Shown one piece after another: positions 1 through 64,000 of a stretch of DNA of 64,000 nt. The translations under genes and the position numbers were made by a program. Location: assembly GCF_013407925.2 (NCBI RefSeq), contig NZ_CP060201.1, positions 6,557,001 to 6,621,000 of the forward strand, read 5' to 3'. The notes under the pieces were generated by a model. It worked only from the letters and a program-made list of their open reading frames with translations. It was not told the DNA's origin and made no database searches. Source of the stretch: Pseudomonas protegens (lineage in GTDB: Bacteria; Pseudomonadota; Gammaproteobacteria; Pseudomonadales; Pseudomonadaceae). The first letter of the stretch is position 1, and each line of letters opens with the position of its first letter.

Positions 1-143
1 CATTCATCACCCGGGTGATCGAGGAACACGACCTGTCGATTGCCCAGAAACTGGCGCACCACACCAATATCCAGACCACCGCCAGCTATGACATGCGCGA
101 CGACAATGAACGGCGCCGGGCCATCGATCGCTTCGACCTGTGA
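1..143 (+). CDS. Tyrosine recombinase, C-terminal end (partial)
   Basis: Only the last 46 or so residues are in the window, read in the frame that starts at base 3 and ends with TGA at 141-143. The end reads as a phage-integrase family C-terminus: an LAHHTNIQTTASYD segment carries the conserved H-x-x-x-x-T-x-x-Y layout in which the final tyrosine is the DNA-attacking nucleophile. It is followed by a short basic tail with ERRRAID. Such enzymes cut and rejoin DNA at specific sites. Nothing can be said about its N-terminal domain or its target. The gene after it is on the opposite strand, so the two are convergent. Confidence 0.75.
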   Translation, partial: FITRVIEEHDLSIAQKLAHHTNIQTTASYDMRDDNERRRAIDRFDL

Positions 144-180
144 GCCGCCCCCGGTCACGGCAGCGCCGGCAGTCGCCCGT

Positions 181-1242
181 TCAGCTCCCGGGTAGCACGT
201 GGGCCTGGCCCGAAATGCTGATCCAGACCCGGCTGCCGGGCGCCGGGGCCTGTAGGCCGGCGGCCGGTACCGGTAGCAGCTGCTGGCGGCCATCGACGGT
301 GGTAATGGCGACGCTCAAGGTGCAGTGGTTGCCGGCAAAATCCCAGTCCTTGACCACCCCGGCGCAGCCGGGGGCCGCGCCGCTTTGCACGATGCCGGTC
401 GACCATTGCAGTTGCTCGGGGCGCAGCATGATCTGCGCCGCTCCGTGGCGCCCGGGGTCGGCAATCGGCAGCGGCCCCAGGTCGCAGTGGGCCAGGCCCT
501 GTTCCAGGCGGGCCGGCAGCACCAGCGCATCGCCGAGAAACAGCGCGGTCTGGGCATCTCGGGGATGCCGGTACAGCTCCAGCGGGGTGCCGCTCTGCAC
601 CAGGCGCCCCTGGCGCATCACCGCCAGCTGGTCGGCAAAGGACAGGGCTTCGGCCTGGTCGTGGGTGACCAGAATGGTGGTGATCCCGGCGTCTGCCAGC
701 AGGCGGGCCACGGCCTTGCGCATCGAGGCCCGCAGGCCGGTGTCGAGGGCCGAGAAGGGCTCGTCCAGCAGCATCAGCCGCGGACGCTGAGCCAGGGCGC
801 GGGCCAGGGCCACCCGTTGCTGCTGGCCGCCGGACAGTTCATGGGGCCAGCGCGTGCCCATGGCGCGATCGAGGGCCACCATGTCGAGCAATTCATCGAT
901 GCGCGTCTGTTTGGCCGCCATCTTGCCCGGCAGGCCAAAGCCGATATTGGCCGCCACGTTCATGTGCGGGAACAAGGCGCCGTCCTGGGGCACGTAGCCG
1001 ATCAGGCGCTGATGGGCCGGCAGAGCGCCTTGTTCATCCGCCAGGACCTGGCCATTGAGGCTGATACGGCCCCGGTCGGGAAATTCGAAACCGGCGATCA
1101 TCCGCAGCAAGGTGGTCTTGCCCGAGCCGGAGGGCCCGACAATCACCGTGCGGCTGCCGGCGGGCAGGTTCAGGCTGACGTCGTGCACCGCGCTCAGCGT
1201 GCCGTAGGACTTGTGCAGTTGCTGGAGTTCAAGGCTGTTCAT
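181..1242 (-). CDS. fbpC: Ferric iron ABC transporter ATP-binding protein, FbpC-like
   Basis: This 353-residue protein is the ATPase of an importer, working on the inner face of the cytoplasmic membrane. It has a Walker A motif GPSGSGKTT near residue 37, a Q-loop region, the ABC signature LSGGQQQR, Walker B LMLLDEP and a switch histidine in VTHDQAE. The roughly 120 residues after the ATPase core match the regulatory C-terminal domain usual for Fbp/Pot-type ATPases. Its start overlaps the end of the upstream permease gene by 4 bases, which suggests translational coupling. Order on the minus strand is binding protein, permease, ATPase, the standard fbpABC order. Iron as substrate is inferred from the binding protein and from a possible Fur site upstream. 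Confidence 0.9.
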
Positions 1243-2843
1243 CGGCCCGCCGTGCGTCTGGATTGATGGTAGAGAAGGCCGGTCAACGGCAGTGAGATCA
1301 GGATCATGAGCAAGGCATAGGGCGCGGCTGCGGCGTAGTCGATTTCGCTGGTCCGGGCCCAGAACGCGCTGGCCAGGGTCCGGGTGCCATTGGGGGCCAG
1401 CAGCAGGGTGGCGGTCAGCTCATTGCTGATGGCCAGGAACACCAGGGCCGCCCCGGCCGCCGCCCCAGGGGCCACCAGGCGCAGGGTGACCCGCCACAAC
1501 GCCTGGAACGGCGTGCGCCCCAGGCTGCGAGCGATGTTTTCCAGCTCCACCGGTGCCTGGGCGATACCGGCCCGCAAGCTGACCAGGGCCCGGGGCAGGA
1601 ACATCAGCCCATAGGCCAGGAGCACCGTGAGGCTGGTCTGGTAGATCGGCCGGGCGTACCTCACCGTGACGGTCACCAGGGCCAGGGCGACGACGATTCC
1701 CGGCAGCGAACTGGCGATGTAATTGGCGCTTTCCAGCAGCCGCAGCAGGCGCCCCGGCGCACGGATCGACAACCAGGCCAGGGGAAACGCCGCGCAGGTG
1801 GTGAGCAGGGCGCCAAGACAGGCCAGCTCCAGGGTCTGCCCCAGGCTGGGCAGCAGTTCCGGGACTTGCCAGGCTTCGCTGCCGCCGGCCAGCAACCAGT
1901 TGCCCAGGGTCAGCAGCGGCACGCCCAGGGCCAGCGCGCTGCTCAGGCCTACCAGCAACAGACCGGCGCAGCGCCCGGTGCCGGAGAGTACCTGCAGCGG
2001 CTGGGCACGCGGACTGCCCGAGCCGACCCGGGCGTAGCGCGCCTGCCCCCGGCAGGCCGACTCGGCACTGAGCAGCAGCAGGCAGCACACCACCAGGACC
2101 CCCGCCAGCATGTTCGCCGCCGGGCCGTTGTAGGTGGACTGGAACTGGTCGTAGATGGCCGTGGTGAAGGTGTCGAAGCGAATCATCGCGTACAGGCCGT
2201 ACTCCGCCAGCAGGTGCAGGCCCACCAGCAATGCGCCACCGGCGATGGCCAGGCGCAATTGCGGCAGCACCACGCGCAAGAACTGCGCCCGGGGCCTGAG
2301 CCCGAGGGATTGGGCAACGTCTTCGAGGGCCGGGTCGAGGCGGCGCAGGGTGGCGGCCACCGGCAGATAGACGAAAGGGCAATAGGCGATCACCGACACC
2401 AGCACCGCCGCGGGCAAGCCGTGCAGGGCCGGCAGCAGGCTGACCCAGGCATAGCTGTGGACGAACGCCGGCACCGCCATGGGCGCCACCGCCAACAGCG
2501 ACCAGGCTCGCCGTCCCGGCAGATCGCTGCGCTCGGTGAGCCAGGCCAGGGCCACCCCCAGCAGCACGCACAGCGGCAGGGTCAGGAGCAGCAACAGCAG
2601 GGTGTTGAACAACAACTCCGCGACCCGTGGCCGCAATACCAGCTCGGCGATGCCGGCCCACCCGGTCTGGATCGAGACAGCGACGACAAACCCCAGGGGC
2701 ACCAGGGCCAGCAACGACACCAGCAGCGCAGCCCCCAGCAGCCAGGGGGTGCTGGCGCGGGCACGGCGACGCTGCCGCAGCCGCAGCGCGGGGAGGCGGG
2801 CGGCGCCGTCGATGCCTTCGGCCTGTGATAGAGGCTCGGCCAT
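1239..2843 (-). CDS. fbpB: Ferric iron ABC transporter permease, FbpB-like
   Basis: A 534-residue inner-membrane protein with two halves, each with about six hydrophobic segments, as in fused FbpB/AfuB permeases. Each half carries an EAA-type loop that docks on the ATPase: one around [15 protein letters not shown] and the other around [15 protein letters not shown]. It would form the channel through which ferric iron delivered by the periplasmic binding protein crosses the membrane. It lies 3 bases after the binding-protein gene and overlaps the ATPase gene by 4 bases, so the three are one operon. The N-terminus has a short charged stretch (RQRRRARAS) before the first membrane segment. Confidence 0.9.
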
Positions 2844-2846
2844 GGA

Positions 2847-3860
2847 TTACAGCAGACCGGCCTGGGTCATCAGGTCCACCGCCTTTTTACTGTTGAGTCT
2901 GGCGGCATCGACCTGAGGCGCGTCCAGCTCGGCCAGCGGCACCAGGGCCGGGTTGGAGGCCGCGCCCTTGCCCACGGCGTACTCGAACGAGTTGCCGGTT
3001 CTGAGCACCGCCTGGCCGTGTTCGCCGGTGATCCACTTGAGGAACGCCTGGGCCTGCTGCGGGTGCTTGCTGGAGGCCAGCACGGCGCCGCCGGAAAGGC
3101 TGACGAAGGCCCCCGGGTCCTGGTGCTTGAAGTAGTGCAGGGCGGTGTTCTTGCTGTTCTCGCCGGTCTTGGACTGGTCGACGAAGCTGTAATAGTGATA
3201 GATCACGCCGCTGTCGACCTGACCGGCGTTGACCGCCTTGAGCACCGCGCTGTTGCCGCGATAGACGCTGGCATTGGCTTTCATGCCCTTGAGCCATTCC
3301 AGGGTCGCGGCTTCGCCCTTGAGTTCCAGTACCGCGCTGACAATGGCCTGGAAGTCGGCGCCGGCAGGAGACGCGGCCCAGCGGCCTTTCCAGGCGGGTG
3401 CCGCCAGATCCAGCAGGGATTTGGGCAAGTCGCCCGGGCTGAGCTTGGCCGGGTTGTAGACGAACACCGTGGAGCGCGCCGCAATCCCCACCCAGTTGCC
3501 ATGGACCGGCCGATAGGCGGCGGCCACCTGTTCCAGGGTGCTGGGGGCCACTTTGGCGAGCAGCCCGGCGTTGTCCACCAAGGCCATGGCCGGGGAGTTT
3601 TCGGTGAGGAAGACATCCGCCGCCGAGGCATTGCCTTCCTGCACCAGCTGGTTGCCCATTTCGCTGTCATCGCCGTTGCGCAGGGTGACCTTGATCCCGG
3701 TTTCCCGAGTGAAGCCGTCCACCCAGGCCTTGGTCAGGCCCTCGTGCTGGGCGTTGTACACCAGGATGCCGTCGGCGTCGGCGGCGCAGACCTGCCCGGT
3801 GGCCAGCAAGGCGGCGTTCAGCAGGGCGGTTTTGAACAGCGAAGAGGGCGTGAGGGTCAT
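2847..3860 (-). CDS. fbpA: Periplasmic ferric iron-binding protein, FbpA-like
   Basis: A 337-residue secreted binding protein. The start at 3860 is chosen because an AGGAG ribosome site precedes it and a clear signal peptide follows (MTLTPSSLF ... CAADADG, cleavage near residue 27). An upstream in-frame start at 3983 would hide that signal peptide. The mature protein opens with ILVYNAQHEG, typical of the Fbp/Sfu family of iron-binding proteins, and ends with the family-like stretch RLNSKKAVDLM. It should capture free or chelated ferric iron in the periplasm and hand it to the permease encoded 3 bases downstream. It is the first gene of the three-gene transporter operon. Confidence 0.9.
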   Translation of the reverse strand: MTLTPSSLFKTALLNAALLATGQVCAADADGILVYNAQHEGLTKAWVDGFTRETGIKVTLRNGDDSEMGNQLVQEGNASAADVFLTENSPAMALVDNAGLLAKVAPSTLEQVAAAYRPVHGNWVGIAARSTVFVYNPAKLSPGDLPKSLLDLAAPAWKGRWAASPAGADFQAIVSAVLELKGEAATLEWLKGMKANASVYRGNSAVLKAVNAGQVDSGVIYHYYSFVDQSKTGENSKNTALHYFKHQDPGAFVSLSGGAVLASSKHPQQAQAFLKWITGEHGQAVLRTGNSFEYAVGKGAASNPALVPLAELDAPQVDAARLNSKKAVDLMTQAGLL

Positions 3861-3946
3861 GCTCGGGGCAGCTCCTGGGAGGTTGTTTGGGTGTGGCGGC
3901 GAACCGGCTGGTTCGAGGCGCCAGAGAAGGCATCGCGAATCGGCAG

Positions 3947-3965
3947 AACAATAGGAATCATTTGC
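3947..3965 (-). promoter_or_regulatory. Candidate Fur box upstream of the iron transporter operon
   Basis: About 90 bases before the FbpA start is AACAATAGGAATCATTTGC, which matches the 19-bp Fur consensus at about 12 of 19 positions, including a perfect AATCATT core. The position suits iron-dependent repression of the operon. The call rests on the motif and the gene context only. Confidence 0.45.
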
Positions 3966-4177
3966 ATATGAAGCCGTCGGCAATGTAGAGCGGCAAATCA
4001 GAAAAAAACGTCAAATTTTCGGTGAATTCCCGTGATGACGGCATTTGCCCGCGGCCTGCGAGCGGCCGCCTCCGTCCAGTGTGTGACGAGGCCCACAGAC
4101 CTGTGCCAAACGCCGCGAGAAGTCCCGGGCAAGTGCCGGGGATTGATTTACAATCGGCGCCGCGACACCTGCAGGAA

Positions 4178-4666
4178 ATGGAATTGACCGGTCAAACGAG
4201 GGAAGCAATCTTGAGCGCCAAACTGTGCAACAACATCAATGCCGTCACCTTTGTCAGTAAATACAAGGCGGCCTGCCAGCCGATCGCCGACCAACTGGAC
4301 CTGCCGGTGGAGAACATCCTTGGCCTGGCGGCCCAGGAGAGCCAGTACGGAGCGGGGCGGATCGCCCGGGAACTGAACAACTATTTCTCCATGCATGCGC
4401 CGGCGCCCCTGCAGATCAGCGCCGAATCGGCCCAGGGCAGCGCCAGCGTCAAGGTGGCGAAGTTCGACTCCTTCCAGAAATCCGCCCAGTCCTTTGCCTT
4501 GCGCTATGGCGCCTCGGTGCGCGGCAAGCGCGAGCCCATGGAGTTCGCCCAGGCCCTGGTGCGCAGCGGCTACAACAGTGGCGACGCCGCCACCGGCGGG
4601 CGCAACGGTTTTGCCGACTACCTGGCAAAGATCATCCTCTCGGTCAGGGGGCGTCTGGCGTGCTGA
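4178..4666 (+). CDS. Glucosaminidase-fold peptidoglycan hydrolase, possible type VI effector (Tge-like)
   Basis: A 162-residue protein without a signal peptide. The ATG at 4178 follows a GCAGGA site; a longer in-frame start at 4022 adds only low-complexity residues. The core has ENILGLAAQESQYG followed by ELNNYFSMH, the E...ES.YG...NN.F signature of the glucosaminidase (GH73/lysozyme-like) family, which cuts the glycan strands of peptidoglycan. The first glutamate or the QES glutamate is the likely acid. The next gene starts inside its stop region and encodes a lipoprotein. A leaderless cell-wall hydrolase coupled to a periplasmic lipoprotein is the layout of type VI secretion effector-immunity pairs such as Tge2-Tgi2. 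That role is inference; a plain housekeeping hydrolase is the alternative. Confidence 0.6.
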   Translation: MELTGQTREAILSAKLCNNINAVTFVSKYKAACQPIADQLDLPVENILGLAAQESQYGAGRIARELNNYFSMHAPAPLQISAESAQGSASVKVAKFDSFQKSAQSFALRYGASVRGKREPMEFAQALVRSGYNSGDAATGGRNGFADYLAKIILSVRGRLAC

Positions 4667-5130
4667 TCAAGGATCGCCGTTCCTGGCTGCTGGGCCTGAC
4701 CCTGGCCTGCACCACCCTGGTCGCCTGTGCCGGCGACGCCCTGTCGCCGACTCAGGTCAAGGCCACCGGCCTGACCCGCGAACAGGCCCAGGCCGTGCTG
4801 CGGGTGGCCCTCAAGCATCAGGACTATCAACTGGACAAGCCCGGAGTGTTCGTCGACGGCGATCTGCAGGACGAGCACGGCCAGCCGCCCCATCCGGGCT
4901 ACTTCGACTTCAGCCTCGGCTACAACGACCCCAAGGCCGGCGCCACCGAGTACTGGGGGCTGTTCTCGGTGAGCATCGCCACCGGCGATGTCTGGGAAAC
5001 CAACCTGTGCAAGCGTCTGGATGGCGCTCAATTGCAAGCCCTGCAAAGGCAGATCATGGCGCGCACCGGCAAGTCCCTGAAGGATGAGCAAGCGCAGCGT
5101 CAGGGGCTGGGCTGCGACGAAGGGCAATAG
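4660..5130 (+). CDS. Small lipoprotein, possible immunity protein to the preceding glucosaminidase
   Basis: A 156-residue protein starting with GTG at 4660, overlapping the previous gene by 7 bases. It has a basic N-terminus, a hydrophobic stretch and a lipobox LVAC with the cysteine near residue 23, so it is probably a periplasmic lipoprotein. The remainder (a DKPGVFVDGDL region, a FDFSLGYNDP region and a late NLCKRL) shows no enzyme motif I recognise. The overlap with a leaderless peptidoglycan hydrolase suggests it protects the producer from that enzyme in the periplasm. No vgrG, hcp or other secretion gene is in the window, so the immunity role rests on gene order and localisation alone. 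Confidence 0.55.
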   Translation: MLIKDRRSWLLGLTLACTTLVACAGDALSPTQVKATGLTREQAQAVLRVALKHQDYQLDKPGVFVDGDLQDEHGQPPHPGYFDFSLGYNDPKAGATEYWGLFSVSIATGDVWETNLCKRLDGAQLQALQRQIMARTGKSLKDEQAQRQGLGCDEGQ

Positions 5131-5181
5131 CGAGGCAGCGGCCGCCCCGAGGCTGCACCAGGCCCCGGGGCGTCGCACGCG

Positions 5182-5496
5182 CTATTCGGGCAGTTGCAGC
5201 AGGGCTGCATACGCCGCGGTGCCGATGGCCGCGGTAGTGATCAGGCCCAGGCTGCCGCCCAGGGCGATGACCCCGACGATCAGCAGTGAGCCGGCCGCCG
5301 CCCAAGGCTCGCGGCCGATTTCGCTGTAGGCGATGTACACCGCGAAATTGATGAAAACCGCCACGGGCAGTTCCTCTTGCAGGCAGCGTTGCAGGCCCGG
5401 CCGCAGGCGCAGGGTGACGAAGGCCGGAATGATGCGCACCAGGCAACTGGTGGCGAACAGCGCGGCAATGGTGAGCCAGCTGGCCTGGCTAATGAT
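5182..5496 (-). pseudogene. azlD: Branched-chain amino acid transporter subunit AzlD, start codon missing
   Basis: The frame encodes about 104 residues beginning I-I-S-Q-A-S-W-L-T and running through CLVRIIPAFVTLRL, FAVYIAYSEIG and a final glycine-rich membrane segment. This matches AzlD, the small four-helix partner of AzlC in export of branched-chain amino acids. No ATG, GTG or TTG stands at the expected start: the sequence reads CCG ATC ATT. Inserting the two bases AT would create ATG ATC ATT and also give the upstream azlC a stop codon. The next in-frame start, at 5595, lies deep inside azlC and gives an unrelated leader. A 2-base deletion or a sequencing error is the simplest reading. 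Confidence 0.75.
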
Positions 5497-6200
5497 CGGG
5501 CCCAGCTCAGCAGGGCGCTGGTGGCCAGTACGCTGGGGATCCAGAAGTACAGGCTGCCCAGCAGCCGGATCAGCGCCAGGCTCAGGGTCACGCACAGCGC
5601 CAGGCGCACCAGGATCGCCAGGCGCCGCCCGGGGAGCAACGCCAGGCGCCGGCGCAGCTGGCTCAGCGCCAGGTACATCAACACCACACTGGCGGGGTAG
5701 CCGAGATTGAGCTCGGAGCCGAGCCAGTGCGCGGGCAACGCGCGCGCCAAACAGGCCCCGAGCACCCCGGACAGGACCCAGGTGAGAAAAATCGTTGCCC
5801 GGATCATCAGCACCGCGGCCGGGCTGTCCCCCTGGGCCTCGGTGGCGTAGGCCTCGTCCCCCAACAGATGGGCCGCCACGGCCTTGGGCAGCCAGCGGCG
5901 CGGCAGTCGCGCCGCAGAGGCGAAGGCCATCGGCAGGTAGCGGCTGTTGAGCGAGGCGCTCACCAGCAACAGGGTGAAGAACCCGGCGCCCGATTGGGCC
6001 AGGGGCAGGGCGGCAAACTGGCCGCTGCCGGTGAACCCCAGCAGGCCCACCAAGGCCACCTCCAGCAACGACCAGTCGGCGCGGGCCGCGAGCACGCCAA
6101 ATAGCATGCTGACCGGAACAATGGCCAGGGCCGTCGGCGCGACCCGGCGCCAGAGCGCCGGGCGGCCGGTAAGAAACTCTGACTGTGGTAACTGCTGCAT
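5280..6200 (-). CDS. azlC: Branched-chain amino acid exporter subunit AzlC, 3' end probably frameshifted
   Basis: From ATG at 6200, preceded by GGGAGGG, the protein begins MQQLPQSEFLTG and has the AzlC core: a GLLGFTGSGQFAAL segment, SLNSRYLPM and AHLLGDEAYA, with several membrane helices. AzlC normally ends at about 230-240 residues. Here the frame passes the expected end near 5498 and continues out of frame across azlD to a stop at 5280, adding about 70 basic, cysteine-containing residues (for example CACGRACNAACKRN) with no membrane character. That tail is almost surely not native. With AzlD it should form an inner-membrane exporter of branched-chain amino acids or their analogues. Confidence 0.8.
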   Translation of the reverse strand: MQQLPQSEFLTGRPALWRRVAPTALAIVPVSMLFGVLAARADWSLLEVALVGLLGFTGSGQFAALPLAQSGAGFFTLLLVSASLNSRYLPMAFASAARLPRRWLPKAVAAHLLGDEAYATEAQGDSPAAVLMIRATIFLTWVLSGVLGACLARALPAHWLGSELNLGYPASVVLMYLALSQLRRRLALLPGRRLAILVRLALCVTLSLALIRLLGSLYFWIPSVLATSALLSWARSLARPAGSPLPRCSPPVAWCASFRPSSPCACGRACNAACKRNCPWRFSSISRCTSPTAKSAASLGRRPAHC

Positions 6201-6343
6201 GAAGGTCTTGCCCTCCCGAAGTGACGCCATGCCGGGCACGTCGAAGTGCCGGCCATCAGGCTTCGAGAGTCTGGGGAAGGGCTGGAGGAGCGTCTTGAAC
6301 GATTGTGCGACTTTGCCGGGCCAATCCCTGGGCCCGGTGTGTG

Positions 6344-6850
6344 TCAGTAGCGGTAGCCGACGTTGACCATCACCGCCGCGGTGCCCAGCACCACCAGTTC
6401 GGTGCCTACCGGGCCGTAATGCAGGCCGACTGCCGGAATCAGCACCGGCGCCACGCCGAAGTGGTTCAGCGGGATCTTGTCCTTGTAGTCGCCCTTGTAG
6501 CCCTGGATCAGGCCGCCGCTGAGCTTGGCGTAGACCGGCCAGTCGGCGCTCTCCCAGGCCTTGCCGACGTAGGCGTAGTAGGAGCGCTGGGAAAAGGAGT
6601 TGCGAAAGGTGCTCAGGCCCCAGAGTTTTCCGCTGGCGTAGTTGCGCTCCAGGCCGATCAGGTCCTGGTGGTTGTTGTGGTCCGGATCGTTGCTCCAGTG
6701 GTTGGTGTAGACGCTGGTCTGCAGGTACCAGAAATCCCCTTGCTGATCGGCCTGCGCGCTCTGGGCGGCGACCAGCAGGGCAGCGCTGGCCATGGCCCGC
6801 CGCAGCGCAAGGGAGAGGCCGGTGGCCCGGGTTTGAAACAGTGTTTTCAT
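6344..6850 (-). CDS. Small outer-membrane beta-barrel protein
   Basis: A 168-residue protein. The ATG at 6850 is chosen because AGGGA precedes it and a signal peptide ending near SAQAD follows; the frame is also open further upstream. The mature chain has alternating aromatic residues, with segments such as FWYLQTSVYTNHW, SYYAYVGKAW and a terminal NVGYRY whose last residue is aromatic, as in outer-membrane barrels. Close relatives in Pseudomonas are often annotated as sn-glycerol-3-phosphate transporter or PagP-like. The size and the C-terminal signature suit an eight-stranded barrel, but I see no evidence that fixes a substrate. It stands alone between azlC and a hydrolase gene. Confidence 0.65.
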   Translation of the reverse strand: MKTLFQTRATGLSLALRRAMASAALLVAAQSAQADQQGDFWYLQTSVYTNHWSNDPDHNNHQDLIGLERNYASGKLWGLSTFRNSFSQRSYYAYVGKAWESADWPVYAKLSGGLIQGYKGDYKDKIPLNHFGVAPVLIPAVGLHYGPVGTELVVLGTAAVMVNVGYRY

Positions 6851-6930
6851 TGCGATTCCCTGCCATCGCGGCAGTTGTGCCCCCTCGGAAATCAAGGGGG
6901 CAGAGGGCGCTGACGCTAACATCCGCCTAT

Positions 6931-8409
6931 TCAGCGGATCAATGACGGAACTGTTGCTTGATCTATATCTGACTCGATGCGCCGGATCAGGTAGGGGTAG
7001 AACGGGTTGGCGGTCAGGCGCATCAACTCGTCCATGGGCACCACCAGCACCCCGCGTTCGCCGCGGGCCGCGAGGCTGCCCAGGTGCAGGCCGAAGTCTT
7101 CGTCGGGGTCCGGTTGGCTGCCGTACAGGCTGTCGCTGACCGGGAACGGCAGGGCCACGTGAGACAGGGAAAACACCCCCGGCGGGAAGGCCAGGTCCAG
7201 GGGCCGGCGCTGGCTGTCCAGGCTCAGGGCCGCGGTGCTGAGTTCTTCCAGGTGATGCGACGGGCTGTCGGCGTTGCTCAGGACCCGGGTGCTGTAGTTG
7301 CGCGGTGGCGCCGGCAGCAGGCTGGCCAGGGAGGTGAGGCTGGACGGGTCCAGCAGGCCGTCAAAGTCGCTGGTGCGGTTCAGATCGAAGATCACCAGTT
7401 CGCTGCCATTGGCCGGCAGCCGGCGGAACAGGCCCGTGACCACCGCCTGAGTGCTGACCGTGGCGTCGGTCAGGGACTGAAAGCCGAGGATCGGCGGCAG
7501 TTGCAGCAGCCGCGGATCCGCCGCCAGGGCCTGCAGCTGGCCTTGCAGGGCCTCGGTCAGGCGCCACGACTGGCGCGCGCCATTGACCGGAAACGAGTTG
7601 TACTTGAACGGGTTGTATTCCGGGCGCAGGTTCAGCCAGGCGGCCTTGCTGAAGGCCGGAACCACCGCGGGCCAGGCCGCCAGCCCGGCAAAGCGCGCCG
7701 ACGGCGCCACGCCGATCATCGGTGAAATCAGCACCAGGCGCTGGGCCTGTGGCAGTTGCGGATCGCTGAGGGCGTCCAGAGCGTACTTGACCGCCAGGGC
7801 GCCACCGTTGGAGTAGCCGACGATGTGCAGGGGCGCGGGCGCCGGCACTTCGGCCCGCGCCGTGCGCAGGGCCAGGCGGGTCGCCGCCAGCCAGTCCTGC
7901 CACTGCACCTCGGTCAGGCCCGCGGGCACCGTGCCGTGACCGGGCAGGCGCAGGCCAATGGCCAGGTAGCCGTGGGCCACATAGCGCCGGGCAATGTGGC
8001 GCAGGCTGTAGGGCGAGTCGGTCAGGCCGTGCAGCAACACCACCACGCCCCGGGGCGAGCCCTGGGGGCGCAGCAGGTAGGAGCGGTTCCAGTCGGTGGC
8101 AAAGTGCGGCGGATAGACCCGGCTGTCCTTGCGGTAACGGTTGAAGGGCGGCACCTGGGACGGGTCCAGGGTGTCGCTGACCTCGCGCTCGACTTCGCCG
8201 AACACCCGCTCCTCGGCCTGCAGCCAGCTTGCCCAGTCGGCCCGATCGATCTGCTCGATGCTCAATTCATGGGGCGCCCGCAGGTGCCAGGGTTGCAGCG
8301 CCGGGCCCCGTTCGCTGTCGTAGACCCGCCACCCCAGCAGGGTCAGGCCGGCCACACAAAGGAGCAGTGCGCCGCGCTTGCACAGGCGCGCCAGGACGGG
8401 GGCGATCAT
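6931..8409 (-). CDS. Membrane-anchored alpha/beta hydrolase
   Basis: A 492-residue protein with an N-terminal hydrophobic anchor (about residues 12-28) and then a large alpha/beta-hydrolase domain. An oxyanion-hole HG lies in VVVLLHGLTD at about 127-128, the nucleophile serine in GYSNGG at about 200, and acid and histidine positions are expected in the long C-terminal half, where HVALPFPV is a candidate. The anchor suggests an inner-membrane protein with the catalytic domain in the periplasm. Substrate is unknown; esterase or lysophospholipase activity would fit the fold. It faces the divergent methyltransferase gene across about 220 bases in which I see no other gene. Confidence 0.75.
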   Translation of the reverse strand: MIAPVLARLCKRGALLLCVAGLTLLGWRVYDSERGPALQPWHLRAPHELSIEQIDRADWASWLQAEERVFGEVEREVSDTLDPSQVPPFNRYRKDSRVYPPHFATDWNRSYLLRPQGSPRGVVVLLHGLTDSPYSLRHIARRYVAHGYLAIGLRLPGHGTVPAGLTEVQWQDWLAATRLALRTARAEVPAPAPLHIVGYSNGGALAVKYALDALSDPQLPQAQRLVLISPMIGVAPSARFAGLAAWPAVVPAFSKAAWLNLRPEYNPFKYNSFPVNGARQSWRLTEALQGQLQALAADPRLLQLPPILGFQSLTDATVSTQAVVTGLFRRLPANGSELVIFDLNRTSDFDGLLDPSSLTSLASLLPAPPRNYSTRVLSNADSPSHHLEELSTAALSLDSQRRPLDLAFPPGVFSLSHVALPFPVSDSLYGSQPDPDEDFGLHLGSLAARGERGVLVVPMDELMRLTANPFYPYLIRRIESDIDQATVPSLIR

Positions 8410-8629
8410 GAGCCGCTACTCGGCTGCGCGCAGCGGTTGTGGTACGGGGCGAGGGAGGACTTGAAAGACATGCTGGACCATTGAACCAAGGGCAAGTGAG
8501 GGTCGCCGCAGCGACCGGGCAAGCATAACAGGGGCATGGCTTGACGGCCGAGGACGCCGACACCTTCGCCTGGCGCGCTGCACTTGTGCTGTAATCCGCG
8601 GCCACCAAACAGCACAAGGAAGCCTGTGG

Positions 8630-9253
8630 ATGCACGAATCCGCCCGTCACATCGTCGATCTGTACCAGCGTCATGCCCAGGCTTGGGACCGGGCGCGCCG
8701 GGCCAACACCCAGGCATTTCACAGTGAACAAGCCTGGTTCGAACGCTTTCGCCAGGTCATGGGGGCTGGTCGGCAGGTACTGGACCTGGGGTGTGGAGGT
8801 GGCGAGCCGGTGGCGCGCTATCTGGTGGAACGTGGTTACGCGGTCACGGGCGTCGACAGCAGCGCCGCCTTGCTGGATCAGTGCCGCCAGCGCTTTCCCG
8901 AGCAGCAGTGGCTCCACGCCGACATGCGCGGGCTGGCCCTGGAACAGGATTTCGACGGCATCCTGGCGTGGAACAGCCTGTTCCACCTGTGCCCGGAAGA
9001 TCAGCGCGCGATGTTCGCGGTGTTCGAGCGCCATGCGGCCCCGGGCTGTGCCCTGCTGTTCACCAGTGGGCCGGCGGCGGGGGAAGCCATTGGTCAGTTC
9101 CAGGGCGAGGCGCTGTACCACGCCAGCCTCGATCCCGGGGAGTACTGCACCTTGCTCGACACCCATGGGTTCGAGGTGGTGCAGCACGTCAGCGAAGACC
9201 CACAGTGCTGCGGCTTCACCGTATGGCTGGCGCGGGCGCTGGATTACTCATAA
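8630..9253 (+). CDS. Class I SAM-dependent methyltransferase
   Basis: A 207-residue cytoplasmic protein with the Rossmann-type methyltransferase signature: motif I VLDLGCGGGEP near residues 48-58, an acidic loop after VTGVDSS, a DMRG segment and motif IV ILAWNSLFHL. These residues bind S-adenosylmethionine. The substrate cannot be told; small proteins of this type methylate diverse small molecules. The start at 8630 is preceded by an AAGG-type site. The gene ends in a strong terminator and faces the PCu(A)C gene convergently. Confidence 0.8.
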   Translation: MHESARHIVDLYQRHAQAWDRARRANTQAFHSEQAWFERFRQVMGAGRQVLDLGCGGGEPVARYLVERGYAVTGVDSSAALLDQCRQRFPEQQWLHADMRGLALEQDFDGILAWNSLFHLCPEDQRAMFAVFERHAAPGCALLFTSGPAAGEAIGQFQGEALYHASLDPGEYCTLLDTHGFEVVQHVSEDPQCCGFTVWLARALDYS

Positions 9254-9254
9254 A

Positions 9255-9280
9255 AAAACCGGCCCATTGGGGCCGGTTTT
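9255..9280. terminator. Bidirectional intrinsic terminator
   Basis: An 11-bp stem (AAAACCGGCCC paired with GGGCCGGTTTT) with a 4-base loop. It has A residues on one side and T residues on the other, so it can stop transcription from both the methyltransferase gene and the copper gene that converge here. Confidence 0.85.
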
Positions 9281-9293
9281 CAAGCTGGGTGTC

Positions 9294-9773
9294 TCAGTGC
9301 TGCATCATGCTGTGGTCCGGCGCATCCAGTGCCCGGGCCTCGGCTTGGACCTTGATCGACTCCTTCTCGCCCTTGGCGTTTTCCACGATCAGGGTCAGCG
9401 GCACCTTGTCACCCACCTTGATCTGGCCGGTCAGCTCCATGAGCATCACGTGGTAGCTGTGGGTGTCCAGGCTGACCTTCTTCCCGGCCGGCAGGGCGAT
9501 GGCGTCCACTTGCTGCATGCTCATCACGTCGTTGTGCATGCTCGACTGGTGGATCTGCACGTTCTTGGCCACCGGCGACTGCACGTCGACCAGCTTGCTG
9601 TCGCTGCTGGCGGTGAGGTCCATGAAGGCGCCGCTGGCGTGCTGGCCAGGGACGGTGGCGCGGACCCAGGCGTTGTCGACCTGGGTCGCGGCGCCGGCGG
9701 TGCCGGCCAGGCCCAGCAGAGAGATCAGCAGCAGGGCGGATTTAAGGCGCGACGGGCGCTGGTGGGCATTCAT
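9294..9773 (-). CDS. Periplasmic copper chaperone, PCu(A)C family
   Basis: A 159-residue secreted protein beginning MNAHQRPSRLK with a signal peptide ending near GAAT. It carries the copper(I)-binding histidines and methionines of the family: HQSSMHNDVMSM and later HSYHVMLMEL, the H-M-x(n)-H-x-M pattern. It should bind copper in the periplasm and deliver it, with an Sco protein, to the CuA site of cytochrome oxidase. The start overlaps the stop of the upstream Sco gene by one base (TAATG), so the pair is translationally coupled. A histidine/methionine-rich tail (DHSMMQH) may add a metal site. Confidence 0.85.
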   Translation of the reverse strand: MNAHQRPSRLKSALLLISLLGLAGTAGAATQVDNAWVRATVPGQHASGAFMDLTASSDSKLVDVQSPVAKNVQIHQSSMHNDVMSMQQVDAIALPAGKKVSLDTHSYHVMLMELTGQIKVGDKVPLTLIVENAKGEKESIKVQAEARALDAPDHSMMQH

Positions 9774-10378
9774 TAACAAACCTCCATGACGGTGAGCAGG
9801 TCTTCCGCGCACTCTTGGGCGGTAAGGGACTGGGACAGCCCCAGGCGCAAGGTGCCCCGGGAGTCGTAGACGAAACTGGTGGCGGTATGGGACAGGGTGT
9901 AGGTCGAGCCGCTGGGGATCTTTTCGTAGAACACGCCAAATTCCTTGGCGGTGGCCGCGGTTTCTTCCAGGCTGCCGTACAGCGCTTCGAAGCTCGGGTC
10001 GAAGGCCTTGACGTAGGCGTCCAGCACCTCGGGCGTGTCGCGCTCCGGGTCCAGGGTGATGAACACCACTTTCAGGCGCTCACCGTCACGACCCATGAGC
10101 TTCTTGGCCTGGGCGGCGCGGGCCAAGGTGGTGGGGCAGACGGCCGGGCACTGGGTGAAACCGAAGAAGATCATCGGCATCAGCCCGCGGTAACTGGACA
10201 GCGACTTGGTTTCGCCCTGGGAATCGGTGAGTTTGAAGGTGCGGCCGAGAATCTGATTGCTCAGGTCCTTGCCGTATTTGAAGGACAGTCGGGGACTGTT
10301 GTCGCAACCGGCAAGCAGGCCCAGGCCGAGCACCCCGGCGCTGGTGAGCAGGGTGCGGCGAGTCAGCAGAACACTCAT
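9773..10378 (-). CDS. SCO1/SenC family copper-delivery protein
   Basis: A 201-residue thioredoxin-fold protein starting at 10378 after an AAAGGG site. A basic N-terminus (LLTRRTLLTS) precedes a lipobox-like LLAGC, so it is likely a membrane-anchored lipoprotein facing the periplasm. The redox and copper motif CPAVC in FTQCPAVCPTT and the conserved histidine in LSHTATSF are present. Sco proteins bring copper to cytochrome c oxidase. It sits directly upstream of the PCu(A)C gene in a two-gene operon. The approximately 230 bases upstream contain no gene that I can support. Confidence 0.85.
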   Translation of the reverse strand: MSVLLTRRTLLTSAGVLGLGLLAGCDNSPRLSFKYGKDLSNQILGRTFKLTDSQGETKSLSSYRGLMPMIFFGFTQCPAVCPTTLARAAQAKKLMGRDGERLKVVFITLDPERDTPEVLDAYVKAFDPSFEALYGSLEETAATAKEFGVFYEKIPSGSTYTLSHTATSFVYDSRGTLRLGLSQSLTAQECAEDLLTVMEVC

Positions 10379-10606
10379 GAAATAACGCCCTTTGAACAGC
10401 CAGACAGGCAAAAACCCGCGCATGGTAACAAACAGACGAAAGCGGCGGCGGGCTAATTAGACCAATGCCTGCGGCCATCGGTCGCAGCCTGGGTTGTGGA
10501 TTGAGCCGGACTCACGGCCAAGTGTCGAACGCTGCCCGAAGGCACGTCCTGCTGTGGCAGCCAAGCCCTGGCCGAGCAGCCACAAGGCGTTGGGCGGTGA
10601 GCGCCT

Positions 10607-11023
10607 TCAGTCTTCCAGCGCCGCGACCTGCACCAGCGCCCGCACGGCGGCGCGGGTGGCCAGGGTCAGGGGCTTGGGCAACCGGTCCAGCTCGAACCAG
10701 GCGATGTCGCTGTGCTTGTGCGGCTCGTTGTTACGCGGCGCCATGGCCGGGGCGGAGGCCAGGTACACCGGGCAAACCCAATGTTCCTGCCGTTCGGCGT
10801 CGATCCGGTCCGCCACGCACAACAGGCTGACGCCTTGCAGGGTCAGTCCGAGCGCTTCGAGGATTTCACGGCGCACGGCCTGCTCCACCGGTTCCAGCCA
10901 ATCGACCTTGCCTGCGGGCAATCCCCAGCAACCGGCCTCCGGGTCGCGCAGGCGCTTGACCAACAGTAACTGGCCGTCGCGGACGATAGCGGCGGCGCAT
11001 CCCAGGCGAGGCTGTTGTGGCAT
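10607..11023 (-). CDS. Nudix hydrolase with an altered Nudix box
   Basis: A 138-residue cytoplasmic protein starting at 11023 after AGGAG. It has the Nudix fold signature: G-x5-E (GKVDWLE), seven residues, then REILEALGL where the consensus is RE-U-x-EE-x-G-U. The second glutamate of the EE pair, which helps bind the catalytic magnesium in MutT-type enzymes, is alanine here. It could still hydrolyse a nucleoside-diphosphate-linked substrate through other ligands, or have changed activity. It is transcribed alone, and its substrate is unknown. Confidence 0.75.
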   Translation of the reverse strand: MPQQPRLGCAAAIVRDGQLLLVKRLRDPEAGCWGLPAGKVDWLEPVEQAVRREILEALGLTLQGVSLLCVADRIDAERQEHWVCPVYLASAPAMAPRNNEPHKHSDIAWFELDRLPKPLTLATRAAVRALVQVAALED

Positions 11024-11188
11024 GGCTGTGCTCCTGTGCGTTGGGGAGAGGGGCAAGGCCCGTGGTCCTGCCCGGCAGCGGATGTGCGCTTGGCACACTA
11101 TCGACCGTCAAGGATGACAACCGCGTGTTGCTTTGTTGTTTATTTGTAACTTTCATCGTGCAGGACGGCCGTCGATTCAATGCCCGGC

Positions 11189-11824
11189 TCAGTGGCGCAA
11201 CAGGGTGGCCGCGATCACGGCCAGTGCCATGAGGATCAGGATCACCCCGGTGATTCGTTCCAGCCAGGGCAGGGCGCGGGAGAAGCGCTGCCGCACCCGG
11301 CCATTGCCAATGGCCAGCGCCACCAACACATCCCACAGCAGCACCACGCTGAACATCCATACGCCATAGACCAGCTTCCAGGCGGTGCTGGTCTGGGCGC
11401 CCACCAGGGAGGCCAGGCTGACATAGAATAGGGCGTTCTTCGGGTTGAGCAGGCCCGAAAGCAGACCCGCGCCCAGGCCGCGCCACCAGGTGGCCCGGTG
11501 CCGCCGGCGGTCGCCCTGGGCAGCCACCGCAGCCAGGGAGCTGCTGCCAGCGTGACGGATGAACAGCCAGCCCAGGTAAAGCAGGTAGCCACAACCGGCC
11601 AGTTGGATCAGCAGGAACAGCCAGCTGTCGGGACGCAATACCGAAACCCCGCCAAAGGCCAGGACAATGAACAGACCGTTGGCCAGGGCGATGCCCAGGC
11701 AGGCGCCGGTGGCCGCTTGCCAGCCGCTGGCCATGGACAGGCGCGCCACCAGGAAGAAGTCCGGTCCAGGGGAGAGCAGGGCGAGAAAATGCGCGGCGGC
11801 GATCAGCAGGAACTGTTGAATCAT
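11189..11824 (-). CDS. LysE/RhtB family amino acid exporter
   Basis: A 211-residue inner-membrane protein with about six hydrophobic segments. The N-terminal stretch has the family hallmark LLSPGPDFFLVARLS, and a later GLLNPKNALFYVSL matches the conserved N-P-K region. Proteins of this family export amino acids such as homoserine, threonine or lysine and their analogues. It lies 83 bases downstream of an AraC-type regulator on the same strand, which may control it. The substrate cannot be read from the sequence. Confidence 0.85.
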   Translation of the reverse strand: MIQQFLLIAAAHFLALLSPGPDFFLVARLSMASGWQAATGACLGIALANGLFIVLAFGGVSVLRPDSWLFLLIQLAGCGYLLYLGWLFIRHAGSSSLAAVAAQGDRRRHRATWWRGLGAGLLSGLLNPKNALFYVSLASLVGAQTSTAWKLVYGVWMFSVVLLWDVLVALAIGNGRVRQRFSRALPWLERITGVILILMALAVIAATLLRH

Positions 11825-11907
11825 GAAGGCAGACTTCCAGAGACGAGGAGGGGCTGGAAGTCTGCCGGGCGGTCGGCACTGGGGTATTGAAGAAAATTGC
11901 GCGGCCT

Positions 11908-12717
11908 TCAGCGCTTGTACAAACCCGGGGTGACCCCGACATGGGCCTTGAACACCCGCTGGAAGTGCGCCTGATCGGCAAAGCCCAAGCGCTGGGCCAG
12001 GGCCGCCGGGGCCTCGCCGGCCTGCAGCGAGGTGCGGGCCTGGATGATGCGCTGGTTCAATTGGTAGGCGTGGGGCGTCATCCCGGTGGCGGCGCGAAAG
12101 GCCCGGATCAGTTGGTAGCGGCTGAGGCCCGCCAGCGTTGCCAGGCGCTGCAGCGGGTGAGCCTGTTGCGCCTCCTGTTGCAGAAATTGCATGACCCGCC
12201 GGACCCCGGCGCCGGCCTGGCCCGGATCGGCGGCCTGGGCAATCACCGGTTGCCCCTGCAGCGGAAAGTCGCCAATGAACTCGATCAGCGCCGCTTCCTT
12301 GTCTTGCCAACTGGCGCTGGAGAACAGCAGGTCGTTGAGGCGGCAGAAGCGCTGGTACAGATCCCTGTCTTGACTCAACAGCACCTGGCCAGGCGCCAAT
12401 GCCGCCTGCTGCTGCGCTTCCAGGCGCACGCCTTCGACCCAGCGCGGCTCCAGGTGCAGCATCTGGTAGCTCCAGGCCGTGTCCGGCTGGGGATTGCAGG
12501 CATGGGCGCAATGGGCCGGGACGAACACCACGCTGCCGGCCTGGATCAGGGTGGGCCCCTCTGCGCCGCCACTGAACAGGCTGACGCCACGGTCCACGGC
12601 GCCGATGGACACTGTCGGGTGGCTGTGGGCCCTGTAGTTGGCGCGGCTGTCACAGGCTCGGCGGCTTTCTACGTAAGGCAGGTTCGGGTCGCGCCAGAAT
12701 TGCGCTGAAGGCGTCAT
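11908..12717 (-). CDS. AraC family transcriptional regulator
   Basis: A 269-residue regulator. The ATG at 12717 is preferred over an upstream TTG at 12771. The N-terminal half is a cupin-like sensing domain (HSHPTVSIGAVDRG, then VFVPAHCAHACNP). The C-terminal third holds two helix-turn-helix motifs, one in RLATLAGLSRYQLIRAF and the other in AALAQRLGFADQAHF, ending with the family-typical VGVTPGLYKR. It should bind a small ligand and act on the adjacent LysE exporter gene, 83 bases downstream. Target and ligand are inferred from position only. Confidence 0.85.
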   Translation of the reverse strand: MTPSAQFWRDPNLPYVESRRACDSRANYRAHSHPTVSIGAVDRGVSLFSGGAEGPTLIQAGSVVFVPAHCAHACNPQPDTAWSYQMLHLEPRWVEGVRLEAQQQAALAPGQVLLSQDRDLYQRFCRLNDLLFSSASWQDKEAALIEFIGDFPLQGQPVIAQAADPGQAGAGVRRVMQFLQQEAQQAHPLQRLATLAGLSRYQLIRAFRAATGMTPHAYQLNQRIIQARTSLQAGEAPAALAQRLGFADQAHFQRVFKAHVGVTPGLYKR

Positions 12718-12881
12718 GCTGCAGGTCTGCGGTAAGGGGACGGAGGCGCAGGCTAACAGGGAGGATTGCAAGGGTGCCAGTTTGAGCTGAGCGCGGATGC
12801 CGCACGGGAGCGCTCGTCAGGGCTGCCTATACTGCACTCGGGTTTTGCTCAACCGCGCCACGACCTGCACCAGGAGCTGCC

Positions 12882-13706
12882 ATGAACTTCAAGGAAATCG
12901 CCTACGAGCAGCACGGACCCGTAGTGGTCATCCGCTTCAATCGCCCCGAGCAGCGCAACTGCATCGGCCCTGTGACCCACCTTGAATTGATCGACGCCTG
13001 GACGCGTTTTCGCGACGACGACACGGCCCTGGTAGCGATCATTACCGGCACTGGCGATCGGGCCTTTTGTGCTGGCGGCGACCTCAAGGCCGCCGCGCAA
13101 CTGGTGCCGTCGAGCGCCGAGGAAATGGCCGCCCATGATCGTGGCGAACGCCCCGGAATCATCGGCCCCAGCCGTTGGGTCGACGTTTATAAACCGGTGA
13201 TCGCCGCGGTCAATGGCGTGGCCTATGCCGGTGGCCTGGAGTGGGCCTGTTTTGCCGATATGCGCATTGCCGAAGAGCATGCCTCGTTCGGCGTCACCTG
13301 CCGCCGCTGGAACATCGGCCTGGCGGACGGCGGCACCCAGCGCCTGCCGCGGATTGTCGGCATGGGCCGGGCCATGGAACTGATTCTGACCGGTAAGGTG
13401 ATCGATGCCCAAGAGGCCTACCGCATCGGCCTGGTCAACGAAATAGTGCCCAGCGGGCGCTCCCTCAAGCGCGCGCTGGAGCTGGCCCAGGTGCTGGCCG
13501 GTCTGCCGCAACCGGCGATGCGCTCGGACAAGGAGGCGGCCATCCGCGGTTACGGATTGCCCTTGGCCGAAGGCTTGAAGATAGAAGCCCAGTGCTTCAA
13601 TCGCTCGATCCACGCCCCTGAAACCCAGGAAGGACTGCGCCGCTTCATCGAGCGCGATCACCCTGATCGTGGGGGCCGACCCACGACGGGCATGGTCAAG
13701 CACTGA
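12882..13706 (+). CDS. Enoyl-CoA hydratase/isomerase family protein
   Basis: A 274-residue crotonase-fold enzyme starting at 12882 after CAGGAG. The first oxyanion-hole motif is AFCAGGDLKAA, near residues 67-72, and the second is the glycine-rich YAGGLEWACFADMRIA. A GGTQRLPRIVG segment follows. These enzymes hydrate, isomerise or cleave acyl-CoA thioesters in fatty acid and amino acid breakdown. The exact substrate cannot be assigned. It is transcribed alone and converges with the kinase-fold gene of the repeat-peptide locus. Confidence 0.85.
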   Translation: MNFKEIAYEQHGPVVVIRFNRPEQRNCIGPVTHLELIDAWTRFRDDDTALVAIITGTGDRAFCAGGDLKAAAQLVPSSAEEMAAHDRGERPGIIGPSRWVDVYKPVIAAVNGVAYAGGLEWACFADMRIAEEHASFGVTCRRWNIGLADGGTQRLPRIVGMGRAMELILTGKVIDAQEAYRIGLVNEIVPSGRSLKRALELAQVLAGLPQPAMRSDKEAAIRGYGLPLAEGLKIEAQCFNRSIHAPETQEGLRRFIERDHPDRGGRPTTGMVKH

Positions 13707-13724
13707 GTCCAGCCCCGGGACTCA
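13704..13724. terminator. Hairpin formed by two convergent stop codons
   Basis: TGAGTCC, a 7-base loop, then GGACTCA form a perfect 7-bp stem. The TGA of the crotonase gene and the TGA of the opposing kinase-fold gene are the two ends of the stem. There is no T-tract, so terminator strength is uncertain. Confidence 0.4.
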
Positions 13725-14954
13725 GGCCGGACCGCGCAATGGCTGGCAGGCTTCCGCCAGGGCGGCGCGCAACGCCTGGCACAGACGCTGGGGGTCGCCG
13801 CCCTGGCGAAACCCCTCGACCTGGCGCTGCAGCTCGGCGAAACACCGGCCCTCGGCGCTGCGTGCCAGGCTCAGGCGCGGATCGGGCTGGACGTAGCGCG
13901 GATCGTCCGGCGTCAGGTACAGGCCGTTGAGGTTCTGGTAATCGGCGTCGATCCAGGCGTACAGGTGATGTTCGAAACGCTCGGCAAACCGATAGCGGCC
14001 AAAGTCCATCACCTGCAATTGCAACGGCGCCACGCCGGGCACCCCGGCCAGTTGCACATTGACCCCGTCGATCAGCAACGGCGCCCCCCGGTTGGCGCTC
14101 AACAGGCGTTGCAGCGTCGCCGCCACCTGAGCACTGACCGTCACCCTCTGCTCATCGCGCCTGACCTGCAGTTCGCCGTTCTCCCGGCACAGGTGAAAGC
14201 GCACCGCGCCGCAGCTGCTGGCGGTCAAGCCGTAGCTCCGCAGCAGAAGCTCGGCCTGCATCAGGGCCCCGGCCAGCTCGGGGCCCTGCCAATAGCGTTG
14301 CCACTGGCAGCGCGGGCGGGTGCAGGCCCGGCGCAACAGCAGCACCGCCGGTTCCGCGGCTCGCCCGTCATGCCACAAGGCATCGAAGCCCAGGTCGATC
14401 AGGGCATAGGCCGGCAGTGGCGTGATCGCCGCGCCGGCGTGGCTCATGGCGGCGAACACCAGGTGCTCCATCAGCACTTCGTGCACCGCCTCGGCCAGGG
14501 TCAGCAAGCCGTTGGAATGGGGCAACTGCGGGGCTTCGTCCGGCGGCACGCCAATGCCCTTGATGTCGAACAGCACCTGCTCGCTGGCCGGCGCGCACAG
14601 CACCGCGGCGCGCCCATAACGCGGCGGACGCCAGCCCGTTACCCGGCGGTCGTCCAGGGCAATCGGGGTGTTGATGTCCTGGGCCGCCGCCTGGCTGGTG
14701 GATATATAAGCGGCGTGCTCCAGCAGCCAGCGGTCGATGGCCTCCTCCGTTGCCCCCTCCCAGGGGGCGTCGAAGTCAGCGCGCAGCACCGGATAGTTGG
14801 CGAACAGCACCCGCGCACCGGCCACTCCAAGCAACTGTTCGCTGCTCAGGGTCTGCCCGCTCTGGGCGTAGTCGGCCAGTCGTTGCACCCGTGGGCCTGC
14901 GGCGAAAGGCAGGTTCAGATCGTGCTGGGGTTGCCAGGCGGCGGGATTGTTCAT
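13722..14954 (-). CDS. SelO-like kinase-fold protein, putative peptide-modifying enzyme
   Basis: A 410-residue soluble protein. I read a kinase-type fold closest to SelO (YdiU): LFDIKGIGVPP with a nucleotide-binding lysine at about 132 (SelO has L-K-G-x-G), AEAVHEVLMEH with a helix-C glutamate near 159, a LLRRACTRP strand, a catalytic-loop asparagine in IDGVNVQL (about 299) and a DFG in QVMDFGRYRF (317-319). SelO transfers AMP from ATP to proteins; related folds phosphorylate or glutamylate. Its ATG overlaps the stop of the DegT-like gene (ATGA), and both follow the repeat-peptide gene. I infer that it uses ATP to modify that peptide. The similarity is distant and motif-based, so the reaction is unknown. 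It is the last gene of the long operon. Confidence 0.6.
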   Translation of the reverse strand: MNNPAAWQPQHDLNLPFAAGPRVQRLADYAQSGQTLSSEQLLGVAGARVLFANYPVLRADFDAPWEGATEEAIDRWLLEHAAYISTSQAAAQDINTPIALDDRRVTGWRPPRYGRAAVLCAPASEQVLFDIKGIGVPPDEAPQLPHSNGLLTLAEAVHEVLMEHLVFAAMSHAGAAITPLPAYALIDLGFDALWHDGRAAEPAVLLLRRACTRPRCQWQRYWQGPELAGALMQAELLLRSYGLTASSCGAVRFHLCRENGELQVRRDEQRVTVSAQVAATLQRLLSANRGAPLLIDGVNVQLAGVPGVAPLQLQVMDFGRYRFAERFEHHLYAWIDADYQNLNGLYLTPDDPRYVQPDPRLSLARSAEGRCFAELQRQVEGFRQGGDPQRLCQALRAALAEACQPLRGPA

Positions 14955-15949
14955 CGAGTGTCTCCGGCCCAGGCATCCAGACGCCCGGGGTGGTCGAGGG
15001 CGGCGATCGGGTCCAGCAGGACCCAGTTGCGGCGCAGTTCCAGGCTGGCTTGCGGCCCCTGGGCCACCTCGCCACGGCCGCGCAGCATGGGCAGCTCCCG
15101 CAGCGCGCCGGACGCCGGGGCGCAGATCCCCAATGCTTCGGCATGGGGGCTGTGGCGCAGGCGTTCGAACAACTGCGGTTCACGGGTGCGGATCGCCAGG
15201 TATTGACCGTTGGGCAGCGCCGATCCGGCCGCGGTCCAGGGCTCCAGGCCGGCATCGCGCAAGCGCGCCAGCAGCCCGGGCATCTGCTGCCGCAGGCGCT
15301 GGCTGCGGGCCTGGGCCCTGGCGACAGCAGGCATCAGCGCCGGCAGGGCATGAATCGACAGGGCCGGGCTCAAGGCCGGGCAGGCGCGGGAACGCTGGCC
15401 CGGCGACCAGACGTCGATATCGCCATCCACCGCGAGGTCGCCGAACAGCGCGCCCCCGCCGCCAATGTCCAGGGCCTTGCCGTGGCCCAGGGAGGTGACC
15501 ACCAGCGATGCGCCGGGACAGCACAGATCCCAGGCACCGGCGCTGTCTTCGATGATGGGCAGGCTTGGGCCGAGCAACTGGCGCAAGGCCGGGATGTCGC
15601 AAGGCAAGCCGTATTGATGGACCGCGATCACCGCGTCCAGGCCAGGGATATGGGGCGCCAGCGCCTCGCTGCTGAGCAGCAGGTCGGCGGCATTTTCGAT
15701 AATCACCGGTATCGCGCCGGCATTGAGGACGGCGGCCACCACTTGATGGCAGGTGGCGGCCGGAACCGCGACCCGCCAGGTGGCGGTGGCCCCCAGCTGG
15801 CGCAGCGCCAGTTCCAGCGCCGCGGTGCCGGAGCCGACCAAGGCACCGTGGCGCCGCTGATAAAACTGCGCGAGCCAGGACGAGCACGGCAGCCGATCGG
15901 CCTCCCGTGCCCGCCACTGGCCATCGGCAGGACCTGGAACTACTTGCAC
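14951..15949 (-). CDS. DegT/DnrJ/EryC1/StrS-type PLP-dependent enzyme
   Basis: About 332 residues from GTG at 15949, which overlaps the end of the repeat-peptide gene; an alternative GTG at 15988 lies deeper inside the repeats. Family marks are VGSGTAALELAL (PLP phosphate binding, about 38-49), AVHQYGLPCDI (110-119), IIEDSAGAW with the ring-stacking aspartate at about 135, and SLGHGKALDIGGGG with the Schiff-base lysine at about 158. Relatives transaminate keto sugars, and some act on other carbonyls. No sugar-pathway gene is nearby. Tight coupling to a repeat peptide upstream and a SelO-like protein downstream (4-base overlap) suggests it acts on the peptide or supplies a small molecule to it. 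That role is inference. Confidence 0.75.
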   Translation of the reverse strand: MQVVPGPADGQWRAREADRLPCSSWLAQFYQRRHGALVGSGTAALELALRQLGATATWRVAVPAATCHQVVAAVLNAGAIPVIIENAADLLLSSEALAPHIPGLDAVIAVHQYGLPCDIPALRQLLGPSLPIIEDSAGAWDLCCPGASLVVTSLGHGKALDIGGGGALFGDLAVDGDIDVWSPGQRSRACPALSPALSIHALPALMPAVARAQARSQRLRQQMPGLLARLRDAGLEPWTAAGSALPNGQYLAIRTREPQLFERLRHSPHAEALGICAPASGALRELPMLRGRGEVAQGPQASLELRRNWVLLDPIAALDHPGRLDAWAGDTR

Positions 15950-16449
15950 TTGTCCATGGCGCAGGCAGTCAAGGCCTCGACCTTGCACTTATCCATGGCA
16001 CAAGCAGTCAGGGCTTCAACTTTGCATTTATCCATGGCGCAGGCGGTCAAGGCTTCGACCTTGCACTTGTCCATGGCGCAAGCGGTCAGGGCTTCGACCT
16101 TGCACTTGTCCATGGCGCAAGCGGTCAGGGCTTCAACTTTGCATTTATCCATGGCGCAAGCGGTGAGGGCTTCGGCCCGCGGGCCGCCGATGCGCCAGCT
16201 GGTGAACTTGCTCTCCGGCAGCGCGCCGCGCTTGACCACATCCAGGTGCAGGGTGCGGGCTTCATGGTCGTTGCATTCGAGCAGGATCTCGTCCTCGGCG
16301 ACCGCGAAGTGATCGTGCAGCAGGCAGAGTCCGAAGCGATCCAGGTTGCCGTGGCGCTCCAGTAGCTCATGCAGGTCATTGATGAATTGCGCATCAGACG
16401 CCCCCAGTGGCATGGCTTCGTCAAAGGAGGGATTGGTGTGTCCGTTCAT
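15940..16449 (-). CDS. Putative RiPP precursor with six tandem Cys-containing core repeats
   Basis: A 169-residue protein starting at 16449, with GGAG 8-9 bases upstream. Residues 1-91 form a non-repeated, acidic N-terminal region (for example DRFGLCLLHDHFAVAEDE) that could act as leader or recognition domain. Residues 92-169 are six back-to-back units of VEALTACAMDKCK, identical except that the first unit begins with A. Each unit has two cysteines four residues apart and two lysines. It has no signal peptide or membrane segment. The next two genes, both overlapping, encode a PLP enzyme and a kinase-fold protein. Repeated cores behind a leader, next to tailoring enzymes, is the layout of multi-core RiPP precursors; a metal-binding repeat protein is the alternative. 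Confidence 0.75.
   Translation of the reverse strand: MNGHTNPSFDEAMPLGASDAQFINDLHELLERHGNLDRFGLCLLHDHFAVAEDEILLECNDHEARTLHLDVVKRGALPESKFTSWRIGGPRAEALTACAMDKCKVEALTACAMDKCKVEALTACAMDKCKVEALTACAMDKCKVEALTACAMDKCKVEALTACAMDKCK
15943..16176 (-). repeat. Six 39-bp tandem repeats encoding 13-residue units
   Basis: Six contiguous 39-bp units end one base before the stop codon. In the minus-strand frame all differences among units are synonymous (AAG/AAA, GAC/GAT, GCC/GCT, ACC/ACT, TTG/CTG/CTC, TGC/TGT, GAA/GAG, GTC/GTT), apart from one V-to-A at the first residue. This shows selection on the peptide, not on the DNA. Confidence 0.95.
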
Positions 16450-16516
16450 GTGGTGTACTCCAATATGTTTGATTTAAACCGGTCATCTTCATCAACAGTG
16501 CGCGGTAGTGCTGGCC

Positions 16517-19500
16517 TCATGCACCTCCTTGTTCCGGTGGAACCTTGCTTGCGGATACCCAGAGGGTGTCGATGCTCAGCAGCGGTGGCTGGTTGTCCGC
16601 GGCCACCGCGCCGCGCGCCAGTTGCGCCGGATCGTCGGCGCTGAAGGCCCGCAGGGTCAGGTCGACCCGGGCGTTGCCCTGGAGCGTGACCTGTTCGGCC
16701 AGCCGCCAGCGGTCGATGGCCTGGCTGAAGGCGCTGGTGAAGGCCGGCGGGCTGTTCAGCGAGGTCGCCACCGGCAACAGCAGCGCCGCCGGCAGCACGG
16801 TGCGCGCGACCACGCCGGGCGCTGCGACCTCGTAGCTGTAGCGGCCCTCCATGCCGACCTGCACCGTGGTGCCATTGCTGCCGGCGCCCAGGGCGGCGAA
16901 AAACACCTCCAGGTAGTCGTCCAGGCTGGCGTTCGGCACCTTCAGGTTGTCCAGGGAGAAGCTGCCTTGGCTGATGTGCGGGCTGATGCTGTCGACAAAG
17001 CGCACCACCGGCGTCGAGAAGCGGAACAACGGGTTGGTCTGCAGGGTGCCGATGTCCGCCGCGGGGAACAGGATGCGGTTGCGCTCCACCGACAGCGAGG
17101 CCCAGGCGTTCTGGTGGTCGAACAGGTTGAGGGCCGGCAGGCTGGTGCGGCGCTCGTCGATCAGCAGGGCGTCCGCGTAGTCGAGCCAGACGGCCGGCTG
17201 GCTGCCCTTGAGCCGGTAGCGGTAGGCGATCAGCCCCGGGTTGCTCGGATCGACCACGCTCACCGCGTCGTACTCTTGCGGTGCGATCTGCACCAGCGGC
17301 GCCGGCAGGCTGACCTTGCCGAACTCGGGCAGGGTGGCGCTGATCTGCCCGCTGGCCGGATCGTAGCTGGCCGCCACCTGATTGATGCTGACGTCCAGCA
17401 GCAGGGTTTCGGCCCGCTCCTGGCCATCCACCGTGACCGGGGCCAGTACCTGGCTGAAGCTGCAGGTCAGGGCCTGGGGCGCGACAAACGCCGCGTTGCT
17501 GCGCAACAGCGGCCGGGCCCAGGCGTCATAGGCCTCGGTGACCTGCTGGACGATGTAGACGAAGGCCTCCACCGCCTGTTGCGCAGCGGCAATCTGCACC
17601 GCGGTAGGCTCGCCGAAGTTGATCGCGCTGAGGTTGTCCTGCATCGCCACTTCAATGCTCGGGTACACGCTGACGAACTGCGCCAGGGCGGTGACCAGGC
17701 TCTTGTCGACACTGCGCAACGCAGCATCGACGGTCGGCGTGTTGAGGGCGATGGCCACGTTCAGGCTGTCCTGGGCCGTGCCGCGCACCAGTGAGTCGAA
17801 GGCGTAGGTCCATTTGCTCAGGTCCGAGACTTGCTGCGGCACCGGGGCCCAGGCCGTCGCCGTCTGCCCCTGGATGGTCGGCGGCTCGGGCAGGGCCCGC
17901 AGCAGCACCGGCAGGTTCAGGGTCTGGCCGTCGGCCAGGGGCACCCGCAAGGGGCCGGAGATCAGCGAGATCCAGTTCGACTGGGTGTAGCCGCTGATGC
18001 CCGGCACGTTGCGCACGTCATGCTCCAGGTGGCTGATCTGCAGCTCCAGGTCCAGCGGCACGTAGCTTCTTGCCGCCTCGTTGCGCGAATTGAAGACAAA
18101 CGCCAGGGCGCTTTCCCCTGGGGCGTCGGGCAGGCCGATGCGACCGCTGCCAAAGGCATAGTTGTCGTTGCCGGCCTGCGGCGCTTCGCTGTTGCCCGCC
18201 ACTTTGGCGGCGCTCGCCACCGTTGGCTGGCCGTACAACGATAGGGGCTCGCCGGTGGCGCTGCCTTGCACCGAGAAGCCGACGATGGCGGTGGTGCTGT
18301 AGGCCGAATACAACTGGTTGAGCAGGGTCTGGCGCAGCTTCTCGCCCGCCGCGGCCCGCGCCGGTCCATCCTGCGGGCCCGCCGAGAGCACCGGCTTGAT
18401 GGTCGATGCAATAGCGTCGGCCAGGGTCTGCTTGGCGCTGAGGATTTTCCCCAGGTTGCCGTCCTTGAGCGGGTCCTTGCTGCCCAGCAGGGTGTCGAGC
18501 AGAAACACCGAGGGCGCGTAGGTCGGCGCGAGGAAGCCGTCGATGGCCTTGAGGGCGGTTTCGAACCACAGGTTCTGATCGACCCCGGTGAGTGTCAAGG
18601 TCACTGGATCGCCGCTCGGGAATGGCTGGTCCGGCTGGTAGTTGGGGTAGATCTGCACGCTGTCCGAGGTCAGGCTGCGGGCGATCGGCTGGGCGGCGAA
18701 GTAGCCCGGGGCCGGATCGATGCGGTAACGGATGCCGTCGTTGCCGTCGCCGAGGGCGAAGCGCGCGGCCCACAGAGTCTGGCTGCGGCCGTCCGGGGTG
18801 CTGCCCGGGTCCGCGGTGCCGCTGCCGACCCGGGTCATCCAGGCCCCGGCCCGCTGGAACAGGGCCTCGAAGGCCCGGGCGAACTGGCTGTAGCCGCTGG
18901 TGCTGGCGCTCAGCGCGTCGGGGACCGGCAGCAGGGTGCTGGTCACCGCCACGCCCCCTTCCAGGCCGGCCACATCCGGCTCCACCAGCGCCGCCACCCG
19001 GCGCAGGCCGAGGGTCAGGCTCAGGGGCAGGATCGAGCCCGGAGCCAGGGCGTCGATGTCCACCGCCAGCTTCAGTTGCACCGTGGCCGGCGCGACGGGG
19101 CGGGCGCCCTGGACCACTTGGGCAAGGTACAGGATCACCCCGTTGACATAGTCCAGCAGCGGCTGCGCCTGGCTGTCGTCAAGCCGGCTCAGGGGCTGGG
19201 CGAACAGGCTGTTGACCAGCTCCACGCTGACCGCGCGGCCCTGGCACCAGGGCAACTGCAGATCCTTGTAGGACTGGTTCAGCTGGTAGTAGATCAGGCT
19301 GAACATCTCCAGGTCCTTGTCGGCCTGGACCTTGACGTCGCCACCGCCGGCCGGGTCATAGCTGGAGGTGTCGAGGCTCAGGCTGATCACCAGTTGCGCG
19401 CCACCGGCGACGGCTTCGTAGGTATAGAAGCTGCGGGTATTGGGCCAGGCCGACAGGGCGATCAGCCGGTCGCAGTAGCGCAGCGGCAGCGGCGGGTGAT

Positions 19501-22500
19501 TGAGGCTGCCCGGATAACCGGGCGTGGGGGCCTGGAAGGGGGTGACGGTGATGTTGCCGAAGATGTCCAGCCAGGTCAGGTTGACCTGGGCGAAGCTGCC
19601 CACGCCACGGTAGGGGTTGTCCGCGGCGCTCGGCAGCCCGGGCCGGGCCGGCACTGGCGCGGCGTTGCTGGTGGCGCGCCGGGCCAGGCCGAGGGTCTGC
19701 TGGTAGCTGTACTGGCTGTCTTCGGCCAGGGCATCGAGGGCCCGGGCGCGGCTTTGCGGATCGCGCATGGCCTGGCGGTGGGCCTGGGCCTCGGGCGAGT
19801 CGACGCCACTGTCCGGCCGCTGCGGGCCGAAGGGCAGGGCCAGCTCGCTGGCGCTGAACCAGGGTGAACCGTCGAGTCCGGCGGACAGCACCGAATACAG
19901 GTTGTACAGGTAGGCGCTGGCGTAGCCGTCCGGGTCCAGGCTCGGTGAATCCACCGGCGGCGGGTTGTTGCGCAGCACACTGAAGGCCGCGTTGCCCTGG
20001 TTGAACACCGCTTGCAGATCGAAGGTCTGGGTGTCGATGTTCAGGCTGCTGCCGACGCTGAACAGCCCGGGGACCTGCGCGGCGCCCACCGCCAGGGCAT
20101 CCAGGTCGAGGCCGTAGTAGCCGGCCAGAGACTGCAGGCTGTTGCCCGGCGCCAGGCTGGCGTCGACGACATAGGTCAGGGCCGGGATGAACAGCGCCAC
20201 GCCGCCGGCGGCGCTGACCCCGGGGTTGAGGTTGGCGATCTGCGTGGCGCTGATCGGCTGCAGCGCGCCCGCCGAGTAGTAGCGCGCCAGGTTGTCGAGA
20301 ATGCTCGCGCTCTGGCCATTGCCGGCGCTGGCCTCGGCCGGGGTCACCAGGTGGATGATGCCGTCCACCGGCACCTGCACTGCCTTGCTCAGCGTTACCC
20401 CGGCATTGAGCTCGGCGATGCGTCCAGTGCCGATGCCGTAGAAGGCCGCGAGGCTGTCCAGGCTGTCGCCGGCGCTGGTCGGCTGGCTGCTGTCGGCGGT
20501 GGCGGCCGAACCCAGGGTCATGTGGCTGCCTTGCTGGATCACCGTGTCGGTGCTGACGAAGGCGTTGACGAAGTTGCACAGGCGGCCGTCGAGCGCGTCG
20601 CGGGGGTAGGTCACCACCAGGGTCAGGGTGGCCGTGCCGCTGTCGTCGAAGATGCTGTCGGGCAGGCCGGCGGCGGCGATCGCATCGTAATAGCTCAGGT
20701 AATAGCCGCCGGAGCGCACGGTAGACAGTTCCCAGAGCAGCTTGACCACTTCCTCGGGCGGATTGAGGATGCCCCGCGGCCCGACTTCTTCGGCCAGGCG
20801 CGCGGCCATCAGGGCCGGCGGCGGGTTGGTTTCGGTGGACAGGTTGGTCTGGGTGAGGAAGGCCAGGAAGTCGCTGGCGGCCTGGCTCAGCAGGTTGCTG
20901 GCCTTGGCGTTGCCCTGGGGCATCAGCAGGAACTGGCCGCTGATGATCGCGCTGCCCAGCTCGCTGACCGCGATCAGCAGGCGCTCCAGCAATTGCGCAT
21001 CGGTGGCCGACGGGCCGAGCAGTTCATAGGTGTAGGCCAGGTTGCTGCCGCTGCCAGCGATGGCCCCGGGTTCGGCCTGGGGCAGGCGCTTGATGGTGAA
21101 ATCGACCCGGGTCGCGTAGCTGTAGGCCGGGATTTCGCGGCGGGTGGTTTCCAGGGTCGCCGGGTCGGTGGACACCTCGCACGGGGTGAACGCCGGCAGG
21201 TAGGGGATTTGCTGCGTCAGCTGCGGCAACTGCCGGGCGAGGTTGCCGACCCGCTGGTTGATCAGCTGGATCAGGCCGTCGGGCAGGGACCAGAGCATGG
21301 GCTGCACGCTGGCGCCGCCCTCGCTGCTGGCCCGCAGCCCCGGCTGGCAGAGGTTGCGCAATTGCTGCAGGTCGGCGGTCGACCACAGGGACACGCTTTT
21401 CACCGCGTAGTCTTTCGGGCTGCGGGCCACGGTGGGCAGCAGCTCGATGCGCGGCGCCGGCTGGAACTTGCCTTGCCGGGCGTAGGCCAGTACCCCGCTG
21501 AGGTTGCTGTAGGCCTGATTCAGGTTCATCGAGCCGCTGCTGGCCCCGGCGATCTGCACGAACGACAGATCGACCCCGTGGCTGGTGGCGGCCCGGCTCA
21601 GGCTGATGGGCACGTCGCTGCCGGGCAAGAGGTCGGCCGGGGTCGGGAACTGCTGCCCGGTCAACTGGTACAGGCCATAGGCGTTCTGCTGGGCGGGGTA
21701 GAGAAACGCCGGGCTCAGGCTCAGGCCGCCCATGCCCGCCGGGTTCGCCGGCAGGCGCAGGCCGTAGGCCAGAAAGCGCGAGAGCATGCCCGCCAGTTGC
21801 GACAGCTGGTCGGTGGTCACCAGCAGATTCCACAGGTCCTCGGTGTACAGGCTGTTGAGCGAGGTCAGGGTGATCTGCGCCTTGGCGAACAGGGGCGCCA
21901 CCCTGAAGTTGGCCGACGCCGGGTCGCTGAACAGGGCCATGGCACTGACGCCGAAGCGCGCGCCGGCGCTGTTGAGGCTGTCGCCGGCGGTGCGGTACGC
22001 CAGGTTCGGCAGCAGCAGCGGCTGGCCGGCCAGCAGCAGCCCGGGCATGGCGTAGAGCGCACTGTCCTGGGCCAGTTGCGCCAGCGTGACGCCCAGGGTC
22101 CGGGCCAGGCTGTTGAAGGTTTCCCCGGGGCCGGTGGTGCACTGGTGGATGTCGTTGCCCACCGGCAGGCTGATCACCTGATTGGCGGCGATCACCAACG
22201 AGTTGCCATTGGCCAGGATCAGCCCCGAGGCGCTGGTGCTCCAGCGTGCCGGCACGCTGCCGTCGGACCAGGCCGCGGCGACCTTGGCCAGGGTGTCGCC
22301 GCTCTGCAGGGTGTAGGCCGGCAGCGGGATATCCAGGCTCAGGCCGTCGCTCAGGGCGACTTCGGCGTTGGGCCGGACGATGTCGTCCAGGGTCAGGTTG
22401 TTGCCGCGCAGGTCGTTGGTCCAGCCCAGGATCGCGCTGACGGAGTTGCCATTGGCCGTGGCGTAGGCGTAGTCGTCGAAGGCGTTCAGCGCGACCTGCA

Positions 22501-25500
22501 ACAGTTGCCGGCCGATAACCATGAAGGCATCGGTGAAGATCACCGCGGCCATGGATTCGCTGTCGTCCGCCACAGCCCGCAATGCGGGTGCCGGCGGCGG
22601 CTCCTTGCTGGTGACCAGCGCCACCAGTTCCTTGAACATCTGCGCGACATTGCTGCGGTAGGTGCTGTTGGTGCCCACGTAGTGGGCGAAATCCACGGTG
22701 GCGCTGCCGGCACTGGCCAGGGGCACGCCCAGGGACAGACCGTCGAACACCGGAAACAGCACCGAGCCGGCTTGCAGCACCTGCTGGATCTGCGCCTGGT
22801 TGCTGGCGTCGGGCAGGGTGATGCTGACCTCGAAGGACGACAGGAAGGTCAGCAGCTCGCTGATGCCGAACGGCGGGTTGGCCAGGTCGGCCAGGCGTTT
22901 GATGTCCTCCTCGAGCATGGCCTTGTCCACCAGGGTGCCGAGGATGTCGGCCAGGGTGTCCTGCTCGCTGCTGGCCGAACCCAGGCTGCCCACCAGCCAG
23001 GGCAGGTAGTCGGCGCACAGGCGTTCGAAGCTGCTGTTGCCGGCGCTGTCGGCCGCGGCCCGGGTCGGCGAGGGCGCGTCCATGGTCAGCAGGAACACGA
23101 AGGCTCCCTGCTGCTCGGCGTAGTCGCTGGCGCCCTCGTTGCACAGCACGGTGAATTGCGGCGTGGCGTAGAGGTTCAGCAGCGGTTTGCCGGCGGCGCG
23201 CAGCAGCGTCATCGGTTGCGGCGTGGTGGCCCGCCGCGCAAGGGCCAGCTGGGCATGGCGGGCCTGGCGCGCCAGCAGCAGGCCGGGTTCGGCCCAGGGC
23301 GCCGGGCCGCTCTGGATGGCGTTGATCTCGAAGCGCGCCGAGACGTCGGCATGGAAGGAAAAACTGATGCTGAAACTGAACAGGCCGAGGTCGATCTTGA
23401 CCTTGACGCTGACCTCCACCGTGGCCCGGGCGGCAATTGGAATCGGCTTGTAGCTCTCGTAGGTCAGGGACAGCGACAGGGTGATGCGCACGTTGACCGC
23501 GGCCGAGATGATGGCGAAGTCGATGCTGCCGTAGAGCAGGCCGATGACCCCGACCGTGCCCTGGATCTTGAAGTAGTAGTCGTCCTGCACGCTCTTGCCG
23601 GCCGGCACCAGGGCGGTGGACGGGTGATAGGCGTGGAAGGCGGCGATGGTGCCTTCCAGAATGCCGAACACGGTCAGGGCGAAACCGGCCTTGAGCGGCC
23701 CCTTGACGAAGTTGTAGCCCAGGCCCAGCTGCAGGCCGAGGCCGAAGACGATCACCGGGTCGAAGGTGCCCTGGGTGGTTTTCGGCACCTGGGTGGCGGT
23801 CACCGACGACAGCTTGCCCAGGTAGAAACCGCCGGCGCCGAGCACCGGCACGCCGTAGACGATCGCGGAAATCGAGAACGAGCGGGTGAAGTCCAGGTTG
23901 TAGGGAAAGCCGATGTCGATGAAAAAGTCGCCGTTGGTGTAGATCTTCACCCCGATCTCCGGCAGCACGATGGACACCGCGCCGAAGTTGAGGTTGCGGA
24001 TGCTGTCGGGGAAGGTCCATTCGATCTGGTACACGCCGACGTCGTCGGTGATCTTCTTGTACAGGATGTCCAGCACCAGGTTGCCCAGGGCCTTGGCTTT
24101 CTCCCCGGCCAGGGCCAGGCGCAGGCCATAGAGGTTGGGGTCGTTGAACACCAGCATCAGGTCGACGGTCCAGTCCTTGCCGGTCTTGAGCAGCAACAGT
24201 TGCCCGGCGATCAGCCAGTCGCTGTTGCGGCTGTAGTAGGGCACGCCCTTGCTGCCGCTGTCGCTGGGGTTCAGCGGGTTGCTGGAACCGGTGGTCGACG
24301 GCACGTCCTTCAGGGCGTCGATCACCGCCTTGGTGTTGGTGAAGCTGTCGTAGCCGCTGATGGCCACCCGCTGGCCGAGGACCAGCAGCGGCAGGCTGAA
24401 GTAGTCCGTGCCCTGGCCCGGCACCGTCGGCAGCTTGTCCACTGGCTGGCCTTTGCTCGGGTCCAGCAGGTTGCTCCAGTCCTGCTGCTCCTGGGGGTTG
24501 TTGCCCTTGAACACCGAGGATCCGTCGATGCCCAGGGTGATCTTGTCCACGCCATTGACCTTTTTGCGCTCGAACACCAGGCCGTCGATGCTCATGAACC
24601 CCAGGTCGATCTTGCTCGCCAGGGTGTACTTGGCGCTGATGCTGGGCACGCTGCTGCCGCTGCTGTTTTCCAGGTTGATGATCAGCGACAGGCCATCGAG
24701 GGAAATCTGGTTGAGCACGTCCCAGGGCGAGCTCAGGGTGAAATACGGGTCGCTCAGCGATTGCATGAGTTTCTGGATCAGCCGGCCCAGGCTCCAGTTC
24801 TTCAGGGTGAAGGTCAGGGCCTTTTTGTCGACCTGATAGATCGCCGTCAGGCCCTCCCAGGACAGGGTCAGCTGGGCGTTGCTGCCCTGGTTGTCGGGGG
24901 CGAAGCTGTAGCCCAGCAGCACGCTGTCGTTGAGAAAGCTGAAATCCCACAGGGTGGTGGCGCTGCCGCTGTACTGCTGGTTCGCCGGCTTGCTGGCGTC
25001 GTAGCTCAGGCTCAGGGTGGCCAGGGTGTCGACACTGAAGGCCTGGCCCAGGTTGAAGGTCCAGCGCAGGCTGCCGGCCACCGTGTAGCTGTCGAGCGGG
25101 GTGTTGCCGGTGCTCAGGCTGGCGTCCACCTCCAGGGTGTTGACCAACAATTGGCCGGGCAGGAAATCCGGAAAGGCAAAGGTTCCGCCGAAGCTGAGGA
25201 ACTGGCTGACCAGCTGCTGCACGTCCACCGGCTGCGCCAGTTGCGCGGCGACTTGCCAGGTGGCCGGGGTCTTGCTGCCGTCGTAGTCGAGGCTGGCATT
25301 GGCGAAATACGGGCCGATGCCGACCAGGCCACCGATCCCCGCCTGGTAGGTGGTCACCGCCGGGGCGTTGCTGCCACTGGCGCTGGTGGGCGTGGTGGCC
25401 TTGATGTACAGCTGGCCGTCGGTGACCGAGAGAATCGGCTTGCCAGCGACGCTGAACAGGTTCAGGTCGAGCTCGAAACCGGCGTTGAAGGCGTAGCTCT

Positions 25501-26944
25501 TGGCACCCACATCCAGGCTCAGGCCGACGTCGGACAGCGAGGCGTCGACGAAACTCTTGGGGATGCGGATCAACTGAGCGGTCAGGGTGGCGATCAGGTC
25601 ATTGAGGTTGGCCGTGCCGTCGAAGCGCGCCAGCAGTTGCAGGTCGGAATTGAACTGGACAAAGAACAGGCCGTTTTCGCCGACGGTCTTGCCCTTGAAC
25701 ACCTCGGGCAACAACAGGAAGCGGGTCTGGAACAGAAAGCTCTGGGCGTTGCCCTCGGGCAGGAAGTTGATCCCCCACACCAGTTCGAAATCGGTGACGC
25801 CGAACACCAGTTGGTTGGTCGGGTCCTGCAGGGGCACCCAGGGATGCTCGACATTGATCACCGTGGGGTCGGCGCCCAGGGTCACGCTGGCGGTGCTCAG
25901 GGCCAGTTTCGGCTGGGTGACGCCACTCAGGGCGAGGCTGCGCAGGCCGATTCCGGAGAGAAACTGTTGCAGCACCGGTGGCGTGCCGCTGAAGAAGCTG
26001 CCGTTGTTGTCCAGCAGGCCGATGATGGTTGCCGGGGTCAGCAGGGCGCTGCCGTCGTCGCTGTGGCCGAGGTAGAAATTGAAGGCGCTGCCGTTGTTGA
26101 TCTGGGCCAGGGCGCGCAGTTGGTAGTTGACGGGCTGGTTGCTCTGGTCGGTGAGTCTCAGGTTGAGGCCGAAATACAGGCTGACCTGCTGATCGTAGAA
26201 GGCTTCGGCCGGGTCTTCGCCATCCTGCAGTTCTGGCGGGCCGATGATCAGGCCGAAGACTGGGGCATTGACATTCAGGTACAGCAGCTTCAGCCCGTCG
26301 CTGACGTTGAGGAACGGCGCCTGCAAGGTGGTGGTGGGCATGAACACCTCGACCCCGTCGACCTTGGCGAAGTCCATGCTGCCAGTAAAGGGCAGGGCCA
26401 GGGTCGGGAATCCCAGGTTTTGCACCACCGCGACCGCGGTGCTGAGCTGGGGCGGCGGCGTCAGCTGGGCGGCGAAGCCCTGGCGCGGGCCCTGGCTGGC
26501 CTTGAAGGTGAAGACCGCGTTGCTGATTGCGGTCCACTTGAAGGGAATGCCGGTGGCGAAGCTCGACAGGTCGGCCCAGGTCCAACTGGCCGGGGTGGTG
26601 ACGATTTCCAGGCTCAGGCTCTGGGTTCCGACAGCACCCGTGAGGCCAAAGGTCAGTACCAGCCCCTGCTGGATGTCCTGTTGCAGGAAGCGCGCGCTGA
26701 CCCCGGTGACCTTGAAGCTCTGGGTGGCGGGGTTCAGCGGCTGCACGCTCTGCGCGGTGAAGTTGACCGTGAGCCCGGCGACCGGCGACTGGAAGGCCGC
26801 CTTGAGGTCGTTGTCCAGGGTCGCGGAGACGCTGACCGTGGCATCCGCCAGGCCGGCGATCAGGTAGTCGCGGGTGAGGACGATCGGCGCGCCGGCATCG
26901 CCGGTCAGGGCCGCGGCGAGGTTGCTCAGGGGGCTGTTGGCCAT
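16517..26944 (-). CDS. Giant 3475-residue beta-rich protein with LysM-like modules
   Basis: An uninterrupted frame starting at 26944 after AAGGAG. The first 1300 or so residues are beta-rich, with many short repeats of hydrophobic strands (for example LTFGLTGAVGTQSLSLEIV) and a run of amphipathic strands about residues 950-1250 (FDPVIVFGLGLQLGLGYNF). LysM-like modules occur at about 1540-1690 (TLQSGDTLAKVAAAW, GETFNSLARTLGV) and about 2150-2310 (AGDSLDSLAAFYGIG, GNSLQSLAGYYGLD). No signal peptide or catalytic motif is evident. It follows the nuclease-fold gene by 15 bases and precedes the repeat-peptide gene by 67 bases. LysM modules usually bind peptidoglycan or chitin. I do not recognise the family; DUF6603-type giants are a possibility. 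It may be a scaffold or an exported toxin-like protein. Confidence 0.8.
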   Translation of the reverse strand: MANSPLSNLAAALTGDAGAPIVLTRDYLIAGLADATVSVSATLDNDLKAAFQSPVAGLTVNFTAQSVQPLNPATQSFKVTGVSARFLQQDIQQGLVLTFGLTGAVGTQSLSLEIVTTPASWTWADLSSFATGIPFKWTAISNAVFTFKASQGPRQGFAAQLTPPPQLSTAVAVVQNLGFPTLALPFTGSMDFAKVDGVEVFMPTTTLQAPFLNVSDGLKLLYLNVNAPVFGLIIGPPELQDGEDPAEAFYDQQVSLYFGLNLRLTDQSNQPVNYQLRALAQINNGSAFNFYLGHSDDGSALLTPATIIGLLDNNGSFFSGTPPVLQQFLSGIGLRSLALSGVTQPKLALSTASVTLGADPTVINVEHPWVPLQDPTNQLVFGVTDFELVWGINFLPEGNAQSFLFQTRFLLLPEVFKGKTVGENGLFFVQFNSDLQLLARFDGTANLNDLIATLTAQLIRIPKSFVDASLSDVGLSLDVGAKSYAFNAGFELDLNLFSVAGKPILSVTDGQLYIKATTPTSASGSNAPAVTTYQAGIGGLVGIGPYFANASLDYDGSKTPATWQVAAQLAQPVDVQQLVSQFLSFGGTFAFPDFLPGQLLVNTLEVDASLSTGNTPLDSYTVAGSLRWTFNLGQAFSVDTLATLSLSYDASKPANQQYSGSATTLWDFSFLNDSVLLGYSFAPDNQGSNAQLTLSWEGLTAIYQVDKKALTFTLKNWSLGRLIQKLMQSLSDPYFTLSSPWDVLNQISLDGLSLIINLENSSGSSVPSISAKYTLASKIDLGFMSIDGLVFERKKVNGVDKITLGIDGSSVFKGNNPQEQQDWSNLLDPSKGQPVDKLPTVPGQGTDYFSLPLLVLGQRVAISGYDSFTNTKAVIDALKDVPSTTGSSNPLNPSDSGSKGVPYYSRNSDWLIAGQLLLLKTGKDWTVDLMLVFNDPNLYGLRLALAGEKAKALGNLVLDILYKKITDDVGVYQIEWTFPDSIRNLNFGAVSIVLPEIGVKIYTNGDFFIDIGFPYNLDFTRSFSISAIVYGVPVLGAGGFYLGKLSSVTATQVPKTTQGTFDPVIVFGLGLQLGLGYNFVKGPLKAGFALTVFGILEGTIAAFHAYHPSTALVPAGKSVQDDYYFKIQGTVGVIGLLYGSIDFAIISAAVNVRITLSLSLTYESYKPIPIAARATVEVSVKVKIDLGLFSFSISFSFHADVSARFEINAIQSGPAPWAEPGLLLARQARHAQLALARRATTPQPMTLLRAAGKPLLNLYATPQFTVLCNEGASDYAEQQGAFVFLLTMDAPSPTRAAADSAGNSSFERLCADYLPWLVGSLGSASSEQDTLADILGTLVDKAMLEEDIKRLADLANPPFGISELLTFLSSFEVSITLPDASNQAQIQQVLQAGSVLFPVFDGLSLGVPLASAGSATVDFAHYVGTNSTYRSNVAQMFKELVALVTSKEPPPAPALRAVADDSESMAAVIFTDAFMVIGRQLLQVALNAFDDYAYATANGNSVSAILGWTNDLRGNNLTLDDIVRPNAEVALSDGLSLDIPLPAYTLQSGDTLAKVAAAWSDGSVPARWSTSASGLILANGNSLVIAANQVISLPVGNDIHQCTTGPGETFNSLARTLGVTLAQLAQDSALYAMPGLLLAGQPLLLPNLAYRTAGDSLNSAGARFGVSAMALFSDPASANFRVAPLFAKAQITLTSLNSLYTEDLWNLLVTTDQLSQLAGMLSRFLAYGLRLPANPAGMGGLSLSPAFLYPAQQNAYGLYQLTGQQFPTPADLLPGSDVPISLSRAATSHGVDLSFVQIAGASSGSMNLNQAYSNLSGVLAYARQGKFQPAPRIELLPTVARSPKDYAVKSVSLWSTADLQQLRNLCQPGLRASSEGGASVQPMLWSLPDGLIQLINQRVGNLARQLPQLTQQIPYLPAFTPCEVSTDPATLETTRREIPAYSYATRVDFTIKRLPQAEPGAIAGSGSNLAYTYELLGPSATDAQLLERLLIAVSELGSAIISGQFLLMPQGNAKASNLLSQAASDFLAFLTQTNLSTETNPPPALMAARLAEEVGPRGILNPPEEVVKLLWELSTVRSGGYYLSYYDAIAAAGLPDSIFDDSGTATLTLVVTYPRDALDGRLCNFVNAFVSTDTVIQQGSHMTLGSAATADSSQPTSAGDSLDSLAAFYGIGTGRIAELNAGVTLSKAVQVPVDGIIHLVTPAEASAGNGQSASILDNLARYYSAGALQPISATQIANLNPGVSAAGGVALFIPALTYVVDASLAPGNSLQSLAGYYGLDLDALAVGAAQVPGLFSVGSSLNIDTQTFDLQAVFNQGNAAFSVLRNNPPPVDSPSLDPDGYASAYLYNLYSVLSAGLDGSPWFSASELALPFGPQRPDSGVDSPEAQAHRQAMRDPQSRARALDALAEDSQYSYQQTLGLARRATSNAAPVPARPGLPSAADNPYRGVGSFAQVNLTWLDIFGNITVTPFQAPTPGYPGSLNHPPLPLRYCDRLIALSAWPNTRSFYTYEAVAGGAQLVISLSLDTSSYDPAGGGDVKVQADKDLEMFSLIYYQLNQSYKDLQLPWCQGRAVSVELVNSLFAQPLSRLDDSQAQPLLDYVNGVILYLAQVVQGARPVAPATVQLKLAVDIDALAPGSILPLSLTLGLRRVAALVEPDVAGLEGGVAVTSTLLPVPDALSASTSGYSQFARAFEALFQRAGAWMTRVGSGTADPGSTPDGRSQTLWAARFALGDGNDGIRYRIDPAPGYFAAQPIARSLTSDSVQIYPNYQPDQPFPSGDPVTLTLTGVDQNLWFETALKAIDGFLAPTYAPSVFLLDTLLGSKDPLKDGNLGKILSAKQTLADAIASTIKPVLSAGPQDGPARAAAGEKLRQTLLNQLYSAYSTTAIVGFSVQGSATGEPLSLYGQPTVASAAKVAGNSEAPQAGNDNYAFGSGRIGLPDAPGESALAFVFNSRNEAARSYVPLDLELQISHLEHDVRNVPGISGYTQSNWISLISGPLRVPLADGQTLNLPVLLRALPEPPTIQGQTATAWAPVPQQVSDLSKWTYAFDSLVRGTAQDSLNVAIALNTPTVDAALRSVDKSLVTALAQFVSVYPSIEVAMQDNLSAINFGEPTAVQIAAAQQAVEAFVYIVQQVTEAYDAWARPLLRSNAAFVAPQALTCSFSQVLAPVTVDGQERAETLLLDVSINQVAASYDPASGQISATLPEFGKVSLPAPLVQIAPQEYDAVSVVDPSNPGLIAYRYRLKGSQPAVWLDYADALLIDERRTSLPALNLFDHQNAWASLSVERNRILFPAADIGTLQTNPLFRFSTPVVRFVDSISPHISQGSFSLDNLKVPNASLDDYLEVFFAALGAGSNGTTVQVGMEGRYSYEVAAPGVVARTVLPAALLLPVATSLNSPPAFTSAFSQAIDRWRLAEQVTLQGNARVDLTLRAFSADDPAQLARGAVAADNQPPLLSIDTLWVSASKVPPEQGGA

Positions 26945-26959
26945 CTGTCTTCTCCTTGT

Positions 26960-28327
26960 TCAGACCGTCACAAACAGGGCCAGGTGATCGCTGGTGGAGC
27001 GGATGTGCCCCAGGTTGCGCCAGCCGCGGTAGCGTTGCCGATCGCCCGCGGCGAATGCCGGGGCGGGGGCGGGGGGCGCCGGGATCCAGGCGAGCGGCGG
27101 TGCCTGGAAATCGCTGGCCATGGCCACCAGGCCCATGGGCGCACCGCCGGGCGCGGGGTTGACCACGTTCAGCGGCACCCCGACCACGGTGTTGGCGATG
27201 GTGAAATTGCCCGCCGCGCCGCCGCGCACCAGGATGTTGTCGATGGAATACAGGCTGCTGCTGTTGGACGAACCGATGTAGCGGTAGCCCGGATAGGGCA
27301 CGGCTCCGGCGTTGGTCGACCAGAAGATGCTCGCGTTGCGACTGCGCAGGTGGGTGGCGAAGTAGCCGGTGTAGGCCTCCAGCGCCGGCGGCGGGGCCAG
27401 GGCCGGAGGTTGCAGTTGCAAGCCGTAGCCCAGGGCGGTGAGGGCGGCATAACGCCCCGGGTCGTTGCCGTTCTGGCTCAACAGGTTGACGTTGAAGTCG
27501 CCGGTGATGATCCGGGTTTCCAGCGCGCCCAGGGCGGCGCTGATGTCGCGCACATTGGCCAGGGCGTTGAGGTAGGCGTTGGCCGCGACATATTGCGGCG
27601 GCGAATGGATGGCGAACAACGTGAGGTTGCGCTGTACCACCACTGGCGGGCCGTCGACGGTTTCGCAGAAGGTCACCATGTAGGGTTCGCGCAAGCCGCC
27701 GTAGTTGATCGCGGCGCCGAAATTGTCGACGAACGCGACCCGCGCCGCGCAGCGGCTCTCGTTGAGGTTGCCCGGGTTCAGCGCCGTGGGCGGAATGGGC
27801 CGGTTGGGCACGCTGAAGCAAGTCTGGGTCTGCAACGCCGGGTAGTTGCCGGCGGCCGGCGGGGCCAGCACCTGGGGGTTGAAGCTGATGCCACTGCCCG
27901 CCGGCGACCAGGCGTTGGGGCCGGTGAACAAGCGCTTGCCCGCCGCCACGCCGCCGCCCGCCGGAATCACCGGCTTGTAGAACACCGCGACGCCCTCGGC
28001 GCGCCCGGCCTGGCCGACCACCAGGGGCGGCACCAGGTTCCAGGGCACGCCGGTCTGGTTGCGGATGCGCAGCAGCAGTTCGGCGCAGCCCTGCCAGCCG
28101 CCGGTGGGGGAAATCAGCGATCCGGGGCCGTGGCTCGGACCGCTGGCCGTCTCGACCACGACGAAGATGTCCGGGTTGAACGCGGTGATATGGGCCAGGA
28201 TCAGGGCCAGTCGGTCGGCGGCGTCAAGGTCAGGAATGAAGGCGCCGTTGCGATCGCGCTTGGTGCTCAGCGGGCGGATCTTGTTGTAGCCGAAGCTCTC
28301 GATGTTCCAGTACAGGACCCGAGTCAT
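26960..28327 (-). CDS. Endonuclease/exonuclease/phosphatase-fold protein
   Basis: A 455-residue protein whose ATG at 28327 overlaps the stop of the upstream gene by 4 bases (ATGA). It shows the DNase I-like superfamily motifs in order: LYWNIESFG near the N-terminus, FNPDIFVVVETAS, a histidine in LFAIHSPPQ, GDFN in RIITGDFNVN and the terminal SDH in STSDHLALFV. These residues bind metal and cut phosphodiester or phosphate-ester bonds. Members act on DNA, RNA, phosphoinositides or sphingomyelin. No secretion signal is visible, and the substrate is unknown. It is fourth in the eight-gene minus-strand operon, between two very large structural-looking proteins, so it may be an effector activity carried by them. 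Confidence 0.75.
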   Translation of the reverse strand: MTRVLYWNIESFGYNKIRPLSTKRDRNGAFIPDLDAADRLALILAHITAFNPDIFVVVETASGPSHGPGSLISPTGGWQGCAELLLRIRNQTGVPWNLVPPLVVGQAGRAEGVAVFYKPVIPAGGGVAAGKRLFTGPNAWSPAGSGISFNPQVLAPPAAGNYPALQTQTCFSVPNRPIPPTALNPGNLNESRCAARVAFVDNFGAAINYGGLREPYMVTFCETVDGPPVVVQRNLTLFAIHSPPQYVAANAYLNALANVRDISAALGALETRIITGDFNVNLLSQNGNDPGRYAALTALGYGLQLQPPALAPPPALEAYTGYFATHLRSRNASIFWSTNAGAVPYPGYRYIGSSNSSSLYSIDNILVRGGAAGNFTIANTVVGVPLNVVNPAPGGAPMGLVAMASDFQAPPLAWIPAPPAPAPAFAAGDRQRYRGWRNLGHIRSTSDHLALFVTV

Positions 28328-31300
28328 GGCGTCACCTCCGATGGTCCGGTCAATGCCGGTTGCGTGGACTGGCCCGACTCCACGGCGAGCAGGCTGGCGG
28401 TCTTGCTCTGCGGGTCTTTGACGTAGGCGGCGTACCAGCCCAGGCTGCCGGAGGATTGCGGGTCGCCGAACAGGAAGAACTGCAGGGTGGCGCCCGGCGG
28501 CAACTTGGCGATGCCGAGGATCTTGATGCCGATATCGGTCAGTTGCAGGTTGAAGAACCTGGCCTGGGGGTCGGTCTGACCGGGGATGGTCTGGTACAGC
28601 AGTTTGATCGGTCCGGTGGAGACCTTGATGATGCCCTGCAGGGAAAACACGCTGGCCGACGGCGCGGCGCCGGGCAGGCTGAGGCCGACAAACAGCATTG
28701 GGCTGGTGTCGCCACTCTTGCTGCCGGGCGACCAGGCGATCAGCAGGTCGGACTCGAAACCGGTGCCCGACACCAGGGACCCAGGGGAGCCCATGGTGAC
28801 CTTGTAGACGATGCCCGACCAGGCGCCCGACAGCGCCTTGAGCGCCAGGTTCTGCGGCAGCACCGGGAGGAAGCCATAGTCCGCGGGCTTTTTCTGCGCC
28901 GGTGCCTGGATGAACTGCTTGAGCTGCAGGGTGAAGCCCTTGTACAGACTCTGTCCGCGCACCTGGCTGGTGGCCGGGTCGAACCCGAGGTTGTCGGGGT
29001 TGAAGGCAAAACCCACGGCATTGGGCGTGGCGCTGGGAAAGGCCATGGCGATTTCCAGGTTGGTGTAGGCCAGGCCCTGGTTGCTCGGGCTGCCGTCGGC
29101 GCTGCCGAAGGACAGCAGGTCGAAGGGCCCGTCCGAGGTCTTGAGCAGGGTGAAATCCAGCTTGCCCCACAGCAGAAAGCGGCTGGCGGTGGTGACCCCG
29201 CCGTCCGGGCTGCCCAGGGTGTTGAACTGGATGCGGTTGACCGAGGCGGCCGGCAGCACGTTGCTGTCGAGGTTGAACAGGTAGCTCTGGCTCTGCTCGA
29301 ACACGTAGGTGGTGGTGTCGTTCTGTTGCAGGGCGCTGCCGTCGAGCACCATGGCGTTCACCGCGCTGGGCTGGCCGGCGCGCAGGGTGGCGCGGATCGG
29401 CGAGCCGAACAGCAGGTCCAGGCTCAGCTGGATGCGACTGTTGAAGGTCACCAGCCGGGATTGGCGGAACAGCGCCTGCAGCTGCAGGACACTGAAGGCG
29501 TAACCATTGCTGGTGCTCAGGGCCACCGGCATGTCCGGGGCCGCGCCGTTGGCCTGGGCCTGCTCATAGGCGGGGTTCTGGTAGTCGATCAGGCCGAACA
29601 GGGTGGAGATGCCCTGGATATCCAGGGTGTCGCCCTGTTGGCTGATGCGGCTGACACTGGCGCCAAAATGGTGGGCCAGGAAGCGGCTGTAGTCGATGCC
29701 CGCGGCGATGCCTGCCAGTTGCTCGGGCAGGCTGTCCAGGGGCAGGTCGGCGTTGAGCACCATGAAGCCGTTCCAGGCCGGGTCGCTGACCTGGGCGACG
29801 AAGTCGGCGTAGAGGCTGTCGGGGCTGGCCGCGGCCTTGACCTCGGCGACGGCGATGAAGTCCTGCAGCCACTGGGACAGACCGGTGTAGGCCAGGGTTT
29901 CCAGGCCCGGCGCCAGGTCCGCGGTCTTCGAGAACGTCTCGGGCATGGTCCAGCGATTGGGGTTGTCGATGCGCTCCTTCAGGCTGCCGGCGCAGTACTT
30001 CATGATCAGCACATTGCGGTAGCTGGTGGTTTGCACGCCGACGCCGATGTTGGCGATAAAGCGCCAGTCGGCGATGTCCATGCGGTTGCTGAAGCTGGCG
30101 CCCTGGGTGAAGAACGGCAGCGGATTGACCCCCACCAGAAACAGCTGGTTGGTCTGCAAAGCCTCGTGCAGGGCCTCGCTGGGCTGCACGAAGGCAAAGT
30201 CCAGCGGCCCCTGGGCGGATAGTGAGCGGGCCAGCAGCACCTTGGCGTAGCCGATGCCGTCGGCGTCCAGGTCCACCAGCAGGCCTTGTGGAGTGGTCGC
30301 CCGATCAGGTTGTGCCGCGTCGACGGTCAGCAGCCGTTGCAGGCGCCGGGCCCGCGCGGCTTGTTTGCCCGGCAGGGTCGCGGCGCTGATCAGGCTCTTG
30401 CGCGAGGCGGCGAGGATCTCGCTTTCAAACTGGGTCAGGTTGAGGCTGGCATTGCTGCTGACCCCCGCGTAGGGCACCAGCGGGAAAGCAAACCCGGCGT
30501 CCTGGGGCAGCGGGGTGCTCGGCGCGGCCGGGGCCAGCAGCGGTGTAGCGCCGTTGCTGCGGCTCTGGCCATAGAGCGGGCTGCCATCGGGCTGGGCGCT
30601 GTAGGCCGGGGTGGAGGCGCCGGCCACCAGGCTGCACCAGGAGGTCCGGTGCGCGTCGTTCAGCAGGGCGCTGACCGCGCCACTGGTGGGCGTGACCAGG
30701 CTGCTGGTCTGGAACGGAAACACCGGGGCATAGGCCGGTTGCGCCGCCAATAGGCGCAAGCGGTCGTTGTCTTGCGGGCTCAGGGAAGAGTTGTAGGCGG
30801 TAAAGCTCAGCCACTCGGTGCCGAAGATCCCGCACAGCAGGTTCTGCCCGGCACTGGCGGCCGGCAGGCTCAAGCCAAAGTCGCCGGCCAGGGTCAGGCT
30901 GTAGCTGCCGCCTTGGGCACAGAACACCAGGCTGGCGGCATAGGGCCGGGGCCAACCGTTGGCGTCCAGGCCATTGAGCGGGATCAGGCTGATCGGGTTG
31001 CCGGCGGTGCTGCGCCACTGGCTGGGCAACGCGGTCGTGCCGGTGTTGGCGAAGCTCATGGCCGTGCGGATCAGGCCGGCGGCCAGTTGCGCCGCAGGGA
31101 TGTTCTTATTGAGCGGGTCCAACGGGTCGAGCACGCCGCCCATGGTCAGTTTGGCGGGCATGCCGTTGGGGTTGAACACCGGGTAATTGAGCACGCTCTG
31201 GCCGCCCGCGGTGTTGGCCACATAGGTAAAGCCGGTCTGGAAATACTTGAGGGCGGGCTGGCTGCTGTAGGTCAAGGCGTAGGTCAGGCTGCCGGCCTGA

Positions 31301-31899
31301 TTGCCGTCCAGGGGCACGTAGGCCAGCGGCTGTTGCGGCGGTGTCAGCTGCAGGCCGCTGTCGGCCGCCAGCTTGTCGATCAAGCCCATGGAGATGCCGG
31401 CAGTGGATTTCAGGCGCAGGGCGTTGAAGTCCGGGTCGTATTTGACGTAGGTGCCGAAGCTGACGAAGAACGTCAGGCGATCGCCAAGCTGCAGGTTGAG
31501 GTTGTTCTGCACCTGGCTGGGGGCCGTCACGCTGATGCGCAGGCCGTAGCTGTTGAAGGCCTGGGGCGCCGGCAGGCTGGAGCCGGGCAGCCACAGCAGC
31601 GCGCGGCCGATGAAGTTGCGCTGGTCGACTAAGCTGCGCTGGTCCACGGCGAACAGAAAGTCGTACAGGGCGCTGACGAATGCCGCGGGGTCGCTGCGCA
31701 GGGCGGCCGGTTCGCTGGGGGCGAACAGGTAATGGCCGGCATATTTGTCGAAGGCGTCGGCCGGACTCAGGCTGGCCGGCAGGCTGCCGTGCGCGGTGCC
31801 CTTGGGCATGACATAACCGCGCCAGCCATAGCCGCTGGCCTCCGGCAGGGCGTAAGCGGCGCTGTGGGCGATCTGCTGGTAGTCGGACGTGCTGGTCAT
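28324..31899 (-). CDS. Large 1191-residue beta-rich protein of unknown function
   Basis: It starts at 31899 after AGGGGA, two bases beyond the end of the preceding gene. There is no signal peptide, membrane segment or known catalytic motif. The sequence is rich in Ser, Ala, Leu and Gly with many predicted short strands. Its C-terminal third (GIIKVSTGPIKLLYQTI, LQLTDIGIKILGI, ATLQFFLFGDPQ) resembles strand repeats in the N-terminal part of the giant protein encoded downstream, so the two may share a fold. It overlaps the nuclease-fold gene by 4 bases. I cannot assign a function; the operon context suggests a structural or carrier component. Confidence 0.7.
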   Translation of the reverse strand: MTSTSDYQQIAHSAAYALPEASGYGWRGYVMPKGTAHGSLPASLSPADAFDKYAGHYLFAPSEPAALRSDPAAFVSALYDFLFAVDQRSLVDQRNFIGRALLWLPGSSLPAPQAFNSYGLRISVTAPSQVQNNLNLQLGDRLTFFVSFGTYVKYDPDFNALRLKSTAGISMGLIDKLAADSGLQLTPPQQPLAYVPLDGNQAGSLTYALTYSSQPALKYFQTGFTYVANTAGGQSVLNYPVFNPNGMPAKLTMGGVLDPLDPLNKNIPAAQLAAGLIRTAMSFANTGTTALPSQWRSTAGNPISLIPLNGLDANGWPRPYAASLVFCAQGGSYSLTLAGDFGLSLPAASAGQNLLCGIFGTEWLSFTAYNSSLSPQDNDRLRLLAAQPAYAPVFPFQTSSLVTPTSGAVSALLNDAHRTSWCSLVAGASTPAYSAQPDGSPLYGQSRSNGATPLLAPAAPSTPLPQDAGFAFPLVPYAGVSSNASLNLTQFESEILAASRKSLISAATLPGKQAARARRLQRLLTVDAAQPDRATTPQGLLVDLDADGIGYAKVLLARSLSAQGPLDFAFVQPSEALHEALQTNQLFLVGVNPLPFFTQGASFSNRMDIADWRFIANIGVGVQTTSYRNVLIMKYCAGSLKERIDNPNRWTMPETFSKTADLAPGLETLAYTGLSQWLQDFIAVAEVKAAASPDSLYADFVAQVSDPAWNGFMVLNADLPLDSLPEQLAGIAAGIDYSRFLAHHFGASVSRISQQGDTLDIQGISTLFGLIDYQNPAYEQAQANGAAPDMPVALSTSNGYAFSVLQLQALFRQSRLVTFNSRIQLSLDLLFGSPIRATLRAGQPSAVNAMVLDGSALQQNDTTTYVFEQSQSYLFNLDSNVLPAASVNRIQFNTLGSPDGGVTTASRFLLWGKLDFTLLKTSDGPFDLLSFGSADGSPSNQGLAYTNLEIAMAFPSATPNAVGFAFNPDNLGFDPATSQVRGQSLYKGFTLQLKQFIQAPAQKKPADYGFLPVLPQNLALKALSGAWSGIVYKVTMGSPGSLVSGTGFESDLLIAWSPGSKSGDTSPMLFVGLSLPGAAPSASVFSLQGIIKVSTGPIKLLYQTIPGQTDPQARFFNLQLTDIGIKILGIAKLPPGATLQFFLFGDPQSSGSLGWYAAYVKDPQSKTASLLAVESGQSTQPALTGPSEVTP

Positions 31900-31901
31900 G
31901 T

Positions 31902-32816
31902 CTATCCCCTGCAATTGTCGGCGCGGCCACGGATCCACGACCAGTCGGCGACGCTGCCGACGTAGTGGTTCGGTGGGTTGTGACCGGACTGGAAAGTGCC
32001 ATCCAGGCTGAGCTGCCCTTGCTGCTCCTGGGTAGCGGGACGAAAGTCCAGAAGTCCGCCCTCGATGCGCACCGGCCCGACGCTGGACTGTCGCAGGCTC
32101 ACCGGGGTGGCGGTGGCCATGAGGGTGTAGCGGTCGATCAGATCGCTGGCGTAATAGAAGCTCACCTGGGCAGTCAGCGCGTTGCTGCTGTCGGCCTTGT
32201 AGGGATCCAGCAATTCCACGGTCACTTGCAAGTCCGGCAGCAAGGGCTGGCGGTAGCGGGCCAGGACACTGGTGGTCGGGCTCTGCCAGCGGATCAGGTC
32301 GCCGCGATAGGCCTGGGTCACGGGTTTGCCGCTGTCGCGCAGGTTCTCGATGGTGAAGTCGGCCAGCAGGTGCGAAGTGTTGGGAGGGGCACAGAAGAAG
32401 GCGCCCAGGCTGCCCCAGACCCGCTGGCCTTCGCCGTTGGCCAGATCGAAGTCGGCGCTGGGGGCGGCGGCGGTCATGCTCAAGCCGGTCAGGGCGGCGT
32501 TGCCCAGGGAAACCTGGGCATTGACCCGAGCTTCGTGGCCGTCCACCACCAGCACGAACATCACCGGACCGACCTGGCGATTGACCTGCATCCCAGGCAG
32601 CAGCACGGGGCCCGGTACGCAAGGATCATTGGTGGCGGCAGAGGAGGAGGGCGAGAGGTCGACGCAATCTGCGGCTGGCGCGATGGCATCGGTGCGGGAA
32701 AGGGCCTGGTCGTGGCTGCTGGATACCGTTGGCAAGCGGCCGCCGGTGGTCATCAGCCACACTGCGGTTGCCAGGATCGCGCCGAGGGTTGCCCAGAAAA
32801 TCCGGGTGTAGAGCAT
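31902..32816 (-). CDS. Membrane-anchored protein of unknown function
   Basis: About 304 residues from ATG at 32816, chosen because a transmembrane stretch (TRIFWATLGAILATAVWLM) follows directly. The frame remains open upstream to 32894 but gives a basic, unconvincing leader. After the anchor is a Ser/Ala-rich linker with a cysteine pair (AADCVDLS ... NDPCVPG), then a beta-rich domain (VGPVMFVLVVDGHE, VTVELLDPY). The bulk is probably periplasmic. It lies 2 bases upstream of the 1191-residue protein gene. No family is recognised. It could anchor or export the large soluble proteins of the operon. Confidence 0.6.
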   Translation of the reverse strand: MLYTRIFWATLGAILATAVWLMTTGGRLPTVSSSHDQALSRTDAIAPAADCVDLSPSSSAATNDPCVPGPVLLPGMQVNRQVGPVMFVLVVDGHEARVNAQVSLGNAALTGLSMTAAAPSADFDLANGEGQRVWGSLGAFFCAPPNTSHLLADFTIENLRDSGKPVTQAYRGDLIRWQSPTTSVLARYRQPLLPDLQVTVELLDPYKADSSNALTAQVSFYYASDLIDRYTLMATATPVSLRQSSVGPVRIEGGLLDFRPATQEQQGQLSLDGTFQSGHNPPNHYVGSVADWSWIRGRADNCRG

Positions 32817-32868
32817 CCGTTGCCTGGTCACGCGAGGGTACCGTCCATGTCCCGTATTGCATGAAGCA

Positions 32869-32916
32869 AAGCCGGCGCCATGCCGGCTTCGCAAATGGGC
32901 TCCGGCCTAGGAGCCC
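32869..32916 (-). terminator. Two hairpins after the first gene of the long operon
   Basis: AAGCCGGC/GCCGGCTT (8 bp, 32869-32889) and GGGCTCC/GGAGCCC (7 bp, 32897-32916) lie between the 111-residue gene and the rest of the operon. Neither has a good T-tract on the minus strand. They could protect the short first message or partly stop transcription, so that the first gene product is made in excess. Confidence 0.4.
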
Positions 32917-32923
32917 GAGTCGA

Positions 32924-33259
32924 TCACGACAGGGTGAAGGTCCCGATGTTGGTGTTGTTGAACGGGGTTTCCGAGTTGCTGTCGATAATCACCCCGGTGA
33001 ACAGGATGCTGAACGCCGAGCCCACGTTCTGCAGTTTGACCTGGGCACCCTTGCGCAGGGTGACCGGGCCGGCGGAGGTGTCGGCGCTGAGAGTCTGGAC
33101 GGTCGCGGTGTTGTTGACCTGGGTGGCCCACAGCAGGTTGTTCTGATAGCTGAAGGTCACTTTGGTGGTCTGGTTGGGGTCGCCGTTGTAGGTCGCGGTG
33201 GACTGGCTGTTGATGGTCAGGGGGGTGGTGACGGTGTTTACCGAGGTGAAGGCGTTCAT
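32924..33259 (-). CDS. Small 111-residue Asn/Thr-rich protein, first gene of the long operon
   Basis: It starts at 33259 after a good AAGGA site. The sequence is rich in Asn, Thr, Ser and Val (NAFTSVNTVTTPLTINS, NNTATVQTLS, SETPFNNTNIGTFTL). It has no cysteine, no signal peptide and the look of a small all-beta protein such as a lectin-like or tube/sheath-like subunit. I do not recognise the family. It is followed by two hairpins and then the other operon genes on the same strand, which suggests high relative expression. A 14-bp palindrome lies 31 bases upstream of its start codon. Confidence 0.6.
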   Translation of the reverse strand: MNAFTSVNTVTTPLTINSQSTATYNGDPNQTTKVTFSYQNNLLWATQVNNTATVQTLSADTSAGPVTLRKGAQVKLQNVGSAFSILFTGVIIDSNSETPFNNTNIGTFTLS

Positions 33260-33290
33260 GTTGAATATCCTTTTCGTGTGTTGGGCATGA

Positions 33291-33304
33291 TTCAGCGGGC
33301 TGAA
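33291..33304. promoter_or_regulatory. 14-bp palindrome upstream of the long operon
   Basis: TTCAGC-GG-GCTGAA is a perfect inverted repeat 31 bases before the start codon of the 111-residue gene. It could be an operator or a leader hairpin. No regulator gene adjoins it. Confidence 0.3.
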
Positions 33305-33491
33305 CCGGGTGAGAGTCTAGGTGCGCTTCTTGGTCTGTCGAGGCTGCCGAAGAAAGGCGCGCAAGGCGTTTTTGTCCCTCTGGCGATGCTCCGCAAACAC
33401 CATGTTTAGCCCTGCAGACCGCGTAACTTAACGGTTCCTGGCCTGACCACGAGTTCGCGGCACAAGGCCTCTAATAGCGTTTTGTTAGCAC

Positions 33492-33511
33492 TGTTAAGAC
33501 AAAATAGTTGG
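33492..33511 (+). repeat. Possible Tn7-type transposon end sequence
   Basis: TGTTAA followed by GACAAAATAGTTGG. As I recall the Tn7 left end, it begins TGT and has the same 14 bases (GACAAAATAGTTGG) a few bases in, as the first TnsB-binding site. It sits 1.1 kb before an AT-rich tniA-tniB-tniQ module. I did not find a matching opposite end, so it could be a leftover terminus. Confidence 0.35.
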
Positions 33512-33610
33512 ACACTCCCGAGTTCTGCATCGATGCCCACGGACAGAGCGAAACCGCAACTAAGCCGGCATTTGCGGGACGAGGGGGACGTGGGAAAGAG
33601 GACACAGGAC

Positions 33611-33642
33611 TAACTCAACTAAATGGTGATTTAGTTGAGTTA
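33611..33642. repeat. Perfect 14-bp-stem hairpin
   Basis: TAACTCAACTAAAT and its exact reverse complement flank a 4-base GGTG loop. It has no T-tract and lies in a stretch (33260-33786) where I see no convincing gene; an open frame from 33508 into the next gene looks spurious. It could be a miniature element, for example one mobilised by a REP-type transposase, or a transcript-end structure. Confidence 0.55.
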
Positions 33643-33786
33643 TGGATAGAGCCAGGTAAAAAACCAAAGGAAGGGGCGAAATACCAGGAGCGATCTGACG
33701 TAGATCTCTGCATGGAGATTGCCTGGGTAATTCCGGGTTGTCATCATGCGCGCTCTTCAATACTCAACGAGACAGGGATAGTTGCA

Positions 33787-34191
33787 ATGCCTATTTATCT
33801 AGCAGCTGAAAGCGAATTGACGGTCGGCCAGGCCTTGGTGCTGGAAGCTCCTGCAGAGGAAGGTTCGTTCATCGTGGTTTTTGAAGATGATGGCGACACC
33901 GGTTACTTCTATGCACTGGATACCGCGGCCGAGGACAACCCGATCCACGATGCGCTGCATATCTACAACGCCGCCGATGTCACGGACGGCCACAAACCAT
34001 CGATGGTGAAAATCGGCTGGGCTGTCGATCACCGCAAGGCGGTCTTGCTGATCAATGATTTTCCTCATGCGGTGTTTGATTTCGATGCCAAGCAAGGATA
34101 TTGCAGATCCGGGTTTCCACCGCAGATAGGCAAAGGCTGGTCTGAAGGCGGTCATCAGTGGGACGACGCAGCTCTTAATCTGTTTGCTTGA
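33787..34191 (+). CDS. DUF2251 domain protein
   Basis: A 134-residue soluble protein from ATG at 33787. The frame is open back to 33508, but the upstream residues are low quality and overlap a palindrome. Core motifs SFIVVFEDDGDTGYFYALD and IHDALHIYNAADV match my memory of DUF2251 proteins, which are small, acidic and of unknown function. A C-terminal segment FPPQIGKGWSEGGHQWDD is tryptophan-rich. It stands alone between the long operon (divergent) and the transposition module, and ends in a strong terminator. No function can be given. Confidence 0.65.
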   Translation: MPIYLAAESELTVGQALVLEAPAEEGSFIVVFEDDGDTGYFYALDTAAEDNPIHDALHIYNAADVTDGHKPSMVKIGWAVDHRKAVLLINDFPHAVFDFDAKQGYCRSGFPPQIGKGWSEGGHQWDDAALNLFA

Positions 34192-34196
34192 TCACT

Positions 34197-34219
34197 AGCC
34201 TGGCATCGCCAGGCTTTTT
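34197..34219 (+). terminator. Intrinsic terminator after the DUF2251 gene
   Basis: AGCCTGGC, loop ATC, GCCAGGCT, then TTTT: an 8-bp stem followed by T residues, 5 bases after the stop codon. Confidence 0.9.
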
Positions 34220-34633
34220 ACGCAGAGGCATAGGCTTGGAAGGCCAGGAGCAGGTGTGAAAAATTCTTGAATCTGGGAAAACACATAACCACATGATTTA
34301 TAATAATATTTTTGAATTTAGCCATTAAAAAGGGAAAAGCTAAAGAAACTGTTCCTTTTCAAATCTCTCAATTTTACTGTTTTTTAATTGCCAAAAAATC
34401 GCCTAAGTGACTGAGCTAATAAGAGTTATTTTCTGAGCTTTGGGAAATTTTTCTTTATCTCTAAAAATTTCAACTTTTACCTTTTTTAAAAATCACATCT
34501 ACGTAGGTTGGTATTGTACGTGGATAGTAACTTTCGATTAGAAAAAAAACTCTCGCCACTCTCTTTTTAGGGGTGTGCTGCATGCAAAAAAATGGGTATT
34601 TTTGAGGCTCGCTTTCGACTGGGGGGGGAGCCA

Positions 34634-36244
34634 ATGAAAGAAATAAAAAATAAGGGGAAGTTTAGCGATGAGTTGGAGCTTCAGGAGCTTGAAGAAGCCA
34701 AGCGTCGAAATAAAATCATTGAGAAGTACCTAGGCAAAGAAATAACCTATCAAAGCGCATTAGGCCTTATTCCTTGTTCGAAAAGCACCTTTTATAGACT
34801 TCTTCACAAATATGATGAAGGAGATAATTCGACGGCGCTCTTGGGTATCAGAAGGGGGCGGAAAAAGGGTGAAAATCAGCTAGCAAAAAAGGTTGAAGTT
34901 GTTATTAGAGTGGCTATAAAGAGAAAGCTCAATAGTAGAGAAGCGGGGCCGTCCGTAGTATGGAGAGAGGTGAGGGATCGGTGTATTGAAGAGAGTTTAC
35001 CCATTCCTAGTTTGAGTGCGGTCGCCCAAAGAGTAAAATCTATCAGCCCGTTAGAATTGCGAAAATTGAAGTACGGGGCGGCGGATGCTTACGATAAATT
35101 AGGAATGAAGCCCGGGCAGCTTAAATTAAGTAGGCCGTTAGAGGTCACGCAAATTGATCACACTCTAGTCGATATAATTTTATGTGATGATGATCGCGTA
35201 CCACTTGGTAGGCCATGGCTCACTGTACTGATAGATGTCAAAACTAGAGTGATTTTGTCCTATTACTTGTCTTGGCATAACCCGTCATCTGTGTCGGTTG
35301 CCGCAACCATAGCTTTCGCCGTGGCAAATAAAGAACATTATCTAGCCACCATAGACTGTGCGCATATTAAATATCCATTTTCTGGAAAGCCAGAGGCTAT
35401 TAACTCGGATAATGCGAAGGAATTTAAATCGCTTAGCATGGTAAAAGCATGCGAAAAAAACAATATATCTCTGAATTGGAGGCCGTATGGAAAGAAGCAC
35501 TACGGAGGGCACGTCGAACGGTGGATTGGCACACTTATGGGAGAAGTGCATTTTTTACCAGGTACGACATTTTCTAATACTTTACGTAGAAAAGGATACC
35601 CGAGTGAGAAGAAATCATGCATGACCTTCATGGAGTTGTCGAAGTGGTTTGCTAGGCAGGTTGCGATTTATCATAGTACGGTGCATTCAGAGATAAAGTC
35701 TACTCCCGGAGATGCCTGGTTCGATTACTTTGGCGGTCAAGCACCTAATGCCCTTACAAATAAAGAAAAGGCTGAATTAACTATAGATTTTCTTCCGCAG
35801 GCTCGGCGTAGGGTCACTCCAAAGGGGCTACGCTTTAAAAATAGTTATTATTACGGTCCGGAGTTGGTGCCTTTTGCTGGGCTTGTGTTGTTAATAAAGT
35901 ACAACCCTTTATCCATGAGGAGGATATGGGTGCGCTTAAATAACGAATATGTCAGCGTTCCATTTTCAGATCTTACTGAGAACGATAAGGTTTTAGAGGC
36001 TGCCCGTATTAGCTCGCTTTCTCAGCAAGAAAAATCAAAAGTCAGATGGATGACAGAAGGCGAAAGAATAGTACTTAAAAGAGAGTCTGATGAGCTTGTA
36101 GTGAGCGCGAAAACGTCCGCCAAAAGGGAGAGGCGACGGCAGGCAATTGAAAAAGAGCATGGCTCCAAAATAATAGCAGTACCTAATGTTGGATTTAATT
36201 GTGATTATTCAAAAAAGCCTATTCCGTTCAATAGCGAGGACTAA
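34634..36244 (+). CDS. tniA: TniA/TnsB-like DDE transposase
   Basis: A 536-residue transposase. The ATG at 34634 is chosen because GGGGGAG precedes it; an upstream start at 34592 is weaker. N-terminal helix-turn-helix region (ALGLIPCSKSTFYRLL) for end binding, then an integrase-core domain with the DDE triad: QIDHTLVD (Asp about 173), INSDNAKEF (Asp about 258) and GGHVERWIG (Glu about 294). A beta-barrel Mu-transposase C-terminal domain follows. It cuts and joins transposon ends. The gene is AT-rich with codon use unlike the surrounding genes, a sign of recent transfer. Its stop is followed directly by the ATG of tniB (TAAATG). Confidence 0.9.
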   Translation: MKEIKNKGKFSDELELQELEEAKRRNKIIEKYLGKEITYQSALGLIPCSKSTFYRLLHKYDEGDNSTALLGIRRGRKKGENQLAKKVEVVIRVAIKRKLNSREAGPSVVWREVRDRCIEESLPIPSLSAVAQRVKSISPLELRKLKYGAADAYDKLGMKPGQLKLSRPLEVTQIDHTLVDIILCDDDRVPLGRPWLTVLIDVKTRVILSYYLSWHNPSSVSVAATIAFAVANKEHYLATIDCAHIKYPFSGKPEAINSDNAKEFKSLSMVKACEKNNISLNWRPYGKKHYGGHVERWIGTLMGEVHFLPGTTFSNTLRRKGYPSEKKSCMTFMELSKWFARQVAIYHSTVHSEIKSTPGDAWFDYFGGQAPNALTNKEKAELTIDFLPQARRRVTPKGLRFKNSYYYGPELVPFAGLVLLIKYNPLSMRRIWVRLNNEYVSVPFSDLTENDKVLEAARISSLSQQEKSKVRWMTEGERIVLKRESDELVVSAKTSAKRERRRQAIEKEHGSKIIAVPNVGFNCDYSKKPIPFNSED

Positions 36245-37087
36245 ATGAATCTATCACACATAAAAGAGTCTAAAAGGTCGCTTGCGTTGTTAGGAGTTTC
36301 TGAAAGGGTCGAAAGTATAAATCAAGGAATTTGGGTTGACTGTCCGCAGTGTTCGAGGGTGGAGCGCGTAATTGACAATATGCTCAACGCTGATGGCTTG
36401 TCTCCTGCTCCCTGTCTACTTGTTTGTGGCGAGGGCGGAGCTGGGAAAACTAGTATTATAAATAGGATTAAAAACAAGCAGTCTTCGCTCGAAGAATTAA
36501 TTGCACTTACGACTCTGTCTGAGAGTCCTGATGGCTTACGCTTTCGAGATCTATTGCTAATGGCTCTGGGGGTACCATTTAGAGCGCAAGGAGGCGGTAA
36601 GATTCCTAACGGCCTAGAGAAGTACCTCCAGCTCCGTAGGTTTTCAGCAATTGTAATTGATGAGTTTCATGAGGCGTTGTTAGTTCAGCGAGGAGAGCAG
36701 CGAAGAAACCTTTCTATGCTGAAAACGCTTTCCGGGGCGCCATACCATCTTCGGGTAATGGGCTTCGGGATACCTTCAGCATTGAATGCTCTCCAACAAG
36801 ATCCCCAGCTTGAGAGGCGGTTTGAAGTACTTAAAATACTGCCGTGGGAAGAGGGAGATGAATTTAGAAGCTTCTTGGCATCGGTAGAGGAGAACTTACC
36901 GCTTCGTAAAGCTTCTTGCCTCTATTCTCAGGAGGTCGTTAAGTACTTGCTGTCAAATACAAATGGGACAATGGATGAGGTTTTGAAGGTTGTACGGTTT
37001 GGAGCGATCCATGCAATTATAAATGGTGAAGAAAAAATAACAGTAGAAAGTATGAAATTAGGGGCTGTACGTCGGTGGGATTACTAA
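36245..37087 (+). CDS. tniB: TniB-like AAA+ ATPase
   Basis: A 280-residue ATPase with Walker A GEGGAGKTS at about 63-71, Walker B AIVIDEFHEA at about 135-144, and a QLERRFEVL segment with a likely arginine finger. TniB/TnsC proteins form ATP-dependent filaments on target DNA and activate the DDE transposase. It begins immediately after tniA and ends 3 bases before tniQ, so the three are one operon. AT-rich like its neighbours. Confidence 0.9.
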   Translation: MNLSHIKESKRSLALLGVSERVESINQGIWVDCPQCSRVERVIDNMLNADGLSPAPCLLVCGEGGAGKTSIINRIKNKQSSLEELIALTTLSESPDGLRFRDLLLMALGVPFRAQGGGKIPNGLEKYLQLRRFSAIVIDEFHEALLVQRGEQRRNLSMLKTLSGAPYHLRVMGFGIPSALNALQQDPQLERRFEVLKILPWEEGDEFRSFLASVEENLPLRKASCLYSQEVVKYLLSNTNGTMDEVLKVVRFGAIHAIINGEEKITVESMKLGAVRRWDY

Positions 37088-37090
37088 ATC

Positions 37091-38122
37091 ATGGGGCGAG
37101 AGCGTAAATTAAAAGGGTTTCCTCAGCCTTATAGTGATGAAACATTCACCTCTTGGCTGCTTCGTAGCGCAAAGAGCAAGCGCTGCGCGTTGACTGTTGA
37201 TTTGGTTGAGTATTATGTTGAGAGCTCGATACGTAATGGGACTGATTATGACTTTGGCTTCGGAGTGGGCTTTAAGAGATTTTGTTTAAATGCTGGTCTA
37301 GATTATGTTTATTGCAAGCGTTTTTTCTCGGGCCAGGCTGAAGGTATGATGCTGAGTACCCTCAGTAGAAACTCTTTTTGCCGCCAATGTCTTGATGATG
37401 ATGTTAAATTTCGATCGGATCCATACTGGAGGGGCTCATGGTGCCGCTTAGATATTGCGTATTGCTCGCTGCATAGAACCCTTCTTACTAGCACCCGAGA
37501 GGATTATGGCCTCTACAGACCGTGGGAGTCTTTTGCTTATTTTTCAGACTTTGATTATGGGCGTAGAAGCAGTAAAAGTATATATGAGTTTGCAAGCTTA
37601 AATTTATTGGGTCTTAGAGTTCAAGGTTGGCTCTATAAGAATAGGGTGGCAATCAATTGTACTCCAGGCCTGAATCGGTTGATTGGTTTTTTGTTAAGTA
37701 GTTTTTTGTCGCTGAGAACAGAGGAACGGTACTGCGGGCTTGCTAGGGTTGCTTTTGGTAGTGCACTTCAGGTACCAATAAATCATAAAAATTATCATTA
37801 CAGTTTATGCATGTATTATGGGGCAAAGACTTCAACTTCGACCCACAGGAGAGCTGCACTTATTATGCTTGGGGTCGTACTTGGATTATACAGTGAGTGC
37901 GAATTGAAGCGATTAAAGGACGCATCTATTTTTAGTACCTTTAATTTTCCGATTACTGCGTTGAGGGCGGGGAGAGAGATCATGGAGCTTCTGAGTGATT
38001 CTGAAAAGGAATGGTATGCTTCGCAGTTACTTAGTGTGGCACCAGTAGCTGGTTTAGATATAAACTCTCGCTTGGAGGAGTTTTTTTCTTGTGTAAAAGC
38101 ATTTGGGGCGCTCTCGAAGTAA
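37091..38122 (+). CDS. tniQ: TniQ family target-selection protein
   Basis: A 343-residue protein that opens with the TniQ hallmark GFPQPYSDETFTSWLLRSA and has a zinc-finger-like cysteine/histidine region (FCRQCLDDD and YCSLHRTLL). TniQ/TnsD proteins recognise the insertion target and recruit the ATPase. The rest is poorly conserved, as expected for target-reading domains, and does not tell the target. It is the third gene of the tni operon, with a 3-base gap from tniB. No Cas genes or guide-RNA features are seen nearby. Confidence 0.85.
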   Translation: MGRERKLKGFPQPYSDETFTSWLLRSAKSKRCALTVDLVEYYVESSIRNGTDYDFGFGVGFKRFCLNAGLDYVYCKRFFSGQAEGMMLSTLSRNSFCRQCLDDDVKFRSDPYWRGSWCRLDIAYCSLHRTLLTSTREDYGLYRPWESFAYFSDFDYGRRSSKSIYEFASLNLLGLRVQGWLYKNRVAINCTPGLNRLIGFLLSSFLSLRTEERYCGLARVAFGSALQVPINHKNYHYSLCMYYGAKTSTSTHRRAALIMLGVVLGLYSECELKRLKDASIFSTFNFPITALRAGREIMELLSDSEKEWYASQLLSVAPVAGLDINSRLEEFFSCVKAFGALSK

Positions 38123-38165
38123 TATTATTGCTATGTAGTTGATATCCGGTTTTTGTGGCAAGAGT

Positions 38166-39296
38166 TCAATTTAGCTTAGAATCTGCTGTGTCTGTATCTG
38201 GTAGTAGCTTTGTTACTCGGCTATTCAGCAATGATCCGGCCTGAAAATACCCCATTACGGTGGGCACCGAACGGTGTTCTGTCATGGCCATCACTTCTCC
38301 TAGCGGCACACCCTGGCGTCCTGACTCAGTAACAAACCCAGACCTCAGGCTGTGAGCTGCCCAATTACCCTCAAGTCCAGCCAGTTGTGCCCGGCGCTGC
38401 ACGATGCGTGCTACCTGGTCGCTGGACAGGCCTGCCGTCCCCACACGGCCCCCTCGGTATACCCGCCTAAATAGGGGGCCTGTCGACGCAGGTGCCTCCG
38501 CTAGCCACCTTGTTAAAGCCTTGGCTGCCGGGCCGCGCAACGGCTTCTCCCGGCGTACCCCCTCAGTCTCAGTTTTGGTGACGCCCAGCGCATAGAGCCA
38601 AATATCGGTGTCCAGTTGCCGTACATCGCCTATCTGTAACCCGATCACCTCTGAACGTCGCCGGCCGCCGCTCCAGGCCAACAGTAGAAGGGCGCGGTCA
38701 CGAATGCCACGCACACCGTCGTCGCAGGTGGCGAGCATGGCCTGCAGCTGCTCCAGGACCACTGCGGTTTTTTTCCGCACGGAAACGCCCTGGCGGACCT
38801 GGGCCTTACGGGCTTCACGTAAAAAGGTCTTCACCATCGGCGTCTCGGTTGGGTTTTCCCACTGTTGCAGGCGACGCCACTTGGCCAGGACGGCCAGGCG
38901 GTGGCTGACCGTGCTAAACGCCAGAGCACCCAACTTACCCTTGACCCCTGCGGCGACCAACGCGACATCGAGGTTCGCCGGCAGCAGGTGGCTCCAGCCA
39001 CCCGCGCCGTCGGGTCGGGCAAGGTGGTCGACAATGAATTGCACCGCCACCTCCGGCGGCAGGGCACCATCGCCGAGTGCGCGTTGGTAGCGCAGTTGCA
39101 GCCAGGCGGACCAGTAGGCGAGGGCGCTCTGGTAACTGCGCACGGTATTGGCTGCGGTGCCGGCCGCAATGAATGCCTCGGCCGCGGCGCGGGTGCTGTC
39201 GGTCAACTCCGCCAGCACCAACGACTGAGAGGAGGGAATTTTCACCGGCTCTGTCAATTTCATTTCGCTCACCGCTGCAATAGGTTCGGATAACAT
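38166..39296 (-). CDS. tnpS: Tyrosine recombinase, TnpS-like cointegrate resolvase
   Basis: A 376-residue recombinase. The ATG at 39296 lies inside the GATAA-TTATC site; a longer frame to 39524 is only the mirror of tnpT coding. Catalytic marks: first arginine in DRALLLLAWSGGRRRSEVIGL, HSLRSGFVTESG (H-x-x-R), MTEHRS (H) and the nucleophile in TVMGYFQAG. An N-terminal SAM-like core-binding domain is present. Divergent arrangement with a tnpT gene across a short intergenic site is the layout of the Tn4651-family resolution system, in which TnpS resolves cointegrates at the rst site with help from TnpT. It is GC-rich, unlike the tni genes next to it. Confidence 0.8.
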   Translation of the reverse strand: MLSEPIAAVSEMKLTEPVKIPSSQSLVLAELTDSTRAAAEAFIAAGTAANTVRSYQSALAYWSAWLQLRYQRALGDGALPPEVAVQFIVDHLARPDGAGGWSHLLPANLDVALVAAGVKGKLGALAFSTVSHRLAVLAKWRRLQQWENPTETPMVKTFLREARKAQVRQGVSVRKKTAVVLEQLQAMLATCDDGVRGIRDRALLLLAWSGGRRRSEVIGLQIGDVRQLDTDIWLYALGVTKTETEGVRREKPLRGPAAKALTRWLAEAPASTGPLFRRVYRGGRVGTAGLSSDQVARIVQRRAQLAGLEGNWAAHSLRSGFVTESGRQGVPLGEVMAMTEHRSVPTVMGYFQAGSLLNSRVTKLLPDTDTADSKLN

Positions 39297-39305
39297 TAAA
39301 TTATC
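39289..39305. other. Candidate recombination core site, left copy
   Basis: GATAA, 7-bp spacer CATTAAA, TTATC: an inverted repeat between the divergent tnpS and tnpT fragment. It is followed by about 30 bases nearly identical to a second copy at 61729. The 5-bp arms plus 7-bp spacer suit a tyrosine recombinase crossover site. Confidence 0.55.
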
Positions 39306-39331
39306 AGACCTAAGTTGGCGGAGGGCAGAGC

Positions 39332-39625
39332 GTGGCGGTAGGCGTACCAGAAACTGACGTGTTCGCGGCAGCGGACTCGGTGCTGGCCCGTGGCGAACGG
39401 CCGACCGTGGAACGGGTGCGCGTGGAGCTGGGTTGTGGCAGTCCGGCGCGAGTCGGCGGGCTACTGGATATTTGGTGGGCGCGTTTGGCGGAACGCCTGA
39501 ATGGAGAAACGCGACTGCCGACATTACCAGGTGAGGTGTCGCAAGCCTTCGTTGCAGTATGGCAGCAGGCTATCCTTCTGACGCAACGTGCATCCACCGC
39601 CGCCCGAGCTACGGCACTGCCCTGA
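39332..39625 (+). pseudogene. tnpT: Truncated tnpT (KfrA-like N-terminal domain)
   Basis: It starts with GTG at 39332 and matches the N-terminus of the intact tnpT at 61772 closely (MAVGVPETDVFAAAD, GERPTVERVR, LPGEVSQAF). The match ends near 39573 at WQQA, after which the frame reads a short unrelated tail to a stop at 39625. The coiled-coil part needed for the full protein is lost. The intact domain resembles KfrA-type DNA-binding domains and would bind the recombination site. Confidence 0.8.
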
Positions 39626-39958
39626 ACGACAGCCCTGAGCGTGTGGCCAAAGAATGGGCCTACACCGCCGAAGTGCTGCAACTGACCCCGCCACCAGCGG
39701 TCAAGGGCGCTGCACCTCAGGCTCCGGCCAGCATGGCCAAGCCACAGAGCAACCCAGCGGCCGACATGGCGCTGTAAGCCTCGGCCCCGTCCGCGTTCGT
39801 CGGATGAGGCACAGCGGCTGCCATCGTGCAGCCTTATCTTACATGGGGTGCGGCGATATCCCTGATGTCGTCGCAACCGGCCGGTCTTGCCGGTACCTCT
39901 GAAGCAGCATCTCTTTGTCTTTCTCAACGAGGCTTGAACCCTCGGATTCACTGCCTCG
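39574..39958 (+). pseudogene. Gene remnant and non-coding stretch
   Basis: After the tnpT break a frame encodes the apparent C-terminus of another protein (ALNDSPERVAKEWAYTAEVLQL ending SNPAADMAL, stop at 39777). It has no start of its own and no family I can name. From 39778 to 39958 I see no gene; it is the leader of the following acetyltransferase. Confidence 0.4.
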
Positions 39959-40636
39959 ATGTCCAGCATCACCCTGTTCCAAGCCCCGCCGCCCGAAACC
40001 ATCCAGAGCCAGATCCAGCAGATGGTCGTGGACTACATCACCGACATCAGCGCAGTGGCCATTGCCCCGAGCAACCCGCTGTACAACCTGTACCAGTACG
40101 GCGTCGGCTACGAGGTGCACCTGTACCAGCCGGTCAAGGACGACCCCCAGGCTTGCGCCGTGGCCTATATGGCCGTGCTGCAAAGTCATCGGCGCCAGGG
40201 CATTGCCCGGCAGATGCTGGAGGCGCTGCGTGCCTGCTATCCCCATGCCGAGCTGGCCTGTCACTTGGCCGAAGTGGAGTGTTTTGAAGCCCTGGGCTTT
40301 CAGGTACTGGGCGCCCGCGGTCCGCAAGTGCTGATGAATACCCGAGACCACGGCAGCGATGGCTTGCTGGCGGTATTGGATGTGGCACCGATCTACCAAT
40401 CGGTGGAAGTGCGGCAGATTTACACCTACCTGCTGGTCCAGAACGGGCGCAAGGCCATGCTGGAGGCGGAGAAGACGCGCGACGGGCACCTGGACCAGAT
40501 GACCCGGCAGGCCCAGGCCCTGGTGAGCGAACGCTTGGGTGAGGCTGCGCTGGTTAATGCGCCACGCGCACCTCGCTTGATATGGAGCGAAATCACTTTC
40601 AAGGAAAGGTCAGCACCACACTGGCGCTGCCGCTGA
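39959..40636 (+). CDS. GNAT family N-acetyltransferase, C-terminus probably replaced
   Basis: A 225-residue protein. Its centre has the acetyl-CoA-binding segment VAYMAVLQSHRRQGIARQM, matching the GNAT motif Q/R-x-x-G-x-G/A; the substrate is unknown. The last 12 or so residues (FKERSAPHWRCR) are encoded opposite the coding end of a fimbrial adhesin gene and overlap it by 38 bases. That suggests the original C-terminus was cut off when the fimbrial block or flanking DNA was joined here. The remaining domain appears complete and may be functional. Confidence 0.65.
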   Translation: MSSITLFQAPPPETIQSQIQQMVVDYITDISAVAIAPSNPLYNLYQYGVGYEVHLYQPVKDDPQACAVAYMAVLQSHRRQGIARQMLEALRACYPHAELACHLAEVECFEALGFQVLGARGPQVLMNTRDHGSDGLLAVLDVAPIYQSVEVRQIYTYLLVQNGRKAMLEAEKTRDGHLDQMTRQAQALVSERLGEAALVNAPRAPRLIWSEITFKERSAPHWRCR

Positions 40637-41408
40637 AACTGCCCGCTGTCACATTGCCTTGAGTCTGCAGAACGGACGCGAAAACAAGTGATCTGTAGCC
40701 GGTTCCTGCATAAAAGCTGAAAGAGCGGCCAGAGCCCACGCCTTCGACTGACAGCAATGAGTAAAGCCCCTCAACGCCATTGAGTTTGACGCGCCCTGCC
40801 TTGTCGGGCGCGATGGCGATGCTTACGTTAGCCGAGCGATTGCAGCTGACAAAGGCGGTGGTTGTCGCGCGGTTGTTGGCCACATTGTCCAAGGTGATAT
40901 TTCCGTGGCGCAGGTCGATAGAGCCCAAGATGCTGCAACTTAGCGGTGGCTCTTGTGGTTTTGGTGGTGTGATTGTCCCCGAAGGCGCTAATAGACATTT
41001 CCAGAGTACTTGAACGGTTTTATAGTCGCACACTGCAAGTGCAACAAATCCTTCCCTCTTTGGATCTAGGTAAGGTAATGGAATGCCGCTGGATAAAAGC
41101 GGGGCGACCAACCTGCTTAGGCTAGCTTTCGGGTCTTGGTCAGGACGTAAACTAGGGCCGAGCTCGATAGGGTCTAAGGCACCCATAAATTTGTAATAAA
41201 TCGGAAAAATCCAAACGCCATTTCTTGATGGCCATCTGACTTCGAATTCTTGAGTAGTCGGGCCAAGCTTATACATGTCGATTACTGCAATGTTTGACAT
41301 GTCGCCGTAAACACTGTAAAGCATTTGGCTTTCGTCATATTCAAGGTGCAGTGCTCCAATTGCCGGGGGGCTAAGAAAAGTAATGAGTACAAAAAAAAGA
41401 CGAATCAT
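40599..41408 (-). CDS. Fimbrial tip adhesin-like protein
   Basis: A 269-residue secreted protein with a signal peptide (LFFVLITFLSPPAIG), an N-terminal domain of about 120 residues with two cysteines (AVCDYKTVQVLWKC), a proline-rich linker (TPPKPQEPP) and a C-terminal pilin domain (SCSILGSIDL ... SGSASVVLTF) with the strand pattern of chaperone-usher subunits. A receptor-binding domain plus a pilin domain is the two-domain adhesin layout, so it probably sits at the fibre tip. It is the last gene of a six-gene fimbrial operon. The binding domain shows no family I recognise. Confidence 0.7.
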   Translation of the reverse strand: MIRLFFVLITFLSPPAIGALHLEYDESQMLYSVYGDMSNIAVIDMYKLGPTTQEFEVRWPSRNGVWIFPIYYKFMGALDPIELGPSLRPDQDPKASLSRLVAPLLSSGIPLPYLDPKREGFVALAVCDYKTVQVLWKCLLAPSGTITPPKPQEPPLSCSILGSIDLRHGNITLDNVANNRATTTAFVSCNRSANVSIAIAPDKAGRVKLNGVEGLYSLLSVEGVGSGRSFSFYAGTGYRSLVFASVLQTQGNVTAGSFSGSASVVLTFP

Positions 41409-41453
41409 AAATAACCTCTATTTTAAAACTATGATGGCCGTAGAGGGAGGTTT

Positions 41454-41957
41454 TTAATCGTAGTCTGCCGAGATGCTGACAGTACTTGAAAATTCACTGC
41501 TTTTAAACTGTGTGTCCGGATTGGAAACCAGGGTCGCATAAATACTGTTATTGTTTTGGGTTGTTGTCCTGATGCTGGTATTTGGCTGCCATGTCGTGCC
41601 AAGTCGCTGAGAGGTTAACTTTATGCCTAGGCCCTCTATGTTGGTTTTTATGAGGTCTGACCTAAAGCCTGCTACTCCGGTGAGTTTTAATAAAACGGAG
41701 GCGGGTTGTAGGCCGCATGATACTTTTAGCTCAATAGGGATTCGGTACTGCTCTGTTGATATTTTTTTTATGTCGACTTCTTCAAATTTAATGTCTTTAG
41801 ATCCGCTGAAATTAAACTTGCAGGTAGGTTTGTTGATTGTTCCGGAGATGCTCGCGCTGGTTCTGTAGGTGTCTGCTGAACCCATGCTCGGGATTGAGCA
41901 GCACAAACAGAATGCCATTAAGGCTGCCATTTTTTTTGAACAGATTTCTTTGCTCAT
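41454..41957 (-). CDS. Fimbrial subunit (minor pilin)
   Basis: A 167-residue secreted pilin: signal peptide through PSMGSAD, a mature N-terminal strand (TSASISGTINKPTCKFNF) with the first conserved cysteine, a second cysteine in VSCGLQP, and a C-terminal beta strand FSSTVSISADYD ending in the aromatic-containing motif that the chaperone captures. It is added to the growing fibre through donor-strand exchange. It overlaps the upstream pilin gene by 4 bases. Its role is probably adaptor or minor subunit between the shaft and the tip adhesin. Confidence 0.8.
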   Translation of the reverse strand: MSKEICSKKMAALMAFCLCCSIPSMGSADTYRTSASISGTINKPTCKFNFSGSKDIKFEEVDIKKISTEQYRIPIELKVSCGLQPASVLLKLTGVAGFRSDLIKTNIEGLGIKLTSQRLGTTWQPNTSIRTTTQNNNSIYATLVSNPDTQFKSSEFSSTVSISADYD

Positions 41958-42466
41958 GGATAGGTCAACTCGAAATTGGCGACAGCACTAAAACTGCCGC
42001 CTTCAATGGCTTTGTCTTTGAGCTTGAGCAGGTAAGCGTTGAAGGAGAGTCTTTCTTGCGCTGCTCCGCTAAGGGCGTAGGTCAAGGTGTCGGTGTTGAT
42101 GGCGATCGGTTTGTCGGCTGCGCTTTCCAGACCGATCGCCACTCCGGAAGCGGCGCCATTGATGGCCAAGGCCCCGCCGAGAAGCGGTTCTTCCTGGCCC
42201 TTAAAGCGGATGTTGATCTTGGTGGCGGTGGCGCAGGTTGTGACGGTGATATGAAAAGGCGTTGCACGGCTCTTGCCGGTGCTCATCAACTCTTTCTTGT
42301 CGGACGCCAGCAGCTTGACTGTCTGCTCCGGGTTTTCCACGGTCAGGTCACAGGCCGGCACAACCAGTCGTCCGGAAAAGTTCAGACGTATATCGTCGGC
42401 CCATGTTGAGTGGGCGAAGAATATTAGGGTGCTGAAAAAAATTAGTTGAATTAGCGTCTTTTTCAT
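41954..42466 (-). CDS. Fimbrial subunit (minor pilin)
   Basis: A 170-residue secreted pilin from ATG at 42466; an upstream TTG frame to 42523 overlaps the chaperone gene. A signal peptide ends at STWAD, a conserved cysteine pair lies in VVPACDLTV and VTTCATAT, and the C-terminal strand is GGSFSAVANFELTYP with the penultimate tyrosine typical of chaperone-usher pilins. It follows the chaperone gene by 32 bases and is coupled by overlap to the next pilin gene. Likely a minor or adaptor subunit of the first fimbrial operon. Confidence 0.8.
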   Translation of the reverse strand: MKKTLIQLIFFSTLIFFAHSTWADDIRLNFSGRLVVPACDLTVENPEQTVKLLASDKKELMSTGKSRATPFHITVTTCATATKINIRFKGQEEPLLGGALAINGAASGVAIGLESAADKPIAINTDTLTYALSGAAQERLSFNAYLLKLKDKAIEGGSFSAVANFELTYP

Positions 42467-42498
42467 GGGCTCAACCTTTGCGCTGCCGATCCATGGGT

Positions 42499-43230
42499 TC
42501 AGTTCCCTTGTTTGAACGAGCAACTGACTTGCTCACAGCGGTAGCTGAGTTTGTGGTAACCACCGTAATCATTGATGTAAGTGATGACCGGTTGCTTGAT
42601 GTTATGAGTCTCCGGTTCGAGTTTTTTCGATGAAAAGGGGGCTAGCATCACGGGCTCGAAGTTGCTCTCGCTTCTCTTGTCGGAAACGTCCTGCAGATCA
42701 TTGATGGTGATGAAGTAAGGCGTCGGATTTTCCACTTGGAAACCGCCAGGCAGCTTGCTGACGATAAGGCGCTCTTGCCAGACAATATTTTTGTCCGGAG
42801 CGATTTCCTGCGGTCGATAGAACAGTTTTATTTTGGTCTGCAAGGCAATCTGCATGGTGTTCGACGTTTCACTGCGCGGCGGCACTTCCCGCAGGTTGAA
42901 ATAGAACAGTGACTCGCGATCTTTCGGCAGTTGCTCGGCTTCCGGGGTTTTCAGCAACTTTACCTGGCCGCCGGTAGACGGCTCCAAGCGTTGCAAAGGC
43001 GGCAAAACAATGATCGGGGCTGTCACTTTTTGCTGTTGATCGTTCTCGATCCAGGACTGAGCCAAGTAGGGTAATTCGCTGTTGTCATTGCGAATGTTCA
43101 GGCTGACTGATTTTTTTTCGCCATCGAAGATGACTCGGGTACGGTCTAGGGATATTGCGGCCTGGGGCGCCAGCCCCGGCAGGGCGAAACAACAAGCAAC
43201 AGCCAGCCATTTAAGGGGGGGAATATTCAT
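42499..43230 (-). CDS. Periplasmic fimbrial chaperone, PapD-like
   Basis: A 243-residue secreted protein: signal peptide through APQAA, then the two immunoglobulin-like domains of pilus chaperones. The strand IPLDRTRVIFDG-like start is present as ISLDRTRVIFDG, and the conserved FYFNLREVPPRSE segment and the IKLFYRP motif with the subunit-anchoring residues are clear. It binds unfolded pilins in the periplasm and delivers them to the usher. A C-terminal cysteine pair (YRCEQVSCSF) is seen. It lies 19 bases after the usher gene. Confidence 0.9.
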   Translation of the reverse strand: MNIPPLKWLAVACCFALPGLAPQAAISLDRTRVIFDGEKKSVSLNIRNDNSELPYLAQSWIENDQQQKVTAPIIVLPPLQRLEPSTGGQVKLLKTPEAEQLPKDRESLFYFNLREVPPRSETSNTMQIALQTKIKLFYRPQEIAPDKNIVWQERLIVSKLPGGFQVENPTPYFITINDLQDVSDKRSESNFEPVMLAPFSSKKLEPETHNIKQPVITYINDYGGYHKLSYRCEQVSCSFKQGN

Positions 43231-43249
43231 CTTGATGGGGAACCTCGAT

Positions 43250-45706
43250 TTAATTTTCAGGTTGGCAACGCAGCGTGTAGCGCTGTTCCGACTGCAGGTT
43301 GGCGGGCAGGATGACGTTGCATTTTTGGTTGCCAGCCCATGTCACCTGGAACCGGGAGTCGGCCTTGATTCCGCTTAGGTAGGCAAAGCCGCTGTCGGCA
43401 ATGATCGCCACTTCGCGTCCCGAAGCGTCTTGCAGGCTGGCGCCGAAGGGGGGGTAAGAGCCATCCGGCAGGGTCAAGGTGACCAGGGCTTTGGCCCCTT
43501 GAATCACCGTGAGTCGGCGGTAGCCGATGGCGCCCTCGGTCAGGGTTGCCTCGGTTACCGACTTGCTGGCTTCCATGTCGTCAGCCAGGCGGTTCACGTC
43601 AATGCGCACGTCGGTGCGTGAATAGCTGGTGTGGGCCGGCAGCACCGCCACGCCCATGGCGTTGGTCCGCACTTGGCCGTTTTGCAGCGGGACTCCAGCA
43701 ACGCCTTCGGTGTCGAGCATGATGCGCGTGCCGCCATTGAAGGTCGGCGGGTGCAGGGCAGCCCCTTTGGCGGTTACGGTCGCGCCACCTTGCAGAGCGA
43801 GCCCCAGGCTCTGGCTGCCGTCAGACTGGTAGCTGCCATTGAAGCTGTAATCGCCGTGTGAGGTTCGCTGGCTGTAATAGCCTTGCATACCTTCGCCTGT
43901 GGCACCGCTGTTGGCTCTGAGCTGGTAGCTGTTGTCGTGGTTGTACTTCGAGTAGCTGGCGGCATGGCGCAGCTTGCCCTGGCTCAGATAAGCGTCGTAT
44001 CCCAAGCGCTGGCTGGCGCCGAATGGCACGGAGATGGACAGAGACAGGCTGTTGTTGGTCTCTTGTTGACCCCTGGCTTGGTTCAGGGACAAGGTCATGG
44101 CGACGCCTTTGAACGAGCCTGCATCGAAGTAGCGACTCAGGTGCGCGCCGATATAGTCCGTGGCGCTGCCGTCCCAATAGTCCTCGTGGGTGTAGGACAG
44201 GTGCGTGCTAAAGCCCATGTCGGTAAAGCTCTTATTGGCCAGGATGGTGTAGGCCGTCTTGCTGTTGCGACCGCTGAGGTAGTGATTACGGGCACCAAGG
44301 AACTCGTCCATGGTCATGAAATTTCGCTCCGAAAAGCGGTACCCGGCGAAGGTGATCTCGCTGTCGTAGTCGTCAAAGCGCTTGGCGTAGTTCACCCGCC
44401 ACGAGTGGCCCGTGAGTTGCTCTTGTTCGGGCACTCTGGCGCGGGTTTGGGTGACGTCCAGCGACACTACGCCGAATTGGTGAAGGTTGCGCCCAATGCC
44501 GCTGGCTATCGCGCTGTAGCCATCGGTCAGCAGTCCGCCGCCAAACAGCGACCAGTCACTGTTGATGCCCCAGGACAGTTCGCCAGTGGCAAAGGTTGGT
44601 CCGTTGTCCTCCCGGTCATAACCATTGGGTCGCCCGACCGTGGCGTTGTAGCGCAAGTAGCCGGGCCGGCTCAAGTAGGGGACGCTGGCGGTTTCCATCT
44701 GGTATTTCTGCGTGCTGCCGTCATCTTCGGTGATTTCGACATCCAGTTTGCCGTTCACCGCGCTGTTGATATCGCGGATGCGAAAGGGGCCCGGCGGCAC
44801 TGCCGTTTCATACAGTACGCGCTCGCCTTGACGCACCGTGACCCGGGCGTTGCCCTGAGCGACACCCACTACTTCGGGGGCATAGCCGCGTAGGCTGGGT
44901 GGCAGCATCTGGTCATCGGATGCCAGGTTGACGCCCTGGAAACGGAAACTGTCGAACAGTTTGGAGTTGAGGTTGGTTTCACCCAGCAACAGCTTTGCCC
45001 CGAGCGTCGGCAACGGGCGATAGGCGTAGATGCTGCTCCAGGAAAAGTCCTGGCGCTGGTAGTTACGGCCTTGGTAGCGACTGCCCTGGAAGTCACCCCG
45101 CAGGCGCCATGGGCCTGCGTTGAAACCCATGGTTCCGTTTGTCCCGATTTGGGTGGTTTTACCCGAGCCCGAGTATTGGCTCGCTGAAGTGTTGAGGCTG
45201 TAGTCCAGCAGGAAGCCAGCAATACCTTGATCCCATTCGCTGATGGGGGCCCAGTTGGGGTCGCGATATTCCATCCAGGCTTGGGGCACGGTGATGCGCA
45301 GAACACTGGTGCTCATGTCGGGTTTCAGACGCACGCCTGGCAGGCTTTCCAGGTCCATGCACGCCTGTGTGGAGTGCCAGGTGCCAAGCTTTTGCAGGGC
45401 CTCGGGCTTAAGGCCGAAGGTTGCGACCAGCGCCATGGGCAGGCAGGCCCGAGTGGTGGCTTCGTCTTGATCCAACGCATAGAAATGCAGGCTCTGTTCC
45501 GGAAGTTTTCGATCATTGATCTGCAGGCTCATCAGGTACTGTCCCGGCATCACATAGTTCGCTGATTTGAAACGGCTCAGGTCGATGGTATTGCGATCAC
45601 CGATATCCATGACGTCGAGGTTGAAGTCGACAGCCGCACAGGCCTGCGAGTAGTTAAAAAAAACAACTAACAGTACAGTCGGTAGATATTTCTTCCCTGT
45701 ATTCAT
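43250..45706 (-). CDS. Outer-membrane fimbrial usher
   Basis: An 818-residue outer-membrane protein with a signal peptide (ending near ACAA), an N-terminal chaperone-binding domain (VDFNLDVMDIGDRNTIDLSRF), a 24-strand barrel region with PGPFRIRDINSAVNGKL and GRPNGYD segments, and C-terminal domains with the conserved cysteine pair (NQKCNVILP and TLRCQPEN). It forms the pore through which fimbriae are assembled. It follows the major pilin gene after a 252-base gap containing a perfect palindrome and precedes the chaperone gene. Confidence 0.9.
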   Translation of the reverse strand: MNTGKKYLPTVLLVVFFNYSQACAAVDFNLDVMDIGDRNTIDLSRFKSANYVMPGQYLMSLQINDRKLPEQSLHFYALDQDEATTRACLPMALVATFGLKPEALQKLGTWHSTQACMDLESLPGVRLKPDMSTSVLRITVPQAWMEYRDPNWAPISEWDQGIAGFLLDYSLNTSASQYSGSGKTTQIGTNGTMGFNAGPWRLRGDFQGSRYQGRNYQRQDFSWSSIYAYRPLPTLGAKLLLGETNLNSKLFDSFRFQGVNLASDDQMLPPSLRGYAPEVVGVAQGNARVTVRQGERVLYETAVPPGPFRIRDINSAVNGKLDVEITEDDGSTQKYQMETASVPYLSRPGYLRYNATVGRPNGYDREDNGPTFATGELSWGINSDWSLFGGGLLTDGYSAIASGIGRNLHQFGVVSLDVTQTRARVPEQEQLTGHSWRVNYAKRFDDYDSEITFAGYRFSERNFMTMDEFLGARNHYLSGRNSKTAYTILANKSFTDMGFSTHLSYTHEDYWDGSATDYIGAHLSRYFDAGSFKGVAMTLSLNQARGQQETNNSLSLSISVPFGASQRLGYDAYLSQGKLRHAASYSKYNHDNSYQLRANSGATGEGMQGYYSQRTSHGDYSFNGSYQSDGSQSLGLALQGGATVTAKGAALHPPTFNGGTRIMLDTEGVAGVPLQNGQVRTNAMGVAVLPAHTSYSRTDVRIDVNRLADDMEASKSVTEATLTEGAIGYRRLTVIQGAKALVTLTLPDGSYPPFGASLQDASGREVAIIADSGFAYLSGIKADSRFQVTWAGNQKCNVILPANLQSEQRYTLRCQPEN

Positions 45707-45901
45707 AGTTTTTCAAATAGTGAAATATGCGATTCACTGACTGGCCGAATGGGCTCGTGGTCAGAAGCGCTGGAAGTTTCTATTTCTATATCTGGCGATA
45801 TACGAAATTGTAATGGGTGCTGTTCGTCATTGATGAGCTCAACACCCGAAAGTAGATATTGTAAGTCCGAGTCAGGCTAAAATAGAGCTTGTTGTATTGA
45901 G

Positions 45902-45925
45902 CACCGAGACTCTAGAGTCTCGGTG
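45902..45925 (-). terminator. Perfect 24-bp palindrome between major pilin and usher genes
   Basis: CACCGAGACTCT and its exact reverse complement are adjacent, giving a strong hairpin 34 bases after the pilin stop. It lacks a T-tract. It probably acts as an attenuator or an mRNA end, so pilin is made in excess of usher. The rest of 45707-45958 contains no gene. Confidence 0.6.
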
Positions 45926-45958
45926 TTTATCCCAAACTTCAAATAGCAGGGAGTGTGA

Positions 45959-46489
45959 TTACTCGTAGGCCAGCATGAAGTTAGCGGTCGCGTTGTACGT
46001 ACCTGCAGTGACGGCTACGTCGGCTAGGGTTGTGCCTTTCAGATAGGCGCCGAACACTAGGGTGTTGTCGCCTTCCAGAAGTGCACGTGCCGTGGAAGCC
46101 TCGCCGAGCTTGACCTGAACGCCGGAGCCGTTGGTCAGTGCGATGCCCGCGCCTTTGGCGGAGCCGGCAATGCCCAGTAGGGTGTTATCGACCGCATCGG
46201 CGTCGCCACCAAAGGTGACTTTGACTTTTTTCAACTTACTGATATCACACTGGCGCAGTTCGATATTGAAATTCTTGACTTCAGATTGACCACCATTGGC
46301 CAGTGCTTTATTGGAAACGTCATCCATTTTCACTGTCTGGTCGACACTTTTGGCATCCAATGAGCAAGGCGCGTCGAGGATGGCCCCTTCGAAGTGTACT
46401 TTGCCGCTACCGCCCGGCGCCGCATGTGCAGCTGTACTGCCCAGTACCAATGCAGCAAAAAGTGCCAGGGGAGTTTTGTAGAATTTCAT
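45959..46489 (-). CDS. Major fimbrial subunit, first chaperone-usher operon
   Basis: A 176-residue secreted pilin: signal peptide through GSTAAHAAP, then GGSGKVHFEGAILDAPCSL with the first cysteine, ELRQCDISKL with the second, and the C-terminal strand TYNATANFMLAYE. Glycine-rich strand G positions and the late tyrosine fit CupC/type 1-like pilins. As the first gene, with its own promoter region and a palindrome after it, it is the likely shaft subunit. The operon order is pilin, usher, chaperone, pilin, pilin, adhesin. Confidence 0.85.
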   Translation of the reverse strand: MKFYKTPLALFAALVLGSTAAHAAPGGSGKVHFEGAILDAPCSLDAKSVDQTVKMDDVSNKALANGGQSEVKNFNIELRQCDISKLKKVKVTFGGDADAVDNTLLGIAGSAKGAGIALTNGSGVQVKLGEASTARALLEGDNTLVFGAYLKGTTLADVAVTAGTYNATANFMLAYE

Positions 46490-46582
46490 TTTGTCATCCT
46501 TAAAATATTAATCATTCAGGCTTGTGCGGCATTAAAATTTTCACCTTGAAAGTTTAGTGTCGCAGCGGTTGTTATAGTAAGG

Positions 46583-46659
46583 ATTATAATAAGTTGGTCT
46601 AAGAGGGTCGTTCCTACAGGCGGATAGGACGTTTCCTACGGAGTGGTAGGTCGTTCCTT
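46583..46659 (-). promoter_or_regulatory. Promoter and BvgA-like binding region of the first fimbrial operon
   Basis: On the minus strand TATAAT (46588-46583) is a good -10 box. Just upstream of it lie copies of a heptad: GTTCCTA at 46610, TTTCCTA at 46632 and GTTCCTT at 46653, with inverted TAGG elements between them. BvgA, the Bordetella relative of RocA1-type regulators, binds (T/A)TTC(C/T)TA heptads reaching the -35 region. The spacing fits activation. Confidence 0.55.
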
Positions 46660-46812
46660 ATGTGTTTTAAAGGCTGCTTGATGATAAGACTCGATTGTGA
46701 CGGTCAGGCCATGTTCGCCGAGCGGAGCCGGCATTCCGAGGCCTCCAAAGACACCATCTGTCGATGCTGCACCGGGCCAGAGTGCAGGAAAAATCAGGCG
46801 ATTCTTGGTTTT
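46660..46812 (+). pseudogene. DeoR-type regulator remnant
   Basis: A frame reads LDCDGQAMFAERSRHSEASKDTICR, a degraded form of the DeoR helix-turn-helix region that is better kept at 52322 (ERDGKVMAAELSRHFAASEDTI). It has no intact start or C-terminus. It lies between the two fimbrial operons, in the same orientation as the other remnant. Confidence 0.5.
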
Positions 46813-47787
46813 TTACAGGTAGCTCACTATGAAAGTGACTTCAGCGTTTGCAGTGCCTGCTTCCAGTTTTCCATCGGGCAGACGGTAGTAAGCTACGGAC
46901 AGCGGTATGTTGAAACTTGTCCCGGTGGTGTTGAACCCGTTGTACGGGTAGGTGGTGTCTAGCGCGATAGGTTGCCCAGCCTCGTTCATCAACTTCAGGC
47001 CGATGCCTTTTGACGTTGAGCCGGGGCTCAACGCCACTTTGCCATTTTTCTGGTCTAACACTTGAGTGGTGGCCTTGAGTGAGTAGGTAACCTTCTTGAT
47101 GCCACTCTGGCATTGATTGAGGCCAATATTGAATTTGATTGTCCGAGGTGCATCATCTTTGTTGTTGAATTCATCTAGACGATAGTCATCACCCATATTA
47201 ACCGATACTGCCGGAGTCTGGCAGGAGGCAGTATTTAATGTTATGGGGTTTTCAAGGCGAAGTTCTAATGATGTATAATAATCATAAATTATACTTCCTA
47301 GACTTATGGCTGGTATGTTGTTTTTCTCTGACACTTCCGTAGATTTAAATATTTTTATTTTGTAATTGATTGGTTCTAATATAAGTGGTTCATTTTCGCC
47401 TGTGTCATAATTGTAATAAGTAGGTGCTTTATTTGGGGATGTTCCATGTATTGTTGTTGTGTAAATTCTGAATGATAAGCCGGTGTTTTTTCCGAAGGGA
47501 AAATCTGAGTCATTATTATTGGCGCGCCCAAATCCGCCATTGTATTTGAAGCCTTTGAGCACACTACCGCTTGCGCAGCTTAGTCTAATTGGTGCGTTTG
47601 TACTTGGAAAGGTTTTTTCATATATGACTGTGCCAATAGGTGCGTCTAAAGGTATCGATATTGCGCCGCCAGGTATATTTATGATCTGTTTTTCTTTATC
47701 TCCTTTGCAATTGATTGCGCTAGCAATGGTGCTGCTTAAAGATAAAGTAATAAAAGCAGCGTGTATTATGATTTTCTTTAACTTCAT
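46813..47787 (-). CDS. Fimbrial tip adhesin-like protein, second operon
   Basis: A 324-residue secreted protein: signal peptide through TIASA, an N-terminal domain of about 165 residues with cysteines at INCKGDK and LSCASGS, and a C-terminal pilin domain (TASCQTPAVSVNM ... AEVTFIVSYL). The two-domain layout and last position in the operon suggest a tip adhesin. The first half is notably AT-rich and lysine/asparagine-rich, unlike the other operon genes, which suggests a separately acquired or fast-evolving binding domain. Confidence 0.75.
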   Translation of the reverse strand: MKLKKIIIHAAFITLSLSSTIASAINCKGDKEKQIINIPGGAISIPLDAPIGTVIYEKTFPSTNAPIRLSCASGSVLKGFKYNGGFGRANNNDSDFPFGKNTGLSFRIYTTTIHGTSPNKAPTYYNYDTGENEPLILEPINYKIKIFKSTEVSEKNNIPAISLGSIIYDYYTSLELRLENPITLNTASCQTPAVSVNMGDDYRLDEFNNKDDAPRTIKFNIGLNQCQSGIKKVTYSLKATTQVLDQKNGKVALSPGSTSKGIGLKLMNEAGQPIALDTTYPYNGFNTTGTSFNIPLSVAYYRLPDGKLEAGTANAEVTFIVSYL

Positions 47788-47910
47788 TTGATTTCGTTCC
47801 GAGAGATCAGTGGGGTTTCAATGTTAAATTGGCAGGCTTGGGGTTGAGTTACACAACGACTGTGTTTTCATCGCTCTGTAGCGGTTCGGAAACTTGGGTT
47901 GCGTCGGCCG

Positions 47911-50457
47911 CTATGGTCGACACACCAACTGCACCCGCTCAAAGTTCAAAGCCATATTTCGCTCTGGTAATACATAGAGCGCCTGGCATTTCTGCTCACC
48001 CCACTTGATGGTGAGAGTGCCTGAAGCCTGATCCATCAGTGCCAGCGCTTTACCGCTGGGGTCTGCAATCGCTATCTGCTTGCCCATCGCATCCTCAAGC
48101 GCGGCACCAAACGGGATGGGCTTGTGCTGGGCATCAAACAGCTCGAACTGCACCCGTCGCCCGACCTTGCTGACATAGCGCGCGAGCACCACCGCTCCGC
48201 GTCTTGGCACCACCTGTTGGGTCGCATTATCGATCTCGATTTCGCCCCCTAGATCCCGAGTATCAAGACTGATCCAGTTCACGCGATAAGGTTGGGCGTT
48301 GGGGACCACTGCAAAGCCGTTGCTACCGGTTTTGGCGCCGCTGTAGCTGCCAACCTTGATCCCGGCAACTCCGGGTATTTCGGCCAGGGCGAAAGTTTCA
48401 CCCACGGTCTGCCCCAAGTTGATCCCGCCCGTATGGCCCACTACGGAGCCTGCCAGGTTGAAGCTTTGCGAGGTATAGCCGCGTCCCTGGCTGTAACCCG
48501 CACTGATATCCGCCACCGATGTCCGGGTACTCATATTGACCGATGCCGTACTACCGCCAGTGCTGCTGTTGCCACCTTGCAGTGAGTAGTAGGTGTCGCT
48601 GTTTTCCGAGAGATAACCGTTGATGCCCACTTGAGTACTGTCGCTGTTCTTCTGTGTACTCGCGGTGACAAAGGCCCTGGGTGCCCGAGGTCGTGAACCC
48701 AGGGGAAACGACAGCGACAGATTGACCTGGGTGTCATTGTTCGAAGGTCCGTAACTGCCGACATCCTTGGAGTAGGTGGCGCTGAGGTTGTAGCTCAGTT
48801 CCCCCCAATAGTTGCTGTAGCCCGTAGATACGCTCTGGGAACCGCCGCGTCCCCAATAGCGCTGGTCGCTGGCATTCAAGTAAATGCTGCCATATTGCTG
48901 GTTGCGGCCCAGGCTTTGATTAATGGTCAGGTCAGTCCGGTTTTTTGAGTTGCCGGTGCGCTTTTGGCCGTGAGTGCTGAGTTCTTCAACGTGATCGGTC
49001 AGGGTCCGGTATCCCTCTGTGGAATATCGATAAGCGGCGAGGGTGAAGTTGGTATCGGTGCCGGTGAACGTCTTGGCGTACAACGCCCGCAAGCTATTGC
49101 CCTGAACCGATTGGTCGTAGGTACGGCTGGAAGAGTGGGTCATATCCAGCGAGACCGCGCCGATAATGGTATTTCGGCCCGCACCCAGCGACAGCGCCTG
49201 GAAGTTTTCCGTGGCTTGGACCCCGACGATCCCGGACAGGTTGCTACTGATGCCATAGCCCAGAGTACTGCTGACAAACTGTGGTGACTTCTGTTCGTCG
49301 CTGTTGCTGTTGTACTGTCCCGCCGAGAGGCTGTACTTCACTTGCCCTTCGCGGACCATGATTGGCAGGCTGGAAAATGCCTGCATCGTCACACGACGCC
49401 GGCCATCAGCTTCGATAATCGTCACTTCCAAATCGCCATTCGAACCGCTTGGATAGATATCGCTGATCTCAAACGGGCCCGGCGGCACGTTGGCGGTGTA
49501 GAGGATGTAACTGTTCTGGCGTATTTCCACCGTTGCGCTTGTTTGCGCCACGCCACGGATAATTGGAGCGTAACCGCGTTCGCTGTCGGCCCGCATGCCC
49601 TCGTCGGAAGCCAGTTTCAAGCCGCGATAGCGCACGCTGTCGAATAGATCTGCATCGGAGAAAATATCCCCGGCACTGAATTGGCCCTTCAACGCGATCA
49701 CGTCATGTTGCAAGTAGCTACGATTGCTTTTGAAGCTGCTTGGCCGACCGGTACTGCTGTTAAAGTTCGACTCATTACGCAGTCTCCAGGCGCCCAGGTT
49801 GATACCGTTGCGCAGCCCCAGGTTATTGGAAAGCGTGGTGGCGTAATCCGTGCTGTTGCGGTTACTGCTCAGTTGATAGTTGATAAACGCTGCCGGCACA
49901 CCATCGTCCCACAACGCAGGGTCAACATAACCGCGCCTGCCACGCTCCATGGCCAGTTGCGGCACGCTGACCATAAGCCGCAAACGAGCGACGTCGTAGC
50001 GCACAGTGGCGTGTTCGATCAGCGTGGGCAGGTCATGACAGACTTGTGGATCATCGCTGGCGAGTTTTCCCGCAACTTGCAGCTTGCCGATGTCGATGCC
50101 CAATTGCTGCAACATATCCAGGGTCAGACAGGCTTCGACCTTGTCGTTCTCCGGGTTGCTGCGAAACTCGATATCGCGGCGCCCCACCAATGTTTCGTTA
50201 CTGTAGAGATCAACTCGGTAGTTACCGGGCAATACGCTGTTGGCAGACAGCAGTAGTTGCAGGTCAACGGATGACGGGGCGCCTTGCAGGAATGAGGTGT
50301 TGAACTGTTCGAATGATTCCGGTTTATTTTCGTCAGCTAGACACGCAGTACTAAAAGCCATGACGATAAAAAGTTGGGGCAGACAAGTATAAGCATCTTG
50401 ACGTCGCTCACTATGCTTAACGCCATGATCGACTCGTCGGCTAGTAGTTAAAAACAT
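47911..50457 (-). CDS. Outer-membrane fimbrial usher, second operon
   Basis: An 848-residue usher. The N-terminus is longer than usual and basic before a hydrophobic segment (LPQLFIVMAFSTACLA), so the true start may be a later codon. The N-terminal chaperone-binding domain (FNTSFLQGAPSSVDLQLLL), the barrel with PGPFEISDIYPSGSNGDL, and the C-terminal domain with cysteines in EQKCQALYVLP and VQLVCRP are complete. It assembles the second fimbria. It lies between the chaperone gene (85-base gap) and the adhesin gene. Confidence 0.9.
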   Translation of the reverse strand: MFLTTSRRVDHGVKHSERRQDAYTCLPQLFIVMAFSTACLADENKPESFEQFNTSFLQGAPSSVDLQLLLSANSVLPGNYRVDLYSNETLVGRRDIEFRSNPENDKVEACLTLDMLQQLGIDIGKLQVAGKLASDDPQVCHDLPTLIEHATVRYDVARLRLMVSVPQLAMERGRRGYVDPALWDDGVPAAFINYQLSSNRNSTDYATTLSNNLGLRNGINLGAWRLRNESNFNSSTGRPSSFKSNRSYLQHDVIALKGQFSAGDIFSDADLFDSVRYRGLKLASDEGMRADSERGYAPIIRGVAQTSATVEIRQNSYILYTANVPPGPFEISDIYPSGSNGDLEVTIIEADGRRRVTMQAFSSLPIMVREGQVKYSLSAGQYNSNSDEQKSPQFVSSTLGYGISSNLSGIVGVQATENFQALSLGAGRNTIIGAVSLDMTHSSSRTYDQSVQGNSLRALYAKTFTGTDTNFTLAAYRYSTEGYRTLTDHVEELSTHGQKRTGNSKNRTDLTINQSLGRNQQYGSIYLNASDQRYWGRGGSQSVSTGYSNYWGELSYNLSATYSKDVGSYGPSNNDTQVNLSLSFPLGSRPRAPRAFVTASTQKNSDSTQVGINGYLSENSDTYYSLQGGNSSTGGSTASVNMSTRTSVADISAGYSQGRGYTSQSFNLAGSVVGHTGGINLGQTVGETFALAEIPGVAGIKVGSYSGAKTGSNGFAVVPNAQPYRVNWISLDTRDLGGEIEIDNATQQVVPRRGAVVLARYVSKVGRRVQFELFDAQHKPIPFGAALEDAMGKQIAIADPSGKALALMDQASGTLTIKWGEQKCQALYVLPERNMALNFERVQLVCRP

Positions 50458-50542
50458 GCGAAGAACCTATATCACCTCCGGTACGAAATAACGGAGCGAA
50501 GAGGAATACGGTAGCCATTCAGCTACCGATCTGGCGGGCACG

Positions 50543-51292
50543 TTAACGCAAGTTTTGATTCAAACGAGCCTGGGTCGAAACGTTTTTGGTAAGTTGCGCG
50601 GTATAGTGGTCTTGTGCGCCGTAATCATTAATGCTACCGAACGATAAATTAGGCGTGCTGTTGTGATTTAATTGTTTGAGCAGGAATTTTTTTTGTTCGC
50701 CAGGTGCAATCATTGCAGAATCAAAAGGCACTTCTGTCAGTTGTCCTGACTGCAGCTTTATATGAGCGATTGAAACGTGAAAAAGCCCAGGGTTATTAAC
50801 ACTCAGGATTGTTTTTCCATCCTGTTCTTCGAGCCGCCATAACAGTTCTGTTGGTGCCAGGAAGGCGTCCGACTTTAGCCCAGCAGGACGAAAAAAAACT
50901 TTGATACGCTGTCGAACCGCGAGCTGCAGGGTATTTTGCGTTTTCGAAGCTTGGGGGATTTCCTGGACATTGAGCCAGACCACCGACTCTTTGTCGGTTG
51001 GCATGCCGGCCCCTTCATAGATGACCCGCAACAACTGCTGCTCATTGTCCGCAACCTTTACCAAAGGCGGTGTTACAGCAAATGGTGCTGAGTGAGCGTC
51101 AGTGGCATCTGTGTCTATCCATGACTGGATGAGCACGTCTTCGCCGTTGTTGCGTACGGTGATACCGGCTTCCTTGTGCTTGCCGTCAAACACCAGGCGA
51201 GTGGCGCTCAGGGAGATGCCGGCCTGTGCCTGGTTGATTGCGAGCAAGCCAAGCAGGAACAGGCAGAATGACCGAAAGAGAGGACGAGACAT
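50543..51292 (-). CDS. Periplasmic fimbrial chaperone, second operon
   Basis: About 249 residues from ATG at 51292; another in-frame ATG at 51319 is possible and neither has a strong ribosome site. Signal peptide through NQAQA, then GISLSATRLVFDGKHKEAG, the VVWLNVQEIP segment and the IKVFFRP motif of PapD-type chaperones. It should carry pilins of the second operon to the usher. A strong hairpin separates it from the upstream pilin gene. Confidence 0.88.
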   Translation of the reverse strand: MSRPLFRSFCLFLLGLLAINQAQAGISLSATRLVFDGKHKEAGITVRNNGEDVLIQSWIDTDATDAHSAPFAVTPPLVKVADNEQQLLRVIYEGAGMPTDKESVVWLNVQEIPQASKTQNTLQLAVRQRIKVFFRPAGLKSDAFLAPTELLWRLEEQDGKTILSVNNPGLFHVSIAHIKLQSGQLTEVPFDSAMIAPGEQKKFLLKQLNHNSTPNLSFGSINDYGAQDHYTAQLTKNVSTQARLNQNLR

Positions 51293-51320
51293 GTTGAATA
51301 CCGCTTGTTTGGAAGACATG

Positions 51321-51340
51321 GCGGGGTCGTAAGACCCCGC
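51321..51340 (-). terminator. Hairpin between pilin and chaperone genes
   Basis: GCGGGGTC, loop GTAA, GACCCCGC form an 8-bp GC-rich stem 24 bases after the pilin stop. It lacks a T-tract. It probably lowers expression of the downstream genes or stabilises the pilin message, as in other fimbrial operons. Confidence 0.5.
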
Positions 51341-51363
51341 ACCGGGTAAAGGTACCCCGGGGA

Positions 51364-51951
51364 TTATTCGTATTGCAGGGTGAACGGCAGGGTGGCATCG
51401 CCACGCCCGGCGACGACGGTTTTCAGATCACCTGTGGTGACGTACGCTGCCGAAAACTTCAGTGTTGTGTTGCTGTCTTGCAGGTTGCTTTCGATCTTGG
51501 CGGTGGTTGGCGAGTTCAGGTCGATCAAATCACCATTGGCGTCGAGCAGAGCGATACCTATGTTCTTCGCAGCGCCAAGTCCGTCGATCAACTTCAAGAC
51601 TTTAGTGCCCGCAACGATGCCCGAACCTGCACCCCGGGTTGGTTCAAAAATCATCGACACTTTAGTGCCAGCGTTACAGTTGATCTTCATGTCAAAGTTT
51701 TCGGCGCTCAGTTTGCCGCTTCCGATTGGTGCTGTAGCAGTCCCCATATCCTTGATAGAGACTTCGCCCATCGGTACGGAAATGGTCTTGTTCTGACTGG
51801 CACCTTCAACGGAACAAGCGTCGTTATTAATGATGCCGGTGAAGTTGATGGTGCCGCTGCCACCTCTGGTAGCGACCGGATCAGCTGCAAAAACGCTACC
51901 AGCGGCCGCGAACATGGATAGCGTCAAGAGCGCCAGAGAAAGCTTTTTCAT
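51364..51951 (-). CDS. Major fimbrial subunit, second chaperone-usher operon
   Basis: A 195-residue secreted pilin. The ATG at 51951 (MKKLSLALL) is chosen because it gives a clean signal peptide ending at SVFAAD; the frame extends back to 52008. Cysteines lie in NNDACSVEG and KINCNAGT, and the C-terminal strand is GRGDATLPFTLQYE. First gene of an operon ordered pilin, chaperone, usher, adhesin, so it is probably the fibre shaft. Its gene order and sequence differ from the neighbouring fimbrial operon, so the two are not a simple recent duplication. Confidence 0.85.
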   Translation of the reverse strand: MKKLSLALLTLSMFAAAGSVFAADPVATRGGSGTINFTGIINNDACSVEGASQNKTISVPMGEVSIKDMGTATAPIGSGKLSAENFDMKINCNAGTKVSMIFEPTRGAGSGIVAGTKVLKLIDGLGAAKNIGIALLDANGDLIDLNSPTTAKIESNLQDSNTTLKFSAAYVTTGDLKTVVAGRGDATLPFTLQYE

Positions 51952-52028
51952 TTTGATTTCCATTTTGGGATGTGGGTGTTCTGCGTAATGCAAAATCACC
52001 ATATACAAACGCCCATAAGGGCGTAATC

Positions 52029-52055
52029 GGACCGTTCCTACGAAAGCGTCGGACG
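52029..52055 (-). promoter_or_regulatory. BvgA-like binding region of the second fimbrial operon
   Basis: This 27-base stretch matches 46627-46653, upstream of the other major pilin gene, at 19 of 27 positions; shared parts include GGAC, TTCCTACG and GT-GG-CG. It lies 78 bases before the pilin start. The rest of 51952-52321 holds the leader and no gene I can support. Confidence 0.5.
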
Positions 52056-52321
52056 AGTCATCTGTTGCCGAAATGAATCAGGTGATGCTCTGGGATGGTT
52101 TGCCAGGTTGATCGAGCCGGCTGGTAGTGGTCGTAAACCGTTACCGTTGGAAACCATGTTGCACATTCGTTCGCTGCAAAATGGCCGCCGCGAGGTATTT
52201 GTGGTTGCTAAAAACTAGCGATTACAAACTCCTTTACTGAGTGCATGGGCCTGGATTGGCAGGTTGTATCAATGTTGTGTTTTGGCTAATCTCGCGAAAA
52301 CACGTAAAAACGGGCAAGAAC

Positions 52322-52537
52322 ATGCAAGACCTGCAACCGGCAGCCGAGCTGCTCTCCCTACGTCGACAAAAGATCCTTCTGCTGCTCGAGCGCGACGGCA
52401 AGGTCATGGCCGCCGAGCTGAGCCGGCACTTCGCAGCCTCAGAAGACACCATCCGCCGCGACCTCGCCGAGCAGGACGCGCCGTCGGCGGATATTGACAG
52501 TTACCGGCAGTTGGGAATCGAGGTGCTGCTGGCCTGA
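52322..52537 (+). pseudogene. DeoR family regulator with internal deletion
   Basis: 71 residues: an N-terminal DeoR helix-turn-helix (LLSLRRQKILLLLERDG, then LSRHFAASEDTIRRDLAEQ) joined directly to what looks like the extreme C-terminus of the same family (DSYRQLGIEVLLA). DeoR proteins are about 250 residues, so the sugar-phosphate-sensing domain is missing. A more decayed copy lies at 46660. Confidence 0.7.
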
Positions 52538-52564
52538 GCCGCCCCAGTGCGACCTGTGGGGGGC

Positions 52565-52886
52565 TCAACGGGTTGTCAGTTCTTGAACGCCGAGTGCTTG
52601 CGCCCCTGGTCGAAGAGGGCAAACACCATCACTAGCACGGCGGAGACGGCGAGAATGATCACCACGCCGTCGGTGGAGTGGGTGGCTGACGCGGTGACCA
52701 GGGACAGGACGCCGGCAATGGCGGTGCCGACTCGCGCCCGGTGCCAAAGCCCGAAGAGCGGGTCGCGGTGGGGAACAGGCGGCGGAGGAACGAGCCCTTG
52801 CCGACACCTATGGCGATGTAGATCATCAGACTCTCGCAGGTATTGAGCAGGGCCAGGAACGGGTAGGCGAACAGCAGCGAGAACAC
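52565..52886 (-). pseudogene. MFS transporter remnant, frameshifted
   Basis: Two minus-strand frames each carry part of a transporter: FAYPFLALLNTCESLMIYIAIGVG with LRRLFPTATRSSGF in one, and SATHSTDGVVIILAVSAVLVM ending DQGRKHSAFKN in the other. Together they read as the last helices of a metabolite/H+ symporter of the major facilitator family, with a frameshift near 52730 and no N-terminal half. Confidence 0.6.
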
Positions 52887-52889
52887 CCT

Positions 52890-53122
52890 GCCCAGAACTG
52901 GAGGCGCAGCTCAAGGCGGTGCAAGCGGACCTGGGAATCGCCGCCTTGCCGGCCTACATCGCCGAACCCTTGGGCTTGTGCCGGGTGTTGCCGCAGATGG
53001 CGCCGCACCGGGCGGATATCTGGCTGTTGCGCAACCTGGCGACCCAGGGCCAGGAACGGGTTGATCGGGTGTTGGAGTTTCTCGGCGACTTGCTGGCGCG
53101 CCACGGGTTGCACGGTGAGTGA
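52890..53122 (+). pseudogene. LysR-type regulator, C-terminal fragment
   Basis: Reads LEAQLKAVQADLGIAALPAYIAEPLG, DIWLLRNLATQGQERV and a short tail, the end of a LysR substrate-binding domain. The helix-turn-helix and most of the sensor are missing. It abuts the transporter remnant. Confidence 0.65.
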
Positions 53123-53144
53123 GGGGGCGCATCCTCGGCCCGAA

Positions 53145-53765
53145 TCAGGCAGTGCCCTGGCGCAGGAAGATCCAGATCGCCACCGCCATCAATATCAGTC
53201 CAAACAGCGCGTTCTGCGCCAGCAGCAACCGTGGCCGGCTGCGCAGCAGCCCTTGCAGGCTTGCACCCAGGCAGGCCCAGAGCAGGTGACCCAATAGATT
53301 CACTGCGATCAGTGCAACGCTGAGCAGCGGCACCACGGCGCTACCTGCATCGGTGCCCGGGCTGAAGGTGGAGAACATCACCAGCAACATCACCAGGCCC
53401 TGCACATTGCCCAGTTGCAGTATCACGCCGTCACGAAACTGCAGCGCCATGGCACCCTCGCCGGGCTTGCGCAAAGGCCGCAGCAACAGGCGCAGGCCCA
53501 GCCAGAAAATGTACAGGCTGCCGGCGACCCGCAGCCCCCACAGCAACTGCGGCTGGTTCGTCAGGCTGTGATACAGCCCCAACCCCACCAGCAGGGCCAG
53601 CAGCAGATAGGTCAGGTCGAGCCCGAGAATAAAGCGCAGGGAGCGGCGCACGCCGCTCTGGGCGCCGGAGCTGGCCACCATCAGGTTGCCGGGTCCGGCG
53701 CTCAGGGCCATGGGTAGCATGGTGGACAGCCACAGCGGCCAGTTGATGTCGGATACAGGTGGCAC
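53145..53765 (-). CDS. LysE family translocator
   Basis: A 206-residue inner-membrane protein with about six hydrophobic segments. The family signature appears as ALSAGPGNLMVASSG near residues 18-32, where the usual P-G-P is A-G-P-G. A later GNVQGLVMLLVMFS segment takes the place of the usual N-P-K region. It is probably an exporter of an amino acid or similar small molecule. It stands alone between regulator remnants and the Roc-like sensor kinase gene. The LysR fragment next to it may be the ruin of its former regulator. Confidence 0.8.
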   Translation of the reverse strand: MPPVSDINWPLWLSTMLPMALSAGPGNLMVASSGAQSGVRRSLRFILGLDLTYLLLALLVGLGLYHSLTNQPQLLWGLRVAGSLYIFWLGLRLLLRPLRKPGEGAMALQFRDGVILQLGNVQGLVMLLVMFSTFSPGTDAGSAVVPLLSVALIAVNLLGHLLWACLGASLQGLLRSRPRLLLAQNALFGLILMAVAIWIFLRQGTA

Positions 53766-53876
53766 GGAAGGCTCCTCAAGGGCGGTGCGGATTGCACCGG
53801 CGTCAGCTTAAGACGCCACCGTGGCCGAGGTTACCGCCAGGAATGGAAAGCGGTTTTGCAACAGTATTTTCGGTGA

Positions 53877-56800
53877 TTACGCCTTGGGTAGGTTACTTAA
53901 GGCCTGCTCCAGTTCAAAGATCGCTTGTTCGACGGCGTCACTGGTGTCCATCAGGGTCGAGTCGGGCAGGCCTTGTTGAGCGCAGACTTGCTCCAGCTTT
54001 TCGCAGCAGGCGATCAGTCGGTTGGCAGTAACCACTCTGGCCGCTCCTTTGATTCGATGGCCCAGCTCAGACAAGCCTCGCGCATCCTGTTCTTCCACAA
54101 GTTGGAGAAGGTCCTCCAGGTCTCTGCGATTGCTCACAAGCAACTCGTCGATCAGGTGTGCCATCAACGCCTCGTCGCCGCTCGTAAGCTCAGTCAGTGG
54201 TGCAAGGTCATACAGCACATTCCGATCGAAGGGGTCAGCAGATTCAGTACTGATTTTCGGTATGTAGTTCTGACTCTGCTGGACCATCCGGTAGATGGTG
54301 CTGATCCGTTCGGCCAGTACATCCAGGCCTACCGGCTTGATCAGGCATTCGTTCATGCCCGCCTGAACACTGCGCTCTATCTCTTCGGGTTGTGCATCGG
54401 CGGTCAGGCCTACGATGACGCAGGCGCAATGCTGATGTTCGCGTTCTTCCTGGCGAATGGCCTTGGCCAGTTCCGGGCCGCTCATCAAGGGCATGTGACA
54501 GTCGGTAAGCACGACGTCGAATCCGCCTTTGCGCCACTTGTCCAGAGCTACTGAGCCATTATCCGCCTCCACCACTTCATGGCCGAGGAAGTGCATCTGC
54601 TGGCGCAGGATTTCCCGGTTGATCGCGTGATCATCCACCACCAGTACCCTCAAGGGGCGGGTAACTTCCGGCAGGGTTTTAACGCCGTCAAGCTGGAGGC
54701 TCTCGACGGGTTCAAGGATGTTGAGCAGTAAATCGACCCGTACCTGAGTGCCCTGTCCCCGGGCACTGACCATGGTCAGTCGGCCGCCCATGAGTTCACA
54801 CAAAGAACGGCTGATCAGCAGCCCAAGCCCAGCGCCGTCTTGCCCCTTGCGCACGCCTTGTGTGGTTTGGGCGAACGGTTTGAAGAGTTTTTGCTGATCT
54901 TCGTCGGAGATGCCGATGCCCGAGTCTTCGATTAGCAGGTGCACGTTCAGGCGACCAGGCTCCATCGTCTCACCGCGAATCTGCACCTTGACGTTGCCTT
55001 CATCGGTGAACTTGATCGCATTGCTCAGCAGATTGGAGAGCACCTGCTTGAAGCGCAGGGGGTCGATCAGTACATCGCAGTTGGTGCTGGAATCGAAATC
55101 CAGTTTCAGGTCCAGACCTTTCTGCAAGGACAGCCCCTCAAAGACCAGTGCTACGGACTCCATCAGTTCACGCAGATTGGCGCGTTTGGGCGACAGGCTC
55201 AGACGCCCTGATTCGATGCGGGCGATGTCGAGAATGTCGCCGATCAGTCCCAGCAGACTCTTGGCTGACGAATAGGCAATCTCGATTCCGGCCTGATCGA
55301 AGGTGCCGCCTTCACCCCGCTTGAGTACCAGTTCCAGGATGCCGATCACTGCGTTCATCGGTGTGCGGATTTCATGACTCATTGAGGCCAGAAAGGCGGT
55401 CTTGGTGCGGCTCGCTTCATCGGCGATGTTCTTTGCAGTCTCCAGCTCATCCACCAGTTGGCGATGCTCGGTGATGTCCAGCCAGCCACAGATAACACCT
55501 TTGACATTGCCTGATGCGTCATGGAAGGGCTGAATCCAATGGTCAATACAACGCGGCTGTTCATGCAGTTTCAGCGTGCACGACTGGGTGATGACCACGT
55601 CTTCGTCCATGGACTTCAAATAGCTTTTGTGGAAGTCAGGGAGCAGGGTGCAATTGCTGTCGAAAATCTGTTCGACGGTCTTGCCCAAGACCTGGGCCCG
55701 GGTCAGACCTACCGCTTCCAGGTAGCTGTCGTTGCAGGAAAGCATGCACCCGTCGCGGTCGCGCATGTAAACCGGGTGTGGCATGCCGTTACTCAATGCT
55801 TGCATCAGTGCCAATTGATCGACCAGGGCCCGCTCTGCTGCGACACGTTTGCCGATCTGCCTGCGCAGGTGAAAAATCCAGCCCAGGGCCATCAGCAGTA
55901 CCAGCAATGATCCGGCGACAACGCTGGCGATGACGCCTCGATAGTCGCGCCAGGTCTGTCCGCTCATGGCAGCATTGGCGCGCCAACGATTGGATACGGC
56001 AATCAGTTCGTCGGGCGGAATGCTCAGCAATGCCTTGTTCAGGATCGACTGCAATTCGGTGTCGCTGCGACGCATGGCGAAGTTACCGGTGGCCTCGCCG
56101 TTGTCGATGATATTGGCTACTTTCAGCTTCTGGTCGTACAACCTGGCAATGTAATAACGCCCGATGCTTAGGGAGATGACAGCTGCGTCGGCCTTGTTGT
56201 CGTTGACAAGGCTCATTGCATCGAGGGTCGTGGAGGCGGATATCATCTGGATCTTTGGAAAATCATTTTTGATCTTGTCGAACAGCACGTGCCCTTCGGC
56301 GATGGCCAGGCGCTTGCCTTGCAAACTGGCCAGATCGGTTGTGTCGCTTTCGGATCGGACTTTTGTCACCAGCGCAAAAGAAGTCGAACCAAACGGACGG
56401 CTGAAGCGCAGAAAAGTCTCACGGTCGGCGCTTGCGGTCAGGATCGCTAAATCTGCTTCTTTGTTTTTCAGAGCCTCCATGATGCTTGGAAAACTGCCCT
56501 TGCGCTGTACCTCGAACTGCAAACCGCTGCGCAGGGAAATCATGCTCAGCAGATCGGCTGCGATGCCGTTGAAATTGCCGTCGCTATTGTAATAGGCGAT
56601 GGGGGCGAGGTCATCATTGATGACCAAACGCACCACGGGGTGGCGCTGGATCCAGCGGCTTTCCTGAGGTGTCAGCACAAGTTTGCGGTCTGTCAGCGCA
56701 ACATCCCCGCCGCTCCAGCGCTTGACGATGGACAACAACCTGTCCTCGCCAAGGCGGTCGATCGCCGTATTGATGATTCGCTGTAGGCGTTGGTTTTCCT

Positions 56801-57557
56801 GATGCATGGCGAAGCTGAAACCGCCGGTATCAATATCAAGAAAACGTTCAAACCTTATATCGTTGAAAAAATTCCGATTGATCATGCTGAATGTGGACAA
56901 ATTGTCGCCTAGGTAGAGATCGGCTGGACCAAACGCCAGGGCGGCCATGCCTTCCATATGCGACTTCATCGGAACAAATTGAGTGGCAGGGAAGCGAGCC
57001 TGCAGTTCGGGCAGTTGCAGGTAGTCCGCAGGGGTGGCAACCCTCAGGCCGCTCAAGTCATCGGCAAAGATTCGTGTATCACCCTGGCGCCGGAACAGCG
57101 CTGGCCGATCTTTTACATAGGGCTTGCTCAATGCCACAAAAGGACTGTCGCGTTCAAAACTATTGGAACTGGATAACAGGTCGACTTGCCCAGACTCCAG
57201 CGCCGCTAACGCGCTAGCCCTGTCAGGCAGGGCCAGCACCTGAACTTCGACGTTCAGCAATTGGGCGATCAGGGTGGCAACGTCAGCGTTAATCCCCTCA
57301 TATTCCTGGCTGTTATAGATGGTATCCAGGGGCGGGAAACTTGATGCGGATACTCCCAGCACCAGACGATGTTTTTGTCTCAACCAATGCCAGTCGTCTT
57401 CACTCAAGACAATCTCCGTGGGCTCAAGGGTCAAGCGGCTACCGAGATTGAGGTTATTGATGACGGGGTTTTGCGCATATGTGAGAGAGCTCACCAATAT
57501 GAGGCAGGCAACGAGTAGGCTGCGCGCTAGACGCTTGGAGAAATGAAAGGTGTGCAA
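53877..57557 (-). CDS. rocS1: BvgS/RocS1-like hybrid sensor histidine kinase
   Basis: A 1226-residue inner-membrane kinase. A signal peptide or anchor (residues 10-28) is followed by two periplasmic Venus-flytrap domains of the SBP_bac_3 type (about 50-285 and 295-525), a transmembrane helix (about 545-566), a PAS domain (about 590-705) with a PAC-like CGWLDITEHR, HisKA with SMSHEIRTPMNA (His about 727), an HATPase domain with GAGLGLLISRS, a receiver domain (LTDCHMPL, Asp about 1017) and an HPt domain (LGHRIKGAA, His about 1166). This is the unorthodox phosphorelay of BvgS, EvgS and RocS1. Next to EAL and LuxR response regulators, and close to fimbrial operons, it fits the P. aeruginosa Roc system that controls cup fimbriae. 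Confidence 0.85.
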   Translation of the reverse strand: MHTFHFSKRLARSLLVACLILVSSLTYAQNPVINNLNLGSRLTLEPTEIVLSEDDWHWLRQKHRLVLGVSASSFPPLDTIYNSQEYEGINADVATLIAQLLNVEVQVLALPDRASALAALESGQVDLLSSSNSFERDSPFVALSKPYVKDRPALFRRQGDTRIFADDLSGLRVATPADYLQLPELQARFPATQFVPMKSHMEGMAALAFGPADLYLGDNLSTFSMINRNFFNDIRFERFLDIDTGGFSFAMHQENQRLQRIINTAIDRLGEDRLLSIVKRWSGGDVALTDRKLVLTPQESRWIQRHPVVRLVINDDLAPIAYYNSDGNFNGIAADLLSMISLRSGLQFEVQRKGSFPSIMEALKNKEADLAILTASADRETFLRFSRPFGSTSFALVTKVRSESDTTDLASLQGKRLAIAEGHVLFDKIKNDFPKIQMISASTTLDAMSLVNDNKADAAVISLSIGRYYIARLYDQKLKVANIIDNGEATGNFAMRRSDTELQSILNKALLSIPPDELIAVSNRWRANAAMSGQTWRDYRGVIASVVAGSLLVLLMALGWIFHLRRQIGKRVAAERALVDQLALMQALSNGMPHPVYMRDRDGCMLSCNDSYLEAVGLTRAQVLGKTVEQIFDSNCTLLPDFHKSYLKSMDEDVVITQSCTLKLHEQPRCIDHWIQPFHDASGNVKGVICGWLDITEHRQLVDELETAKNIADEASRTKTAFLASMSHEIRTPMNAVIGILELVLKRGEGGTFDQAGIEIAYSSAKSLLGLIGDILDIARIESGRLSLSPKRANLRELMESVALVFEGLSLQKGLDLKLDFDSSTNCDVLIDPLRFKQVLSNLLSNAIKFTDEGNVKVQIRGETMEPGRLNVHLLIEDSGIGISDEDQQKLFKPFAQTTQGVRKGQDGAGLGLLISRSLCELMGGRLTMVSARGQGTQVRVDLLLNILEPVESLQLDGVKTLPEVTRPLRVLVVDDHAINREILRQQMHFLGHEVVEADNGSVALDKWRKGGFDVVLTDCHMPLMSGPELAKAIRQEEREHQHCACVIVGLTADAQPEEIERSVQAGMNECLIKPVGLDVLAERISTIYRMVQQSQNYIPKISTESADPFDRNVLYDLAPLTELTSGDEALMAHLIDELLVSNRRDLEDLLQLVEEQDARGLSELGHRIKGAARVVTANRLIACCEKLEQVCAQQGLPDSTLMDTSDAVEQAIFELEQALSNLPKA

Positions 57558-57706
57558 TCTGGGCTACCTGTTTGGAACGGGGGAGCTGTTTGAACGCTAG
57601 TTCAGGCAGTCGGATAATGTAAAAAAATGCCGAATAGGGTGACTGACAGTGGGCGCTGCAGAACGCCAGTCCTATTGTCTAACAACTAGCACGAGTCTGG
57701 GGTGGC

Positions 57707-58933
57707 CTATTTCGCACTTTGGTCCTGGCAGTAGGAAATAAAATGTTTGCCTGGCATTGGTCGCGCGAACAAGAAGCCTTGGGCCAGGGTGCAGCCCAAC
57801 TCGCGTAGTTGTTCGGATTGCTCACGGGTTTCAACGCCTTCGATGACCAACGACAGCCCCAGGGACTCGCAGAGGCTGACTGAACTGCGGATGATTGCTC
57901 GGCTACGGGGTTGAAAGTCCAGTTTGCGGACAAATGAAGCATCCAGTTTGACTTGGCTGAAGGGGAACTCGCAGAGTCGCTCAAGCGAAGAGTAGCCGGC
58001 ACCGAAGTCATCCATGGCCAGCCCACACCCCAGTAGTCTTAGCCTGACCAGGGTTTCCAGGCTGCTGGCCGGGGCCAGTACCAATCCTGACTCGGTCACT
58101 TCAAACATCAATCCACGGGCTGGTAGTTGGGATTGCTCCAGTGACTGATTGATGTGTTCGACCAACTCCATAGAGGCTAATTGGGATACGTGCAGGTTGA
58201 ATGCTAGCTCAACAGGTTGCAGCAGTTGGGATAACTCCTTTTGCAGAGCCAGGCCCTGACTGAGCAGCGAGTTAAAGAGTTGGCCCACTAGATCGTGGGC
58301 CTCCATGATTGGTAGAAAACGGATCGGGGGTAGGATGCCCAGGTGCGGGTGGTTCCACCGCGCCAGGACTTCCGCTCCTTTCAACTGACCCGTGACCAGA
58401 TGCACTTTAGGCTGGTAGTAGGCTTCGAATTCACCATTGTTAAGGCCGCGCTGGACCTCCGATGCACAGAGCGCTGCTGGTCCGTCCACCAGTGTTGATG
58501 GTATGACTTGAGGGCGGCTGTAGCGCCGTAGCAGCAACTTGGCACGGCCGAGATTGAAGGGTTTTCCCAAATCCCCGAGAAACTCCAGCCCCAGGGACTG
58601 AATCATCGAAACCGTTGCCTGGCGCAAAACCGGATCGAGATCGCTGCTGAGAATCACCGAACGAAGCAGACCGCTCTGACTGGCATGGTGGAGGAAGGTC
58701 AAACCGTCCATGCCACGCATGCGCAGATCGCAAATAGCAATGTCGACACCTCCACTGACTTTGAGTGCAGTGAGTGCTTCGTTTCCATCAGCGGCTTCGC
58801 AGACAAGTCCGATTCCGGCCTTCCGTAACGCCGACACGGCGACCAGTCTTTGAAAGGGCTGGTCTTCAAGTACCAGTACGCTGAGTTCGGGCATAAAAAA
58901 TGTCTGAGAAGTGATAACAGACCCTATGTTCAT
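57707..58933 (-). CDS. rocR: EAL-domain response regulator, RocR-like
   Basis: A 408-residue cytoplasmic protein. ATG at 58933 has GGTGGGGGA upstream; ATG at 58894 is an alternative start. Receiver domain (VLVLEDQPFQR, then ICDLRMRGMDG with the phospho-aspartate at about 65), then an EAL domain: AEVLARWNHP (E-x-L, Glu about 186), a DDFGAGYSSL metal loop and VIEGVETREQ. These residues suit an active cyclic-di-GMP phosphodiesterase. RocR in P. aeruginosa has this layout and antagonises RocA1. It lies 149 bases downstream-side of the sensor gene and is divergent from the LuxR-type regulator. Confidence 0.85.
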   Translation of the reverse strand: MNIGSVITSQTFFMPELSVLVLEDQPFQRLVAVSALRKAGIGLVCEAADGNEALTALKVSGGVDIAICDLRMRGMDGLTFLHHASQSGLLRSVILSSDLDPVLRQATVSMIQSLGLEFLGDLGKPFNLGRAKLLLRRYSRPQVIPSTLVDGPAALCASEVQRGLNNGEFEAYYQPKVHLVTGQLKGAEVLARWNHPHLGILPPIRFLPIMEAHDLVGQLFNSLLSQGLALQKELSQLLQPVELAFNLHVSQLASMELVEHINQSLEQSQLPARGLMFEVTESGLVLAPASSLETLVRLRLLGCGLAMDDFGAGYSSLERLCEFPFSQVKLDASFVRKLDFQPRSRAIIRSSVSLCESLGLSLVIEGVETREQSEQLRELGCTLAQGFLFARPMPGKHFISYCQDQSAK

Positions 58934-58983
58934 AGAGTTCCCCCACCAAATCGTTCATCCCGATCCTTCGTGTGCGTGAGAAA

Positions 58984-59020
58984 TTTCCTACAGAAATGAT
59001 GAAAAACGTCACGTCCTACA
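58984..59020. promoter_or_regulatory. TTTCCTAC-type motifs in the rocR-rocA1 intergenic region
   Basis: TTTCCTA at 58984-58990 (an exact BvgA-type heptad) followed by AC(G)TCCTACA at 59011-59020. They lie between the divergent response-regulator genes, suggesting autoregulation. The remaining intergenic bases (58934-59230) hold no gene; a roughly 200-base leader precedes rocA1. Confidence 0.5.
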
Positions 59021-59230
59021 AAAGCATTCCCGTTTAATAAAAACGGTCTAAAATTTTCCTGTAAAGACAAAGGTAGCGGCTTTACAACACCATGGTTTTT
59101 GCTTCCTAATATGCGTCTAGCCAACTTTCATCTCTGTTTTTACAGGGTGTCGTTGAAACTTTTCATCCGGGCTGAATCATCTGGTAAATTTCCGGCTGCT
59201 GCAAAGTGAGTATTTTTCGGTGATAAAAAA

Positions 59231-59860
59231 ATGAAGAAGGTATTAATTGTAGATGACCACCCAGTCATTCGATCGGCATTGCGAATTGCTCTTGACAAAC
59301 AGGGTCTGAAAATTGTTGGAGATACCGATAATGGTGTCGATGCTGTCAGCCTTATTAGAAGTTTACAGCCGCACATCGTTATTCTCGATATAGGTATACC
59401 AAAGCAGGATGGTTTGGAGGTCATTAGTCGCATCAGAGCACTTGAACAACCGGTTTTGATTCTGGTGTTTACCTCTTTGCCGATCGAGACCTATCTCAAT
59501 CGCTGTATTGCACTGGGCGCTAATGGTTTCGTTAGCAAAGAAGAAAGCATGCAGAACTTGACCAACGCCATCACTGCCTTGCTTGACGGCTATACCTACT
59601 TTCCTAACCGCTCCTTGAACGCCCCATTGATCAGCGATACAGAGAATAGTGAGCTCTCCAGGATCAAAAAGCTGACCGATAGAGAGGTGTTGATACTGCA
59701 ACAGCTTGCTTTGGGTTATAGCAATAAAGTCATTGGCGACAAGATGCTGCTTAGCAATAAGACTATTAGTACGTACAAGACTCGGATACTAAGGAAACTC
59801 AACGCCGATTCTTTATTGGAGTTGGTCGATTTTGCCAAAAGAAACAATATAGTTAAGTAG
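59231..59860 (+). CDS. rocA1: LuxR/FixJ-type response regulator, RocA1/BvgA-like
   Basis: A 209-residue cytoplasmic regulator. Receiver domain with IVDDHPVIRSALR and the phospho-aspartate in VILDIGIP (about 54), a linker, then a GerE/LuxR helix-turn-helix (LTDREVLILQQLALGYSNK and STYKTRILRKLN). The size and both motifs match BvgA and RocA1, which receive phosphate from the HPt domain of the unorthodox sensor and activate fimbrial genes. Its targets here are probably the two chaperone-usher operons, whose promoters carry BvgA-like heptads. No strong ribosome site is seen before the ATG. Confidence 0.85.
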   Translation: MKKVLIVDDHPVIRSALRIALDKQGLKIVGDTDNGVDAVSLIRSLQPHIVILDIGIPKQDGLEVISRIRALEQPVLILVFTSLPIETYLNRCIALGANGFVSKEESMQNLTNAITALLDGYTYFPNRSLNAPLISDTENSELSRIKKLTDREVLILQQLALGYSNKVIGDKMLLSNKTISTYKTRILRKLNADSLLELVDFAKRNNIVK

Positions 59861-60063
59861 TTTTCGGTGTGCATCATTGCTTTAGGTTGTATCGCCTACA
59901 CCATTGGTCTTGGGGAATTGATCGAGAGTGCCTGGTAATTCAATACAATCACGTCTCTGATAACTCTGGGAGTTTATCATCAGCCTCTGATTAATCTGTC
60001 TCTATCGAGCAGACTTCCGAAACTTCATGCTTTTCGATCCTTTACAGCGCCCCCTACACCCAC

Positions 60064-60582
60064 TCACAGAAGCTTCGGGTCAGCGCACTGCGCTCTCTGT
60101 CCCGATGAACCAGCCAGGCTCTGGTCGGGTCGCACACGCTCTGTTTGCATAGGGGGAGGGGGCGCCAGCAGATCCTCCAGGCGGACCTGTTGCTCCGGCG
60201 TTCTCAAGTTTTGCGCATTGCGCAGCAACAACCATCCCGCCTGCTTGATATCCTTGCGGGCAGGCTTGTCGTGACGCAATCGGTTAGCCTCATCGACGCG
60301 GACCCGATCAATCACCTCTCGGCCATACTTGGCCACCACATGGAAGAGGTCGTAGGCCACTCGCGCGTTGGGAAAGTGCTGACGAACCTTCAGGTCAAAA
60401 GCGGTGTTCATGTCCATCGCCACCGCTTCGATTCGAGCACAACCCTCTGGCCCCAGCTCTTCGAAGAAAGGCCTGGCCGCTGCTCGGCTGCGACCTTCAC
60501 CGATCCACAGCACTCGTCGTATATCCGCATACAGGGCAACGCTGGCGTAACGATGACCTTTGAGCAGGGCGCACTCGTCCAT
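60064..60582 (-). pseudogene. ISL3 family transposase, central fragment
   Basis: 172 residues beginning MDECALLKGHRYASVALYAD and including VLWIGEGRSRAAARPFFEEL, AMDMNTAFDLKVRQHFP and VAYDLFHVVAKYGREVIDRVR, all standard for the catalytic region of ISL3 transposases. The N-terminal zinc/HTH part and the C-terminal part are missing, with unrelated sequence on both sides. It is a dead insertion-sequence remnant; 59861-60063 before it shows no gene. Confidence 0.8.
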
Positions 60583-60640
60583 ACAGGATCAGAATTAACA
60601 TCTAGAGAAATATATAGCGCAGCTCAGCGATGAGCACCTC

Positions 60641-60769
60641 ATGAAAACTGCCAAGCGTATCAAACACATGCGGAAGGGTAAGCCTTTTACTAATGCCGTG
60701 TTCGCAGAGGTGGGATTGGCTGCACCGTACAGGCTGCAAGCATTGCAAGTAGGACCGGATCTGCCCTAA
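60641..60769 (+). pseudogene. Short remnant resembling the N-terminus of an AbiEi/DUF6088-type protein
   Basis: 42 codons from ATG: MKTAKRIKHMRKGKPFTNAV with FAEVGLAAPYRLQAL, then a stop. The R-I-K-x-M-R-x-G-x-x-F-T-x-x-x-F pattern is what I recall for the N-terminal winged helix of AbiEi-like antitoxin or DUF6088 proteins, which continue for another 150 or so residues. This copy is truncated. Confidence 0.35.
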
Positions 60770-60778
60770 GAAAACTCG

Positions 60779-61027
60779 TCATTGATTGTTCACCAGAAAG
60801 TTGATGCCTGTGACACGGCTTAGGTGCTTCGCGAAAGCCGCTCTGTATTTGGCTGCAGGGGCGCCACCGGCAGGGCGGTGGTAGCGGTCCGCCGCGTCAA
60901 ACCAATTGCCACCCTTGGCTTTGTTTTCAGCCAAGATCTCTGCGGTGAGGTTCAGGTTTTTGTAGGTGCGAGCCCTTCGCAGGGGAGCTATAGCTTTGGC
61001 TGTTAGCGTGGATGTTCCTCTGACCAA
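60779..61027 (-). pseudogene. Possible C-terminal fragment of a lytic transglycosylase
   Basis: 82 residues: TYKNLNLTAEILAENKAKGG, then NWFDAADRYHRPAGGAPAAKY and RAAFAKHLSRVTG. The N-L-x(n)-I-L plus G-x-W-x-x-A-x-x-R-Y-H pattern resembles the end of VirB1-type transglycosylases from conjugation systems. The catalytic half with its glutamate is absent. Confidence 0.4.
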
Positions 61028-61728
61028 GGCCTACGTCGACTCTCGACGGCAATTTTCAGCGCCCTGCATGCATCGATCGCTGGTAGCGAATCGGTAGCTA
61101 GTACCGGCCACATTCAGCGTCCAAGGCCAGGGCACAATCTGCCCTCTGAGTTTTGTACCGCTCTCCTGCAGCGCAACGGAATACTGGTACTCCGTGGGCG
61201 ATCGCAATCGCCTTGTACGCAGGTGGAGGATCCTCAGCGGCCATTATGAAGATGTGTGCCCAGTGCCGCGTACCGTTTGGCGATACGCGCAACCTAGGCG
61301 CTGGGGAAGGCCACTTCGAGCGCCCCTTTATGTGTCGGCGATACAACGGTAGCCGGTAGCGCCTCCAGCAGTGGTTTTCGTGGCGTCAAGCGCCTGTATC
61401 ACTCTAGGACGTCCTGAGCGTGTACAGCCACGATCAGCATCCAGGCGACGCAGGTCTTCGACCCACTCGCCTATTACTTTCAAACGGTGTCGGTCGCCAC
61501 AATACCAGGTCAAAAAGTCATTGCACCTATACGGCTCACTGCGCGAGAGCTCTCTGGTATGTGCACGGTATTAGCCGCGCTGCCTGCAGCGCGAATACCT
61601 GGGCTAGAACGAAGGCGTTGTGAGCCAGAATATGCGGCGGTAGCAGAGCTTGCAGTTCCCAATTGTTAGATTTGTATGATTTAGTACGTTAAACGTATTA
61701 TTAAATCAGTTTTCAATAAATTAGATCG
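61028..61728. other. Decayed stretch without a supportable gene
   Basis: About 700 bases with only short frames on either strand. One minus-strand frame (61328-61513, beginning MTWYCGDRHRLKVIGEWVED) looks protein-like but matches nothing I know. The last 80 bases before the site at 61729 are AT-rich. It probably represents plasmid or phage debris next to the transposon part. Confidence 0.4.
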
Positions 61729-61745
61729 GATAAGATTTACTTATC
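61729..61745. other. Candidate recombination core site, right copy
   Basis: GATAA, 7-bp spacer GATTTAC, TTATC. The arms and the roughly 30 bases to the right are the same as at 39289, but the spacer differs in sequence and the tnpS gene is absent on the left. Confidence 0.55.
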
Positions 61746-61771
61746 AGACCTAAGTTGGCGGAGGGCAGGGC

Positions 61772-62788
61772 GTGGCGGTAGGCGTACCAGAAACTGACGT
61801 GTTCGCGGCAGCGGACGCGGTGCTGGCCCGTGGCGAACGGCCGACGGTAGAGCGCGTGCGCCTGGAGCTCGGGCGCGGCAGTCCGGCACGGGTCGGCGCG
61901 CTGCTCGACCAGTGGTGGGAACAGTTGGCCGGGCGCCTGCGCGGCGAAACCCGCTTGCCGGGGCTGCCGGCGGAGGTGACACAGGCCTTTATAGCCATCT
62001 GGCAGCAGGCGACCACCCTGGCCCAGGGTGTCGTGGAGCAGTCACTGGCCGGCCAGCGTCAAGTGTTGGCGGAGGAGCGGGAAGCGTTGAGCGCACTGGA
62101 AGCCCACGCCCGGCTGGATGTGGCCCAGGCACGTCAGCAGGTGGCGGAAGCCGCCGCCGCGCGGCGGGGTGCAGAGACCCGACTGACCGACCTGGAGCGG
62201 CTGTTGATCCAACGCCAGGTGCAGATCGACGAACTGCGTGCCCAGCGTGACGAACTCCAGGCGCAGCGCGACGAAGCGCACACACAGCTGGCCGAGGTGC
62301 GTCAACACTTGCACGAAACCCGTGAACAGGCCGAACAAGCGCGTGTGGAGCAACAGCGCTATACACGCAACGTCGAGGATCGGGCCTATCGTGAAATCGA
62401 CCGTGCGCGCGAGGAAGCCAAAGCGCTAGCGGCACAACTGAAGGAGGCTGGCGGCCGGCAACAAACCCTGCAGCAGGACCTGCAGGCGAGTCAGGCAGCA
62501 TTGGCAGAGGTGCGTGAGCAGCGCGGTGTTGCTCAGGCGCAATGTGAAGCCTTACAGCGCGAGCGTGATCAGGCCCTGGAGGCGTACACTACAGCGTGCG
62601 AGCAGCAACAGGTACTGCAACAGCAACAACACTTGACTCAGCGTGAACTAGCCGAGTTGCGCGAGCAGGCTGCTGCCTCACGAGCACTCGCAGAAATTCT
62701 TGACCAACAACTTGCGGGGGCTACTACCGGCCACGCCCCTGAAGGGCGCAGTCGATCCGCTCGAAAGTCGACCCGAAAAGATACCTAG
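61772..62788 (+). CDS. tnpT: TnpT-like cointegrate resolution protein (KfrA-type, coiled coil)
   Basis: A 338-residue protein starting with GTG at 61772. Residues 1-110 form a KfrA-like DNA-binding domain (GERPTVERVRLELGRGSPARVGALLDQWW). The rest is one long coiled coil, rich in Glu, Gln, Ala and Arg (for example LRAQRDELQAQRDEAHTQL), with a basic tail. Size and layout match TnpT of Tn4651-family transposons, which helps TnpS act at the rst site. Here tnpS is missing beside it; a tnpS-like gene with a broken tnpT lies 22 kb to the left. The leader is nearly identical to that other copy, pointing to rearrangement between related elements. Confidence 0.75.
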   Translation: MAVGVPETDVFAAADAVLARGERPTVERVRLELGRGSPARVGALLDQWWEQLAGRLRGETRLPGLPAEVTQAFIAIWQQATTLAQGVVEQSLAGQRQVLAEEREALSALEAHARLDVAQARQQVAEAAAARRGAETRLTDLERLLIQRQVQIDELRAQRDELQAQRDEAHTQLAEVRQHLHETREQAEQARVEQQRYTRNVEDRAYREIDRAREEAKALAAQLKEAGGRQQTLQQDLQASQAALAEVREQRGVAQAQCEALQRERDQALEAYTTACEQQQVLQQQQHLTQRELAELREQAAASRALAEILDQQLAGATTGHAPEGRSRSARKSTRKDT

Positions 62789-63005
62789 AACGAAAGGCGG
62801 TCAACGTCACTTAAGGGCAGCGTGGGTCCATTTCCATCCACTGTATCTTTGCATGCAAATCGACATCTGGTGATCATCCATTGCTGTACCCTCATCGAGT
62901 GATGGCACAGTATGTATTCGCACACGTGTAGACGCTGAATCAATCGTAGAATTTCCGCAGCTACCGTCGAAAAGACAGTAGTTTGTGTTCGCTGGAAGCA
63001 AAACG

Positions 63006-64000
63006 ATGATTACCTCGAAAACGTACCTTGACCCAGTACTACCTGAAAATCTGCCCGACTCAATCATCCAGGCGGCAGATCTATTACCGCGCAAGGCAGA
63101 GTTTCTTGCTGGGCGGCTCGCTAATGAGACATCGAAGCAACTAGTAGGGTTGTTGCGCATCACTAATACCTACTTCTCAAACCTAATTGAAGGGCATCGA
63201 ACCGAGATCGCCGACCTCCAGGCTGCTCGCACAGCAACGAGTCAGGAAAGAAAGGGACTCAAAGACCTTGCCGTCCAGCACATGACGCAACAAGAGGTTA
63301 TGGAGCGGCAGCTTCGCATGCGTCCAGTGGATAGCTTCTCTGCCATATTCGATCCTAATTTGATCGCCGCTATCCATCGTAGGCTGTTCAAGTCCGCCTC
63401 CAGGGAAGAATTGACTTTGGATGATGGTCGCATGATGGAGCCAGGCAGACTGCGGGCTGAAGAGAATGAGCAGGTCCAGGTTGGTGCATATGTCGCTCCT
63501 GCTGCCAGCGCTGTAATGCCCATGCTTCAGCACCTGCAACTGCACTACGGACGAATAAAGGATCCACGGCGCCAACTGATTGCTGCTCTAGCAGGCCATC
63601 ACCGGCTAGCGCTGGTACACCCTTTCCTTGATGGTAATGGCCGGGTTATTCGGATGCTCACCCACCTGCAGCTTGTTTACCTTGGACTAAAACCTTTCCT
63701 CTGGTCACTGTCTCGTGGCCTGGCTCGGAGACAGGATGAGTACTACCGCTTCTTAGCTTTGGCTGATCGCCCTCGTGAAGGTGACCATGATGGTCGTGGC
63801 CAACTCTCACAGCGTCACTACTTCACTCTCATCGAGTTCATGCTGGATGTTTGCCGCGACCAGATTGAGTACATGACGACCTCCTTAAATCCGGCCAGGC
63901 TTCGCGAGCAAGTTGTTCATGCATTCTCAACGGATCCTGAGCTTCGTCGTGCCGGTATCAGGCCCACTACTGCAGCTGCTGTGTTGGCTCTGCTCACCCA
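63006..64000 (+). CDS. Class II Fic family protein (partial, runs off the window)
   Basis: An open frame of at least 331 codons from ATG at 63006 to the edge. An N-terminal inhibitory helix SNLIEG matches the (S/T)xxxE(G/N) motif near residue 56, which defines class II Fic proteins. The Fic core HPFLDGNGRVIR with the catalytic histidine is intact, and a flap region is seen before it. Fic proteins usually transfer AMP from ATP to target proteins, and the inhibitory glutamate keeps this in check. The C-terminus probably holds a winged-helix domain, cut off here. It lies beside transposon genes, 217 bases after tnpT. No gene is evident in 62789-63005. Confidence 0.85.
   Translation, partial: MITSKTYLDPVLPENLPDSIIQAADLLPRKAEFLAGRLANETSKQLVGLLRITNTYFSNLIEGHRTEIADLQAARTATSQERKGLKDLAVQHMTQQEVMERQLRMRPVDSFSAIFDPNLIAAIHRRLFKSASREELTLDDGRMMEPGRLRAEENEQVQVGAYVAPAASAVMPMLQHLQLHYGRIKDPRRQLIAALAGHHRLALVHPFLDGNGRVIRMLTHLQLVYLGLKPFLWSLSRGLARRQDEYYRFLALADRPREGDHDGRGQLSQRHYFTLIEFMLDVCRDQIEYMTTSLNPARLREQVVHAFSTDPELRRAGIRPTTAAAVLALLT

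Follow-up and report, generated by a model that had tools for sequence, protein, structure and literature searches.

In Pseudomonas protegens, we found a conserved set of three overlapping genes encoding a putative multi-core RiPP precursor, a predicted SelO-fold protein that would adenylate its cores and a DegT-type enzyme for what would be a second tailoring step, an assignment of the Pseudomonas set to which we give an even chance. The C-x-x-D-K-C-K units of the precursor probably serve as cores for a peptide that is made on ribosomes and then modified by enzymes, and the class-defining enzyme is most likely the SelO-like one, not the DegT one. More tentatively, the set may stand for a new RiPP class of Pseudomonas, Bacteroidota and Cyanobacteria, joined by DegT in some lineages, in which one to nine C-x-x-D-K-C-K cores follow a folded leader and have their Asp activated by a SelO-fold maturase; we hold this broader proposal as possible but somewhat short of probable.

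The window, as we call the whole stretch of 64,000 nucleotides analysed, is part of a single-contig chromosome of 6.82 Mb. In it, an operon-like block of eight minus-strand genes runs from 33259 down to 13722, extending beyond the 13722..16449 described in the initial annotation. The conserved block opens with a gene for a 111-residue protein (32924..33259; DUF4402 below cut-off), followed by genes for proteins of 304 residues (31902..32816; with an N-terminal hydrophobic stretch, by eye), 1191 residues (28324..31899; without family), 455 residues (26960..28327; Exo_endo_phos below cut-off, 23.1 vs 24.5 bits) and 3475 residues (16517..26944; with a LysM domain), the last of which lies immediately upstream of the precursor gene (15940..16449), the DegT gene (14951..15949) and the SelO-like gene (13722..14954). 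Spacing is short: the widest gap is 107 nt, and the 1191- and 455-residue genes, like the DegT and SelO-like genes, share an ATGA. Both overlaps noted in the initial annotation hold: the DegT stop and the SelO-like start share 14951-14954, and the precursor and DegT genes overlap by 10 nt when the GTG at 15949 is used. Besides the window, the upstream part of the block was compared in genomes G354, G310 and G108: the full eight-gene set is present in G354 and G310, and G108 has lost nearly all of the 3475- and 1191-residue genes and carries a frame-shifted SelO-like gene, with the precursor and DegT genes open. No protease or exporter was matched by Pfam in any of the eight genes, Rfam gave nothing at gathering score over 12800-34600, and a promoter scan of 33000-34200 found one weak site against 0.7 in shuffles. 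A defence system was rejected, as the seven block proteins other than the 3475-residue one gave no PADLOC match.

The precursor ORF (15940..16449, minus strand; 169 residues) consists of a 91-residue leader region (16177..16449) and six 13-residue units (15943..16176), each with C-A-M-D-K-C-K, as initially described; unit 1 reads AEALTACAMDKCK and units 2-6 read VEALTACAMDKCK. The C-terminal residue is Lys, and each unit has one Thr, ahead of the first Cys. Tandem Repeats Finder reported an array at 15943-16174 with periods of 39 (score 338) and 117 (score 394), and the three other tandem arrays of the window scored 52 to 63. A replacing V in unit 1 is the sole amino-acid variation among the window's units, confirming that their DNA differences are otherwise synonymous; with all pairs pooled, there are 70 synonymous differences over 121 sites vs 7 nonsynonymous differences over 464 sites. 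The 39-nt unit is present in 5 to 9 copies across the seven Pseudomonas loci (6 in the window), and over the first five units the window differs from the six other genomes at 17 to 28 synonymous and 0 to 9 nonsynonymous positions, the synonymous divergence being inflated because copy number varies and the units are not strictly one-to-one. By dN/dS, the units, again not strictly one-to-one, are tighter than the leader in five of six genome comparisons, with dN higher in the units in three. Purifying selection holds the units, which, being kept at the protein level, are unlike a decaying array. A match of Lysostaphin_N (PF25533) to the repeat region (E 5.2e-5; 23.7 bits, cut-off 60) was set aside as a probable likeness between short tandem repeats. 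P0052 is labelled PF25533 in the database.

The leader is modelled confidently over residues 11-100 (block means 86 to 97) as one helix and four strands, and model confidence is low from residue 107 on, over the units. When the leader model was compared with the PDB by Foldseek, 77 matches were returned at E up to 10 and none at 0.001; no family model scored above cut-off on the leader, and likewise none from Pfam or NCBIfam on nine relatives. By sequence, the precursor gene has the layout of a RiPP precursor, a conserved leader with a C-terminal core. The precursor profile search gave at least 136 relatives among 7997 candidates, and the family counts below are based on 120 relatives among the matches listed. 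When these were ranked on the leader alone, 20 of the 24 with leader identity of at least 50% (among the matches listed) carried C..D(K/H)C; P0071, P0080, P0082 and P0129 are also at 50% or above and have tails of other two-Cys types, without the motif. Motif units are found in the tails of 23 of the 120 listed relatives, in 1 to 8 copies, with an exact C..DKCK terminus in 13 of the 23, and Lys follows the second Cys, a position outside the search pattern, in 40 of 40 distinct units. The spacers are VE or IE in the Pseudomonas types, SPVTIE in Aquimarina and, in a cyanobacterial bin, APVV. Thirteen precursors were chosen by their pairing with a SelO-like gene or match and not by motif; in these, all 130 tail cysteines fall inside C..D(K/H)C, and each of the 65 units has a pair of Cys, spaced by five residues, that encloses Asp and Lys/His.

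The leader domain is not private to this system, being found also in stand-alone proteins. A close Cys pair is present in 87 of the remaining 97 listed relatives, together with GH..H in 66 of these 87. Neither a SelO-like nor a DegT frame turned up near stand-alone leader-domain proteins at ten loci (L034-L038, L047-L050 and L052), nor in the 9.6 to 20 kb of DNA covered for plasmid-borne leader relatives from Streptomyces, Sinorhizobium, Thiodictyon and Planococcus. Since these stand-alone relatives look like metal proteins, the main rival explanation is that the product is a metal-binding repeat protein, whose bare two-Cys units hold copper, zinc or an iron-sulfur cluster, while the SelO-like protein regulates this repeat protein by AMPylation or acts elsewhere. 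The uniform Cys spacing of the paired units and the lack of a protease or exporter match in the eight genes are consistent with this explanation, but it leaves the kept Asp, the final Lys and the exact DKCK ends of 13 of 23 precursors unexplained, and the SelO-like gene accompanies the precursor gene in seven Pseudomonas loci, where DegT is present too, and in six contig pairs. We consider metal binding unlikely, while giving it real weight.

The association from which the initial annotation started recurs across genomes. Precursor, DegT and SelO-like genes are adjacent in all seven Pseudomonas loci (the window, G061, G325, G354, G310, G108 and PCL1601), which were found via the SelO-like protein. 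In 398 Pseudomonas genomes, the SelO-like protein was matched in 7 and the precursor query in 16; the SelO-like match in G091 (E 1e-4) was dropped as spurious once its frame was read, and the six genuine SelO-like genomes are the six with strong precursor matches, the other ten precursor matches being leader-only or weak. The SelO-like profile matched two of 398 genomes of the phylum, one being the window's own. The precursor profile matched three of 369 genomes of the class, its own and two leader-only, and four genomes in a set of 115 related to G108, two of the four (G057 and G466) being leader-only.

Beyond these genome sets, pairing was read indirectly, from precursor and SelO-like matches on contigs of identical size, which yielded six further pairs on contigs of 24147, 118057 (Aquimarina muelleri), 14423, 187024, 4426 and 2769 bases; on the 4426-base contig, from a cyanobacterial bin, the two locus tags are adjacent. 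Contig pairing thus covers 6 of the 39 precursor matches P0012-P0051 (without P0041); among the 33 unpaired matches, 23 are on contigs shorter than 5,000 bases and 10 on longer ones, up to 114,614 bases, with no partner found. Over the six pairs, precursor and SelO-like identities rise together (rho 0.99), which is explicable by shared ancestry alone. DegT is tied to the two other matches on the 14,423-base contig only (within P0012-P0051), five of the six pairs having no matched DegT, and no DegT match lies beside the distant SelO-like copy of Rhizobium phaseoli. DegT was therefore rejected as the constant, class-defining partner, and the initial idea of a class defined by the two enzymes together is not supported. 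In R. phaseoli, a leader-like protein is encoded one gene away from the distant SelO-like protein, with a tail of C-x3-C-x2-C and no C..DKC, and the SelO-like gene of G566, the only one in 109 genomes of its genus, has no leader-like protein within 18 kb. The expectation that the enzymes would not occur without a repeat peptide is borne out in close relatives, where no such pair was seen, and fails for distant SelO-like genes at two loci (L043 and L051) lacking a C..DKC peptide. Candidate tailoring genes lie beside the precursor gene, and we infer that they tailor the peptide itself.

The 410-residue product of the SelO-like gene (13722..14954, minus strand) is predicted to adopt the SelO fold, with NIS synthetases as the second-best structural matches, and is weakly SelO-like by profile alignment. 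Hhalign gave E 0.00095 (probability 22%) in one profile comparison with SelO, E 0.071 (probability 0.8%) for the single sequence against the genome's own SelO, and no useful alignment in global mode (80 columns, E 0.85). Pfam returned no family at E up to 1, and because the protein does not match the curated PF02696 model we named it SelO-like and did not file it as SelO; the genome's PF02696 gene is located elsewhere (C1 2714419-2715774). Sequence searches of the PDB found nothing with the single protein and four chance-level rows with its profile (E 0.38 to 0.86), none of them SelO. Besides R208, the protein has KGIG (K132), Glu (E159), Asn (N299) and DFG (D317), the motifs listed in the initial annotation, all conserved in the family alignment of 45; the second SelO Arg aligns with R215, which is kept in 27 of the 45. 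Judged on these residues, the protein carries the ATP/Mg set of SelO (Lys, Glu, Asn and DFG Asp). The earlier kinase-fold assignment agrees with the predicted fold and the weak profile alignment, which contradict a protein unrelated to kinases. Between two named loci with relatives, Pseudomonas protegens FD6 is the nearer (93%), and two scans for viral copies found no relative.

For the DegT-type PLP enzyme (14951..15949, minus strand), the longest ORF begins at 15988 and gives a 345-residue frame, and the GTG at 15949 fits the relative in PCL1601 and gives 332 residues. PF01041 (DegT/DnrJ/EryC1/StrS) was matched at 63.3 bits (cut-off 19.8) over residues 39-179 of the 345-residue frame, with no other Pfam match, and a protein search gave at least 90 matches among 7996 candidates. 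The best solved sequence match is AHBA synthase; K158 of the 332 residues aligns with its GK lysine and D135 is aligned as well, the counterparts in AHBA synthase presumably serving there as PLP lysine and aspartate. Beyond the Pfam match, the second half of the enzyme could perhaps accommodate a large substrate. Most members of the DegT family aminate sugars, and this, together with the AHBA synthase match, would suit a pathway to a small molecule or sugar made by the DegT and SelO-like enzymes, with the repeat protein serving as a carrier or simply lying next to them without a related role. We find this quite improbable: the genes overlap and co-occur in seven of seven Pseudomonas loci, most other precursor/SelO-like pairs (five of six) have no matched DegT, and DegT is the lone sugar-pathway enzyme matched by Pfam in the eight genes.

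In the RiPP pathway that we favour, the leader would dock the SelO-like enzyme, which would use ATP to put AMP on the Asp side-chain carboxylate of the units; the activated Asp would then be captured by the adjacent Lys amine or Cys thiol, so that every unit would be cross-linked by a lactam or thioester. In Pseudomonas and a few others, DegT would subsequently carry out an amino/carbonyl exchange, and a protease encoded elsewhere would release the units. The initial annotation had named Cys, Lys, Asp or Thr as the residues modified. Thr was rejected as a general target, since 7 of the 23 motif-bearing precursors lack it at its unit position in at least one unit and 5 of the 23 have at least one 13-residue unit with no hydroxyl residue at all; no Ser, Thr or Tyr occurs inside C..DKCK in any of the 23. 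Moreover, Ser, Thr and Tyr are all absent from unit 1 of P0084 and from the single unit of P0112, two precursors that are each paired with a SelO-like match. Should the units be its substrate, the enzyme would have to act on Asp, Cys or Lys, for which we know of no precedent in the SelO fold. Asp is favoured because no other acid has a fixed position throughout the units of the paired precursors, and because NIS synthetases, which share the fold, adenylate carboxylates; we thus deduce that Asp is the target of the SelO-like enzyme.

SelO-type pseudokinases, as described in the accessible text of PMC8097203, AMPylate proteins such as SucA and glutaredoxin, modifying Ser, Thr or Tyr. Given this chemistry, the hydroxyl-free units of P0084 and P0112 could also mean that the hydroxyl AMPylated by the SelO-like protein lies in the leader or in a different protein, for example the 3475-residue neighbour, with the repeats acting as a passive tail for sensing or docking; the large upstream genes do belong to the same block. 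However, G108 nearly lacks the 3475- and 1191-residue genes and still has open precursor and DegT genes, its SelO-like gene being frame-shifted as well, and the lower dN/dS of the units in five of six comparisons, subject to the same imperfect unit correspondence and higher dN in three, also argues against a passive tail. A target outside the units seems improbable to us.

No description of a precursor/SelO-like pathway was found in the literature searched, which lacked bioRxiv and most subscription papers, and SelO and RiPP as whole words co-occurred only in PMC8449880, by its title a kinase-orthology method. If our RiPP assignment is true, it would extend the SelO fold into natural-product biosynthesis, and the leader domain plus a SelO-like gene would provide a handle for genome mining.

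Nif11 and nitrile hydratase-type leaders are protein domains reused as long folded leaders; different from these, the leader here has no family above cut-off and no PDB fold at E 0.001. The MNIO-modified peptides (bufferins) differ in that no MNIO (DUF692) is matched by Pfam in the eight genes. Graspetides of the microviridin type are similar in that, in the accessible text of PMC8939145 and PMC5934393, a precursor can contain several cores and lactam or lactone links are made by an ATP-using enzyme, whereas here the eight genes have no ATP-grasp Pfam match and the core is built of Cys, Asp and Lys. In daptides, a PLP aminotransferase acts on the peptide within a RiPP route (PMC12670281, as far as its accessible text goes), but theirs is of class III (PF00202) with a C-terminal Thr, compared with DegT (PF01041) and a C-terminal Lys here. 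Kinase-fold proteins also work on lanthipeptide precursors (accessible parts of PMC10604976 and PMC12291118, the latter with no mention of SelO), and class III lanthipeptide kinases phosphorylate Ser or Thr (PMC10604976, same part); in contrast, C..DKCK offers no Ser, Thr or Tyr as partner in 23 of 23 precursors. Finally, SelO/YdiU proteins (PF02696) have about 480 residues, whereas the SelO-like protein has 410, gives no Pfam match and is encoded beside a repeat precursor.

In the window, the five genes (16517-33259) that stand ahead of the repeat-bearing precursor gene in the same operon-like block encode products of 3475, 455, 1191, 304 and 111 residues, among which LysM was the sole Pfam match above the cut-off. 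Upstream, the block is flanked by transposase-like, TniQ-like and integrase-like frames (34592-39524), and two chaperone-usher fimbrial gene clusters are present at 41954-52008, all of these being named by eye.

The block in the Pseudomonas genome G108 (loci L033 and L046) is a copy in decay. There, the large block genes are almost completely deleted and the SelO-like gene carries a frame-shift, and the precursor and DegT frames are open.

The leader domain of the precursor (RFG..LLH.HF) is common to a family of uncharacterised proteins, mostly of 105-145 residues (relatives P0064-P0171; loci L034-L038, L050 and L062), and some copies of this family are carried by Pseudomonas plasmids. Among the matches listed, 66 of the 97 leader-domain relatives without the C..DKC motif end in a Cys pair and GH..H. 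The members submitted to Pfam and NCBIfam gave no match above the cut-off. On a Rhizobium phaseoli plasmid (L051, 1771-12544), a leader-like protein gene is located near a distant SelO-like gene, from which it is separated by a gene for a large protein, and a DUF2252 protein is also encoded in these surroundings. Lysozyme-like and phospholipase D-like proteins, named by eye, are encoded at this locus as well. As for the precursor repeats themselves (window 15940-16176), their comparison with the Lysostaphin_N model of Pfam, which has a cut-off of 60, yielded a score well under it, at 23.7 bits.
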